Below the pieces are notes generated by a model that did no database searches, had not been told where the DNA came from, and was given only the letters and a program-made list of their open reading frames with translations. Below are positions 1 to 64,000 of a DNA stretch of 64,000 nt, one piece after another. This DNA is from Isoetes taiwanensis. Taxonomy: Eukaryota; Streptophyta; Lycopodiopsida; Isoetales; Isoetaceae. Both the position numbers and the translations under genes were made by a program. The stretch's first letter is position 1. Each line of letters begins with the position of its first letter. The DNA is taken from positions 7,184,216 to 7,248,215 of the forward strand of contig JAJEKV010000005.1 of the NCBI GenBank assembly GCA_021234155.1, given 5' to 3'.

Positions 1-297
1 CTTTATAAGATCTCTTTATCTTTACCAAGAACTTTTTGTTTTAAGAAAATTGGACTTTGTCCTACTATTTTTATTTTGGATTGGACATGTCCTGCTGAAA
101 TTTGAGATGTCCTATTTATTTCAAAACTAAAAGGATTTTTGTTTACCTCATTTTTCATAAAATTTTGAACCCTGTTAACAATCTGGTTTTTTTTTTCTGC
201 ATTAACTTCTTTTTGTTCAGATTCACACCTAGCTGATATCAGGATTAACCACACCACCACGATGAGATCAAATGTCCCTGATTAACTATCCTCCTAT

Positions 298-550
298 CAC
301 TACAAGAGAATGGCAGTTAAGCGTCAGATTAGTCGCCAGACTCACTAAAAAGACTGTGCATGACGTATATACTGACGAATGCCCTTACGCTTATAATGCC
401 ACCTTATTCATCAGAGATATTGTCAAAGTTTTCGTCAGAACTAATTTGTCATCATATTCGTCAAAGGAAGCGTCAGTTTTTGCGTCAGAAAGTAGTGTCA
501 GATATTTCGTCATACATATCGTCAGACATTTCGTCATTCCTTGCGTTTAA
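298..550. mobile_element. CACTA-type transposon terminus with CGTCA subterminal motifs
   Basis: The segment opens with CACTACAAGAGAA at 298-310, which resembles the conserved end of plant CACTA (EnSpm) DNA transposons. The next 240 bases hold eight CGTCA and two TGACG pentamers, for instance around 322, 361, 442, 458, 471, 483, 508, 520 and 531. Dense short subterminal motifs in both orientations are where CACTA transposases bind. I do not see the opposite end (an inverted copy ending in GTAGTG), so this is a single terminus or a truncated element. An alternative reading is a cluster of TGACG bZIP-binding cores. Confidence 0.45.
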
Positions 551-1835
551 AAAAAAACCTTCAGGAATATCCTCAGGAAATTCAATATTTAGACATTAAA
601 ATCTTAGGGTCTGTCTTGGCTCTAGGGCAAGATGACTAAGGATATAGGGTTTATTTTGGATCTGGGTGAGGATGGTATTCGCCTACGGCTGTGGCGACGA
701 TGGTACCTGCCTACAGCTATGCAAAATAGAGGAAACACATGTGATATGCTCGAAATAAGAAATGCAATGCTTTTATAGGCGGATATGGAAAATTCTAAAG
801 CTGATTTCAAGCTCTTTATAGCAAATGTTCATATCTGGAATAGAGCGCATGGCCTATCAAAATAGAGATGTAAGGTTCGTGGGCTTTAATCGACATTGCT
901 GGCAATGGTTCTTATGCTCTATATGTTGAAGATTCGATCTATGGAAGGAAGCAGAATGGTAAAATGTGCTCTGCTCCATTTTCTTGCATAAAAGCGAGTT
1001 CCATGGAGATATCTGCAGCAATGGCTCAAGTGCAAACGATGCCAAAAATGGACAACTTCTGGATGGCAAGGCGACATTTCTCAGATCTATTTTATGTTTT
1101 ATTATCAACTAGATATTCTAGATGTTCTTACATTCAAGAAAAAATTTTGTGGTTATTTTGTGGCTATCCCGGAAGCTCTGTTATGAAATACAATTTTATA
1201 GGACAAATATAAATGCAGGGTAATGCTATGCGTTGTTTCAGGCCGGAAATATTGAGCTATTGGTGATTGCAGTTCTTAGTTTGCTCTGGTGTAGGGTAGG
1301 CATGAGTAGTGCATAGTTTGGTTTTGCCAATTGATTGCTTTACTTGGATACGGTCCTGCTAGTTGTTTATATTGTAGAGTGCATAATCGTTGCATGTTGT
1401 AGGCTATAATACAAGATACTATTGTATGCCTTTTCTACTTGTTAGGGAGTTCATAGTTTCAAGGGATGCACATGTAGCTGATCTGAAAGGCTTTAGAAGC
1501 AAAAAAAATAGACCAACTTTAAAACGTTTAAAGCCTGCGTTTTGCCTACTTTTTCGTTTTAAACCTTGTGCAATCAATTTAGATTGGGCATTTTGATGCA
1601 CGCATGGTTGACAAAGAGGGTAACTACAATGTTTCAAACATCTTATTCATGGTAGTGCCTAGTTTTCCTGCGAGAAAGAGGTTTTCAAGAGCAATTTCAT
1701 CCACAACTCTAGCCAAATGTTGATCCACCTGCATAACGTGCATAACGTGCTTGAAGGGTTCCTCTTGTGTACCTTTCGAAGATGTTTGTAGACATTAATG
1801 ATGATGTACATGAGTTTCAAGAGGTATTTTCTCTT
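551..1835. other. No gene recognised
   Basis: Nothing here resembles a known protein. A short internal duplication is visible at 672-720 (two copies of a GATGGTA..GCCTAC.GCT pattern). The stretch is AT-rich with no long open frame, and it may be internal or flanking sequence of the CACTA element to its left. Confidence 0.4.
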
Positions 1836-2003
1836 CATCAAGGTTGTACAAGTTCACCACTCTTTTGGAAGAGGTGAATTCAAAGACCAAATGACTAAGA
1901 GAAAGATATTAGTAGCAGTTCATCAAGGTTGTACAAGTTCACCACTCTTTTGGTAGAGGTGAATTCATAGACGAAATGACTAAGAGGAGGATATTAGTAT
2001 TGA
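1836..2003. repeat. 85-bp tandem duplication, two copies
   Basis: Two adjacent copies begin with CATCAAGGTTGTACAAGTTC at 1836 and 1921, period 85 bases. They differ by only a few substitutions (for example GGAAGAGG against GGTAGAGG, and CAAAGACC against CATAGACG). No protein family was recognised in the unit. Confidence 0.85.
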
Positions 2004-2295
2004 ACATACATAGGGTATGTTATGTTTGAGTAAATAATATTTCCAATGAAATCAGCAAACACACCTTCACGGGCACCGGAGGACAACCCTCCATGCGCAA
2101 CACCTTGTTTAACAACATATTTATATTATATGGAAGTGATAGTTATGAGTTAAGTCCCATGTTTCTGATTAAGCTGTCACCACTCATCTAACCTGTTTCT
2201 ATTAATCCACAAAACCAGATTACCATTTCTTTCACAAAATTCTATAAGCTTATTGAATAATGCTGAATTATACAAAATCTTTACCAAATCCGCTT

Positions 2296-5200
2296 CTAAC
2301 ACCTCTCAAATATTTTGTACAGATTCTCTAGACAAGCCACCTGAAATTACATTTCATATTAATGAATATGCATGCAATATACGAAGAAAACAAGACTCAC
2401 CTGGATAGCAGTACCATCATTAGCCATACGTACTGGGGGCTTCAGAAAAAATTTCATGGCAGGAAACAAGACATGTTGTATCATCCATTCTCGTTGTGCC
2501 CAAGCATTTTCCGCACTCGCCAGGAGCTCCTCATCAAGCTCCATTTCGCCTTCTTTTTTGTTTTCTACTTTAGCCAAATTTCAAGAGCTTAGAATTTCCT
2601 AGACAATTAATCAATTCTTTTTTCTTATTTTCAAATCAACGGCATTTTATTTATGTTGCAAACACCAACAAACATACCTGGACCTTCTTCAAGTGCATTT
2701 TGCTTCTCCACACATCCTTTTTTGTTTTCAACCTGGTAAAACTTCAGACCTTCATTGACAGGTCTTGGTGATGCAGGCGCATGCACTGCATAAAAGTCTG
2801 CAAGCGCAGCTGCAAATGTTTCAAAGCATTCTTTTTCTGTATCCCAATCCACCTGTTTGAAAAGCAGCATGCTCACATTGTCAGTGATTTAAAACCACAG
2901 CCAAGATTTAAGTGAATATGGGCAGGTTTTTCAATTCTCCCAAGACGTGTAACAAGGCTTACGTCATTCCCCAGGCTGAGAACAAATTCAGGAAAATGAT
3001 CCATGTTGGGCATATACTGATCCAAAACAAGTGGAAGTGTGCAGATATTTCCATTTTCATCGATATCCATTGCAAAGTATTCACGAAGCATCTGGGCCTT
3101 GCACATAATAATATCCATATTTAGCTGTAAAAGGTGAGTAGATAATTAGGCAATCAGTAAAACTGTGACAGCATAATATAATTTCATATTAACATACATG
3201 AGATAAAATTTGAAAATCATAAAATAAATAAACATCTCTCTTAACTATGTTAGCCTGAACTCTTAGAAATGTGTTAAATGCTTAGGCAAGCAAATAGCAA
3301 GACATTGAAACCGGCCAAGTGATATTTAAAATTCCCGTAGAAATCAGGATGGAGGAATTATACAATATCTTGGCAGTCTTGTGATAGACATTTAATGCAT
3401 CTGGAAGTCGAATAATCTGGTGATTGAATACAAAACTGCTATTGGCATATTGCAAAACTATAAGATTAGCAATCAGAGCTGACATTTGAACGGAAAAATC
3501 TTGAGAGTGCTTGTAAAGATTGCACTCATGGGTATGCTGCAGATGAACAAACCAGGATACATACCTTTGCAATTTTTTCCTTGGATCCATCCGTTTCATC
3601 CAATCTGCCACGCCGTTCCTCTTCTTCTAGAGCCATCATCATTACATCATATAGTGGTGCGGGATTTGATAGCCTCAATGCATTAAAATGTGCAAATCTG
3701 CGAAGAGCTTGTTGATATATCAACTCCTTGCTGCCAAACACACGATAATTTCAAGTAATATTTTTCATTCAAATAAATGAATTAGGAAAATAGATAGGAC
3801 AAATAATAATTGAAGGAAGCCAATTCAGTTTTAGAAGAGGCCAACTTATGGCAGGCTAACCTAAGAATAGTTTGGGAATTTGAATAGGCATTCCCTCGCG
3901 AATAGGGAGATGTGGTAAGATTCCTTCCTGTAAATAGATCTTAGTGTTTTACAACATTGTCCCCAGATCTGTGATCCTTGCCAGATCAGGGACTGGCTTA
4001 GCTAGAAGCTTCGCCTTCTGTGTACATATGGGCAATAAAATGTATACTAACACAGAAAGACTTCCAGTACAAGACATAAATATGCAACACTCTCTTGCAG
4101 GCCAGACTTCCTGGCATAAGTTCTAACTGTTTTTTATTACCATTTTCGTCCAACTCCCATTCTTTCAACGAAACGTTAAGAACTATCGTGGCCAATAAGC
4201 TTGCCTTAAACTCAAACAGTTCAGAAGATACAATTTTGTCTTATACTGCACCAAAGCCAGATCGTCATCTGCCATTCCAACAAAGATACAATGTTTGATG
4301 ATGTCCCAAAGACCTGCTCAAGCACAAGTACCAACATGAATTCATAGCAAAACTATACAGCATAAGTCAAACCTAATCTGAAATTTCAAGGTATGTAGAT
4401 AACAAAAAGGTTCTATATGCAGATCCTTAAGTTTAAGACAACAGGCCATTGCTTTTGCCTTGGTTTAAAATGAGTCTTGTTCTCTTTAAATCATTGCTAC
4501 AATCCTTCTAAACGAACTATCTACTCGCTCCTCGCTCCTCATTACGGATAGATTCCCCTGAACTCCTTAAAGGAGCACAGTGACATATTCACGTAGAAGA
4601 CATTATTAGTAGCATAATTGGACAGATTGCCAAGATAAAGAGTTCCAGTATTGTGCCACCAATAAGGTTTCAATATCTAGAGATAATAAGTAGAGATGGC
4701 ATAGCAAATGGACGACACCTCGGGCTTTAACGTAACTCTCAGCAGATAATGAGAAAACCTCAATTTGTCCTCTATTATTAAATATACTGCATGAAAAAAA
4801 TGAAAAAGTCGTAACTATGAAGACCCAAAAAGGGCTATAAAACATAGGAAATAATTGAAATAGCTATTAGCTGGGAGAGACAACCTGAGTGTGTTTCACG
4901 ATCGATGGACGCAAGAAGATCCTGTACACTTGTTAAGTCTGCACTTGCCTTCGGATTTCTCCGCTGTCGAACAATCCGCCTTTTAAATCAAACAGTCAGA
5001 ACATCCTCAAGCCGCGTCGGCAATTATCCAATGCTAGATAAAAGCAAACCGAGTTTCAGCCAGGCCAGCCCCATTATCTGTGTCAGGATGAACTCGTTTT
5101 GGGAGAAATGCATGCAATCGCCCAGCTGGATTAAGTGAATCAGTTCTTACAAGCTTGTTGACTGGTACCTTTTGAGACTGTGTACCTATTATAATATTTA

Positions 5201-8200
5201 GAAAATCAAAAACTTTACAGTGCAAAAACATAAGGCCATATCCATGTTAAAGCTTATAAAGTTAATGCAGAAAAATAACATTAGTTGACACCGTACGCGC
5301 ACACACATGAATACACACCAAAAGAAGGGGCAAGAGAAGAGCTTGTCAAGAGATTGACCCCCATGTTCTAACCACCCCAATTGAAACCACCGAGCATTGG
5401 GAACAGTACCATCAAACTCAATTTTACATTAACAAAAAGGGTACAAAAGAGATTTACATGTAAAATACTACATCTATACCTGGAACAGGAGTTGTGTTTT
5501 GAGCTTGAACATGCTCATCGTCAGCTATAATATGTGCTCCAGGGAGGACTGTCTGCATATCCTTGTGGTCACGTATTATTCCTCCACATAAGAAAATGAC
5601 AAATGGGAAAGGAGACAATGCATTTATTTTGTCATGCTAATATTGTGATCGAAATCAAAGATTGCAAGTTCTACATGCTCTATCTACCTGTGTATAAAAG
5701 GTCTTAGTGGTATTTGAATGCAGCAGCTTCATTTCAACAGCCTTTTGTACACTCTCAATCAATGATTCCTGATTCAGAAAACTGACCTGAAAATAAGGTA
5801 GGCAACTGCTTAAACAAATACCCCCTGAAAATTATCAGCATCCACACATGGACCAGAAATGTACTTATGACCAACAACGTAAATACCACTTTAATTTGTA
5901 GTGGATGCTAATGATCATAAACATGGGTATGCCATCCATGCCAGTGGAGTAGATATGCTATTGACGGATAGACAAATAGACACAAATTATTGAGGTAGTG
6001 AAACCTAGAACTTCTCCTTAGTGACATTATCCAAAAGTAGGCCCAATGTTTGACATGTCCATTATCTCTCCTCAACTCCAATTAAAATCCACATGGAAGC
6101 TGCATCTATTAGTCTATTACACGCAAACATGTGATACCTTTTTTTTAAAGCAGTGGATCTTAGAGAGACCATTGGACAAGTATCTACAATCACATTATTC
6201 TAAGGCTCTTAAGTTCCAACTATGTAGTCGATGCTCTTGCACTATTGACTCTTATTCCAACCCATTTTCAAATTAGCATGTGTGCATACCTCCCTTTTTG
6301 TCGGATGGACATTCACGTCAACATGTTCTGGTGGTATTTCTATAGACAAATATAGAAACGGTTTGGATGCCTTTGGCAATATAGCAGCATAAACTATTTC
6401 AATTGCTTTCTTGAGTGATGAACAATCCACTAGACGATCTGCAAAACTTAACACAAAAAGTAGTCTTTGAACATATTGCCCTGTATCATAATGTAAATCA
6501 GTACCTTAGGGTAGGCCTCACCATTTATAAATAGAACCATGGTTGTCTTTTTAGCACTATAGTTTGCACTTGAAATAAATCCATCCATGTTAAATATAGA
6601 TCTAGATGGATCATCATCTGAAGCTGAGATGGGTATCAACTCTCGTGCAACTCCTGGTCCATAAACAGCTTTTATAGCGTCAACTTTTGATGTTGTACCA
6701 AGAGTATGCACATCAGCACGGGTCTCACCATACTGTGGAATATAAAACCAAAATTATTTGTTGTAATCTTCGATGCATTCAAGTTGTTATGTCTACAAGA
6801 CTTTAACTTGCCTTCTTACAAGTGAAACTAGTTCCTGCTTTATGCACTGCATATCGGCTCATAACATCCAAAACCCGACCATACTCCTCGTTAGGGTTCT
6901 TGAATGCTTTTCTCCGAGCAGCTACATTGTAAAACAAGTTCTCAACCTAAATGCAATCCAGAAAATAATAATAAGCATTTAATGCTGCTATTAACAATAT
7001 GTAGTGAACCAATAAAACTTTACTGACCAGTATTTGTGTGCCTTTTACAGCTGCACATGGACGTGGCTCTCCATCCATTGTGCCATCCTTGTAACATGCT
7101 CTAAGTAACATAGCAATAAAATGATAATCTTGAATACAAACAAACATGGACACATCTCATTGACATTGTTATCAAGAAAGAACATTGCGTGCTTGAGAGT
7201 TCAGGAGTTATCCAGCTATATGCATGCCTCTTTAAAGTTCCAAAGACTTTGCAGCAGCTCATAAAGTAACATGACCAGAAGACTCAACACAAAGGACGAG
7301 CGCCGGAATTATCCAGCTATAAAGGCCAAAAATTTTGCAGCAGCGCATGAAGTATTATGACCAGAAGACTCAAGATGAAGGAAGAGCATTGCCTCCTCTT
7401 TCCCTTCTTGTTATGGTATATTAATGATGAGGGGGATCTAACAAAATTATTTCTTTCTTTATTCCTTCCTTTCTACATATTACACAGGAATTAATATGAT
7501 GGATGTGCTTAAAGACTACATACGCACTTGTATCCATGACTTTGACCGTCCGTCATAGTAGTCACAGTTAAATGTGCAACAAAGGTCATGCTGGCTAAGG
7601 CTTCCCCTCTAAACCCAAGAGTCTTTATATTCTGCAAGTCTTCATAAGTTGTTAACTTTGATGTTGTATGCCTTTCGCAAAGTATGGGAAGATCTTCATA
7701 CTGCAGAAAATCCAGCTTTTCTGAGCACAAAAATACATGGCTTACCAAAACGAAAAATTCATTTCATCATTTCATGTATGCTCTTCAAAAAAACTAAACA
7801 ACCTTGCATGAGGCCACCAATATATGGAACATATATTATAACAGCAACAAGGTTACTGATTGGTTTTATATATCTTATTCGTACAACAGCAACGAGTAAG
7901 CTGGACTACGTACCCGAATGCCATGTCCATTATCGGATATTTGGATCAGCTTAAGACCACCATCTTTAACTGTTACACTGATTGCTGTAGCTCCTGCATC
8001 AATGCTATTTTCTAACAATTCCTTGATGGCGGATGCAGGTCTCTGTATTACTTCCCCTGCTGCTATTCTATTGACTACTGCTTCATCTAGACGACGGATA
8101 ACAGGGGGAGCCATAGGTGGGACATCTTGCTCCTGCTCCTCCGTCATCTCGAAGGATATGTAATTGGCGCCTTCAACACCTTCGTTCAAAAAAAACAGCA

Positions 8201-8635
8201 CAATTAGGTAACACGTATTTATTTAGGAACCTTCTAAGTATTTCGGAAGCTATACATGTCTTGCGGTTTACATGCACCACGATGCATGGAGAAACCTGAA
8301 GAAAAAGTGGATGGTTGCGAATAAAACCCCCCGAGTGGATGGTGCGAATAACCCCCCCGAGGGGGGGCCAGTGCTCGAATTTGACGGTCCGCCCTTAATT
8401 TTCCAGGGACGAGCAAAATAATTTTACACCTTTCACATGACAGGAAGTTCCTAAATTCAAGCCTTTCAAATGCAATTTTAAATGACAGAAGTTTTTCCCT
8501 CGAAAACATAGATAGATGGAAGTGAATCGCTATCCTCTGGAATCTCATTCAATTCAAGTCCTCCTTCAAAAAGCAAACTCATGAAAGCAATAAACAGAAG
8601 CATTGAAGCAAAAGCTTACCTGGTTCCGGCTCCAT
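2296..8635 (-). CDS. MLH1: DNA mismatch repair protein MLH1, 17 exons
   Basis: MutL-homologue ATPase that pairs with PMS1/PMS2-type or MLH3 partners in mismatch repair and meiotic crossover resolution in the nucleus. Exons (high to low): 8635-8620, 8179-7914, 7700-7528, 7100-7028, 6946-6812, 6732-6522, 6438-6290, 5786-5688, 5552-5480, 5185-5050, 4979-4885, 4313-4205, 3730-3565, 3124-2963, 2852-2678, 2567-2401, 2340-2296. All phases join, giving 749 residues; plant MLH1 is about 740. The GHKL ATPase motifs are present: catalytic Glu59 and Asn63 in KELLEN, DNGHGI at 88-93, [15 protein letters not shown]. The C-terminus is FERC, conserved in eukaryotic MLH1. Donors at 6811 and 4204 are GC, not GT. 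Introns 4980-5049 (70 nt) and 2341-2400 (60 nt) are tiny. Start: ATG at 8635 heads a 16-nt exon; an in-frame ATG at 8665 would add ten residues. The variable linker around 5000-5050 is the least certain join. Confidence 0.93.
8307..8367. repeat. Short tandem duplication ending in a C7/G7 hairpin, MLH1 intron 1
   Basis: A unit of about 26 bases, GTGGATGGT.GCGAATAA followed by a C-run and GA, occurs twice (from 8307 and from 8334). The second copy ends in seven C, GA, seven G (8352-8367), a self-complementary hairpin. It lies in the first intron of MLH1. Confidence 0.7.
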
Positions 8636-9098
8636 GGTTTGCTTGAACTCTGAATCTCTGATCATGGGCGGGCGGGCATCAAGATTCCAGGAAAAAAAGT
8701 TTGAATTATTAGCATAGATTTAGGCATCTAATTTTCTTGAATTAGCATAAATTCAGGTTCGTTGTGACTTGGTTGTTAATGGTGCATCTATAACTATAAT
8801 ATAACTATAATGTATAAGAGGTTAAAAAATGGGATGGTGGATCATTGGAAATTTGGGATGTGTAATTGTATCATGTATACTGTATAGAGATATTATAAAT
8901 TTATAATCAATAATAATATAAATGACAGGCATTTCTCTATTTATAGCCTTTCAAATGACGAGTATGTCTTGTAGTTGCCCTTCTCTATGACGGGCGATTG
9001 CCCAATTGCGGCCCTTCATTTGCCAGACGAAAAAAAATTTCACCTGTTTTGACGGGCAAAAATCCAAAAAACAGGCATGAAAGCCGTCAAATTCGAGC
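8373..9098. repeat. Inverted-repeat pair spanning MLH1 intron 1 and 5' flank
   Basis: GCTCGAATTTGACGG at 8373-8387 recurs as its exact reverse complement at 9084-9098. Each copy adjoins a G/C hairpin (8352-8367 on the left; 9095-9111, GAGCCCC-GAA-GGGGCTC, on the right). The pair may be the ends of a 0.73-kb DNA element that now contains the first exon of MLH1, but similarity fades quickly inward and I see no clear target-site duplication. Confidence 0.35.
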
Positions 9099-9228
9099 CC
9101 CGAAGGGGCTCATGTGGGCCTTTGGCATATTCTAGGGATATGTTGAAAACCGCTCCAAATTTGCTATCGGCCTTAGACTGCCAGTCACCCTTGTTAGTGT
9201 GCGAGGCATGTAGCTGCACTTCTTACCA

Positions 9229-9318
9229 TGTAACCGGAATAGGATATGGCAGATATTCGGCGTTGATAAAACCCTGTAACTGGAACAGGATGTGGCAAAT
9301 ACTCTGCGTGGATAAAAC
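9229..9318. repeat. 46-bp tandem duplication
   Basis: Two adjacent, diverged copies start with TGTAACCGGAATAGGATATG at 9229 and TGTAACTGGAACAGGATGTG at 9275, each ending in GATAAAAC. Confidence 0.8.
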
Positions 9319-9395
9319 TGCAAGCCAAAGAGAAATACAAAAGGCTTTACATAGGTATTTTTGCATTTTGAATCATTGTTGCTTTTCATGCGGAC

Positions 9396-9513
9396 AACAT
9401 GGCAACTGGGGAGCCCATTCCGTCTCCGGAATGGAAAACGGCACTCAAATTCTGCTCAGCAGGTCATGAACAGGTAATTAGGTGCTAAATCCCTTCTCCC
9501 CAGTTGCCATGTT
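9396..9513. repeat. 18-bp perfect inverted repeat with 82-bp spacer
   Basis: AACATGGCAACTGGGGAG at 9396-9413 and its exact reverse complement CTCCCCAGTTGCCATGTT at 9496-9513. It could be the ends of a very small MITE or a hairpin. No other features accompany it. Confidence 0.7.
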
Positions 9514-10628
9514 ATTTGTGGGGGATGAAGTTGGATTTATGCGATTCAGGACCCGCTCTCCTGCCGGTCCCGCGGACCCCCCCGAATCAGCTTCCCAACT
9601 TCCATCCCCCCATACATCTAGACATGTAATTGAATGTTGTTGTTTTTTCATGTACATTATTTGGGCCATGGCATGCACAGATCGAGAGTTCTTATTCTAA
9701 GGTCTATGCTTTGTGTTTGGGGCAACCCTCTTCGGATTTATTTGTTGCTACAGGAAATTTAAGGGCAAGACATCAAGAACGGAAGTGTTGCAACCAGATT
9801 TTGTGTGTTGCGTTTGCACAGCATTTGAATCTCTTACGTGTGGTTTTAAATGCAGTCGATTTAACAGCAAGGGTTGAATTTGGCATGTACTTGGTGCAAG
9901 CAGACTTTGCTTTCCAGAACATGTGGAAGGTGCAAACTGATTCAGAACCTCTTTACCTGTAAGGAGTTTGTAAACGAGAATCTCAATTTTTGGTTGTACA
10001 AGCTTAGCCTAAATTAGGAGAATTGCAGAAGAGTTTGTCTTCCAGTCGAGGCCTCCTCAATATGGCTCGGTTGGTAGAGTTTTTTGTGAGGCCTTGGCTT
10101 CTCACTAGTGTAACTCATTGTTTCTTAATCTCTTCTGCTCTTGTTCCATTCTATTTTATATTCTACTTGAGGATCTAGTAAAGAAATGCTTGTACAGATA
10201 GGGTTGCCGTCATTTTCATTTGATTTTCCTGATTGCTCTACATGTGCATGCCACAATGCCACTCAGCTAGTTGCTTATGTTAAAAAACATGAGTGCATGT
10301 CTCACAAGAAGCAGTTGGTGTCAGAGTTGGTTCCACCACCATGGAGGTATCAAGTTATATTGAGAGCATTTCTTCTTTGAAGCAGAATAGATCGGGGAAT
10401 GTTATTCTACCAACGATGGAGATGTTAAGGGTGTAATGCTATCCTTTTGCATCTTTTGGTACAAGCTGAGATCATATTCTGATTATTCTAGTTCAATATA
10501 TCCTACTTAACAGAAGTCTATTTCGATGAGGCATTCTGCTGAAAGATTCATGAGCATCAGATAGACTCCCACACTCCATAAACATGGGAACAAGATAATT
10601 CCCAACATCTTGATAAACTTGTAAGCCA

Positions 10629-13600
10629 TTGTCACATATGATGCATCATGATTTTGATCCTACAGTCAACGTTCTTCTTAACAAAGAAGATTTGGCTTTT
10701 GAAAGTGCATGCTTGTCATTAAAAGATCACGTTCGAAAAGTGAAGCATGAGGTTGTTCCTCTAGAGAAAAAAGCTTTCATTGTTCATACCACTCCGGATG
10801 AGCAAATTTTTACAGGTTCCAGACGTACTAGAGAGCCTAGTGATTGTGAAAAGGCCTTTTACATTGGTTGTAAAAAATTAAAAAAATGAAGCATATATTC
10901 CAAGAAGGAATTTTTCCTACTAGACGTGATTCTAGTGGGGCATTTCTGGTGGCAAGAATCGTGTTTTTCCCCAGTTAATGGTTATAAAGACCGGGCATGT
11001 TCTTTTAGTGGAAAGTGCAATCATGAGGACTTCACTTCTCACTTTCGACAGTTCTTTGAAAAACACCATGCTCATAATAACATGGTTTATGAAGCTCAGG
11101 CTTTGATGGTGGATTCATCCACTTATTTCATAGTTGACTCAAGACCAACTTCCCACATGACTTATGCCAAAGAGCATTTAGTGATTTATTTTCTTATTCA
11201 ACATTCAAAAATCAGTATATCTTGATGATGATACTTGTCATAAAGTCGAGGGTATTGGAGATTTACGCATGTAGACATATATTCTAGCGGGTGTTCTCCA
11301 TGTTCCTGAATTGCGTAGAACATTTCTTTCAGTTTCTCGCCTTCATGTCTTCGATGTTGTGGTGTAATTTGAGAGAAATGTTTGTCACTTTATTGTTGAT
11401 GGTTGCGTACTAGCTACAACTCACCGCATGGAAAACTTCTATCAAATTAATCTTGCTGAATTCGTGAATATGATGACGGATAAAGGAAGTAGTTTATCGT
11501 TGTTATGCCCCCCAGGTTTGGTCATGTCGGTTTTTCTTATCTTGTGGCCATGAAACGCAACAAGGAGGTGAAATCATTTCATATGAATTCAAAGTCCATG
11601 GGCGGTTGTGATACATGTGCCCTTGAAAAATTGCATAGGCAGCCATTCTTCAAATCTGAGTTTCAACCTCTAATATTCTTGACTTGGTGCATACAGATAT
11701 GTGTGGTCCATTGCGCATCCATGTGGAGATGGACACTACTTTTTACTATTCATTGATGATTTTTCTCGATACACATGCCTATATTCTCAAAAATGTTTAA
11801 GTTGTTATCTAAGTTTACGGAGTTCAAGAGGATAGTTGAAACATAAGCAGGTAGACGATTGAAAAGATTGCGAAGTGACAATGGTGGTGAATACAAATCA
11901 CATGCTTTCACCCATATTTTATGGCGAAGAAGATGTTCATCATGAGTTCACTATTCCTTATACGTCTGAGCAAAAGAACCGTACTGTTTTGAATGTTGCT
12001 CGTTGTGTTGATCCATGCGGGTCTTGAAAGTTCTTTTTTGGCATAATCTGTGGCAACTGTTGTCTATGTTCAGAACATATTGCTTTCTATTGTCTTAGTT
12101 GATAAGACTCCTTATCAATTATGGACTGAAGATATCCAAATGTTGCACACTTGCATATTTATAGATGTTTGGCTTGGATACATATGCCTACTCGTAAAAA
12201 GCTTGATCTGATGTCTAGAAAGTGTGTTTTCTTGTGATATCTTTTGACACTAGTGGCTATCACTTTGGGATATTGAGTCGCGGAGAGTCATCTTTGAAAA
12301 AGATGTTATTTTTTGTGAGAAATGAATCGCTAGTGAAACCTAACTGGCATATTGCATAACTTTCACAACAAAGAAGATGATGCTCCTATTGTCCTAGTTT
12401 CTCAAAATGTCATCAATGTTCATAACCCTCCATTAGCCCTGCGTGCACTTCCTCATACTTCTGCATTCGCTTACAACCCTTTATTAGAACTTCATGAATT
12501 TTCTAATACTTCTGCATCGATGAGCCCTGATGATGGCAATGCTTGCATGGATGTGGCACCGACTGCACTTAAAATTGTTCATTCGTCACACCATCATTGG
12601 CAACCTACTAAAAGGATCTTGGACTATCGTGCAGGATGTTATTACCTTGATGATTTTCTTTCTTGCCATTACAGATGATCCTATCGCTTATGATCAGGCA
12701 GTTACTTCTTCACAAAGTGCAAATTGGTAGATTCCAATGGATGTCGAATGTGATTTCTTAATTAATAAAGGAACTTAGGAACTAATCGAGTTGCCACTTG
12801 GAAGGAAGACGGTCAAATGCAATTGGACGTTTAAGACTAAATATTGAGTTGATGGTACTTTTGTCAAATTCAAAGCTCGCTTGGTTGCAAAAGGTTATTC
12901 TCAAGTTGCGGAATTGATTATACTGAAACTTTCTCACTTGTAGTTCGGTTAACTACTGTAAGAGCTCTTGTAGCATTTGCAGTTGCCTATGACTTGGAAG
13001 TACATCAGATGGATGTCAAAATAGCTTTTCTTAATGGTGATCGTGAAGAAGAAATTTACATGGACCAAGCAGTTGGATATGTTGTTCAAGGGAAGGAGAC
13101 TATGGTATGTCGGTTACGAAAATCACTATATGGGCTTAAGCAGGCTTCACAAGCATGGTAGTTGAAGATGAATACTTTCCTATTATCAGCAGGATATCTC
13201 CCTAGTGCAGTAGATTCGAATCTTTAGGTCAAGAGATGTGGTGAACGATTTGTTATTATAGCTCTATATACTGATGATACAATCTTAGCTGCTAATGAAA
13301 TAAATTTTCTCAATCAGGTAAAGCGAGACCTTTCAAGGGCCTTTGAGATGGTTGATCTTGGTGCCATACATTCCTGCTTGGGAATTGAAGTGACTAGAGA
13401 TAGAAGCAAATGACTGTGCAACTACGTCAAACCAATTATATTGATGATATGGTTAAAATGTTTAGTTTACAACATGCTAAGAGTCGACTTACACTTGCCT
13501 ATAAGCTCTCAAAAGTATACTTTGTTTACTTCAGATCCTCCCCTTTCAGATGCAAAGAGTTGCCTATAAGCTCTCAAAAGTATACTTTGAATATGTTGGG

Positions 13601-14192
13601 TCAATTTATGCAGGATCTAGGCATCAAACATTGGCAAGCTACGAAGTGAGTTCTTCGTTATTTAAAAAGCACTAACAATTATGGGCTTTTCTACAGAAAA
13701 TATGACCATCATACATCTCTCACTCTTTATGGTTACACTGATGCTGATAGGGCTGGAGATAATGACACCTTGAGATCTACTAGCGGGACTTGCTTTTTCT
13801 TTGACAAATCTCTTATTTCTTTGTTTAATAAGAAACAGTATTGTGTTGTTGTGTCCTCAACTGAAGCTGAGTACGTTGCTGCATCTTTAGCAAGTAGAGA
13901 ACTTGTTTGGTTGCGAAGAATGTTGGAACGTTCTCAACAAGTACAATTGGAGCCGACACAATTATTATGTGATAACAAAGGTACTATAAATTTGTCTCAA
14001 GGTGAAGTCTTGCACTCTAAATTAAAGAACATTGAAGTTCATCATCATTATGTGAGACTGGAGGTAAAGAAGAAGACCATTATCTTGGAGTTTTGCCCGA
14101 CTGACTCTATGGTTGCGGATATATTTATGAAGTCATTACGGTCGAAGAAACATCTCCCATTCTCTCTATCTCTTGGTATTGTTGGAGAGTGA
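10629..14192 (+). mobile_element. Decayed Ty1/Copia retrotransposon (gag to RNase H)
   Basis: Remnants of a Copia polyprotein appear in the expected order but in shifting frames. They are a gag-like piece (10629-10889), a protease-site remnant reading DSRPTSHMT near 11140 where Copia normally has a DSGAT-type motif, and a pre-integrase zinc-binding piece (GCDTCALEKLH near 11610). Integrase traces follow near 11700. Reverse transcriptase spans about 12780-13400, with VHQMDVKIAFLNGD, SLYGLKQAS and YTDDT in place of YVDD. RNase H covers 13735-14192 and includes SSTEAEYVAAS and CDNKG. Many stops and frameshifts make it non-functional. The 3' LTR may start near 14180 (TGTTGGAGAG), but I find no matching 5' LTR. 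Confidence 0.88.
13770..14192 (+). pseudogene. Copia RNase H domain, best-preserved piece
   Basis: A 140-residue open stretch of Copia RNase H. It shows SSTEAEYVAAS, with the catalytic Glu, then LCDNKGTINLS and a C-terminal segment reading VADIFMKSL (Copia usually has VADIFTK). An initial catalytic Asp lies just upstream in GYTDADRAGD, read from 13733 in the same frame. It ends at the junction with the putative 3' LTR. It is part of the decayed element above, with no evidence of independent function. Confidence 0.85.
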
Positions 14193-14312
14193 TCATTGTA
14201 CTTAGCTAGTCGATTTATTACTGCTAAGGTTTTTCCTCAAAAATCCAAATATATTACCACCACATTTTTTGACACCACCATATTTACCACCATTTTACCA
14301 TCCCCTGTCCCT
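14193..14312. other. AT/CA-rich spacer, possible Copia 3' LTR remnant
   Basis: Follows the Copia RNase H and contains ACCACCA-type short repeats. It passes directly into the duplicated minisatellite. Confidence 0.3.
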
Positions 14313-14924
14313 CCCCCCAAAATCCCTCCCCTCCATCAACCATCTCCCACCACTCCTTGCTACCATCACACATTTGGTGTATGGTATGTAGTATATATGT
14401 GGTGGATGGTGTATAGCGTATAGAATATGTGGTGATGTTGTATGTTTTGTAGTGTAGAGTGTGTGGTGCATGGTACGTGCCTTATGGTGTTGTGGTGTGG
14501 CATGAGTTTAGTATGATTTGTTTGGTGGATATGATACATGGTGCATGGTGTAGTGTGTGGTAACATACGCAGCACTAAGGTGCTCGGTCTTGTTGAGAAA
14601 TGAGCTTCCTATAACCCCCCGCCCCCAATCCCTCCCCTCCATCAACCATCTCCCACCACTCCTTGCTACCATCACACATTTGGCGTATGGTATGTAGTAT
14701 ATATGTGGTGGATGGTGTATAGCGTATAGAATATGTGGTGATGTTGTATGTTTTGTAGTGTAGAGTGTGTGGTGCATGGTACGTGCCTTATGGTGTTGTG
14801 GTGTGGCATGAGTTTAGTATGATTTGTTTGGTGGATATGATACATGGTGCATGGTGTGGTGTGTGGTAACATACGCAGCACTAAAGTGCTCGGTCTTGTT
14901 GAGAAATGAGCTTCCTATAATTGG
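14313..14924. repeat. 306-bp tandem duplication of a GT-rich minisatellite
   Basis: Two near-identical copies (about 14313-14618 and 14619-14924). AATCCCTCCC at 14321 recurs at 14627, and the downstream sequence stays almost identical for the whole unit. The unit is rich in GTGGT, GTATG and CATGGTG words. Its last bases are GGTCT followed by TGTTGAGAAATGAGCTTCCT, which is the start of the neighbouring TRIM LTR. The duplication therefore includes the TRIM's target site and about 22 bases of its LTR. Confidence 0.9.
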
Positions 14925-15073
14925 GTGGACAGGCTGGGGATCGAACCCAGGACCTCTTGCTTGCAAGCCAAGTACTCTACCACTAAGCTACCGGCCCTTT
15001 AATGGATTTTCGGCACTCCTCCACTGAGTCATTCTCCATGTGTGCCCATTACACATACTCTAGCATTCCAACA
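14897..15073 (-). repeat. TRIM 3' LTR (177 bp)
   Basis: Reads TGTTGGAATG...TCTCAACA on the minus strand. It is the same length as the partner at 25470-25646 and differs from it at about ten positions that I can see. It contains the tRNA-Ala-like sequence starting 76 nt from the LTR's 5' end and finishing 29 nt before its 3' end. Confidence 0.93.
14926..14997 (-). tRNA. tRNA-Ala(UGC)-like sequence inside the TRIM 3' LTR
   Basis: A 72-nt cloverleaf fits. Acceptor GGGCCGG pairs with CCTGTCC with one mismatch and one G-U. The D arm starts TAGCTTAGTGG, matching the RNA polymerase III A box. The anticodon loop is CTTGCAA, so the anticodon is UGC (Ala); its stem has one G-G mismatch. The T arm CTGGG/CCCAG is perfect around TTCGATC, giving a near-consensus B box GGTTCGATCCC. 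Discriminator base is A. It reads in the same direction as the TRIM. I see no run of four or more T just downstream, so a defined Pol III terminator is missing. Its location inside an LTR argues against a normal host tRNA gene. Confidence 0.8.
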
Positions 15074-15082
15074 TTTCCCCTT
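15074..15082 (-). other. TRIM polypurine tract
   Basis: Reads AAGGGGAAA on the minus strand, directly before the TG of the 3' LTR. This is the normal priming site for plus-strand DNA synthesis in LTR elements. Confidence 0.75.
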
Positions 15083-15102
15083 AATGGGCACACCAATCCA
15101 TT

Positions 15103-17040
15103 TGTTGCCCCCAAAGGGCAACATGCTAATTGTGGTCTAGGCATTTAAACTAGGCCAATTTATCTTAAAAAGACTAGGTCAAAGTTTGGAAGATTCTTGG
15201 TATTCAACATTGATGTGGAGGTCGAAAGATGTTCATTCCTCAGGTCAACAAGTGCTCAAGATTCAAATTCACATGAGGTACTTTATTTGAGGTAAAAAAT
15301 GCTTAGTCAAAGAATATGCTCTAGAAGATTCTGGGTTATGAAGTTTGGAAGACATTTTTTGAAGATTGGAAGTCAAAAGTTTGGAAGACCCCATGGTGCT
15401 TGATTTTATCCCTTAGCCATCCTCATCCAATTATTATTCATATTCTATTTCTATTCCTTGAGATTTTCTAGCCATTTTTCTACACCCATACCCCTTTTTT
15501 TTGTTTACCTTTGCATACCTTATTATGCTTTGCTCAATTTTCTCTTTCTCTACTACATCCACATTTCCCCATGAATTACTCTTTCCCATTGCCCCTATAT
15601 CTTCTCACTTCTTATGCCATTTGTTTTTTGCAAATTTCCCTAGCCAAAATCCTTTTGCAATTCTTCATCATTATGCCATGCCACTTGTACACCTTGTGGA
15701 ATATTCCTGATCATTATGCCCAAGAACTTGGCATATTCCCAAAAAATTAGGGTTGCCATTGCTAAAATGATTCACCCCTTCAAATTTTTATGAGTGACTC
15801 TTTAAAACCTTAGCCTAGCTTTGCAAAAATTGAAGAATACAGCATATTCCAGGGATATACGGGCGAAAATACGAAATCGTATCGCGCTATTTTCAGGAAA
15901 AATACTGCCAAGAACCCTAAATTTCTGCCTCCACCTCGAATCATGCCGGATTTGGATCCAAACCTCTCGGAACTTACCTATTTTCACCTTCCCGCTCTTT
16001 AAGAACCGAATAAACCCATCAATTAAGGCTAAGATCAAGCAAACATTTGAAAACTAAAATATATATATGGGGATTCGACAAAAAGAATTTTCTTGAAGGC
16101 CCGTAGCGCATAAAAATCTTATCAGGATCAATGCCGAGCATGACTAGAAGGATTTGAGAAGACTCTGAGTACTCCCCGATCAAGTCCCAAGAGATTTGGT
16201 TGGAAATTATCTATTGAAATTATTTATTGACCTGAAGTTGATTTTGAAGTACTGAAGTATTATTACCCAACATTTTTATGATTGATCTACCTCCATATCA
16301 ATGAAATTTGATGCCTACTTGAAGAAATTATCTCTCATTATGATTTTTTTTACAATTTCTGTCCATTCAAGATTCTACAGAAAATTCCCATGTACTTTTG
16401 ATTGCTTTTAGCCCATTTGCCATCAATCCTTGAGACATCTGGAGTCCATATGTTTTGAAAAATCCAAAAAATTCCACTCACAACTCGAGTTAGAAATTTT
16501 TGCATTCTCGCTTTGATCGTTTTTTTTCTTATTTTGCCAAATCCAAACACAAAAATACTTTTGCCTATCCAAATGGAAATCTGACCACTTGCCTATATTC
16601 CTCATCATCATTGCAGCATATTTGCTTTGGAAATACTCAAAAATTCGTTTGGCAACTCCAAAATCCCAATCTCTGATCACTGTTTTCAGATTTGACTGCT
16701 ATTGACCAAATTTTGACTGCACTTTGAGCTCGAATAACTCACAAACTAAGTTTCTGACTCGGTCAGAGGCTTTACTATTGGTTACCTACAACTTTTTTGA
16801 CCAAGTCTACAGTGATTGACTCAAAAAATCGATCTGCATATCAACACCACAACTGTTTTGGCAAAGGTGTCAACTTCTGGAAATGGGAAAGGTATAAAAC
16901 TTCAAATTTTTGAACTTGTCTTCGAAATTATCTTGCATAGATTGATCACCTTAAGTGATCTGGAGGTTCTAACCCCAATTTGAGTGAAAACTCAAGTTGG
17001 TTCCTTGTGGTTGACCTTTAAGCCAGGTTTAGGGTCAACA
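15103..17040 (+). repeat. Gypsy 5' LTR (1,938 bp)
   Basis: Begins TGTTGCCCCCAAAGGGCAAC, itself a small inverted repeat (TTGCCC..GGGCAA), and ends AGGGTCAACA immediately before the primer-binding site. Open frames inside it are repeated in the 3' LTR and look non-coding. Confidence 0.93.
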
Positions 17041-17043
17041 TTT

Positions 17044-17061
17044 TGGAGGTTCTACCGAGAT
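17044..17061 (+). other. Gypsy primer-binding site, tRNA-Gln type
   Basis: TGGAGGTTCTACCGAGAT lies three bases after the 5' LTR. Its complement would be a tRNA 3' end finishing in ACCTCCA. From memory this best fits a plant tRNA-Gln acceptor and T stem; the tRNA identity is an inference. Confidence 0.65.
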
Positions 17062-17083
17062 CTCTACCTGGATTTTCGAACTC

Positions 17084-20000
17084 ATGGCTCCAAAACAAAA
17101 GTTTCCAGCAGAACAAGAACCAATGGAAGATCGGGAAACTTCAGAGCCTTTCAGAGATAGATCACTTCCCCCTAACTTTGCAAGTGGATTACTTCAAAAC
17201 CTGCCTTATCAGTTTGAGTTGAATATGCCTACTCCATTGCCTACTTTTGATTCCAGCATGAGTGCTAATACTTTTCTAAGAGTCTTTGAAGATTATTACA
17301 GGGATTTTGGCTTCAAGAAAGGATGCAAGCTATCACAAATCGAAAAGTGTTTTAAAGAGGAAAGTGAAGCTGGTGCTTGTCTGACTTATGAAAAGCTTAT
17401 GGGAACCACTTCTTGGGATGACCTTGTCACCAAGTTTTTGGACAGGTTTGGAAAACGTGCTGCTCCTAAGGACCTTGTTAATGAGTTGCAAAATTTCTCC
17501 ATTTATGCAGGTGAAAGTGTGAGCCAGTACAAGGAAAGATTCAGTACCTTCATGAATAGATGCCAGAAAGTTCAAGTCACTATTCCCACACTCTTTTTGG
17601 TGTCCTCCTTTATTAAGGGCTTATCTTCTAGACCAGAAATTCACAGAAAGCTTATCAAGATTCAAGCTGCAGAAGGTTTTGATTCCATCTACAAAGTTTT
17701 TGCCAAGACTACTGAATTGACCAAAATGTTTTCTATCCTACCAGAAAAACACCATAGCTTTCATCATGATCCTTTTTACCCTGATGCCACTGATGGCCCT
17801 TATGAATCTCACCATTCTGTTCCTATCTATGCTGTGCATAAAGAAAAGAAAAAAGAAGAAGCTGATTCTCAGATTTTGGAAGTTAAAGCAGACTTGACAA
17901 AGGTAACTGAAGCTTTAGCAGAAGTGACCAAACAACTTGTGGAGCTCAAGGCAAGCAGGGCAGGTAGAACTTACCCTGAATGTATTCATTGCAATAGAAC
18001 TTCACATCCAGCTGACATTTGTTATTGGCAAATATGTCCTAAATGTAAAAAGAAAGGTCACTTTGGTAGAGAATGTCCAGTCTGTGCTTTTTGTAATGAA
18101 ATTGGCCATACTGACCTTAGATGCACTGTTAAAGAATATTTTGCCAAACAAGAGAGGGAGAAGAAGTCCGAGGCAACTCCCCATGTAAGGTTTACAGAGC
18201 CTACTAGCTCTATAAGGTTTGTGCAAGCTACAGAGGTGCCAAAGACTGAAGAGGTGATGGTGGTACAAACCAGAAGTATGGGAGATTCCTACAGACCTGC
18301 TGAGCCTACCAAGTTTGTTCCAGAGCATTCTAGGAGGTCAGCACTGCCACTACCACCTGTTATGGAAACCCCCCCTCAAGAAATAGCTCCACCTCCTCAA
18401 CAAAAATATGGTAAGAAAGATCATGACTTTGATGAGTTGGATGTTTTACTAAAAAATTCCAAAGTAAGTGTGGACCTATTTACATTGTTAAAGATTGCAC
18501 CTGGTTATAGGAAAAAGTTATTGCAACAAACTACTTTTAGTGAGGCAGTGGCTTGTGTAGGTGTTGCAAATGCCACTAATCTTATTTTGGCCCAAAATGA
18601 AGAGGATCCAGGTGCATTTATGTGTTCAGCTACTCTAGGAGGTTATTCTTTTTCCAATGTGCTGTTGGATGGAGGCTCACCTCTAAATATCATGCCTTAT
18701 CATGTTATGAAGAAATGTGGGCTCGAGATAGATAAAAGGTCATCTGTTTTGTTAAAATCTTTCTCTAATGCTAAAATAGCACCAGTTGGAATTGTGACCA
18801 AGGTTCCTGTTAACACTGAAGGTATTGTTGTAGCTGCCAATTTTGTTGTTGTTGCTTTTGAAGATTTAGGAGAAGATGCAGACATATATGATCTCTTGCT
18901 GGGAAGGAGGTGGATGGCTACAGTTGATGCTAGGCCAATCTGGTCTGAAGGGAGATGCACCATTTCAAATGGCACTCAAGTGGCCACAATTTACAACCAG
19001 GATGGTTCTTATGGCTTTAATGAAGAGGTACATTTTATCAAAGAAATGCTTATAGAAGAACCCCTAGGATCTTATAGTCTAGCAACCCCTAGCACAAAAA
19101 AAATTGATTTGATTCCTTTAATTAGAGAGTGTGCACTACCTTCTGAAGATGGCAGAAGGGGTTGTTTATGGTTTGATGGAGGAATATCAAAGAAATTGAA
19201 TGTAGCTTCATCTGCAGCCCTATTAAAAGATACTGCCAATAAACTTTTGGCTAAGGTAGGAAGGATTTTTCCCCAAATAACTTCTAATGTAGCAGAATAC
19301 AAGGCTTTGATTGCAGGTCTCCAGGAAGCTAAAGCTATGGATATTTCAATTATACATATCTATGGGGATTCTCAGTTAGTCTGCAGACAGGTTAATGGTG
19401 AATATCAAGCTAAGAATGCTGATATGGAGTTTCAGAGAAACCAGGTAATGGGAATGCTTGCTCATTTTACTTCTTGGGAAATTACTCATATCCCAAGGGA
19501 GCAGAATTGGGAGGCTGATGCTTTGTGCAGAGACACATTGATGACTTATTTATCTGAAGGAGCTATACCAGAGGAAGATCTTGATGAGGATGAGGCTAAG
19601 GAGCTTTGTCCCATACTAGTTATAAATGCATCCCAGGAAAAAGCAACCAATGAAGTTATAATCAACAAGCATGGTCAGCAAAGAACTCTGTTTGTGGGAG
19701 ATCTTTTTGACACACAAAACAAGGAAGAGATCAATAAATTCTTTGAAGAAAGAAGTGGTGTGTTTGCTTGGGATTATTCTGAGCTTATTGGTATCAAAGA
19801 GGACGTATGTCAATTTGAAATTAAAATTAAGGAAGGATGTAAGCCTGTTTTACAGAAGTTAAGAAGAATAAATGCTTCACTTTTAGATCTAATCAAAGAT
19901 GAATTGCATAAGATGTTGGATGCAGGTGTCATTGTAGAAATCATTAACCCTGAATGGGTATCATGCATTGTTCCAGTGGAAAAAAAGAATGGAGCTTTGA

Positions 20001-20959
20001 GAATTTGTATAGATTACCGAGATTTGAACAAAGCCACCATAAAAGATTGTTATCCTTTGCCCTTTTTGGAAGAAATTCTATATGCTGTTGCACGGAAGGA
20101 CATGTACTCATTTTTGGATGGTTTTTCAGGGTTCAACCAGATTAGCATCAAAGAGGAAGACCAACCAAAGACTTCATTTATCACTCCCTGGGGTATCTAT
20201 GCTATGAAAAGAATGCCATTTGGCCTAATGAATGCCCCAGCTACTTTCCAAAGAGCAATGGATGTCATCTTCAAAACCATGGCTGCTGAAGAATTTAGAG
20301 TGTATCTAGATGACCTTTGTTTGGGTTCTCATTCTAATAACCATGTGGAATTACTTGCAAAAATCTGCTCTTTATGCAGGACTTCAGGAGTCAATCTAAA
20401 TCCCAAAAAATGCATCTTTTTTGCATCCAAAGGACAGCTCTTGGGACATGAAGTATCCAGCCAAGGTATTCAAGTTGCTCAAGATAAAATTGAAGCTCTC
20501 AAAAAATTAGTACCTCCCAAGAATTTGAAGCAGGTTAAGAGTTTTATTGGTATGACAAGTTTCCTTAGGATGTATATTCCAAATTTTGCTCATATCTTAA
20601 GTCCCATTTCTAGATTGACCAGGATAGGAAAATTTTCTAAATCTGAAAGCAAGCACATACCTATCACATGGACTTCAGAATGCCAAGAGGCTTTTGACTT
20701 TCTTATTTTATCCATATGTGAAGCTACTCTTTTAAAAAAACCAGATCTGAGCCTGCCATTTGAAGTTTATATCACTGTTACTAAAAAGGCTATAGGTTTA
20801 GCCATTTTGCAGGATAAGCACACCATAGTTTTTGCAAGCAAACAATGGTCTGCCCTTGAAGAAAGATATACCAGAATAGAAAAAAGTGCTGCTGCTCTCA
20901 TGTTCCTTATCAATAGGCAAGGGCACCTACTTCTGAAAGCCAAGTTCAAGTTCATATGA
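17084..20959 (+). CDS. Gypsy Gag-protease-RNaseH-RT polyprotein (1,291 aa)
   Basis: One long frame covering most of the Gypsy polyprotein. Order: gag capsid region (about residues 55-235); three consecutive CX2CX4HX4C zinc knuckles at about 300, 318 and 334; an aspartic protease site LDGGSPLNIM with Asp529; an RNase H of the D-E-D-D type with Asp698, Glu738, Asp762 and Asp812; reverse transcriptase with YLDD at 1074-1077; then a Gypsy-type RNase H region from about 1227. In that last region the usual first catalytic Asp is absent (FEVYITVTKKAIG) and the frame ends early at TGA 20957. Tat-lineage Gypsy elements are known for an additional RNase H; here it lies before the RT. The frame is probably no longer able to complete a cycle on its own. 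Confidence 0.93.
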   Translation: MAPKQKFPAEQEPMEDRETSEPFRDRSLPPNFASGLLQNLPYQFELNMPTPLPTFDSSMSANTFLRVFEDYYRDFGFKKGCKLSQIEKCFKEESEAGACLTYEKLMGTTSWDDLVTKFLDRFGKRAAPKDLVNELQNFSIYAGESVSQYKERFSTFMNRCQKVQVTIPTLFLVSSFIKGLSSRPEIHRKLIKIQAAEGFDSIYKVFAKTTELTKMFSILPEKHHSFHHDPFYPDATDGPYESHHSVPIYAVHKEKKKEEADSQILEVKADLTKVTEALAEVTKQLVELKASRAGRTYPECIHCNRTSHPADICYWQICPKCKKKGHFGRECPVCAFCNEIGHTDLRCTVKEYFAKQEREKKSEATPHVRFTEPTSSIRFVQATEVPKTEEVMVVQTRSMGDSYRPAEPTKFVPEHSRRSALPLPPVMETPPQEIAPPPQQKYGKKDHDFDELDVLLKNSKVSVDLFTLLKIAPGYRKKLLQQTTFSEAVACVGVANATNLILAQNEEDPGAFMCSATLGGYSFSNVLLDGGSPLNIMPYHVMKKCGLEIDKRSSVLLKSFSNAKIAPVGIVTKVPVNTEGIVVAANFVVVAFEDLGEDADIYDLLLGRRWMATVDARPIWSEGRCTISNGTQVATIYNQDGSYGFNEEVHFIKEMLIEEPLGSYSLATPSTKKIDLIPLIRECALPSEDGRRGCLWFDGGISKKLNVASSAALLKDTANKLLAKVGRIFPQITSNVAEYKALIAGLQEAKAMDISIIHIYGDSQLVCRQVNGEYQAKNADMEFQRNQVMGMLAHFTSWEITHIPREQNWEADALCRDTLMTYLSEGAIPEEDLDEDEAKELCPILVINASQEKATNEVIINKHGQQRTLFVGDLFDTQNKEEINKFFEERSGVFAWDYSELIGIKEDVCQFEIKIKEGCKPVLQKLRRINASLLDLIKDELHKMLDAGVIVEIINPEWVSCIVPVEKKNGALRICIDYRDLNKATIKDCYPLPFLEEILYAVARKDMYSFLDGFSGFNQISIKEEDQPKTSFITPWGIYAMKRMPFGLMNAPATFQRAMDVIFKTMAAEEFRVYLDDLCLGSHSNNHVELLAKICSLCRTSGVNLNPKKCIFFASKGQLLGHEVSSQGIQVAQDKIEALKKLVPPKNLKQVKSFIGMTSFLRMYIPNFAHILSPISRLTRIGKFSKSESKHIPITWTSECQEAFDFLILSICEATLLKKPDLSLPFEVYITVTKKAIGLAILQDKHTIVFASKQWSALEERYTRIEKSAAALMFLINRQGHLLLKAKFKFI

Positions 20960-21125
20960 AGCAAAATCCAATGGGATTGCTATTTGGTAAAGCAACTAAT
21001 AAACCAAAAATTCAGAGGTGGGCTTGTAAGTTGCAAAGTTATGATATCTCTGTGAAAGAGTTACACTTGACACGAAATCCTAGCCTTTACTTGCCTTATA
21101 TATATTTTTTGATCATGAAGATGAA

Positions 21126-22477
21126 TTGAATACTACTGACACCTCACTTGCAGTAGCACACTTAGAGGAAGCTCAAGAAGGTCAAGTCAAAGGAGGATGG
21201 CAGCAACCCATTAGAGATTTTTTACAACATGGGATCATCTCCCCAAATCTCACTTCAAATCAAAGAAGGAGACTCAAGGACAGGTGCAGACAATTTAAGC
21301 TGATAGATAATGTTCTGTGCAAAATTAATAGAGATGGGATTTTGCTGAGGTGTGTAAGTGAAGATGAATCTGCCTTAATTATTAGGGAGATGCATAAAGG
21401 TATTTGTGGGGGACATTTTGCTGGGGATACCACTGCCAAAAAGATCCTTAGGTCTGGGTATTATTGGCCTAGTGTTTTTAAAGATTGCTATGAGATCATA
21501 AAGACTTGCCATAAGTGTCAGATTTTTAGCAAAAGGATTTTATTACCAGCTGCCCTGAATCCTATCATATCCCCAGGACCTTTTCAAATTTGGGGGTTAG
21601 ATTATATTGGTCCTATTAATCCTTCTTCTACAGGTCAACATCAGCATATTATTGTGGCCACAGACTATTTTACTAAATGGGCAGAGGCCATACCTTTGAG
21701 GCAAGCCAATGCCCTCACCACTGCAAGATTCTTACATGAATTCGTTTGCTCTAGATTTGGTATTCCTTTCCAGATACATTCTGATAGAGGTACCCCCTTT
21801 GTTAATGAAGTCATTACTAATTTGTTGAGTATTTTGAAGGTCAAACATACCAAGAGCTCCTCATATTATCCTCAGGGTAATGGACAAGCTGAAGCTACTA
21901 ACAAAGTGTTGAAAAACATTTTGCAGAAGACAGTTGAGGTCAACAAAAGGGACTGGCATATCAAAATAGTGGATGCACTTTGGGCTTATAGAGTCACTAT
22001 CAAAACAGCTACAAATCATACACCTTTCAATTTGGTTTATGGCATAGAAGCGTTCTACAAGTAGAACTTGAGCTACCTTCCTTAAGATTAGCTCATAAAT
22101 TGTGCTTACCTTTTGAACATGCCTTACAGGAAAGATTGGATGCCCTGTTACATCTAGATGAGTATAGGATGGAAGCTGAGAACACTAACTTGCTGAAAAA
22201 GGCCAAGGACCTGGCTGCATTCAAGATTGCACACAAAATGCAAGGCACCCTTAAGAAAGGAGAGCTGGTCCTCAAGTGGAACAAGTCAAAGGAGGATTCA
22301 GCTGGCAAATTTGATAATATTTGGGAAGGACCCTTTGTAGTGATGGATCCTGCAGGTACAAATTCTTATTGGTTACAAGAAATTGCTTCAGGGATGCCAC
22401 TGCCAAATCCTATCAACATCCTGCACCTGAAAAGGTATTGGGACCAGCATGCTTGCTTGTCCCTCTTTTTACATTAA
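21126..22477 (+). pseudogene. Gypsy integrase, frameshifted
   Basis: Integrase remnant downstream of the main polyprotein. The zinc-binding region has paired His and CHKC near 21510. The catalytic core has the D-D-E residues in GLDYIGP, HSDRGTPF and NGQAEATNK, and ends at a stop near 22062. The remaining C-terminal part (22100-22477), including a GPF-type chromatin/DNA-binding module (WEGPFVVMD), continues in another frame, so about one base has been lost near 22050. The 20960-21125 link to the main frame also contains stops. Not translatable as one protein. Confidence 0.9.
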
Positions 22478-23332
22478 AAGCTTAGAAGTTTATAGCAGAC
22501 TTAAAGTAGTTAGATCAGTTTGACTTTTGAGCACCTTTATTCCAGCAGGTTAGATCAGTTTGATTTTGAGCACATTACTCTAATAGTATTGGTTTCATGT
22601 TTTCTTAGGATGACCTGACCAGACAAAGCATACATGATTTCAAGAACAGGACTGATACTACTAATTACCAAGTGTCATATGCAGGAGCACCCTTCTTCCA
22701 TTTTTTCATCTGTTTTAAATATTCCTACCATCCATTCAGCCTCCTATTCCTTTTTCATACCCCTACCAGCACTCTGCAAAGTCACCTTCACCATCCTAGC
22801 AGAGTTGCAAGTAATTGAGACTAATTGGTTTGTGTGTTTCCATGACAGGTGCACTCTTGTTCCATCTTTCTCATCTGTCACATTTAGTCCTACCTACCAT
22901 TTAAAACCTCTCATTCTTGTTTTCATTCCCAAGCACTCTGCAATTCATCTTTACCACCATAACAGAGCTGCAACTCTTGAAGATCAAGAAAGGAGCATAC
23001 ATTTTCTTGTTTTGGCGAGGCCTCAAGCACTTGCATACTCACTTCATCTCCAGTTCATCACCACCTCACCATATCCACACTCACTTTCTTTTCACTCACC
23101 TCATTCCATTCACAATCATTCCATCACCCTTTTGTCATACTCACACTCACTTCTACCTTTTTCTATCCATATTATTCTATCACCACATTCATGCTCACTT
23201 CACCCACACCTGCACTTCACACTCTCATATCTCCACTTGGATACCTTGGCACAAAGTTGAAGACCCCTCTAGTTACTCATTTTTTGACATCACATGGCTG
23301 AGGGGACCAGCCTTTTTCTTGTTTTGGCGAGA
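22478..23332 (+). other. Gypsy 3' untranslated region, pyrimidine-rich
   Basis: Between integrase and 3' LTR. A TAGATCAGTTTGA..TTTGAGCAC unit occurs twice near 22510 and 22550. A CA/TC-rich tract at 23030-23240 gives a long but compositionally biased open frame. TTTTCTTGTTTTGGCGAG occurs near 23000 and again just before the 3' LTR. I see no convincing polypurine tract next to the LTR. Confidence 0.6.
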
Positions 23333-25300
23333 TGTTGCCCCCAAAGGGCAACATGCTAATTGTGGTCTAGGCATTTAAACTAGGTCAATTTATCTTAAAA
23401 AGACTAGGTCAAAGTTTGGAAGATTCTTGGTATTCAACATTGATGTGGAGGTCGAAAGATGTTCATTCCTCAGGTCAACAAGTGCTCAAGATTCAAATTC
23501 ACATGAGGTACTTTATTTGAGGTCAAAAATGCTTAGTCAAAGAATATGCTCTAGAAGATTCTGGGTTATGAAGTTTGGAAGACATTTTTTGAAGATTGGA
23601 AGTCAAAAATTTGGAAGACCCCATGGTGCTTGATTTTATCCCTTAGCCATCCTCATCCAATTATTATTCATATTCTATTTCTATTCCTTGAGATTTTCTA
23701 GCCATTTTTCTACACCCATACCCCTTTTTTTTGTTTACCTTTGCATACCTTATTATGCTTTGCTCAATTTTCTCTTTCTCTACTACATCCACATTTCCCC
23801 ATGAATTACTCTTCCCCATTGCCCCTATATCTTCTCACTTCTTATGCCATTTGTTTTTTGCAAATTTCCCTAGCCAAAATCCTTTTGCAATTCTTCATCA
23901 TTATGCCATGCCACTTGTACACCTTGTGGAATATTCCTGATCATTATGCCCAAGAACTTGGCATATTCCCAAAAAATTAGGGTTGCCATTGCTAAAATGA
24001 TTCACCCCTTCAAATTTTTATGAGTGACTCTTTAAAACCTTAGCCTAGCTTTGCAAAAATTGAAGAATACAGCATATTCCAGGGATATACGGGCAAAAAT
24101 ACGAAATTGTATCGCGCTATTTTCAGGAAAAATATCGCCAAGAACCCTAAATTTCTGCCTCCACCTCGAATCATGCCGGATTTGGATCCAAACCTCTCGG
24201 AACTTACCTATTTTCACCTTCCCGCTCTTTAAGAACCGAATAAACCCATTAATTAAGGCTAAGATCAAGCAAACATTTGAAAACTAAAATATATACAGGG
24301 GATTCGACAAAAGAATTTTCTTGAAGGCCCAGAAGCGTACAAATCTTACTGTGATCAATGCTGAGCATGACTAGAAGGATTTGAGAAGACTCTGAGTACT
24401 CCCCGATCAAGTCCCAAGAGATTTGGTTGGAAATTATCTATTGAAATTATTTATTGACCTGAAGTTGATTTTGAAGTACTGAAGTATTATTACCCAACAT
24501 TTTTATGATTGATCTACCTCCATATCAATGAAATTTGATGCCTACTTGAAGAAATTATCTCTGTTATGATTTTTTACAATTTCTGTCCATTCAAGATTCT
24601 ACAGAAAATTCCCATGTACTTTTGATTGCTTTTAGCCCATTTGCCATCAATCCTTGAGACATCTGGAGTCCATATGTTTTGAAAAATCCAAAAAATTCCA
24701 CTCACAACTCGAGTTAGAAATTTTTGCATTCTGTTTTGACTGTTTTTTACTGTATTTTGCCAAATCCAGCCACAAAAAATACTTTTGCCTATCCAAATGG
24801 AAATCTGACCACTTGCCTATATTCCTCATCATCATTACATCATATTTGCTTTGGAAATACTCAAAAATTCGTCTGGCAACTCCAAAATCCCAATCTCTGA
24901 TCACTGTTTTCAGATTTGACTGCTATTGACCAAATTTTGACTGCACTTTGAGCTCGAATAACTCACAAACTAAGTTTCTGACTCGGTCAGAGCTTTACTA
25001 TTGGTTACCTACAATTTTTTTGACCAAGTCTACAGTGATTGACTCAAAAAATCGATCTGCATATCAACACCACAACTGTTTTGGCAAAGGTGTCAACTTC
25101 TGGAAATGGGAAAGGTATAAAACTTCAAATTTTTGAACTTGTCTTCGAAATTATCTTGCATAGATTGATCACCTTAAGTGATCTGGGGTTATCTTGCATA
25201 GATTGATCCCTTAAGTGATCTGAAGGTTCTAACCCCAATTTGAGTGAAAACTCAAGTTGGTTCCTTGTGGTTGACCTTTAAGCCAGGTTTAGGGTCAACA
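23333..25300 (+). repeat. Gypsy 3' LTR (1,968 bp)
   Basis: Near-identical partner of the 5' LTR. It is about 30 bp longer, mainly because the segment containing TTATCTTGCATAGATTGATC is present twice (from about 25150 and 25189), where the 5' LTR has it once. Confidence 0.93.
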
Positions 25301-25456
25301 CCATTTCAGCCTTCACCACAATCCACATGCTCCCCTCCTCGGGCAACTCCATCACTATGGGAGTTGGGCTTTCCACTGGCCAAGCTTTGCTCATTCTCAC
25401 CCCTACACCACTGGGGACTATCCCAGTGCGGTTAAGCACCCTCTACTTGGGACCAT

Positions 25457-25469
25457 GGCTCTGATACCA
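25457..25469 (-). other. TRIM primer-binding site
   Basis: TGGTATCAGAGCC on the minus strand, directly after the CA end of the 5' LTR. This matches the initiator-tRNA-Met primer site used by many plant Copia and TRIM elements. Confidence 0.9.
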
Positions 25470-25646
25470 TGTTGAGAAATGAGCTTCCTATGATTGGGTG
25501 GACAGACCGGGGATCGAACCCAGGACCTCTTGCTTGCAAGCCAAGTACTCTACCACTGAGCTACCGGCCCTTTGATGGGCTTTCGGCACTCCTCCACTGA
25601 GTCATTCTCCATGTGTGCCCATTACACATACTCCAGCATTCCAACA
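25470..25646 (-). repeat. TRIM 5' LTR (177 bp)
   Basis: Partner of the LTR at 14897-15073. It is followed on the plus-strand side by GGTCT (25647-25651), the same five bases that flank the other end of the TRIM. Confidence 0.93.
25499..25570 (-). tRNA. tRNA-Ala(UGC)-like sequence inside the TRIM 5' LTR
   Basis: Second copy of the 72-nt tRNA-like sequence. It keeps the A box (TAGCTCAGTGG, here an exact match to the usual tRNA form), the CTTGCAA anticodon loop (UGC) and the B box GGTTCGATCCC. The last T-stem pair and one acceptor pair are now G-U type (CCCGG, TCTGTCC). Being in the 5' LTR, its promoter could drive a Pol III transcript into the element. No T-rich terminator follows directly. 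Confidence 0.8.
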
Positions 25647-25739
25647 GGTCTGGTGAATATGATATGTGTGGTGCATGGTGTGGTGCATGGTGTGGTGTGA
25701 TGTACACATCCTAACCTTGATCCTAACAGTTTAGTGTTC

Positions 25740-26900
25740 ATTTCATGCAGATGCCATTGTTCAAGAGGTTCAAGGACCAACATCCACAAATCAAGATTCG
25801 TCTTCGAGCATTTGATAAATTAAAACCTTGGTTTATTGTGAAATTGAAGGACTTCAATAGTTGCTATTGCATTTAACATATGAGGATGCAAATGTGAGTG
25901 GATGGACTCAATGGGATGAGAACCAAACATCTGAGATTGCACTTGCACCTGTGATGTGTGTAAATCACATGAACTTGGTCAATGCATGGCACACCGGCAT
26001 AAAGTTGCAAGTACAGGAAGCCTATGGAGATCTATATTGTGTCCAAAGAGTGAATTAGATGAGTTTCACAAGAAGGTGTGCATCCTTGGAGATTGTGAGA
26101 ATCAAGAAGGTTCAGTCCTGTCTCATGGAAGAAAGTGGCAGTAACAGGAAAGTGAAATGGGAGTACATTGAATATGAGAAAGACAACATTTCGAATTCTG
26201 ATAGGAGATTGACTCATCAGTACAAAGAGACAAAACCCAAGGAGCTTCTAGGTAAACTAAAAGAGCATCTAAAAATCTTTCCACTGCATAATTTTAGGTA
26301 TCAATGGCAGGCAACAATTTAAGGAGCTTCTGGAGAATCTTCCAACAGATGCATATGTTTCATTAGTGGATTTTACAGAGAACTAGACATTCAAGGAACA
26401 AGAGGTGGTGCAGTTGATGCGTTGGGTCAATAACTAGATTACCATTTGGGTTCAAATAATATATCAGTATGACTTAGTGGCAGACGAGATTATCAAGGAA
26501 ACACATTACTATGTATCAGATGACAGGGAACATACTACTCTGTTCGTGCAACATGGCTTCATGAAGCACCACAAATATCTCGAGCAGAAAGGAAGGGTGC
26601 CAAAGAGACATTATATGTTTTCAGATGGCGCATCATCTCAATTCAAGGCTTCTAGACCATTTTACTTTATAACGAGGTACACAAATGACACTGAAGTCTA
26701 TATGATGTGGAACTTTTTTTTGTTCTAACCACCGGAAAGGCGAACATGATGGCAAGGATGCTGAGTTGAATAGATGGTTAAGACAACTGCAATTAAAGTA
26801 CAGCAGCATAAAAATGGATAATGCTCATGAAGTGGTAGAAGTTGCTGAAGAGATGTTTATTTGTGGAACATCTGAGTGGATTTTTCTTTAGTGAGCCTCG
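25740..26900 (+). pseudogene. Transposase-like gene remnant (SDG...WNFF...HGKG type)
   Basis: Pieces in several frames recall an uncharacterised transposon-encoded protein family. They are MPLFKRFKDQHP followed by FDKLKPWFIVKLKD and a Cys pair (25750-25870), VSGWTQWDEN (25897), then MFSDGASSQFKASRPFYFITR (26611-26673) and MWNFFLF (26705). An HGKGE/HDGKD-like stretch follows at about 26735-26760 after a frameshift. The family resemblance rests on memory of this motif order, with Asp in SDG as a likely catalytic residue; I cannot name the superfamily. Stops and frameshifts show it is dead. Confidence 0.45.
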
Positions 26901-29505
26901 CTTCTGCTAAATTGCAAACATATACTAATTCTAGGAACATCATCTTGTATACTTGTGCATGATAAATTCCTGTCAAAATGAAATGCTCATACAAAAGATT
27001 TTCAGAGATTGGTGCTGAAATTTTACGTGAAGTGCTTCTTGGATGTGGAGAAATTTATATTTTTGCAATATGATTATACCGCTGTTGGAGTTTGGCTTTG
27101 TATATGAGACTTTCTAGGAATCTTCTTTACTATAAAAAAAGTGATGTAATGTAGCGACTGTTACGCCTTGCATCTGCAAAGCAAATCCATATGCAAAAGG
27201 CTCAATAGAGCAAGCTATTAAGGATCTGGGGGTCTTTTTTGTTTTCCATTTCCTTTTTATTTCATTCTATACTATTTAGCTTGATCATATTTTGCATTTA
27301 CAAGTTTCTTCACTTTTTATTAGGAACTTGAATGGCAAAGGAATTCACATTATTCTTGCTGGGAAGGACTGTACAGTCTTATCAAAGATCCAATTTATGG
27401 ATTTTTGACGTTAGTTTTTTTTGTTTCTATATACCGCATGTCAGATATTGCCAGCAAGAGCAAATTTATCTTATATCAAGATGAAGGGAGCATGAATGAT
27501 TTTACTGCTTAGCCCCTTTTTTTGTCTCCCTTTTTTGTCTTTTTTTTTCAAGACACATCTGCAGGCTATGGCAACCCAGCTCCAGCCATGCACCAGCCAT
27601 GGAGAGCATCTGCAGAAAGCTCGAACAGCTGCCAAAGGGTGACTTTGTTCCCTCTGGCAAGCTACAAAACAACCAGTTTTGTCAGTTAAAATCATAATGG
27701 CATGACTACTAGAGGGCATTAAAGAGGGTGTGAAGAATGGATATTTCCTTTGCAGTCTAAGTGCATATACGACATGGCTAAGCATTTTGAGAACATATAG
27801 TGAGTGGAGTCTTTTTTGTAAATTATGAAACGTCCAATTTGTAGAAACATGTTTCAATTTAGTCCAACTCTTTGTTAAAGATCTTAATGTATGAGTTAAA
27901 GTTTTTTCTTGCAAAAAATGCGTCCTATTAATTTCAATATAAGGCTTTTTTAAAACATTGACATAATTTATCGTGACAACATCGCAGAGATTATCAATGA
28001 TACGATTCATTGTTTAAGGGTAGCTAAACTACTGAACAACAGCATCTTATTTGAAGAACAAGATCCAATTATCATATAACACAGATAAATACATTGATGA
28101 GCACGTTTAACCACCCAACCGGGTCCACAGGGTTATGGATGTGCAACTGGCTCAGCAAACAGTATCTGGCTACTCCGCGTTGACCACCCGGGGGTCTCAC
28201 CTAGGCATATGGGGATACCACATCTGCGTGCAAGGGGTCCAGAGAAAACCCTTGTATATGACTTTTTGGAGGTGGAAAACCCCTACATACGTAAATAGGA
28301 AAAACCAGTTTCCAAGCCCCTTTCCGTAGATGTACTTTCGGACGATCCTAGTTTTTACATACCCCTACCCGATCTTGTACTTGAGTTTGTGTTTGTGCAC
28401 CCTACCCCTATGTACAGAATAAATAAAATTTCAAAACGTGTGCCCGGCCTAGTAAACGTGTGCCAGGCATTGTAAATGTGGCTTAACATACATGAAATGG
28501 ACACCAATGATACCAATCAACTTGTAGAACAACAATGGCTCCTTAAACAACCTAAATACTCTTTCAACCTGTTTAAATGGATGTTTCGTAAAGAGGAGTT
28601 CAGTCGCAACAGTGGCCAATATATAAGGGGCTCGAGAACTTGCACATAAATGATGGAATCCCTTTGGACCACATTACTTATAGAAGACCCATCAACGTAA
28701 TGGCAAAGTACCATGGATATTTGTATCCTACTTATGTAGGGTATATATTTTGGTGACTTTGATTGCCTAATTCTCTTACATCTTTTTCATCATTCCAGCT
28801 TCCTTTTCCTCATATTTATCGCCATGTTTTCTCATCATTTGTCATTGTGCTTGTTTTGACCATATGTTCTAGCTCTCTTCATCCACAAATGCCTTAGGAC
28901 TTCCATTACCAACGTTGATGATGTTAGCTTGTTTTTTTAGGCATCAAAGCCTATGCTTGAATATTCTCAGTTTGGTATGTATTAATATTTCAATTGCATC
29001 CCACAAATCTTAATGATTTTTGCCGACAATAACCTCCTGCAAATTCAACATGCTTTATCAAAGGTGAATGTTGATGAAGCCATTAAAATTGAAATCAGGA
29101 TCCATAAGCTTTTAAGCAGGTTCTATATTTCTCTTGCTCCTAATATCCCAACTTTTGTAATGAAATCAACGAGAGCTGTCGGATGGGCATATTTGCTCTT
29201 TATTCCAAGATCTAGACCGTACATAGCGATCCTCGTTTGTGGAGTATACATGTACAAGTTTTTGTATACTGTATATTAAAGTTTGCAAAATACTACAAGG
29301 TTTGAGAGAATGTACTCAATGGTGTTAATTTTGTACATGTATTGTAAATTTTTTGGTGCTCTCGCTGCCCTACGTAACCCCCGTGTGAATATGCACCCAA
29401 ACCAAAGGGGGTTTAAGGGGGATTTTAATTTAAATGTGTTAAATGCAACAGTTTGTGTTAATAATGTTAATGGTAGTTGTGTGTTGATTGCTATATTAAA
29501 AAAAA
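26901..29505. other. No gene recognised
   Basis: AT-rich sequence. A 179-codon minus-strand frame at 27471-28010 has no recognisable domain and mixed composition. AAACGTGTGCC occurs twice at 28434 and 28456. Nothing else stands out. Confidence 0.35.
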
Positions 29506-29509
29506 ATTT

Positions 29510-29524
29510 GGGCCCTTCGGGCCC
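29510..29524. repeat. Perfect GC hairpin GGGCCC-TTC-GGGCCC
   Basis: A six-base-pair G/C hairpin with a TTC loop, preceded by nine A. It is isolated, with no gene end visible nearby. The same loop occurs in the hairpins at 44228 and, on the minus strand, at 9103. Confidence 0.7.
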
Positions 29525-29529
29525 TAACT

Positions 29530-32500
29530 AAAGCCTTTGCACATGTAGATGGAAATGAAAAACAAGACCAACATCTGCCTTCAAAACGAGAACACCATTT
29601 CTGCATTCTCAACTGTTACAAGGGCATATATTACGATGGAGTAATTCTTAGTAACACAAATAAACCAATGGAGTTGTTATAAGGAAATGATGCATTACTA
29701 TTGTAATATCATGGTCTGATGTGAATGTAAAGATTTACATTACAATTGAAAAACAATTTAATTGGAATATATTGGAATATATGTGCTTCACTATATGTAA
29801 TAGCAATAAAAAACCAGATATATGGGCTTCACTATGTAATAGCAATAAAAGGGCTCCAGGTTATCTCCTTCCTGCAAAGGATCATATTTTTTAATTAGCA
29901 ATAGCCTACGTAGCATCAATGGTACCTGGCAATGAGCTCACCTAAATGTAGGGGATGAATAATTAATTGCTGGCAGCAGTTTATAACACCAATAATATCT
30001 AGAATGAGCCAAGAGCAGGGAATGAACCCTATCATAATCGGTGAGAGCATATATTCCTGAGAATTGCTGCCAAGTCCATGTACACGGCAAGGGTTTTATC
30101 AGAAGACAACTCATTGCTTGCAAATCATAAGGCCGCAAAATGAGTTAAAACTTGCTAGAATGAGTATGGCATTTGCCAAAGTTTTTCCTGCTAAAGTAGC
30201 TACGGTATCCAGCTACGTTCAGATTTTGTCTTTGCTCACTTGCTTGTGATTGTGCTTGCATTTCTACAAGGATGAAGGCACAATGTTTGCAACCCACGTA
30301 ACTTGAGATGTTCCTCTCAAAATTCCTCGCAAAGACATGTAGATGCAAGAAGGTAAGAGCGGAGGAATGTAAGAAAATACTTAAATCTGCTATGCTAATT
30401 CGCGCTCATTGCACCTCCATAAGTTCCAAATGCTCAGAACACATCAAGGATTCCACAAAACTATAAGATAAATCGGAGGACAAGTACCGAAACAAAGTCA
30501 ACATTACAAAGATATGTCTTTGCAAGGGCCACAATAATTTCCATACCTTGGAAAAAACTTCAAAGAAATGCTTTATCATATCCTTTGAAATAATAGTCAG
30601 AATGAGCTCGTTGAATTTTACCTGAATTCACCCGACAAATTTCCATTAAAGAATCTCATAAGTTCAAAAAATAACCGTGTAAAGAAGTCAAGGTGGAGAC
30701 CTCACTATCATGGCCTCTCGAATTTACGAATCACACGGCCTGTTGAAACATCTCAGTAAAAGAGCTGTCTATCAACTCCTTCTCTATTGCAATCCGGAAA
30801 GTCCCACTAGGATCCTCAGCTCCAATTCATGGATCATCAGAGTTATGGAGAAATTCTTCAAGTACGTTCTTCCTTTTCACTAGGGAAGTCCAAGCTATTG
30901 ATCATCTAACGAGATCAAGGTTCTCTGGACTATGATTCAGGTTGTGCTAGAACTGCAAGCAGAAAGACATAATGGCTTATCCAATTACAATGAAGTTCCC
31001 GTTTGGTTACCTTCACGCCTGAGGACGGACATAAGTCGGGCAGGGCTGCGTTATCACAGTAGCGGAGCATGAAGAATCATGCCACAATCAGCACGAAAAA
31101 TTCTACTCTCTGTTGCAAGAAGGTTCTACTCCAGCATGATTGGTAGCTTCTACTTCATGCGGGGAAAATAGCAGGAGTCAGCAAAACTACAAGATCTGGC
31201 ACGAAGATGCATTTAGGGCTCGCAAAAACCCTAGTTTGGGGTTCTTTTGGCCGTGGTTTTTGGTTTGGCTTGCCGCTAACCATGGGCATATCTGTGTGCT
31301 GAAGCAATCATCCGGCAGCATCATCCTCTGCACTAAAGCTTCCACTCCAAATCTGTTTCCACTCTGATCACAAGAACATTAATTTTTTGCAAGAATGCCC
31401 TGAAATGCTATCCAGGAGACTTGCATGTTCAGCCCTAAAATAAAAAGAGGGCTTTTGTTGTGAGCCCTTGGATGTTGGACCATTGGAAAAAAAAAAAAGC
31501 TAAATCAACGACTAAGAAATAGTGCACTCTAGATGTACGCATTAGTACATCCATTCGAATACGCCATGAAATCTTAGAAAAACCTTCGTGAAAAGCGTAC
31601 AAAAACACAAAGAAAACCCCCTGTTATTATGCTACATATTTGTCCTTCATAGTCTAGAAAGGCTTGGCAAAGGAAACATATTAAGAAAAATTGGAGCATT
31701 GTGGATGGAACTAAAAGACAGATTGGGTTTTATATCACCAGCTCCTTAAATCTGCATCCCTTTTGAAGAAATGCCTTCAATAAGCCAACATGTTGGAACC
31801 ACATTTTGTCAACTTGCATTGACATATTGCCATTATCGTTCATTGCTGAAGCACAATCAAGTCATAATGCACCTATAGAAGTATAAAAAGACTCAGATAC
31901 CTCATCTTTAAATGTGAAACAAGAAAATGGAAACATGCTTGCAAAAAAAATGCCAATGCAATTCCAAACTTGCAGATACAAATAAGCAGTCAGGATCTTG
32001 GCTTTAAGTCAAGATCTTGGCTTTAAAGTGCAGTATCCAAATTAGAACTTAAGATTGTTAACTAGTTTCAAGTAATCAAAAAGTCACAAAGCTGTTTCAC
32101 TTACCTGGTCTGCAGAAAATGTTTGTCTTGTAACCAGGCCAAACTCTAGACAAAAATTATAGATGGTCTTGTAATAGAAATAACTCTTACCAATTAGATC
32201 CGGCACTCCCTTGTAAGAGGAAAATATAATATAATAGAATTCAGACTTCTGGTGTGCTTAAGCTCAGTCTCTGTTGGAGCTAGAGTCACTGCTTTCAAAC
32301 ACAACCTTTGATTAAGATTTAACTACTTAAATGAGGAAAAGATAACACGTTTGAAATAAGCGTGGCCGATGATTAAGAAAGTACCTTGCTCATGTCTATA
32401 TAATATTTATAGCTCCCCAAACTACACTGCAGGGCAGGGCAGTAATATCCTCTAAAGGAACCTCAAAATGAGGGGACCATCTTGGCATCAAAATGAGGGG

Positions 32501-34770
32501 ATCAAAAGTACCGCAAGCCCTTGATTGGAGGTTTATCTGCATTATAAGAAGACTTAGTTAGCTGATTGCAGCAAAAACAGTCATGAGAAAGCAGCTAAAA
32601 GCAGTTACAGTTATACATAATTGAGCTACTGGATTAGCTGGCTTATCCTACTTCACAATCACTATGTAGAATTTTTGGCTTCACAACTACATGATCTGTG
32701 CAATAGAGAGGAAGAGCATTCTCAAAAATCAATAGGGAGACGCCAGTTATGTATTGTACTTTCAAAAGCTTCAAAGATTGAAAACTAATAGGAAAGAAAA
32801 GATAATGATAAAGCAATACAAACATCTCAGGTGTTTCCGACCTCCATTGGTGGTTAGTTAGATAGATGCACCATGAAGTACAGAAGAAAAGAATGGAATC
32901 AAAAAAGGCCTTACAGATCGTTCTATTTTTGTCACAATCCAGCTCGTCAACACCATTCAACATATTTATTCCCATAAATCAAAGTAGATCTAAAATAGAT
33001 GCTTCAAAACCTGCGACAGCTGCCTTTTTTTGGGCTACGAAAAAGAGATGCATAGTTGCAAAAATCATTTTACCTGAAGCTCCAGCTAATTGTAGCTCAT
33101 ATACGTTTCTATCTCGGCTCTAACAACTGCACACAAGCAACAAAAGAAATCAGGTTAAGACCATTTTGCAAATCACCGAAGGAAATGGAAACTCCAAATA
33201 TCTAGTATGATTTCTTCTGGACCTAAAAATCAACACCAGATATTAATCTACTCCTCAAATGTTGCACTAATACCTAATCCGGCATCTTGCAGGCAGCCAT
33301 TCTGTTTTGGAAGAGAAAACCTAGAAAAAGCAAGTCGTTTTGCAAAGAATCGGCAAATCTGGCATGCCGGATCAAAGGTGTTGCAGACTGATTCCTCATT
33401 TGAAGCCGTGAAGGAATAACAGAAGGAATTGTCTCGGCGGAAAACCAAGACATAACCAGAAAATTTCAACTCGGAGTTGGAGTAGGCCCTAACGTAGATG
33501 CTACGGATCGGACCTTCCCGCCCAACTCCCCCTTCTCGACCACCTACGGGGGAAATGGTGGTCGACCGTATGAGGCAGTAGTCCGTATACGGACGTCGAG
33601 AGTTCAAAAAAACCCCTACCCAGTCACGCTCTTGGGTCATACGGGGTTTCAATGGTGAGACTCCCGGGGTTGACCATTGGGCAAAGACAATATCTGGCTT
33701 ATTGGCCCTCCAGGCTAGTCTAGCTACTCCACGTAGCCACACATCATAAAAGCAATTGCAGATCTGTGAAGTCGCTATGGTAGTAATTTGTGACCCCCTG
33801 TCCCTCATACGGATGAATTAGGATATTTGCCACCCCAATTCAGAAACTAGACTCCGAGCCGGTTCCAAAGAGGTCAAGGTTGCTGCAATCCGACCTCTGG
33901 TTGCCGAGATATGTCCAGCTGAAGTTTCGGTTCTATTTATAGATCTCTCTGCGACTTTAGCCTTTTTTAGCATGCAGTTGCCTTTTTCTCAAAATATCTC
34001 CTTGCCTTTAATTAGATTATATGATTTATCATTTGGGGCATTATCTATCATCTTTTCCTCAACCAATAATCATCCCAATGATAGTGCCTCGACCCCTTCC
34101 ATGTTTGTGCAACCACCTTTACCTTGTATTTCCCATAAAAATAAAGGTCCCTAGATACATGAGTAATGTTTGCCATGTTTCCATAACTTTGCCATATTTT
34201 GCCATGCCCCCATAACCCTGCCGCCGTGGACCACTTCCCCGTGCTATGATACGGACTATGACTTCGTATCAATCAACTTTAGAGATAGCAACAACTAGTT
34301 GCTCGTCACTAGTCGAAGTTTTCAGATTACATAATGACCGTTTCTTTGCAATCTACTCGTTCAAAATATGTTTATAGGTCCTGACATTGCCACCAGAATC
34401 AAATGGAGAAGCTAAAATGCTCATACAGGCATTGACTTGCAACTCCTTTGTCTCGTCATACCTCAACATAAAACAAAAAACATTAGACAATATATTTGAC
34501 AGACAAAAAGCAACAACATTAAATGACTTACTTTTGGTATGACTCAACACGTTTGTGTCCAGTAACCAAACATCCTACTTCTGGAGGCACGCCAGCCAAC
34601 GACAACCTTGACACAGTAGTCACTCGACCACTCTTATTGCTAATTGTTGTGTCATTTAGAAGACTCCCCATTACATTTAGCCATGTCTATATCTTGTTTG
34701 TGCCAACGGGGACCTTCTGGTACCAAACCTATGCAATAAAAGAAAACATAAATAAAACAAAAATAACTTA
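29530..34770. other. No gene recognised; short duplications
   Basis: No recognisable protein. Visible repeats are GCTTCACTAT..TAATAGCAATAAAA twice (29786, 29826), GATCTTGGCTTTAA twice near 31994 and 32012, TCAAAATGAGGGGA twice near 32463 and 32488, and a perfect palindrome GTCCGTATACGGAC at 33581-33594. The stretch 33450-33800 is richer in G+C than its surroundings and contains many TACGG words, suggesting a foreign repeat, but I cannot assign it. Confidence 0.35.
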
Positions 34771-34774
34771 AATC

Positions 34775-35035
34775 TAACCAACAATCGAAACCTAACTTAA
34801 ACCTAATAAAGAGAAACCTAATCAAACAATCGACATGCATGAAACCTAATAAACAGGACCCTAATGCGCAGTGAAACCTAATGACCAGTGAACAATAAGT
34901 TGAACCTAAGTTAAACCTCATGCGCAGAAACCTAAGTTAAACAATTGAAACCTAAATTAAACAGAAACCTAAGTTAAACAATCGAAACCTAAGTTAAAAA
35001 TAAAACCTAAGTTAAACAGAAACCTAATAAAACAG
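34775..35035. repeat. Degenerate AAACCTAA-rich tandem tract
   Basis: About fifteen copies of AAACCTAA or AACCTAAGTTAAAC-like units in 260 bases, with variable spacers such as CAATCG. It resembles but does not match the plant telomere repeat CCCTAAA; it lacks the third C. It ends just below the inverted LINE segment. Confidence 0.75.
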
Positions 35036-35239
35036 AAATAAATACAATTGACAAAACATAAATTAATAATAATTACCACTTTAGTTGACCGATTGATAGG
35101 CTGGAGAAACAAGCTTTGAGGATCAGACCCTTCCTTTGGAGGAAGATGCAGCAAGTAACGTTTGTATGTGAACACAAAATCCTCCTCATGCATCCACACA
35201 GGTGGTCGAAAATGCTCGCTGTCAAACTTTGTCATAGTA

Positions 35240-36005
35240 CAGCCCCAATTCTTGCTAACTCATTCATGATAGGCAACAAACTCGCCAAAACTATCATTTC
35301 CTGCAGTCGGAAATGAAAATGCCAAGAACCACTACGGACAGGTATAGAAGTGGGTAGAGGCTACAGAGAAGCAAGGCAACACATATCCTAGGTGCCTGAA
35401 CAATGGAATGAGCTAAGTGAACCCCAAGACCATTCGCCATAGAAACCAAGAACTCGGGAACCAACATATCTGGAGGCAAATCCATGATTTGAAACCAACA
35501 TGGGATTTTTATAACCGTCAAAGAGCTCGTGGACACAGCTGGAGTATAGAACTGATACAGGACATATGCCTCACCTAAGGCATCAACCCCTCGACTAACC
35601 AACTGTCGCACCGAGGACTCAGCCTCGAACATAATGAGGAAAAAATTATTAGGCAAGAATTTCAAAGACTGGTACCTGGGCAAACCAATCCGCCTCAAAT
35701 GTCCAGAGAGCCATGAGCTAAACCTTCGCGTGTCCAAAACTATCCCAGTGAAGTGCCCTGATACTGCAAAGGAGACCAAATTCTCTATAGTCTGAACATG
35801 CCGAGCATGGTCTATGTCTATCCAAGGATCTGCTGGAAGCACTGCTCGTAAGTCAACTGAATAATTATCATCCACAAACTTCATAGCCTCTTCCACCCGA
35901 GCACTCCTATGGTCAGGCACCTTACGCTTAATCCAGTCTGAAAAGCCTGGACGAGTGAGACGGGATACTGTGTCATTTCCGACTGTAGCTACTGAATGGT
36001 CATGA
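35240..36005 (-). pseudogene. LINE ORF1 N-terminal part (DUF4283-like), inverted segment
   Basis: Read on the minus strand from about 36000. A stretch ending in SRLTRPGFSDWIKRKVP leads into a 209-residue frame (35920-35294). That frame has features of DUF4283 proteins encoded by plant LINE-type ORF1: NNFFLIMFEAESSVRQLVSRG, an LPPDMLVPEFLVSMANGLG stretch matching the family's LP..L.....L..I.NALG pattern, and RICVALLL. It lies head-to-head with LINE sequence on the plus strand. This suggests one insertion whose 5' part is inverted. Confidence 0.6.
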
Positions 36006-36009
36006 GATT

Positions 36010-36779
36010 CAGCGCATGTTAGGGTTGATAGTGATGACCCTCATGGAGGTGGTAGTGCTCGAACCCCCAGCTACAGGTATTCTTGCGAGTGATCATAGGG
36101 GTAGTAGTGATCGAACCCCAGCTAGAGGTGTTCGTGCGAGTGGTCATGGGGGTGGTAGTGATCGAACCCCGATTGGAGGCCGAATCACAGATGGTCTTGT
36201 TGTTGAAGGAGGCGATTGTGACCAAGGCCTAGGTGCTGGAGGTGTTAGTGTTCCAGATTTCACAGGTGGAGTTCCATATGGCAGAGTCGGGGATGATATT
36301 GTCCAAACCCCAGGCGGATGTAACTGTGATCGTCCCACTAATGTCAATGCTAGGGGTGGTAGTGTTCGAACCCTAGGTAGAGGCAATAATGGGGGTGGCC
36401 ATAGTGGAGGCCCGCTCGGAGGGGGTAGTGGTGGCGGGGATGACCGACCTCTTGAGGGTACTAGCACTGATGTCCGAGGCCGGGATAGTGATGATGCTAG
36501 TAGGTTTGGAGGTGTTGGTTCTGAGAATGGTAGGGATGGTCGTAGTGTTGGTGGTGGTAGTGTTCGAGCCCCGACCGGGGGGGCCAGTCTCAACTGAAGA
36601 GGGGCCTCCATTCGACTATGCAGCATATGCAAGAAGCCAGGCAAGTTGTTCACCAGATCTCTCGGTTGGAGAGTTGGGCTGATGAGGTAGACCGCATCTC
36701 GGAGGTCAATCCATTGGCTCTAGAAGGCCCGCAGGTTTCGCCCCCTCGCGAGAGGAAGAACAAGACTGTTGTGGGATGA
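36010..36779 (+). pseudogene. LINE ORF1 C-terminal part, glycine-rich
   Basis: Gly/Asp/Arg-rich region made partly of three tandem units of about 51 bases carrying GGTGGTAGTG.TCGAACCCC (from 36047, 36098 and 36149). Further on it reads WADEVDRISEVNPLALEGP and PPRERKNKTVV. The frame stops at TGA 36777-36779, overlapping the ATG (36776-36778) that opens ORF2. Such an ATGA overlap is a plausible stop-restart arrangement for a two-ORF LINE. Confidence 0.55.
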
Positions 36780-38097
36780 ATAGGACAATTCTCAGTTGGA
36801 ATGTGAGGGGGTGCGGTCCTCGAGTAGTAAGAGGGCTAGAGTTTCTTTGGCGCTTCGTCAGCTTCATCCTGATATTGTTTGTATTCAGGAGCATAAGTGC
36901 CACAGGGGAGATATGACACAATTGATGGATGTGGTTGGAAGACATTTTGCATCCATTGCCTCTTCCTCGGGGCGGTCTAGTGGGGGTACTCTTATTGCTT
37001 GCAAAATGAATGTTAATGTTACGTACTCCGCAGCAGATAAGTATGGTCGTTGGGCAATTATTAAGTGGCTTGAGGGAGGATAGGAATGCCTCAAACCAAC
37101 CATATCAGAGAGGTGCTCGGTGGGCTGCAATAAGAAACAAGATAAGGAATCTTGGTGGTTTGCAAGTAGCCTGGTTGCTACTAGGAGACTTTAATATGGT
37201 AGAGCAGGCAGAGGATCGCTCCGGCCCTAGTACGCAGATTGTGCAGGGTTTTGAGAGGAACCAATGGTCTAGATTGTTGCAGGATTTGGCTATGGTAGAG
37301 GTGGAAGGAGATTTGTCTTTCACATGGTGCAATAGGCAGATCGGGGCGGGGTGGGCCTATGCCAGGCATGATAGATGTTATGCCTCCCCTCGCACATACC
37401 CTCTCTGCATAGGAGCAACATTCTTTCCACCTCCATTTCAGATCATTATCCTCAATTGTTGTGTAGCCAGAATACTTCTACCCCCAAACCCTCCAGATGA
37501 ACACCCGCTTCTTGACAGATGAATTCTTCTCGTCTCATTGTCGGGACTTGTGGCTCAATACCTTCTCCTCTCTGAGTGGAATGGCAGGCATGGTGGCAGC
37601 ATTGGCTAGGGTTAAACGTTTTGCTAAGGCTTTTGGTAGGCAGCGAGTTCAGCAGGAGCGACATGAACTCCACTTACTCTATAGAGAGTTGGAGCAGATT
37701 CGGGCACAATCTTCTGATGGCATCCGGGAGAATGCCATACTGCATCAGATCATATCTCTAGAGCAAGTCAAAGTTAAGGAAGCTCGGGTGAAGTCTGGAC
37801 TTACTTGGGTGAAACAAGGAGACATGAGCTCTTTGGTTTTCTTTAGGCAGCAAGGCAGCGTCAGTATGTAGCATCAATGGCATCCCTTACTTTGTCAGAT
37901 GGTCGTAAATTGGAGGATCCTAATGATCTCCAGAGGTATGTGCACGGCCATTTTTCAATGTTCTTTGCTAAGCAGTCGTTTCCATACGAGCAAGAAATGC
38001 AGGATCTGGTTTTGGCTGCTGTTAAGCCATCTATCTTGCACTATCAGCGTGACAGTTTAGAACAGGAGACATGCACTGCCCATTCTCTGCGTATCTA
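36776..38097 (+). pseudogene. LINE ORF2: endonuclease and start of RT linker
   Basis: AP-type endonuclease remnant of an L1-like LINE: RTILSWNVRGCG at the start, DIVCIQEHKC with the catalytic Glu near 36890, LLGDFNMVE (GDFN motif) near 37190, and FTWCNRQ before RHDRC near 37320-37375. Then a linker (37497-38097) with RVKSGLTWVKQGD, which matches the W.K.GD.N..FF pattern before LINE reverse transcriptases. Frames change near 36800, 37090, 37390 and 37870. The reverse transcriptase core is missing: at 38097 the coding similarity stops. Confidence 0.8.
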
Positions 38098-38768
38098 AAT
38101 ATTATTGCATTGGCCCAGTTTTCTTGTTACATCTTGCAATTATAGCCTACGATATTAAATTACCATTGAGGTTTTGAAGATTGTAGATCCTTCGTTTAAA
38201 ATTGGAAATAAAATGGTAAAACTTGCAAAAAATTCCATGCCATTTATGTTGCTGCACCACCTATTTAGCACCTGCATGGGTGTCGAGCATAGTAATGTTG
38301 CAGCGATGGATGAGGTGGATTAAAACTCTTAGAAAATGCAGGAACATCATAGACTTTCATAACCATTGCCTTATGCCACCATTGCGACCATGGCAATGTG
38401 TCTACATTTCTTCTTTGTTCAAGAGTTTCAAGCTTTAGATGATTCTTATTTTCAATTACGCAAGTTTAAGCTTATAGCAATTGGAGGTGTTCAAACGTCG
38501 AGTATACGATGCTATGATTGCAGTGTCTCAGCCTGTCGAGAAAGACATTATGTAATTAATACCATGGAAAAATTCTCAACCACTTCTATAATTGGCATTA
38601 AAAAACGGAAACCCAAATGCCTACGCGGAATTTCGATATTGCTATTCCCTTCCCAATGTGTTAAAAGAATTTTGATTTAACTTTTTGTTGCCCTGGTTGC
38701 AGTTTCTTTGCTTTTGCGACTCCCTCCCTTCAACCAAACAGTACTTATAGTTCAAATACACAATTTCA
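38098..38768. other. Unassigned sequence replacing the LINE RT region
   Basis: No recognisable coding sequence. It lies between the ORF2 linker and the LINE 3' end, where about 2 kb of reverse transcriptase would be expected. It is therefore an insertion, or unrelated DNA joined by a deletion. Confidence 0.4.
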
Positions 38769-38820
38769 ACTATAGCTATTGTTCCAAAAAAAAAAAAAAA
38801 AAAAAAACTATAGCTATTGT
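38769..38820 (+). mobile_element. Poly(A)-only retroposition with target-site duplication
   Basis: CC followed by about 22 A is flanked on both sides by ACTATAGCTATTGTT (left copy ending 38784, right copy starting near 38807). A poly(A) tract between 15-bp direct repeats is the mark of target-primed reverse transcription. Here almost nothing of the template beyond the tail was copied. Confidence 0.75.
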
Positions 38821-39302
38821 TGCCCTCACTTGCAGGCTGCCGGGGATTGGGTTAGGGCTCTATTTCAGGTGAGATTGACTAGCCAGCAATTGCTGCTTCA
38901 TGTGTATCCTGGTGCTTGGCCGCTCTTGCGGCAGCAAGCCTTGCATTTGTGCGTGGCTTGGTTGGTGTGGTTGATTTGGAAGCGGCGGCGGTTGTGGCTC
39001 TTCGGGGGGATTCAAAGACCTGCGGCCTCTCCTCGATTCCTCGACTCAGGTACAAGCTATTTCAAAGCTTTTTGGTGTTCCCGGGATTAGTAGAGCGGAA
39101 GTTTGCCATTTGGCGGGACTTCTTGGGTGTTGTAGATGGTGATGGTCGGTTTGTACAGCAGTAGAATTGCAGTTTTTCTGTGAGTTTGTTGTGGAGTGTC
39201 GAGGTATCGCTGTCTCTTTGGGGCAGTTCTTCTTCCTCCTCACTTGCTTTGTAACATTACCATTCTTTTAATATATTGATGACACAGTTCTTCAAAAAAA
39301 AG
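38815..39302 (+). mobile_element. LINE 3' end (ORF2 C-terminus, 3' UTR, poly(A))
   Basis: Short coding tail with LHLCVAWLVWLIWKRRRLWLFGG, the Trp-rich pattern (W.IWK.RN..LF) seen at the C-terminus of plant L1 ORF2. A 3' UTR follows, ending CCATTCTTTTAATAT...CAGTTCTTC and eight A. The same ending, in the opposite direction, closes the LINE at 50344, so the two belong to one family. Confidence 0.75.
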
Positions 39303-39425
39303 AAGATCAAATCCATAATTTTCTACATAATGGTTCTTTATCTTCACTAATGTGGATCCAACAAACCAGTTCTTCAAATTGTTACTAAAGCCCGGCAACA
39401 CAGGGCATCATAACTAGTTCTATTT

Positions 39426-39656
39426 ATTCATAAAAGCAATGGCAAATAAAGCTAATATATGGATATTCTTTTTATTCATAAAGCAATGGCTAATAAAGCT
39501 AATATATTGCTATTCTATTCATGAAAGCGATGGCTAATATAGCTAATATATTGCTCATGAAAAAGCATTGGAATAATATTCCCATATACTAATTTATCTT
39601 TATTTATGAAAGCAATGGCTAATAAATCTAGCTAATATATTGCTCATAAAAGCCAG
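39426..39656. repeat. Four degenerate copies of an AT-rich 45-60-bp unit
   Basis: The unit ATTCATAAAAGCAATGGCTA followed by ATAAAGCTAATATATTGCT recurs near 39426, 39474, 39518 and 39604, with changes such as AAGCGATGG. Confidence 0.8.
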
Positions 39657-39817
39657 TGACGCCTCTATGATTTCATATATTGCGTTTAGCGTGAACATTC
39701 TTTTAAGTAATGGAGAGTTGACCCTCTATGCATGATTATTCTTCACGCGTTAAAGTTGAAATTATATATAACTTTGATCTAATCATCTTCTGCCATTCTT
39801 CACAGGAAAGAACAGGC

Positions 39818-40838
39818 ATGGCAACAACATTGTCTAATGTTGTGATCAGTGTATATCCTACTGGCCAAAGGATGTCTCAATTTTTGATGGCACTGGCTTT
39901 CCTATTTGGAAAATTAAGAAGACTTTACTTCTTGACGGTGATGATTTGCTTAACTTGTGCAAGGTTCTTACCTTCGTCCAGAGCCACCGATGGATGCTGC
40001 CAGTGCCCAAATCACAACCGACGCAGTATATGATAAGTGGATCGCAGATACTCAGGTCTAGGATAAAAAGAACACTGCTGCAAAACGATATATTTTATCA
40101 TCTTTAAAAGATTCATTAATTATGAATGTTGTCTCATATTCTAGTAGTCATGATATGTGGGCATATCTTGAAAAATTATATCAGAAAAAGACCATGAATG
40201 AGCGCATCCATATAAGCCATCAACTAGATGCACTTAACTTTACAAGGCTATATTGATCAGTTTAAATCTTTTAGAACAGTTGGCAGCAGCTGGTGAACCT
40301 GTTCCATCAAATAAATTACCTACTATGTTGTTGCAGTCCATGCCAATTGAATTTGAAACAATTGTGGTTGTCCTATCTGAAAAAGACAATCCTGATTTTG
40401 ATGGTATATGCATATCTTTGCTTAAGCATTCCCAACGGATTAAAGACCGCGAAGAACCATCAGATACAGCCAATGTTGCTACTGATAGACGTCTTTGCAA
40501 TATTGGCCGAGGTAGAAGTCGTGGTCATATATTTCATCACCCACGTGTTCCATTTCCTCCATTCTCTCATTGTGGTAAATCATCCTGCAATAGATTGTTT
40601 TCATAAATCTGAACATGATGCTAGATCTGGTCGTGATAAATGCCATTATTGTCATAAAACTGGTCATATTGAGGAAAAACGTCACAAAAAAGCTTATGAT
40701 GAAAAGCATGCTATAGCCATTACTCTCCCTGAATGCTAGTTGTGCTATGACAGATTGTGCCCGAGTGTTTCATGTCTCTGATTTTGCTAATCTTCTTATT
40801 GATTCGGGTGCTACTGCTCATATGGTTAGTTCTAACTA
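39818..40838 (+). pseudogene. Copia gag and protease start
   Basis: A Copia gag in several frames. It opens MATTLSNVVISVYP at 39818, then SLKDSLIMNVVSYSSSHDMWAYLEKLY near 40105-40180, typical of Copia gag. A C-terminal zinc knuckle near 40642 reads CHYCHKTGHIEEK but has lost its last Cys. The protease site LIDSGATAHMVSS is at 40795-40833. Coding similarity on this strand stops there and continues on the other strand. Confidence 0.8.
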
Positions 40839-41610
40839 AACTGGCATAAGGAATATCTTTCATGGCATCATGCTCTTGATCTATTTGGGGACAATGCAAC
40901 TTAGACAAATGCAAATTTTTTGGACTAACAACCATAGGCGATGCTACAACTTTGCACTGGGACAAATCAAACTTGTCCATTGCCTCTAGTATAGCATTTA
41001 TGTGGCTCAAATGCATCCATCCTTTTGAAGGATCACATTGAATGTTGAAGCCAAGACAAGAACGGATATTTCCAAGATTAGTCATCTCAAATGTTGATAC
41101 TAACTGCTTCTTGACAGAGATTAGAAGATCCATATCATTACAAACGAGAATATTATCATCAACATAGAGTGCAATGAAAATGAATGACTTGCCATGACGC
41201 CTATTATAAAGATTAATAGGATCTGCATGAGATGATCGAAAACCAATGGAACAAAGAAAAGCATCCATTTTCTCATACCATTTCCTTGAAGCTTGTTTTA
41301 GCCCATAAACTTACAAACCATTTGCTCCTTTCCTGGAAGTGCAAACCTTTGGGCTGGTCCATGTAAATCTCTTCTGTGATATCTCCGTTAAGAAAAGCAG
41401 TCTTTACATCCATCTGATGAACTTCCAAGTCAAATTGCACTGCAAATGCTAACAATGCACGAACAGTACAACTGGAGAAAAGGTTTCTTCATAATCAACA
41501 CTTTCAATTTGTGAGTACCCTTTGGCTACCAATCGAGCTTTAAACTTATCAAAAGTTCCATCAGCCAACATTTTTGTCATATCAAAAGTTTCATCAACAA
41601 TCATTTTTCA
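40839..41610 (-). pseudogene. Copia reverse transcriptase, opposite orientation
   Basis: Read downward from about 41610: [56 protein letters not shown], then FIALYVDDNILVCND with the catalytic YVDD, a FEMTNLGNIRSCLGF stretch, and a final PYASLV. It joins the plus-strand gag/protease piece head-on at about 40838. Frame breaks near 41270 and 41470 show decay. Confidence 0.85.
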
Positions 41611-43114
41611 CAAATTTCATATATTATCTGGGAGATTGTCTCGATTTTCTAAATTCTGGTTGACTGAACCAGAAACAGTTTATTCTGGTTTTTCTAACAT
41701 CTTGGTTTTAACTCGAAAGCTTCGGGCGAAATCACAGGCATTGGGCAGACCCACAGTTTTGCCTGCCATTCTGTATCACACTTTGGCAGAGCCCAAAATA
41801 AAAATATATGACACGTCATTTCTATGATATTCTATCTTGAATCCAAATTGTCACAAAATCGCTCAAATTGCTCAAATCTCTGTCAGATCACAACTATGGA
41901 GTTCCTTGCATAAGGGCTCAGAAAAGTTGGATTTTGAAGAAGTTTGGAGCAGGCATCATGTGTGATCTGCACACATCGCAACTTGACAATTAATTACACC
42001 TCGATGCTGGATTGATGAGCCGAACTGATTCTCCGGATTCTCCGCTTTTCTAAACTCCCAATTGTAATTTGCAGACATCCTTAAGCATTCAAAGCTACAA
42101 AATGAACCATGAATGACCTCTCGTGACTCTTCATACTCAAATCTTGCATATTCTAGCGATAAGAAAAAAAGGACCGCGATTCCTTACCAGATTGCAGAAG
42201 ATATCAACAAGATTCGTAGCCAAATCGTCCATACTCCGTTGATCAGAAAGCACAGTTCTTTGCTTGCATTGCGGAAGGTAGGAGGACGTGGAAAACATGG
42301 ATGATCTGGCTGCCCGCCAAAAGTTTTGGCAAGCGAGATCCCCCGTCCAAAAATTATAGGGTGCCTAAATGCTGACTGGAGTTTTGGCACCCTAGGTATG
42401 ATATAGATTGTCTGCCGAAAGTCCACATGGCATGTTTTGTTGGCTCTTTATTTTTATTTTTCCAGTTTGGCCAGTAGTATGATTTGGGTCTTTGATCCAT
42501 GATGGGTTAATCGAAAACAGCTTTACGCCTCCAATGGGCAGTGTATAATGGATTTATACATTATGCCTTGGCCCTATGCTAGGATCTCCATAGTTAATGG
42601 GTTGTTCCAGCTCTCCAATATCATATGCTGCGGTGTTATTTTTGTTTGGATCGGTAAAAAATGAAGCTCTGGAAAGCACAAGCAATCTGCACATTAGCAA
42701 AAATTGAGCTAAAAATCCTTGAAATTGTACCCTGTGCTTGATTGTTAAGAGCAACACGAAATTGGCTCCCTTCAAGGCGTACGACAAGCTTCATAAAATA
42801 CCATAGTCATAAGCTCTATCTAATTTCTACTTGCCGAATTGGACGGAGAAGTAGAAAGGCCCTGCATGCCGTGTGTTGCCGATTCTCTGTTCTTCAAAAT
42901 AGAGAACATTATTCTATTGTATTGTCTAATTGCCCAGTTGTTGTCTGAGCAAAAAAAACAACATGCCCTACAATTAGACCCGTTATTTTTCCAAAGATAG
43001 CAACAAGACACATCTCTTAAGAGCCATTGTTTTCCGGAAGATAGGAACAATTGGATGCTTTGTGCAAGAAGTTAGGTTGACATTTTAATATTTCATATTA
43101 TGTTTCACAACAAA
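41611..43114. other. No gene recognised
   Basis: No further Copia domains recognised. AGGGTGCC...GGCACCCT near 42358-42394 can form a small hairpin. Nothing else stands out. Confidence 0.35.
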
Positions 43115-43993
43115 GATAATTGTAATTGTAATTGTAATTGTATTGAATCACGCCTGTTAGACCATCAGGTCCATAGACGAGAAAAGTTACATGCATGTTT
43201 TTTGGTCAACTGAAAAAAAAAAGGGAAAAACTAACAAAACTAGACCTTACACATCAAGGTCTTTTGCCATGTCGTAAAGGTCCAGTAGCTCTTTCCTTGA
43301 CCTGTCATAATCTTGAAGATACATACCAAGTTTTATAACTGGTAAATTCAAAAGCTCGTGAAAAGAATCGCAGCTGATATCATGATGTGCCCTTAGGTAG
43401 TCAAAAGCTGAGCAATGGAGAAAAACATGTCGTTCATCTTCTACTTGAGCATCTAGGCAGCAAGGACAAAAACGCAATTCACGTGGCATATCCTGCTCTC
43501 GTCCCACCTCAATTTCTAGTCTATGTGAACTTAGGCGCATGCAAGAGAGAAGCTTCCGCTTTCCTCTACTAAGCTTACCATTTAAATAATCCTGCTCGCC
43601 ATAGACTACCATTGCATTTACTTCTTCCCTGTAAAAGTTTCTTTTTGTCCCAAGATCTCCAACTGGCCACAATTTCAACAGAGATTTACCGGTCACTAAA
43701 TCTCGAATCCCTATACTAGATGAAGGTAGATCATCCAGTCCAATGCCCCAATAGCCTGCCCACTCTTCTAAATACTTATACCATCCCACATGGGATTGGA
43801 TTTTAGATTCTTGCAAGGCTTGTCTCGGCAATCTGTGGTCTTCTAATTTTTGTATTCTACCAAAATACTCCAGTGTTTGACAAAGGGCTTCCACTTCCAA
43901 TAACAGTTGAACAGTTGGAACGGAGACAATTGTATTGTTTACCCACAAATGGGTGTGGAGTTGGTGATATATCCTTAATAACCTGGCCCTCAA
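43115..43993 (-). mobile_element. LINE of a different type: ORF2 C-terminus with microsatellite tail
   Basis: A 248-residue frame (43993-43247) with the features of a LINE ORF2 C-terminus: LLSCMRLSSHRLEIEVGR, PRELRFCPCC, then EDERHVFLHCSAFDYLR, a Cys/His zinc-binding pattern. Such SSH.L.IE.GR..K.PR..R.C..C patterns are common in animal and protist LINEs. Downstream (minus strand) the element ends not in poly(A) but in repeated ATTACA/CAATTA units at 43142-43115. Everything upstream of the C-terminus is missing, so it is 5'-truncated, a usual outcome of LINE insertion. Confidence 0.65.
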
Positions 43994-44178
43994 GTTTTAA
44001 TGTTGATATCAGATCTTAGCCGTTGGTTGCAGTGGCGTTACCCACCAATAACACATTAAAAAGTGCATAAACACCTAGTTTGTTATGCCAAATGGCCATA
44101 AACACCTAGTTATGAAAACCACCATAAACCACTACAAAACCACCATAAAACTCTCGGGCCTAGGTTCTTAAGGCGGAT

Positions 44179-44277
44179 AACACCCTAGAACTCGGGTGTT
44201 ATGCCCTACTATAACAAACTTGGGCCTTCGGCCCTCGTTTGTTATAATAGGGCATAACACCCTCGTTCCAAGGTGTT
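44179..44277. repeat. 99-bp inverted repeat (hairpin) downstream of the UGT
   Basis: The two 48-nt arms are complementary around a TTC loop at 44227-44229, with about six mismatches. The inner 32 bases or so, GTTATGCCC...GGGCC, are nearly perfect. Either strand could fold into a long stem. It may be a MITE, a small-RNA precursor, or the remnant of an inverted duplication. It lies about 170 bp beyond the UGT stop codon, so it may fall in the 3' UTR. Confidence 0.85.
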
Positions 44278-44446
44278 CTCCCTCTCATAGTGGTGGGCAA
44301 CATATCGTTCATTGATCGTAAGTATTTTATAGAATTGCTTCGCAAAAAGGGATCGAAGGAGCAGATTAAAGAACGGAAAAAGGAAATGAATCGAGAGGCC
44401 GGTGCAAAGAAGCAAAAGAAATATACCATATCCGCTAGCATAGATC

Positions 44447-46119
44447 TTAAATAGGGAGTGAGACATGAGTTAGAGCAATTTGAGTGCATTGATGGAGGAA
44501 ACCTTTGATGAAGCGTTTGAGGTTAAGCTCAGATGAACCTCCATTCTCTAAAGACCTTACCACCACCTTACTTAACCTCAGAGCTTCTCTTGCCAATTCT
44601 TCTCTCTTTGGGCCCTTCATTAGCTCTTCGATTGCATCTCGAATCTCGGACGATTCCAACAATCTTCCTTGGGAATAATTTAAACCTAGACCAATCTTCC
44701 ATTTCTCCACAATATGCTTGCAATTCACATTTTGCTCTGCGCCTAAAGGCCAACATAGCATGGGTACCCCAGAGCATATGCTCTCCATGGTGGAATTCCA
44801 TCCACAATGACTCAGAAAACCTCCTACACATGCATGCTTCAAAACTTGCAACTGAGGAGCCCAGGTTATGACAATACCTTGTTCTTTAGATGAACTTTTA
44901 AAGGATTCAAGAAACTCCAGCAAGTCTCCTTGAGAAAGATCACGTCTACATACCCAAACGAAAGGAATACTTGAAGATTGCAATCCTTTAGCTAGATTTT
45001 TCACTTGATCCATAGACATGGTCACATGGCTTCCAAATGAAATGTATATCACTGAATCAGGAGCCTTACAATCTAACCATTGGAAAAGCCCTCTGTTTTG
45101 GTCTTCATATGCAATAGCAGATCTCAAAGGCAGCGATGGTCCTATTGCCAAGTAGTTATTGTGGCGTATAGATCTCATTATTTCAACGCTCTCAAGCTCC
45201 ATCTCTTCCACTCCTGATATCAGGAAGAATTTTGCCTCTCCAAGCCTGTTTGAAATATTCATTACAAAATCCTGAAAAGGATTGTAATGATACCAGCACA
45301 TTGGAAGATCCTCAGGCCTCAAATTCAGCTTTGAGAATGTTGGAGTGAGATATATTTTGTCATGATTCTTCACTTTATCTGCAAAATGATGGTATTTGCA
45401 AATAGTTATTCAACACAAAGATACTAAATCTAGAACTTGTTGGAACTATTTTAAACAAATTAATTCAAAACAGAGTTAGAAATAAGAAAATATTCCTTTA
45501 TCATGTTTGTAACTAGATAAATGCAAAACAGAGCTATAGAGCCATCACATTTATATACAGGATCTGATCTTATCACAATTTATAACATAGCAACGCAAAA
45601 CAGAGCTATAAAATTTGACTGTGACACAACATTTGCAGAAAAAACTGATACAACTAGAGTTAGGTTTGACCTGTGCTTACCAACTGGAATGTAGCCTTCG
45701 GAAACGAGCAAAGACATGTGAGATATCATGAGTTCCGTTGTGGCGGAAGCGGCACAAAAGGCAACACGAGGAACCCTAAATTTGTTAGCCAAATCTTGAG
45801 TCCAAGCCAGGAAATAATCCCCAATAACGCAACAAGGAGGATTAATCTGCTGGAAAAGGGGCCCAACGGCTTGGTCGCAAGGTCCTTGCAGGGCATTCAT
45901 GCGATCAACAAAATTGTGTAACCTATCGTCGGAAAAAACTGGTCCAACGGAAGGCACACGAATCACGTTGATCCTTGCTTCTGCACTGTACATTTCGCCG
46001 GAATCAATGAAAGTGACAAACACGCCTAAAGATGCAAGACGTTTGGCAAGGCAGAACATTGGATTGGAGTGGCCTGGAGTTGGTGCCGGAATCAGCAGAA
46101 CATGAGCTTCGCTCTCCAT
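44447..46119 (-). CDS. UDP-glycosyltransferase, GT1 family, two exons
   Basis: Cytosolic enzyme transferring a sugar, most likely glucose, from UDP-sugar to a small acceptor such as a phenolic. Exon 1 is 46119-45681 and exon 2 45378-44447; the 302-nt intron has GT-AG ends and phases join, giving 456 residues, the usual GT1 length. The N-terminal acceptor domain has the catalytic His17 in PTPGHSNPM. The C-terminal PSPG box runs from Trp319 (WAPQLQVLKHACVGG) through HCGWNSTMES to LGAEQ. The final Gln of the box is typical of UDP-glucose users. Start chosen at MESEAHVLLIPAP because this is where family similarity begins; upstream in-frame codons lack it. No stops or missing key residues, so it is probably functional. 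The acceptor cannot be told from sequence. Confidence 0.93.
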
Positions 46120-46237
46120 AGCCACAGCCGTAATAATTTGCAAGTGTTCAAAATTATAAAAAACAAGAAATTTTTCGCGGAGGCCGCCGCGAACATTTTT
46201 GCCGTCATTTCCAAGTACTATAAACCATGATGACAAG

Positions 46238-46404
46238 GTAAATGTCGGACGCTGACATGTTATAGCCAGCCTTAAATGGCAAAAAATCCGCTAAGTCCAC
46301 AAAAACGCCGTGTAATTTTTTTTTTGCGTGGCTATAACATGTCAAAGACACGGATATACCACGGATATGCCCATGGGTATAACATGTCAGCGTCCGATAT
46401 TTAC
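46238..46404. mobile_element. 167-bp MITE in the UGT promoter
   Basis: Terminal inverted repeats of 27 bp with one mismatch: GTAAATGTCGGACGCTGACA... at 46238-46264 and its complement at 46378-46404. A third partial copy, GGCTATAACATGTCA, lies inside at 46330. It sits 119-285 bp upstream of the UGT start codon. Flanks share CCATGA..ACAA-like words, but I see no exact target-site duplication. Confidence 0.85.
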
Positions 46405-47674
46405 TGCGCTCCATGACAAAGAGTTTTGGAAAAGTATTTCAAAATGAATTTTTTAAACAACGCATCCATTAGTTAGTCAACTATTTCAACATCCCTCTTT
46501 TCAACATCCCAGACACTAAAGTGCCAGAACATTTCTATGTAATGTGGATGACTATGTCACATGTTTGTAATCTATCTCCAGGACTGGGACTCACCAAACT
46601 TTCCCACTAAAACCATCTTCATTTTTTCTCGTCTCCATTTAAGTTCTCGCTTTCATTTCAACTACTGCAAGTCTATCGCAGACCTGCAAAAGGAAAAAGT
46701 GCACTAGGCATGTCAGGCAATATCACGCCAAATTTGCCCAAATCAAATTTGCTCAAATGCCTTACTTAGACTAGGAAAAAAGACATATGAACACAGAATT
46801 ATCACATTCCAAACAAATAGTAAAATATCACATATACGACAGCCCAAAAACATCACATTAATACCTCATGAAGGGGCTTACTGCACTTCAAGTCCACATT
46901 CTGTACAGATTTATCATACCTGGTGAATCCATTGCACATGAGTATTTGTATGTAAAAAGCAAAGATATAAAGAGTACTAAGAGAAGAAAAATTTGGCCTA
47001 ACAAACAGAGGTGGTAGCTGAACTTCTGATATTACAATAAATGGTGCCATGTTGTAACTTTCATTTTGTAACAGTCATTTTAAGCCATGGCAGAGTTTTA
47101 TATTTGCTATACGACTTGTGTCCAATGCCAAGTGTAAGGATAAAGCACATAAGAGAACATGTAACTAACCAGTTCTGAGGAAGTCCAACTGCTGCATGAG
47201 CTTGATAGTTAAAAGGACCCTTCAGCGCCACATTATAAAGTTGTCCATCATTTCTATATGTAGCACAGTTAATACATATTCCACACGAAAGAACCGGGAA
47301 AGAAACAGGAGATGCTGCGATGATAGAGTTTCATACACACAGGGGGTTTGAGAACTTGGACCTGGGGCTGAATTTTTTCCAGCAAATTAATTGCTTGACA
47401 ATCATGGAAGCAGTCTCAAGAGTATTTCCTCCGGCAATAAGCTTCTGAAGAATAGAAAAATAGAGCACACAAATTTGTGTTATGAGAATGGGGTCTTAAG
47501 ACTTCCAAACAGATTTATGGGCTAATCATGTTCAATCGGAAATAGAGCATTTGTGCATGAGCTGATCATGTTGATCTTCTTCTGGCATGATCATCATAAA
47601 CAAAAACGTAATAGTGGAGCAAATTAACTAAAGGATCGTTTTCAATAATGAGAAAGGAAGGCAGGGTAGAATAT
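46405..47674. other. Mostly unassigned; possible minus-strand exons
   Basis: Two minus-strand stretches have plausible splice sites: about 47450-47360 (reading LIAGGNTLETASMIVKQLI) and about 47254-47166 (reading YNVALKGPFNYQAHAAVG). Neither matches a family I know, and neither resembles the GT8 enzyme whose first exon lies just upstream. They may be exons of an unknown gene or chance. Confidence 0.25.
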
Positions 47675-47678
47675 TTAC

Positions 47679-47977
47679 AATGTCTGAGCCCATCGATGTG
47701 GAAAAGCTTTGGAAACTATGACTACTAGATCAACATCAACCTTCAAGCGAATAAGGAACTGTGCCATAACTCGAGCTGCAATATAAAAATCATAGTCTCG
47801 AGGCGTCCCCATATATAACATTGTCACATACGCATTCTTAGCATTTGTTTTAACCGGAGCGTGAGCTGCGTCCAAAAAATTAGGCAGCACACAGAGTCCT
47901 AAAAACAAAAGCAAGCCCAACTTCGGCACAGATCCATAACCCACCATCGGCATAGATCTATTTTTTAGCCTCCCCAT
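47679..47977 (-). pseudogene. GT8 glycosyltransferase, first exon only
   Basis: Codes for a start Met, a hydrophobic signal-anchor (LGLLLFLGLCVLPNFL) and the first GT8 strand: KNAYVTMLYMGTPRDYDFYI, then VDVDLVVIVSKAFPHRWAQTL. This pattern is typical of plant glucuronyltransferase-like (PGSIP7/8-type) GT8 enzymes of the secretory pathway. A donor GTAAAT follows at 47678. The DxD motif and the rest of the catalytic domain are nowhere in the 1.5 kb before the UGT gene. The full family protein is over 450 residues, so this is a gene fragment unless the rest has been moved. Confidence 0.6.
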
Positions 47978-48655
47978 TTGCTGTGCTTATATGCACAGAA
48001 AAAGCCGCCAGTGTATAGATTCAACAAGGACTAAGTATAAGCATGATTTGATCTTAAAGGCAAACAAAGGCAAATACTGATGATTAAACGCGGCTATTTC
48101 TGCTGTCCAAGGGCGACAAAATCAGCAGTAATTACAAAAGGCTTTACAAAGGGGTAAGAGCCAGAAGCTTAATCGACACTGCTTAAGAAACGCCGCCGGA
48201 CTTGGCCATGGACAAAAGCCTGATTCCAAAGTTCTGGATCCATGTCTGGAAAGGTCGGGCTCTGATTCAAGAGCAATTTTGAATTACAAAGCAAGAAAGA
48301 AGTGTCAGATCGATAGGGATTGCAGATTCGCTACTTGTGAAAGGATTAAACCAAAATATTTTGTGTTAGGAACAGATAAACTTGTTGGCCGCATCCAATA
48401 GATCACGAATCTAAATCCGATTTTGTTTTTTTATTTGAACCACAAATTTTTAAAGGACACGTGTTGAAAATTTGGCTTAAATATGTTATAAACAGATAAG
48501 CTTACGTGTCAACAAATCAAATAAGAATTTGTGCAATATATTTCAAAAGAATCTTGCCTATCACAATTATATAGTTTAGACATGCCTACACACCCGAGCG
48601 CCCGCCCTGAATATCGGATTCGGACCCCATCATGTTTAAACCCTATGTCTTTGTG
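47978..48655. other. No gene recognised
   Basis: 5' flank of the GT8 exon and lead-in to the large hairpin. Nothing distinctive. Confidence 0.35.
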
Positions 48656-48804
48656 GGTTACGGAGGGAAACTCCGCTCGCAGGAGGTTACCCGGAAGAAA
48701 CCTCTGGCGGCTCGGCGACCCGGAAGAAACCTCTGGCGGCTCGGCGGCGCCGCCAGAGGTTTCTTCCGGGTAACCTCATGCGAGCGGAGTTTCCCTCCGT
48801 AACC
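48656..48804. repeat. Near-perfect 56-bp GC-rich hairpin with duplicated inner arm
   Basis: The left arm starts GGTTACGGAGGGAAACTCCG at 48656 and the right arm ends with its complement at 48804. Over 56 bp there is a single mismatch (CAGGAG against CATGAG). The inner part of the left arm, CCGGAAGAAACCTCTGGCGG, is present twice in tandem (48691 and 48720), so the right arm could pair with either copy. Much more GC-rich than its surroundings. Confidence 0.9.
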
Positions 48805-49575
48805 TTTATTGACCCTGAAATTTTCCATTCCGACGCCATGTCACCATTTCTGTCTGTTCCATTTTCTCTGAGCTCTACCGTCGGAACTGTGGCGCCACGC
48901 TAAAGTCTTTAGCTGCTAGTTTGGGTTAGATGGCCTGATAGAAAGATTTTAGGTGTCATTTTGTTACAGGGGCTCATTTTCTTGAAGATCTTTGTAATTA
49001 GGATGCTCTTCGCGTTGGTGCTGGTCTTCTACTGTCGATCTTTGGGTATCTTTCAGTGATCTTTACTGGCAAAAGCTATTAGTCGAGTTTTTTCAAGAAA
49101 GATTGGGCAAGGAACAAATACTTGAAGGTATTTGCTTTTTGGCGGTTCATTTCTAGAAGATTTGTGAAGATATTGCTTTCTTTACATTCTTGTTTATGAT
49201 TTTTTATAAGTTTTACTTAATCTTGCTTACTGTTTTTCAGGTTGCAGGTGATTTAGCATTTTGTGTGCTAAATCAGGTATGAGATTCTGTTGTTCAGGTG
49301 TTTTTTTTTCTTATGTTCGATTTTAATGTTTGTTTTGTTTGCATGCAGGTTTCTAGGGAGTTTGCTTGCTATGGAGTGTTTTGTCTATTGTTTTTCCAAT
49401 GAAGAGTCATCCTAGTGGTCTAAGAACTGTTCCTAATTGCAGTGTGTATTGGAGTTTCATTTCAACGATTAAATTTTAGAAAGTTAAGGTGTTGAAGGTA
49501 TGTCTTTTGTGTTTGTGTAGTTGCTTTTTATCTGTTTGTTGATCTGTTCTATGGCAGGTTGTTTCACAGGTTGTA
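48805..49575. other. No coding similarity; intron-like sequence
   Basis: T-rich plus-strand sequence with several GTATG and TTGCAG/TTTCAG-like sites, possibly introns of the gene remnant that follows. No protein recognised. Confidence 0.3.
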
Positions 49576-50133
49576 GTGTTATCTATTCTGTTGGTTAGTC
49601 TGCAGATCATTCCTAATGGACATTCTAGTTATCTTTGTAGTGCTATAGATTCAGCTAAGTGTGGTCAGGTTTATGAGGTAGGACAACCGAGTTTTAGTTT
49701 GCATGCAAGTTTAGAAGGTGGTTGTGATGGTCCTAAAGATCTGGATGCATCCTTGGATGCAAATATTAATGATGAGCAAGAAGCTTTTATGCAAGAAGTA
49801 TCCAAAGAACCATGGTTCAATGAGGATTTTAAGGTTGCAGAGACGGTGGCTAAGCTTCAAGATGAGATTGTGGATGATGGCAAGTTTCTGCCACTTGACC
49901 CCAACATTATGCATGATGTCTATAATGGCGGTAGGGATCGGTCTGCGAAGGCGACTAATTGGGCCCGTGGGAAGTTTGATGAATGGAGAGTCTTTGCAAA
50001 GCTGGATACATCTATTGCCATAAAAGATCTACCTTATCCTGCTCTGAATGACATGTTGGCTCGTTTCCTTTTATAAACGAAGAAAAATAATGGGCAAATG
50101 TATCCTGCCAGCAGGTATGATTGTTTACGTTCG
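49576..50133 (+). pseudogene. Crypton-like (tyrosine-recombinase, DUF3504 type) N-terminal fragment
   Basis: A 166-residue frame. Its second half, NWARGKFDEWRVFAKLD then LPYPALNDMLARFLL, resembles the N-terminal SAM-like domain of Crypton-derived tyrosine recombinases (pattern: A..F..W........I.DL....LN..L..F). In the same frame after the TAA at 50074-50076 come TKKNNGQMYPAS and YDCLRS, which is how the family continues. The stop and the missing catalytic core make it a dead fragment. Assignment is by pattern memory only. Confidence 0.45.
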
Positions 50134-50343
50134 TGTTCCCTTTTTTTTTAAGAAGAAAAGAAAGGCTCCAGAAATAACTTTTAGACTTGAGACAGATTTG
50201 TTATCAGACTCAGAACATCAAGTAATAGATGTTCATAGCCTATAGAAGCGGTTATGCTGCTATGTTGTGACGCGCTTTGGTATTAGAAGTTATAAGGAAC
50301 TCCATGCTATAATGGATTGTGATTTTAGTTTAGGAAATGGTAG

Positions 50344-52921
50344 TTTTTTTTTTTTTTGAAGAACTGAGATACTTATATTAAAAGAATGGCAATGATACAA
50401 GACAAGCAGTAAGGCAAAAGAATGCCCCGAAGGGACAAAGACACCTCAGCACTCCATACTAAAAAACTAGTGCCTAAACTTCCAATCACCTCTAGTAATC
50501 GCTCCGATTCGCATTTACAATGTGCAAAATATCTCGCCAAATGCAAAACTTTGTCTCCTCTAGGCCAGTAAACACAAGAAAACTCTGGAATAGCTTATGT
50601 CTGAGTCGTGGAACTAGAGAGGCTGCAGATTGCTAAATCCCTTGAAAAATCCATAAACGACGCCATTTCCAAATCAACCAAACCAACCATGCCTTACACA
50701 GATGGAAAGCCTGCTTCTTAAGAGAGAACCATGAAGCTGGAAACACATGAAGAAGTATCTTTTGGCTACACATCCTGATCCGGAACAATGCTCTGACCCA
50801 ATCTTATGCAGCTTGCAAATGTGGGCACAAGTCTAGACAATGTTCAATGGACTCTCACAACAAGGGGAAAGAAAACTCACAGCTGACTTAAATCTATGCA
50901 CAAGAACATTTATTCTAATGCAGCAGTGCACCACTTGCCACTAGAGAACCCTAACCTTCGGTGGGGGGAGAGAGTTCCAAGTCCATGTCCAGACGGAGCG
51001 CCAACAGGAACCCTGAAGCTTCAGTGTCCACTTGTCAGAAGGAGGTAAAGTATCATGAATAACCAACGTCTGGCAACAAGAAGGAACAAAACATGACTCA
51101 TCGACCCCCGAATGAACCTTCCAAATCTGAAAGACCACCCCTCCTCGGAGGAGAACAGGAATATGTAGTGGAATACAGGAGGCCACTTGCTGCCAGATAG
51201 CTCGGTCACTGCTCTTAAGCCGAAAGTGGGCCTGAAAAAACTCCCAAGGAGCCAGTTGGCCGTGCCAATACCAATCCTCTAAGGTGGAGACTGCAGCCCG
51301 AGTCCAACGGGCCTGCGTCTGAGCGTGCAAGCTGGCAGCCAAAGGAAGTATGTCGGAGGCAGAGGAACCCACAGAAAAGGAGAAGTGTGATGAAATACTG
51401 ATGCATAGTCTACCTGGAAAAGCACTCGCACATGCTCCCAGGCCTGCAGTACATCCTTGAGAAAAGATGACGCATGTGGGAACGACCTTAGACCGTAAAG
51501 CAAGGCCCAAGGCAACTTCACAGGGACAGATGGCTTGTGAAAAGCCACACAATTCTCGAGGGACTGTAAAAGCAATGCTGCACCTGGAGAGAACACCTTT
51601 TCATGGAAAATACTCCAAACAAACTTGGAGACTAATACCTTAGAATGCAAAGCCAAATCTAGGATTGTCAAACCCCCATCCTCTCGAGGGCGGAGGCACT
51701 TCCACCATGCTACTTTAACCACTGCTCCTTCTGCAGTCCTTCCCTAAACAAAGTTTCGGATAATTTTATCCAATTCCTGAACCTTGCATTCTGGAGCTAA
51801 CATAACAGACGCTGTGTATACGTGAGTGCTACAAAGCACTGACTTAGCTACAGTAATCCTGCCTGCCATCGACAACTTACTACCCTTCCACCAATTCAGA
51901 TGCTTCTGTAGTCCCTGAAAAATCTCATCCCAGACACCGCCCATAGAGATATCACCCCCAAAAGGAATGCCCAGAAGTCTGGTACATGCACTGGGAGTAC
52001 CTTCCAAGGGAAGAGAAACAAACAAGGTGGAGGCGGCGTCTCCAAAGCCCACAGAACCGAACACTTTCCCCAATTAAGAAGACAACCAGAAGCCAAGGAA
52101 AATGTATCCAGCAAACTCTTAACGTTACGCAAATTGCTTTCTTCTGCTGCCATAAAGAGGAAAGTGTCATCTGCAAACTGATTACAAATCTGTTGATTGC
52201 TATTCTGCATCCGAAGACCCTCTACCATTCCCTCATCTACTGCAGTCAAGAGCAATTGTGATAATGCCTCTGCCACCATGGTAAATAAAAATGGGGCCAG
52301 AGGGCAGCCCTGACAAACTCCATCGAAAAGAACGGGGAGGGCCCCCTCTGGCACACAACTGTAGCTCATGCTGAGGTGTGAAGCTTCATAACTGTTTCTG
52401 TAAAACGTGGACCACAACCCAAAGCCGAAAGCACACTAGACAAAAACTCCCAGCGCACACTGTCATATGCCTTCGCAAAACCGAGCTTAAGATAAACAAC
52501 TCCCTGACCTGTTTTCCTAGCCCAATACAAGCCCTCATAAGCTGCATCAATATTAGTTAAGATGTTTCTTCCTGGGATGAACCCGGACTGAACCTTGTTA
52601 ATAGAGGATGCTAGAACCAGTTTAAGATTTTCTGCCAAAGCTTTTGCAATAATCTTATACACAGAGGAGAGCAAAGAAATCGGCCTCCAATCATTGATCG
52701 TGGATGGCTGTTTTACCTTAGGGATCAGGGAAATGCAAGCGGTGTTAAGAATTCTATCCATTTCATGAGAGCGCAACAAGTCAAGATAGACCTGATACAC
52801 TGACTCTCCAGCCCATTCCCAATAAGTCTGAAAGAATTCCACAGGCACACCATCTAGCCCAGGACATTTATCCTTAGCCATGCACATACATGTATCCTCT
52901 AAATCTTCCTTGGAGAGTTTT
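50344..52921 (-). mobile_element. L1-type LINE, 5'-truncated
   Basis: Reads from about 52921 down to a poly(A) tail (T-run at 50344-50359). Reverse transcriptase: KDKCPGLDGVPVEFF, NDWRPISLLSSVYKIIAK, SGFIPGRNI, QGCPLAPFLF, and FADDTFLF with the catalytic Asp pair. The first catalytic motif reads LKLGFAKAYDSV, where L.LDF.KAYD is usual, so one key Asp is Gly. C-terminal pieces follow, reading WWKGSKLSMAGRITVAKSVL and WKCLRPREDGGL. Frames shift near 52390, 51900, 51740 and 51550. The 3' end matches the LINE at 39302. No endonuclease, so it was truncated on insertion. Confidence 0.9.
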
Positions 52922-53623
52922 TAATCCATGTGCAATAACCTATCGATCCTTGAAGCAAGAACCAAGTGAGTCCAAATTTGCAATACGACTCTAGAATGCT
53001 TTGCTTGTGGCATATGGTTATGCCAATATAGATTTGTTTGCAAGAGATGAGTTTATGTATAGAACAATGAAAAGTATCAAAAGAATTTAGAATTCAATTA
53101 GAAGAATTTAAGATTCAATAAAGTCGTTCGCAAGACCATTTAGTTTAGCCTAAGCTTGGTACTTTGTTAATTTTTCACTAAAATTCTGAATGCAAAATTT
53201 CCAGTCATTTTTAGGGCACTATTTTATTAAAAGAAAGAAAAACGGTACGATATCTTAAATGTACAATAAAGAATTTAAACAAATACATTCTCAAATGCAA
53301 CAGATACGGATATACATATAAGATTTCTACTTCAAAATTCAAGTGAGTAAATGGTAAGCAATAAATATAGCTTGTTACACATTATCAATGTTTAAACACA
53401 TCGATATACTCTGCAACCAAGCTTATTTACAGCTTATAGATGGAGATGCATATTCCTTGTCTTTCAAGCTCTTGGGATAGAAAAAATCTCTTAAAATTTT
53501 AAGTACGGATTAAATAGGAAAGGGAACATAACACTTGTTAGTATTAACATTTCTAATAAATACGTCTACCTTATTTGAGCACCCACAATACTTGTTTTCA
53601 CTTGTTAGAATAGGAGCACAAAC

Positions 53624-53805
53624 ACATAAAGCTCCACCAAAGCTGCACAAATAAGTTTAGTAAGAAAACTGCAATACCCAAGAGGACTCATTGACAAAAA
53701 CAAATTTGCAGTGGTATCTAATATAAAAAGCACATGCATGTAGCTCCACCAAAGCTGCAATAATAAGTTTAGTGAGAATTATGAGGTACCCAAGTGGGAC
53801 CCATG
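53624..53805. repeat. 111-bp tandem duplication
   Basis: GCTCCACCAAAGCTGCA..AATAAGTTTAGT occurs at 53631 and again at 53742 with similar downstream sequence (ACCCAAG.GG). Confidence 0.75.
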
Positions 53806-53814
53806 CATGTTCAT

Positions 53815-54225
53815 GTTGTTAATAGCTCAAAAGATATATTCTAGCTAAACAAAAGGTTCCTGGTAGAAGTACAGAACTAATGCATATTCTTTGAATTTCC
53901 TTTCTAGTTAATCTTTTCCAACAATGTAGATGGAGAGCCAGAGTATGTCTCTGGTGTTGTTAACAGCTCAAAAGATATATTCCAGCAAGACAAAGGGGTC
54001 CTGGTAGAAGTACAGAACTAATACATAGTTTTTGAATTCCCTTTCTAATTATTCTTTTCCAACAATGCAGATGGAGAGCTAGAGTATGTCCCTGGTGTTG
54101 TTAACAGCTCAAAAGATTGAGCTAGAGAAAGGTGTCTCCTAGTAGAAATACAAAGTTAATACATAGTTTTTTGAATGTTTCTAGTTATATTTTTCCAACA
54201 ATGCAGACTTAAAATGGAGACCACT
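53815..54225. repeat. About 141-bp tandem repeat, nearly three copies
   Basis: Units start GTTGTTAA.AGCTCAAAAGAT at 53815, 53957 and 54097 and share CCTGGTAGAAGTACA and CTTTTCCAACAATG.AGATGG. Confidence 0.85.
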
Positions 54226-57200
54226 TTGTTGTTGCTATGGCCATATTGAGAAAGTAATAAGTACATGAGGGCAAGACAAATGGGAACTAAAAGTCAAACC
54301 ATTATTGCACCTGCCATCACCTCAAATATAAGCATATAACCAAAAGCTTCATTTAGAAGCTAAATTTATTTATATGCTTAGATGGGACTGATGCACTGGT
54401 TACTGGTTAATATCCATTCCACCAAGAAACTTGAAAGAAGCAAATTCTTACCAATTGTTGAGAGATTTTGCAGGTAATTGATCGTAATTTTCATAATGAA
54501 AAATCTTCTCCAAGGAAAAGAATACAAAAACTTGAAAAATATTCACGTTTTGTGTGAAGCTAATGATTTCTAATAACAATTCGCTCCCTTCCATGTTATG
54601 ATCATAAAAGCCATAAAAGGGCATGCATTGCACATCAGAGTAGAACGATTGAGTAGAAGCTATTGAATAGACGCTTCTAAATTTACATTAGCTAAAGTTG
54701 CCAAACCTAACATGAATAGGTCGATTTACATAGTTCTTGGAGGTTGCTTGTTGAACCATAAGCTGGATAAATAGGACCAATTTGCATAGCCTGCAGTTCA
54801 TCCTTACCTGTCAGAAGACAGTGCTGGGTAAATAGGCCCAACCCATTGTATAGCTAGTTCAATTACTCACACAAAGGGAAAAAATATGAGCATAACAAAG
54901 CCAAATGAACTCCTATTTACGAAAATTAAATATCTATGTCATACCCTGAGGACAAATGTCCTTCTTGTTTCTCAATATCAACCATTCTTTCTTCTTCCCT
55001 TTTACAATTCGAGCCCACTAAAGATTTCTGGAGAATCTACAATTTTTCCAGCATAGAGACCTTTCATATCAGGAGAATAATAATAGTACCACGCACAACC
55101 TAGTATTAACAGAAGCGTGCCAAACAATAATGTTTCAAACATTTATTACTTTTAGAAGATATATGGAGAAACCCCTTAAATATATACTCAGCTGCCATGG
55201 CATTAGCACAATATCTATGTTGTTGATCTATATATCTGCGTTTGAATACCAACATAGTTGGTATTGGATTCAAAAAGAACTATCCATTTCTGAAAGCCAT
55301 GCATGAGAGAGAGATGAGTTGGGACAAAAAGCTTGATATGATGTCATACTCTTTCACATCAAAGTGCCTTCATATGCTAGAAAATGCAAAGTAGTATCTT
55401 TGATCCAGGAGTGATTGAGGAATAATGTCTCTCTAAAATTGTAGATACTGTTAACTTCGTGTTTGCCAATCATTTTGAAAAGCACCCAATGAATCAGGTG
55501 AGACAAACTGCTTTGACATATGTAAGGCAGACATACATTCATTTGGAAGAAGGAAACAATTTATGCTATATGATCGAACAATAAACAATAGAACCACACT
55601 TCTAGATTGAGCATTGCCCTGAAGTTGGCAATTCTATCTCCTTATAAATTAATCCAAGCAAGTCAATGTGTATGGCCTATTTGCTTTCCTTACTAATAAA
55701 GTTGTTTGAAATAGCTGATAACGTTGCACGTTGCTTCCAATAATCCATGTATTTTGTATTCAAGTTATTTCCTCGAAGACTCTTTTCACATTACGATGCA
55801 GTCATTTAAGCAACAGAGAAACTTATAATGATGAAAGTTGATAGGCAAGAAACTAAAAAGCCTACAACAACACGATAGATCACTGGAGAGAAAGAAGATA
55901 GAGCAATTCTAGAGAAAGAAACATACAAAAGAAATCAATGCAGCACGACTTTGAGGAAGAACCGTACATTCAGCACCATGGTTCTCTTATGCATAGACAG
56001 ATCCATGCTGTGGAACTTTATTATCCAAAAAATTCTATTATCCTTGCCCACCGTCATAATCCAAGTAATAGTTGCCATCTGCAAGAACTCATGTTACTAT
56101 TCCACCGATCAAACCAATATCTTAGCTGCAACTGATTGTACAAACCCAAGCTATGCACAGTTTGAAACAGAAAAACCTGCGGGCAGCGCAAGCAAAAAAG
56201 ACTTGATCAAGGTTGTTGTAAGCATGATCGGCAGAAAAAAGGTTGGAATAATTTGGAAAGGGGCTCCGTTAAAGCTCTAGCTGCGAAGACCTGTCGGCTT
56301 GGATAGACCTGTCCTCAGCTGGAACTTTACATGTCGTACCTGCAAAAATTGACTGGATATTACTTTCTAATGCAATTTATGCACATAAGGAGACAATTAC
56401 ACCATTGCACATATGCTGAAAAATATTGAAAGACGCTTTTATTTGATCAACAGAACTATAGGAGGTTCACCTTGAACGTGCAGACTGTTGAGTAACATTG
56501 CCTGGCAGTCCGACTTTCCTGGGAATTTGCCAAAGAAAGCCCGACTTTGTACATCAAATGCAAAATACTTGCTTACTTCAGCACAGAAGCAAGAAGCAGG
56601 ACACTGCACGCCCATCATCATAAATTTCATGGGTTACGAAACTTTATATCTATTTTCTGATCTTGCATCTGAAACAAAAAGGAGGACAATTTACCGTTCT
56701 CTGAAACAAAGAGCACAATGGTGATTTTCTATATTTCAACCAGAAGAAAGATCAGAAGAATGAATCTGCATGATAGATGTCGAGATATAAGCTCCGGAAC
56801 GACCTCCAGAAATGTTAGGAATGGCGTTGTGGCCTTGACGAACAATCGATATGGCGGTTGGTCCAGAAACAGGCAGAAAAAGCTTCAGGCTCTCAAATCC
56901 TCCTCTGCCATAGCCAAGCGCAGATTTCAAAACCTTCTGCACGCTGCAACAATCGCATAAACTTCAAGCAAATGCACAGAGATAGAAAAGAACTACTATT
57001 TCTGTCCTCCACACGTCTCTCATGCCGCCTACATTCAAAATCCATGCCTTCATATCCCAGATAAGACTGCAAAGAAAAATCACAGACAAAAGCCCCAGAA
57101 ACCCCTCTTCGAAATCATACTAAACAAATGCTCACAATTTTTGGAAGAACAGAAACAACTTCCGGCCACCAAAAATACCAATAATCTTAGGAAATCATGT

Positions 57201-57957
57201 TAAAAAAAAATCAAAAAGCTTTTCCACCAAACCTGAAAATCTCAAATTAACAAGATTTAGCCATTGTTTTCATGAATAAAGAGAGAATAGCATACTTGCT
57301 TTTAGAATATAATAATTTCTTTATCAAGTCAATTCAATTTATCATGCATACACAACCTACAAGAAAAGATGTTTCTATAAACATGATTTACACTATTAGT
57401 CTTTTAGTGCTATTGAGAATAAGCAAATTACAAACTTTATAAGTACAAATGATGCTTATTAATCTTTGCGTGCAAAATAAGTAAACAACAAACCAACAAA
57501 CCATACCTAAGTTAGTTCAACAAACCACAAATCAGACTAAAACAAACTCTCGTTTAATGAAATAATAATATATATGAAGATGTTGTTTACCATGCATCAA
57601 GAGGATGCAACTTATTATGAAGAATACTTTCACCTATAGTCTTAGAACAGGAACAGCTAAAAAACAAAACTCAGAAAGTACTCCTTCTTTTCACTGATTT
57701 TATTGTCATTTAAACTAGATTCTGAGACTTTTCAACAAGCCATAAATCACACAAATTTGAACTACATTAAAAAAGTTACGACCATCCAAAATCGGCCTAT
57801 TTTGCTATAACTATGACTTTTACCTTTGCTTTATAGAAAGAAGATGTTAATTACCTTCGTATTACCTTTTGTCAAAAGTTCCTTTGGAGCTTTTTATTTT
57901 TAGCAAAAAGCTTTCTGTCAATTCTTGCAGTACCTATGAACTTGGCTATGATACCAT

Positions 57958-58183
57958 GTTAGAAATATAACATGCAAGGAATAAGTGACGCAGCAAGACA
58001 GAAAGAATGAGAGAGAAAGAACACAAGTTATATCCCAAAGTGAATGTATTATTCATGAAGAGTACATACTCTTATATACAAATAAGCAAAGACCCTTTTA
58101 GCTCTATGAGCTATCAATAGACAATGAACTATCAATAGACAAAAGCTAAGATTGTATGGATGTATTATAAATAAATTCCAACA
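57958..58183 (-). repeat. 226-bp LTR with adjacent primer-binding site
   Basis: On the minus strand it runs from TGTTGGAATTTATTTATAAT to ...ATTTCTAACA, followed directly by TGGTATCATAGCC, one base different from the common Copia primer site. It is a 5' LTR of a Copia or TRIM-type element whose interior lies at lower coordinates. I see no second LTR. The kinase frame runs 34 bases into it and stops there. Confidence 0.75.
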
Positions 58184-58966
58184 TATTAGGACTCATCATC
58201 TTAACAAGCCATAACGTATCACATATATCCTTAAAGTCAGGACGGTCTGCATGATTATGTTTGATGCAAGATCGTATCAGATTTTTGAGCTGCTCAGGAA
58301 CATAATGAGGTATCTCTAGTCTCTCTCCTCTACTTTTACGCATCTTCCTGTTAAGAATCTCGGCAGATATTAAACCAAAGCTGTAAACATCTACCTTTCT
58401 TGAATAGTTTCCATCTCCTTCTAGCATTTCGGGAGCCATGTATAGCATAGTCCCCCTAAAACCTGTGTTGGTTATAACCGTCTGAAATCTCTGTTTTGAA
58501 ATACCAAAGTCAGTAACTTTGATAAGTGGGCTTCGATTATCTCCAACTTTGAGCAACACATTTGCAGGTTTCAGATCCCGGTGAATCACATTAATATTAT
58601 GTAACAACCTCATGGCCTTTGCTATTTGAAGGATCATGTCAATTGATTGAATGAGAGGAACACCATCTTTTAGCTCCATTATGTATTTCTTGAGATCCTT
58701 TTCCATAAGTTCTAAAACAAGTTTTTGCTTTTTAGTGAAACCGAAAATCTGCACAATATTTGGATGATAACCAGCACTAACCATTTCTTTAAAACCCCGC
58801 AATTCATCCCAGAAGTGTGCGGGATCTGCAAAGCGTTTGACGGCTACAGATATATCACCCAATTTTGCACCAAAAACCATTGCAAAAGAACCCGTGCCAA
58901 GCCCATAATAATCTATTAAGTGAGTATCGATAATACTAGGTGTTATGCATCCAACCCTGTCTCTAA
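58146..58966 (-). CDS. Protein kinase, C-terminal exon
   Basis: A Ser/Thr-type (TKL-like) kinase domain. Glycine loop GLGTGSFAMVFG, ATP-binding Lys in VAVKRF, catalytic loop VIHRDLKPANVLL, DFG in KVTDFGISK, GTMLYMAPEM as the activation-segment end, and DVYSFGLISAEIL. All key residues are present. The frame is open from about 58966, next to a good acceptor (ACAAATTTTAG), down to TAA/TAG at 58146. The last dozen codons (MLEFIYNTSIQS) are LTR-derived. Upstream exons are probable but not certain. It resembles short plant kinases with a regulatory N-terminus such as MLKL-like proteins, but I cannot name it. Likely cytosolic signalling enzyme; intact enough to be functional. Confidence 0.8.
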
Positions 58967-59123
58967 AATTTGTAATATGTTACGTCCTAAATCTGACCCT
59001 AAAAGCCCAGATTGAGATCTGTCACGTTGAATCAGTTCAGCTCTACGAATCAGTGCAGTTCTGTCACGTCGACTTGCAAATTCAAGACTGGACTTCCAAA
59101 AAACTAGATCTGTTTTGCAGTCA

Positions 59124-59336
59124 TTATCTATCCGAGTTGCTTGTGTCAACATTACAGGAATTCTTCAGAAAATCGTTAATGATGAGAGCATAAGCGATGG
59201 AATCATGAATAATATCAGACAGCTCACCTTCACAACCCAAAATGAAGAAAAGGATTGCAGGGGAATCCGTTTGGTGAGAGAGATTGATAAGTTGCAGAGC
59301 TCGTATGAGTAATATAGTCAACTCCTCCGCTAACAT
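59124..59336 (-). CDS. Possible first exon of the kinase gene
   Basis: Starts at an ATG (59336) with MLAEELTILLIRALQLINLS, then DSPAILFFILGCEGELSDII and AYALIINDFLKNS, a helical, non-repetitive sequence that reads like genuine protein. Candidate donors (GTAATG near 59148) follow. It lies 160-350 bp upstream of the kinase exon on the same strand, and a linking exon in 58980-59120 is possible. Family unknown. Confidence 0.35.
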   Translation of the reverse strand: MLAEELTILLIRALQLINLSHQTDSPAILFFILGCEGELSDIIHDSIAYALIINDFLKNSCNVDTSNSDR

Positions 59337-59408
59337 GGATGTCGAATATTTAGGCCGGGGTTTATGAAACGGGCTAGGCAGCCACCGTGGTTCAAAATTG
59401 GGGTTCAA

Positions 59409-61057
59409 CCCTTAAAAAATCCGGCCATTCCAACAAAAATTCCGATAGCCAAAAAATATTCCCGGCATTTTTTCAGGCTATTTTTGGAGAAGTTTCTAAC
59501 GATTTCCGGGAAAGTACACTATAATTTCATGTATTTCCGGCAGCCTTAAATGTAAGCAGGCATTTTTAATGGTTAGAGCAAATTTTAATTTCGAACCCTG
59601 GGCAGCCACTGCCCGACCCCCTGCCCGTGTACAAAGAGTTTAATGGCTTCGAAGCTACTCAGCCAGAGTCTCCAGGATTTCGTGCAATTCATAATGCGAT
59701 CTGCCAGGTCCTTTAGGATATGACATTGCGCCCCATTTACCCTTTCCAGTTGAGTTGTGCGATCTGGCCGCACAACTCAAGGACACCATCATTCCAATGT
59801 TGTGCAGCTCCCAAATCATTATGTTTCATGATCATGATATTAAAGTTAAACATCACAAATCATCACAATGGTTTCAGGATACACATTGCACACCTTCGAC
59901 GGCACTTTAAGCAGTTCAGGGCCAGGCCAGGCCAGGTTGCTCAGCGTAGGATTGCCCTGTTCATTATTTCTTCGACGTGCAGGACACGTTTACTTTTTTT
60001 ATTAACCTATGCGAGTCAACTAACTGTGAACATTAGGTAGGGTAGACCGGCCGTTGTTGGAACAAGCCCCATTTTTTGGTCCGCCATATTGCCCATTGAC
60101 ATGGCCGAAATTTGCCCTAATGCCGATTACAATTTTTCCATAACCTAAACAGCCACAACCCTAATCTGGAACAAGCGGAGCCCTAATTTGGAGCCCGCTT
60201 TTGCCGTTGGATGATCTGCTTGTCTGCAAGCTGGAATGGCTATAGCATTACATCATGATCAACGACTCCTTCTGTAGTTCTTGCTTGGCCATCTGATGGT
60301 GCAGTTAATATCCATTTTGATCCGTTGCATGCCCATTTATGGAGCACAGATAAAGGCATTTTGATCCAGTTGTTGCTGATTCCATGGACAAAAGTTATAA
60401 TTCTAAACAATTCCTTCTATCCTCCTATATAATAAAATTATCCGGTATGTCTGTCTTGAATGGCACCCTAAATCCAACGGTTTAAATCGCTTAACATACT
60501 AGACAGCTACAAATAGTATTTATCAAAATGGCTATGCTGCAAGAAGAATCCATGCTAATAATATCTTAGCTATTCAGTTTAAAATTTGTAGCCACAATTG
60601 AAATGTAGAACAAAAACACATATTCTTATTCTTCACGGAGGATCTTTATGTTCAAAATCTTAATGTCAAATGTGGCTCAGTAGGAGGGAGAAAAGAAGTA
60701 TTTGAATCTTTTGGGCTGCAACAATTTTAGAATATTATTAACCCGAATCATGCTCATAAGCATTGAAGTGCTCAGATCAGAAGCATTGATGTGCATTGAA
60801 GTGCTCTGATCAGAAGCATTGAAGTGCTCTGAACTAATAGAAATAGAGGGCGTGGTAGACGAATATCATATTCTTTACACTTTGCTGAAAGTGCTTCTAA
60901 ATTATCTTCTTTGGCAGCAGTCAATTGACGAACATGTATCTATTTAAATGTCACTTTTTTGGTATCAATGATTGGTCATGTTTTTTTAGAATGGGACTAT
61001 TTGAGGCTTATTCAGAAAAACATTATTGCCCATTCATGTTCAATTTGCCTGATACCT
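59409..61057. other. No gene recognised; hairpin and short repeats
   Basis: A perfect 12-bp hairpin TTGAGTTGTGCG-(7)-CGCACAACTCAA lies at 59750-59780. The unit GCATTGAAGTGCTCTGATCA recurs three times within 60759-60833. No coding similarity recognised. Confidence 0.45.
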
Positions 61058-61265
61058 ATGTTATAATAGGAACATAACAAGTACTAATGTGCATTCATAT
61101 AATAACTCTACTAAAAGCCCTACTTAATGGACACATCTACACACTTATGAAAGCATTAAGGCATGCATGTTATAGTAGGAACATAACGAATACTAATGTA
61201 CGTTCATATAATAACTTTACCAAAATCCCTGCTCCATGGACACACCTACACACTTAATGAACGCG
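61058..61265. repeat. 109-bp tandem duplication upstream of the pogo remnant
   Basis: Two copies start ATGTTATAATAGGAACATAA at 61058 and ATGTTATAGTAGGAACATAA at 61167, with the rest of the unit (CATTCATATAATAACT, GGACACA.CTACACACTTA) conserved. Confidence 0.85.
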
Positions 61266-61344
61266 CTTAATGGAATGCCTTTGCCCCTGATCAATGCCCT
61301 GGTTTACAAGCTTCTGGAACTCATCAATCCAAGAGACCAACAAC

Positions 61345-62675
61345 GAAGATTGTCAGGAATATGAAGAGAGGAAGTTGGTCTATTGAGGCTCTCAACAATG
61401 CAAAAGAAGATGTAGAATCTGGTCTGTAACCTATTAGAAAGGCTGCTAGACGTCATGGCATTCCTCATACAACTTTGAGAAATCACATTTTTGCCATTTC
61501 AAAATCAAAGTGTGGGAAGAAACCACGAGTTCTCTCTAATAGTGTGGGAGTTCTATTCTATTCTATTCTCTAATAGAGAGGAAACTGAACTTATTGAATG
61601 GTGCCTTCAAAAGGTTGTTGAAGGCTGGGGTGTGACAGTTACCATGTTGAGAAGGTTGGGGAGATTTGTGCAGGCAGATTAACATCAATTAAAAAATGGT
61701 ATTCCTGGCCAAAAATGGTGAAAATTGTTTAAAGGCCGGCATCCTGAATTGGCTCTGAGAAGAGCACAAGTAATGGATAATGCTCGTGCTTTAGCTCTTT
61801 CTAGGCCTACTCTAGATGCCTTTTATGACCAGCTACAAGAATGTTACAATGAATTTGGTTTTGATGCAACTCATGTTTGGAATTGTGATGAATCAGGAAT
61901 TCAAACAGGAAAAGAAGCTGGTGTCAGAATTATAGCGCGGAAGGGGGCCAAGCAAATTTCAGAGAGAACCATGCAGAATAGAGAGTGGATCACTGTTTTA
62001 TGTTGTGTCAACGCAGCAGGTGAGAAACTTCCTAATTTATATATTTTGAAAGGTATAAGAGCTAGGCAAGAGTATCTAGAAGGATATGAACCCCAAGCTG
62101 CCATTTCTATGCAAAAAAGAGCATGGATGACCAATGACATTTTCAAGGATTGTATTGAGCATTTTAGAAGGAATGTACTAGGTGGAGTTTCTCCTACTAA
62201 TCCACATCTTCTAATTCTTGATGATCATGGATCGCATGTCACCTTAAAAACTGTCAAGATTGCTGCAGCACATGGCATTCACATTCTGAAAATTCCCCCA
62301 CATACTTCTCACAGATTGCAGCCTTTAGATGTTTCTTGTTATAGATCTTTTAAGGAAGCATTTAGGAATATTAGACATAAGTATTGCATGGAGAATGATT
62401 GGATGGAGCCCCCAAAGGAGGATCTAACTTCAATGGTGAGAGAGGCCCTAGACTAGTCCTTGACTAGGAGCAATATCATGTCAGGCTTTAAAAAAACAGG
62501 TATATTTCTTTTTGATAGTACTATGGTTCAACCAGAATTGGGTGGGATAGGATTAGTCCTTAATGATTTGGTCTCAGCTGGAGAAGAAGTGCAAAACGAT
62601 CAAGTTGAAGAAATTAATATAGAGAATGAAGTACAGAATGTAAGTGATGAGGACAATGTGTGTGACGCTCCCTGA
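61345..62675 (+). pseudogene. Pogo/Tigger-type DDE transposase, disabled
   Basis: The N-terminal helix-turn-helix is visible in pieces (61360-61500): SWSIEALNNAKEDVESG, then an in-frame TAA, then PIRKAARRHGIPHTTLRNH, the psq pattern of pogo transposases. A broken CENP-B-type linker follows, then an intact 243-residue DDE_1 core (61725-62456) with Asp in WNCDESGI, Asp in LLILDDHGSH and the conserved PPHTSHRLQPLDVSCYRSFK. A TAG at 62454 is followed in frame by SLTRSNIMSGFKKTGIF, the usual continuation. At least two nonsense changes and indels: not functional. Terminal inverted repeats were not located. Confidence 0.85.
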
Positions 62676-64000
62676 ATATATACGGCGCTCCAGACATATA
62701 CACACAGGGACTTCCCCCTCCCATGGCAATCAGCTCACCATGAGCAGGGCCCTCCGTCTAACTCGGACCATCCATAGAAGGATGCCCGGGTGAAGGACAC
62801 GGAGGTGTTATTCGGCCCACGCCTTCAATGGGACTCCTAAGTCGCGGAAGCGTGAATACATGTTAGCACACAGCATAATCATATAATAAATAACCACCAC
62901 GAAGGGTGGCACATCCATCCAACTGATGATAACAGAGAAGATGCATCTAATGCTAAGGAAAACACCCCAAACCCCAGGTTCTACCCCGGCTCAGACTCCT
63001 GTGAGGATGGACAGACGGCTCGGTCTTAAGAGATCAGCAGACAGAGGTATAACCTGGCGTTGGCTGGCATAAAATAGTGGCTAGGGTTGTCCACTCCATC
63101 CGCCCCTCCTGTGCACACTTTGCAGATGAACTGAATCAAGCTATGGCATCATTGTAGCCTTCCGGAGACGCAATCCCAAGGCATCACCCTTCGGGACTAC
63201 TCCCGGGTTACATCTACCCGGGTCCGATGAGGCAGGTCAGGGAAGTGTCCCTTTCCAGAGTCGCAGTGATTCCATGGGTGAGCTAGAGAATACGTGCCGC
63301 ATCAGCGACCCCCGCATCCATACCCGACCTACTCCCCTAAATCTACACAAAGTACAGGGTGATCACACAGCTGTACCCAGGGAGTATCAGACCCATACCC
63401 GGCCTAGTTCACTGGCCGGCTATTAGGCCTAGCTCACTGAAGGAGTCCCCGTAGCCTTTTATGCCCAGGCGAGACCCCACCCCACACTTCATCACCACGG
63501 CTCCTTGTCTGGTGCTTCAATCATGCCATAGATTCCACAGCTCGGTGGGATCTTGTGCACAGGCCGCATCTAATGGGAATAATACATGGCTCTATCTAGG
63601 AGCATACTATAATACATGGGCTCAGAGGTCTCTACCCCCCTGTAATCCCCCATCTCTGGAGTGCTAACTAAGCAAAGAACGACGAAACCATCAACCAAAG
63701 CACAAATAGAGACTAGAGATAAGAATACTCACCATATCAATCAAGGGTTAGCCTAACAGGTAAACTACAGAGAAAAACAGAGAAGAACACACCACAGAGA
63801 GGCGCTATGCTATAGATCACCTACTGACTAACCCTCAAATCGGTCTGGGCTGCTCCATCTTGACTAGCTGACGGGTGCCTGGCTGCTGCTTCTCCTCCTC
63901 CATCTCCAACTGCTCTTAATTCGAATTGGGGCACAAAAGCCCTAATTTGGGTGTCCAAAATGGAAATCCTGTCTTGCCCAATCGATTTGGGAGCATAGCT
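62676..64000. other. GC-rich repetitive sequence, probable LTR running off the window
   Basis: Distinctly more GC-rich than the rest of the window, with no coding potential recognised. It starts at or near TGTGTGACGCTCCC (62658), which looks like an LTR end. The minus strand carries transcribed-looking, splice-site-like sequence near 63740-63720. Its partner, if any, lies beyond the right edge. Confidence 0.35.

Follow-up and report, generated by a model that had tools for sequence, protein, structure and literature searches.

A Helenus-type TRIM family with a tRNA-Ala(UGC)-like block in its LTRs and Copia hybrid insertions in Isoetes taiwanensis

Introduction

TRIMs that carry a tRNA-derived sequence in both LTRs were described by Kojima in 2024 (PMC10886601), who named them Helenus and reported them in fungi, animals, and one plant, Selaginella. 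According to that report, the box A of Helenus contains TRGCY and YGG and its box B contains GGTTC, while the tRNA is mostly nonfunctional, with disagreement about the isotype in tRNAscan-SE. Partners were inferred there mainly from the likeness of primer sites, a direct link through shared internal sequence being given once, for rust fungi; for Cassandra, the 5S rRNA TRIM of plants (PMC7215508), the report states that no partner is indicated.

Here, we analyzed a 64,000-nucleotide stretch of contig JAJEKV010000005.1 (the window) and found a copy of a TRIM family that is a new member of the Helenus-type TRIMs. The original prediction for this locus, which knew of no described example of the design, was overtaken on this point by the description of Helenus. 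Its view of the element as a tRNA-type counterpart of the Cassandra design holds as anatomy, with tRNA-type boxes inside the LTR. We consider it probable that the window element is a Helenus-type TRIM copy mobilized by Copia, and that the tRNA-Ala(UGC) gene in its LTRs, though partly decayed, most likely serves as a Pol III promoter of type 2.

The element resembles Helenus (PMC10886601) in being a TRIM of less than 1,000 bp with tRNA-derived sequence in both LTRs, a TRGCY...YGG box A, a GGTTC box B, a primer site, and a purine tract, and it shares 5-bp duplications with plant and fungal Helenus. Compared by design and lengths, Helenus-1_SMo of Selaginella moellendorffii has an LTR of 120 bp and an internal region of 85 bp, versus 177 and 193 bp here, and unlike it, the window TRIM has a full-length initiator-Met-type primer site. 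A further difference is that the family has Copia hybrids sharing the TRIM LTR, a situation not reported in the parts of PMC10886601 used for this comparison. With Cassandra (PMC7215508) it has in common the primer site TGGTATCAGAGC, a Pol III-type promoter sequence within the LTR, and tandem arrays, but the LTR sequence is tRNA-like here and 5S in Cassandra.

Results

The TRIM is on the minus strand, with the tRNA-like block in the sense direction, because the primer site adjoins the right LTR and the purine tract the left LTR. Its parts, and the element nested in it, are as follows:

14892..14896, no strand: TSD GGTCT, left copy (sequence comparison of the element ends)
14897..15073, minus strand: TRIM 3' LTR, 177 bp (LTR pair alignment)
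15074..15082, minus strand: polypurine tract AAGGGGAAA, adjoining the 3' LTR (read from the sequence)
15074..15102, minus strand: 3' part of the TRIM internal region, 29 bp including the purine tract (found again in other copies)
15103..25300, plus strand: nested Ty3/gypsy element of about 10.2 kb, separate from the TRIM (own LTRs and own duplication)
25306..25469, minus strand: 5' part of the TRIM internal region, 164 bp including the primer site (found again in other copies)
25458..25469, minus strand: primer-binding site TGGTATCAGAGC of the initiator-Met type, adjoining the 5' LTR (motif also given for the Cassandra primer-binding site in PMC7215508)
25470..25646, minus strand: TRIM 5' LTR, 177 bp (LTR pair alignment)
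25647..25651, no strand: TSD GGTCT, right copy (matches the left copy)

The whole of 14892..25651 had been predicted to be one miniature element. The TRIM is real, but most of this 10.7-kb span belongs to the nested Ty3/gypsy element, which has LTRs of 1,938 and 1,968 bp and its own duplication, CCATT, at 15098-15102 and 25301-25305. The window TRIM is an older copy that was later split by the gypsy element. With the latter set aside, the TRIM measures 547 bp, 193 bp of which are internal, and fits its class in having two LTRs, a short noncoding interior, and a total length below 1,000 bp; the longest open frame in the two TRIM pieces tested has 54 codons. As predicted, the LTRs end in TG...CA, a primer site of the initiator-Met type and a purine tract stand at the internal ends, and the GGTCT duplications flank the element. 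Pairwise comparison of the two LTRs revealed eight differences, all of them transitions.

The nested gypsy element was rejected as the TRIM partner because its lineage does not use Met-type primers: PMC6317226 reports them for Copia lineages and for most chromoviruses, but not for other gypsy lineages.

Within the LTRs, the following tRNA-related features were located:

14926..14997, minus strand: tRNA-Ala(UGC)-like block, 3' LTR (ARAGORN; Rfam 61.0 bits, E 9.3e-11; 19/21 cloverleaf pairs)
14937..14947, minus strand: B box GGTTCGATCCC, 3' LTR (motif match)
14980..14990, minus strand: A box TAGCTTAGTGG, 3' LTR (LTR position 84-94)
25499..25570, minus strand: tRNA-Ala(UGC)-like block, 5' LTR (ARAGORN; Rfam 56.2 bits, E 2e-9; 19/21 cloverleaf pairs)
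25510..25520, minus strand: B box GGTTCGATCCC, 5' LTR (motif match)
25553..25563, minus strand: A box TAGCTCAGTGG, 5' LTR (LTR position 84-94)

ARAGORN called tRNA-Ala with anticodon TGC on the minus strand in both LTRs, and both blocks matched the Rfam tRNA model RF00005 (gathering score 29), in agreement with the predicted 72-nt UGC block, which was to contain an A box and a B box and to lie in the sense direction. The two blocks were the only matches to Rfam in the window at gathering scores. Both LTRs contain TAGCT...TGG (A box) and GGTTC (B box), and the B box 12-mer, with at most one mismatch, has two matches in the window, versus 0.09 expected. Rfam detected no 5S match up to an E value of 1 in 14880-15090 and 25300-25700. 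A 5S-like box A at 25430-25441 in the internal region was rejected, since the Cassandra box A motif occurs in the window at the chance rate (8 matches versus 8.3 expected).

In the 1.66-Gb source genome, 40 of 497 and 40 of 379 candidate loci were scored. tRNA-Ala(TGC) was called in all 33 loci fetched by LTR similarity, and exact 5-bp duplications were present at 18 of the 33, with the outermost LTRs taken as the ends. Besides the window TRIM, there are 12 two-LTR copies of 531 to 697 bp, four of them with identical LTRs; tandem TRIM arrays are also present. The size of the window element without the nested element and the 5-bp duplications of other copies bear out the prediction of a true TRIM. 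When the LTR part outside the tRNA was used as the query, 10 new loci were found; the tRNA block aligned in all 10, and ARAGORN called a tRNA in 8. Since every locus found by the non-tRNA part carries the block, LTR copies lacking it, which would speak for a one-off insertion, did not appear; together with the 33 loci fetched by LTR similarity, this supports the tRNA part as a regular component of the LTR.

A pattern combining the B box and the primer site had 111 matches in the genome, while the reversed control had none. Counted by eye, at least 67 of the 100 matches listed belong to the TRIM family and 33 of the 100 to other classes (11 further matches are not listed). In 14 loci of the other classes, the 90 nt upstream proved free of an A box, and Rfam detected no tRNA in the 12 that it scanned (all except L092 and L093). 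We read these matches as Copia-type LTR ends and not as Helenus. In prokaryote and viral collections, pattern matches were obtained at L001 to L003, with a tRNA in none of the three, and L003 looks unrelated when read around its match; an LTR 26-mer had no match in viral contigs.

Three hybrid insertions, which are new here, join a TRIM LTR to a Copia internal region at the boundary between LTR and primer site, in the order TRIM LTR, primer site, and start of the Copia gag, at three independent places. In two of them, a second, tRNA-less Copia LTR precedes the TRIM internal region. The Copia of hybrid 2 has a different, tRNA-less LTR in 4 of 4 fetched relatives, which are a nonrandom sample because they were fetched through the B box and primer-site pattern. 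Like the Copia template-switch complexes of Triticeae (PMC1950507), the hybrids show two internal regions, an inner LTR, alike outer LTRs, and flanking duplications. They differ from these complexes in uniting a TRIM with larger Copia elements and in having their joint where LTR and primer site meet, whereas the Triticeae model switches between R regions.

The TRIM has the primer site and the duplication length in common with Copia and is physically linked to it by the three hybrids. Because of these hybrids and the tRNA-less LTR in the four relatives of one Copia, the evidence on the partner is unusually direct and suggests Copia. We infer that the TRIM is mobilized by Ty1/copia and that the hybrids arose by template switching. 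DNA recombination at the primer site between an inserted TRIM and a one-LTR Copia circle or neighbor, with no template switch, is a possible though less likely source, and it would make the hybrids less informative about the partner. It would give the identical order of parts, with the older TRIM's duplication on the outside, and the tandem arrays in this genome are also possible recombination products. However, the sequence common to both sides of the joint is short, consisting of the 12-bp primer site and, in hybrid 1, a few bases before it. Furthermore, the flanking duplications are exact in hybrids 1 and 3 and agree at 4 of 5 positions in hybrid 2, and the outer LTRs of hybrid 1 are free of substitutions; such features are signs of a single reverse transcription event (Sabot and Schulman 2007, PMC1950507).

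Under template switching and Copia mobilization, RNA would start in the 5' LTR at the tRNA-like type-2 Pol III promoter and would be packaged in Ty1/copia particles. An initiator-Met tRNA would prime its copying, Copia enzymes would copy and insert the TRIM, leaving 5-bp duplications, and a template switch could yield the TRIM-Copia hybrids.

Among 49 complete LTR copies, which are related copies chosen by score, the mean minor-letter frequency was 0.0099 in the tRNA block, 0.0220 upstream, and 0.0359 downstream of it. Columns varying by at least 10% numbered 0 of 72 in the block versus 7 of 105 outside (Fisher p 0.042, in this score-chosen sample of related copies). The A box pattern is kept in 47 of the 49 copies and the B box (GGTTC) in 43, being altered in 6; G3:U70 and the anticodon loop are kept in all 49 and, unlike two fixed mispairs of the cloverleaf, do not argue against a functional tRNA.

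This retention of both boxes in most copies, in a block less variable than its surroundings, argues against an inert passenger, i.e., a tRNA gene or SINE that landed in the LTR of some ordinary, Pol II-transcribed TRIM and has been copied along with it. We regard a passenger as unlikely, although the block has two fixed mispairs and folding of its RNA did not give the cloverleaf (167 and 169 of 200 shuffles fold as well). Neither window LTR contains TATAAA, TATATA, or AATAAA, the three motifs tested. No significant direct repeat flanks the block: the best one is reached by 21% (5' LTR) and 45% (3' LTR) of shuffles and was therefore rejected as a trace of SINE insertion.

A run of at least four T residues is the usual Pol III stop. 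The sense strand of the TRIM (547 nt) contains no such run, which would suit a passenger; a Pol III RNA would therefore end downstream of the element. This absence is not significant, since 91% of the dinucleotide shuffles, and 5% of the window stretches of 547 nt, likewise have no such run, and it was rejected as evidence for Pol III. Pol III transcription from the LTR is our preferred reading of the conserved boxes and may, as originally suggested, let the element be transcribed when Pol II is silenced.

The idea that the tRNA-bearing LTR is native to an autonomous Copia family, with the TRIM as its deletion derivative, would explain the recurrent order of TRIM LTR, primer site, and Copia gag start, but it is very improbable, given that identity among the three hybrids is 95 to 98% for the TRIM LTRs and only 72 to 76% for the Copia stretches, the reverse of normal LTR evolution, and given the tRNA-less LTRs in two hybrids and in the pattern-found, nonrandom hybrid-2 relatives.

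The left flank of the TRIM contains a further rearrangement:

14321..14920, no strand: 306-bp tandem duplication that takes in GGTCT and extends 24 bp into the LTR (sequence self-comparison)

As GGTCT and the first 24 LTR bases lie within the repeat, this duplication is younger than the TRIM insertion.

Discussion

This plant family of the Helenus design includes copies with identical LTRs, and its three hybrids are a physical record of meeting Copia; the partner question is therefore testable. The hybrids fit the expectation of Kojima (PMC10886601) that a TRIMp3, a class defined by transcription through Pol III, and its partner share the primer region and not the LTR. Tentatively, TRIMs with a tRNA promoter and several Copia families might share particles through the initiator-Met primer site, and switching at this site might repeatedly equip Copia coding regions with the tRNA-bearing LTR. 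If so, autonomous elements would have in such TRIMs a lasting supply of new promoters, and looking for hybrid insertions would be a generally applicable approach to identifying which elements TRIMp3 families such as Cassandra depend on as partners. The recurrence of the block also suggests that LTR copies will inflate counts of tRNA-Ala(UGC) genes in the source genome.

The TRIM and the element nested in it

The apparent span of the TRIM, the minus-strand miniature LTR element, is misleading, since a nested Ty3/gypsy element separates its two LTRs. The parts were placed in the window as follows:

14897-15073, minus strand, TRIM 3' LTR (left), 177 bp, TG start and CA end
25470-25646, minus strand, TRIM 5' LTR (right), 177 bp, TG start and CA end
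immediately internal to the right LTR, minus strand, TRIM primer site TGGTATCAGAGC
immediately internal to the left LTR, TRIM purine tract
15103-25300, nested Ty3/gypsy element between the TRIM LTRs, own LTRs 1938 and 1968 bp long, separate duplication CCATT
14321-14920, tandem duplication in the left flank of the TRIM, unit 306 bp, 3 differences in 294

Because the primer site lies just internal to the right LTR and the purine tract just internal to the left, the TRIM runs right to left. Without the nested element it measures 547 bp (the LTRs contribute 354 bp, the internal region 193 bp), and GGTCT stands on either side of the LTR pair. Together with the TG/CA ends, primer site and purine tract, this supports the original prediction of a true TRIM. 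The two LTRs differ at 8 positions, by transitions only (K2P divergence 0.047). Nesting requires this value to exceed the LTR divergence of the nested element, and indeed the latter was 0.018 (34/1930 sites; Fisher p 0.021). The first unit of the tandem duplication includes GGTCT and a TRIM LTR stub of 24 bp, and the duplication is therefore later than the TRIM insertion.

In the nested element, Pfam detected gag, an RNase H-like domain, reverse transcriptase, RNase H and integrase; the protease was placed by eye. The element is of the Tat type, with the RNase H-like domain (RVT_3, residues 714-833) preceding the reverse transcriptase (982-1141). According to the relevant part of PMC6317226, which deals with club-mosses and gymnosperms and not with ferns, an extra RNase H placed after the protease and ahead of the reverse transcriptase typifies TatI (club-mosses) and TatII (gymnosperms). 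The likely host is thus a vascular plant without flowers, and the size of the source genome would agree better with a lycophyte than with a conifer. The differences between its LTRs fall in two clustered patches, and one LTR has a 37-bp extra unit.

The tRNA-like block is part of the LTR

The predicted tRNA-Ala(UGC)-like block, in the sense direction of the TRIM, was recovered in both LTRs at LTR positions 77-148: ARAGORN called a minus-strand tRNA-Ala(TGC) in each, and Rfam scored the blocks at 61.0 and 56.2 bits (threshold 29). Either copy forms 19/21 cloverleaf pairs and fails at the same two, a single pair in each of the acceptor and anticodon stems. The alanine identity pair G3:U70 is retained. 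Both LTRs carry TAGCTYAGTGG as A box and GGTTCGATCCC as B box, and the promoter part looks intact. Energy folding of the two blocks gave no cloverleaf, and 167 and 169 of 200 shuffles folded at least equally well. The tRNA of the TRIM LTR is probably non-functional.

Since a whole-LTR search favors tRNA-bearing copies, the source genome was queried with a 76-bp part of the LTR that excludes the tRNA, and 40 of 379 candidates were scored. Beyond the stretches already covered, this yielded 10 new loci (L061-L070) and an eleventh stretch, L071, which is another LTR of the L055 array. The tRNA block follows the 76-bp match at 10/10 new loci, which are the best-scoring candidates and not a random sample, with 82-97% identity by alignment. 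This supports the proposal that the tRNA part belongs to the LTR; copies without it were not seen among these loci. ARAGORN called a tRNA at eight of them (6 Ala, 2 Val), Rfam added that of L067, and the block of L070 was visible by alignment only. The Val calls, tRNA-Val(TAC) rather than Ala(TGC), were at L065 and L069.

Variation was analyzed in an alignment of 49 complete LTR copies (42 distinct), from which L014, L016 and L042 were omitted because the same places were present as L046-L048. The mean minor-letter frequency was 0.0099 for the tRNA block, compared with 0.0220 on its upstream side and 0.0359 on its downstream side, and columns with at least 10% minor letters numbered 0/72 in the block versus 7/105 outside (Fisher p 0.042). 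The A box was intact in 47/49 copies and the B box in 43/49, while the anticodon loop and G3:U70 were kept in all 49; TTTT occurred in none. The lower variation suggests constraint on the block, with moderate support only, because the LTR copies are related and were picked by score.

The TRIM family in the source genome

An LTR search of 1,658,258,908 bases in 1110 contigs gave 41 matches; 40 were (nearly) full length, at 93-100%, and scoring covered 40 of the 497 first-look candidates. ARAGORN called tRNA-Ala(TGC) at all 33 loci fetched by LTR similarity. With the outermost LTRs taken as ends, 18 had exact 5-bp duplications: 5 solo LTRs, one copy with an additional LTR piece and 12 two-LTR copies (531-697 bp; LTRs identical in four), so that the paired copies sought with target site duplications do exist. 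The other 15 were:

tandem LTR-internal-LTR arrays: L012, L013, L015, L034
hybrid ends: L014, L019, L021, L031, L042
truncated or rearranged copies: L016, L020, L028, L030, L033, L044

L055 is also a tandem array. The arrays resemble those described for Cassandra, the 5S rRNA TRIM, in PMC7215508. Some loci may be the same place assembled twice; the L019 and L021 stretches match at 92% across 6.6 kb. Furthermore, a pattern of B box plus primer site matched the source genome 111 times (reversed control, 0), and 67 among the 100 listed matches belong, by eye, to the family.

The original prediction knew of no described tRNA-in-LTR design, but this design is already in print as Helenus (Kojima 2024, PMC10886601). 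As presented there, Helenus is defined by the features of our TRIM, and a single plant is reported, Selaginella moellendorffii, in which the LTRs measure 120 bp and the internal region 85 bp, in contrast to 177 bp and 193 bp here. No second paper on Helenus was found in the open-access literature searched, which includes few subscription papers and preprints. No word starting with tRNA appears in the main text of a plant TRIM survey (PMC4717578). The TRIM family is a plant example of a published design; what is new is the hybrid insertions.

Hybrids with Copia

At L014, L019, L021 and L042, the TRIM LTR and primer site are followed by the start of a Copia gag. Longer stretches revealed three independent hybrids, in which the TRIM LTR joins a Copia internal region:

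C963:10554-15763, hybrid 1, 5210 bp, GAATT flanking both sides
C1081:234381-244851, hybrid 2, duplication GCGCA/GTGCA, parts ordered as in hybrid 1
C907, hybrid 3, 325 bp, CGTTC flanking both sides

In hybrid 1, the TRIM LTR and primer site lead into disrupted Copia frames and a purine tract; next come a tRNA-less Copia LTR (~269 bp), the primer site and internal region of the TRIM, and a closing TRIM LTR. Pfam detected gag, beta-barrel, SH3-like and RVT_2 in the Copia frames, RNase H being recognized by likeness only. L049 is a diverged version of this place. Hybrid 2 contains a different Copia family with its own tRNA-less LTR, its end shortened relative to relatives, and in hybrid 3 the TRIM LTR and primer site are followed by a short fragment of gag from a third Copia and by a TRIM LTR tail. 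The outer LTRs show no substitutions and one gap in hybrid 1 and 3/177 differences in hybrid 2.

Across the three hybrids, the TRIM LTRs are 95-98% identical versus 72-76% for the aligned Copia stretches. From the primer site onward, the Copia part of hybrid 2 matches L077, L090, L092 and L093 along 626-633 bp, at 91-96%. These loci came from the B box plus primer-site search, not a random sample, and the TRIM LTR has no match to their LTRs, which are different in 4/4. These observations are most simply read as an exchange that brought in TRIM LTRs at the boundary between LTR and primer site.

The Copia-type LTRs of these four loci and of L072, L074, L091 and L082-L087 end, immediately before the primer site, in a T-arm-like hairpin that carries a B box (TTGGGTTCGAATCCCAA or similar), then sequence able to pair with the primer site (GCTCTGAT...ATCAGAGC). 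Judged from its sequence, this end mimics the 3' half of a tRNA. One 63-nt example folded better than 189/200 shuffles (z -2.1); a second, from L085, did not (z -0.6). No A box was found within 90 nt upstream.

Possible origin of the hybrids

TRIM and Copia RNAs may have been packaged together. On the TRIM, synthesis of the first strand would reach the primer site and switch to that of the Copia RNA; the Copia LTR would then be made by the usual jump, the Copia body copied, and the product closed by a TRIM LTR. Such a switch predicts the order TRIM LTR, Copia body, Copia LTR, TRIM body, TRIM LTR, as in hybrids 1 and 2. In Sabot and Schulman 2007 (PMC1950507), a single reverse-transcription event is recognized by duplications at the flanks and by outer LTRs that are alike, although the switch in their model, as described there, lies between R regions and not at the primer site. 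Recombination of a one-LTR circle may also have produced the hybrids, as it yields the identical order of parts.

As for the partner in a primer-site switch, PMC6317226 assigns Met primers to those Copia lineages whose tRNA primers are complete and to most chromoviruses, not to other gypsy lineages, which agrees with Copia. The same lineage primer use argues against the nested gypsy element as the partner.

Further features of the window

12662-14192, plus strand, Copia remnant, RT and RNase H similar to the Copia frames of the hybrids
41158-41547, minus strand, Copia remnant, same similarity, with RVT_2 at 40723-41310
35297-36040, minus strand, DUF4283 frame
52369-52920, minus strand, RVT_1 frame of LINE type
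61722-62453, plus strand, DDE_1 transposase
44450-46290, minus strand, likely host gene, UDP-glycosyltransferase (Pfam in 44450-45409)
58149-58979, minus strand, likely host gene, protein kinase
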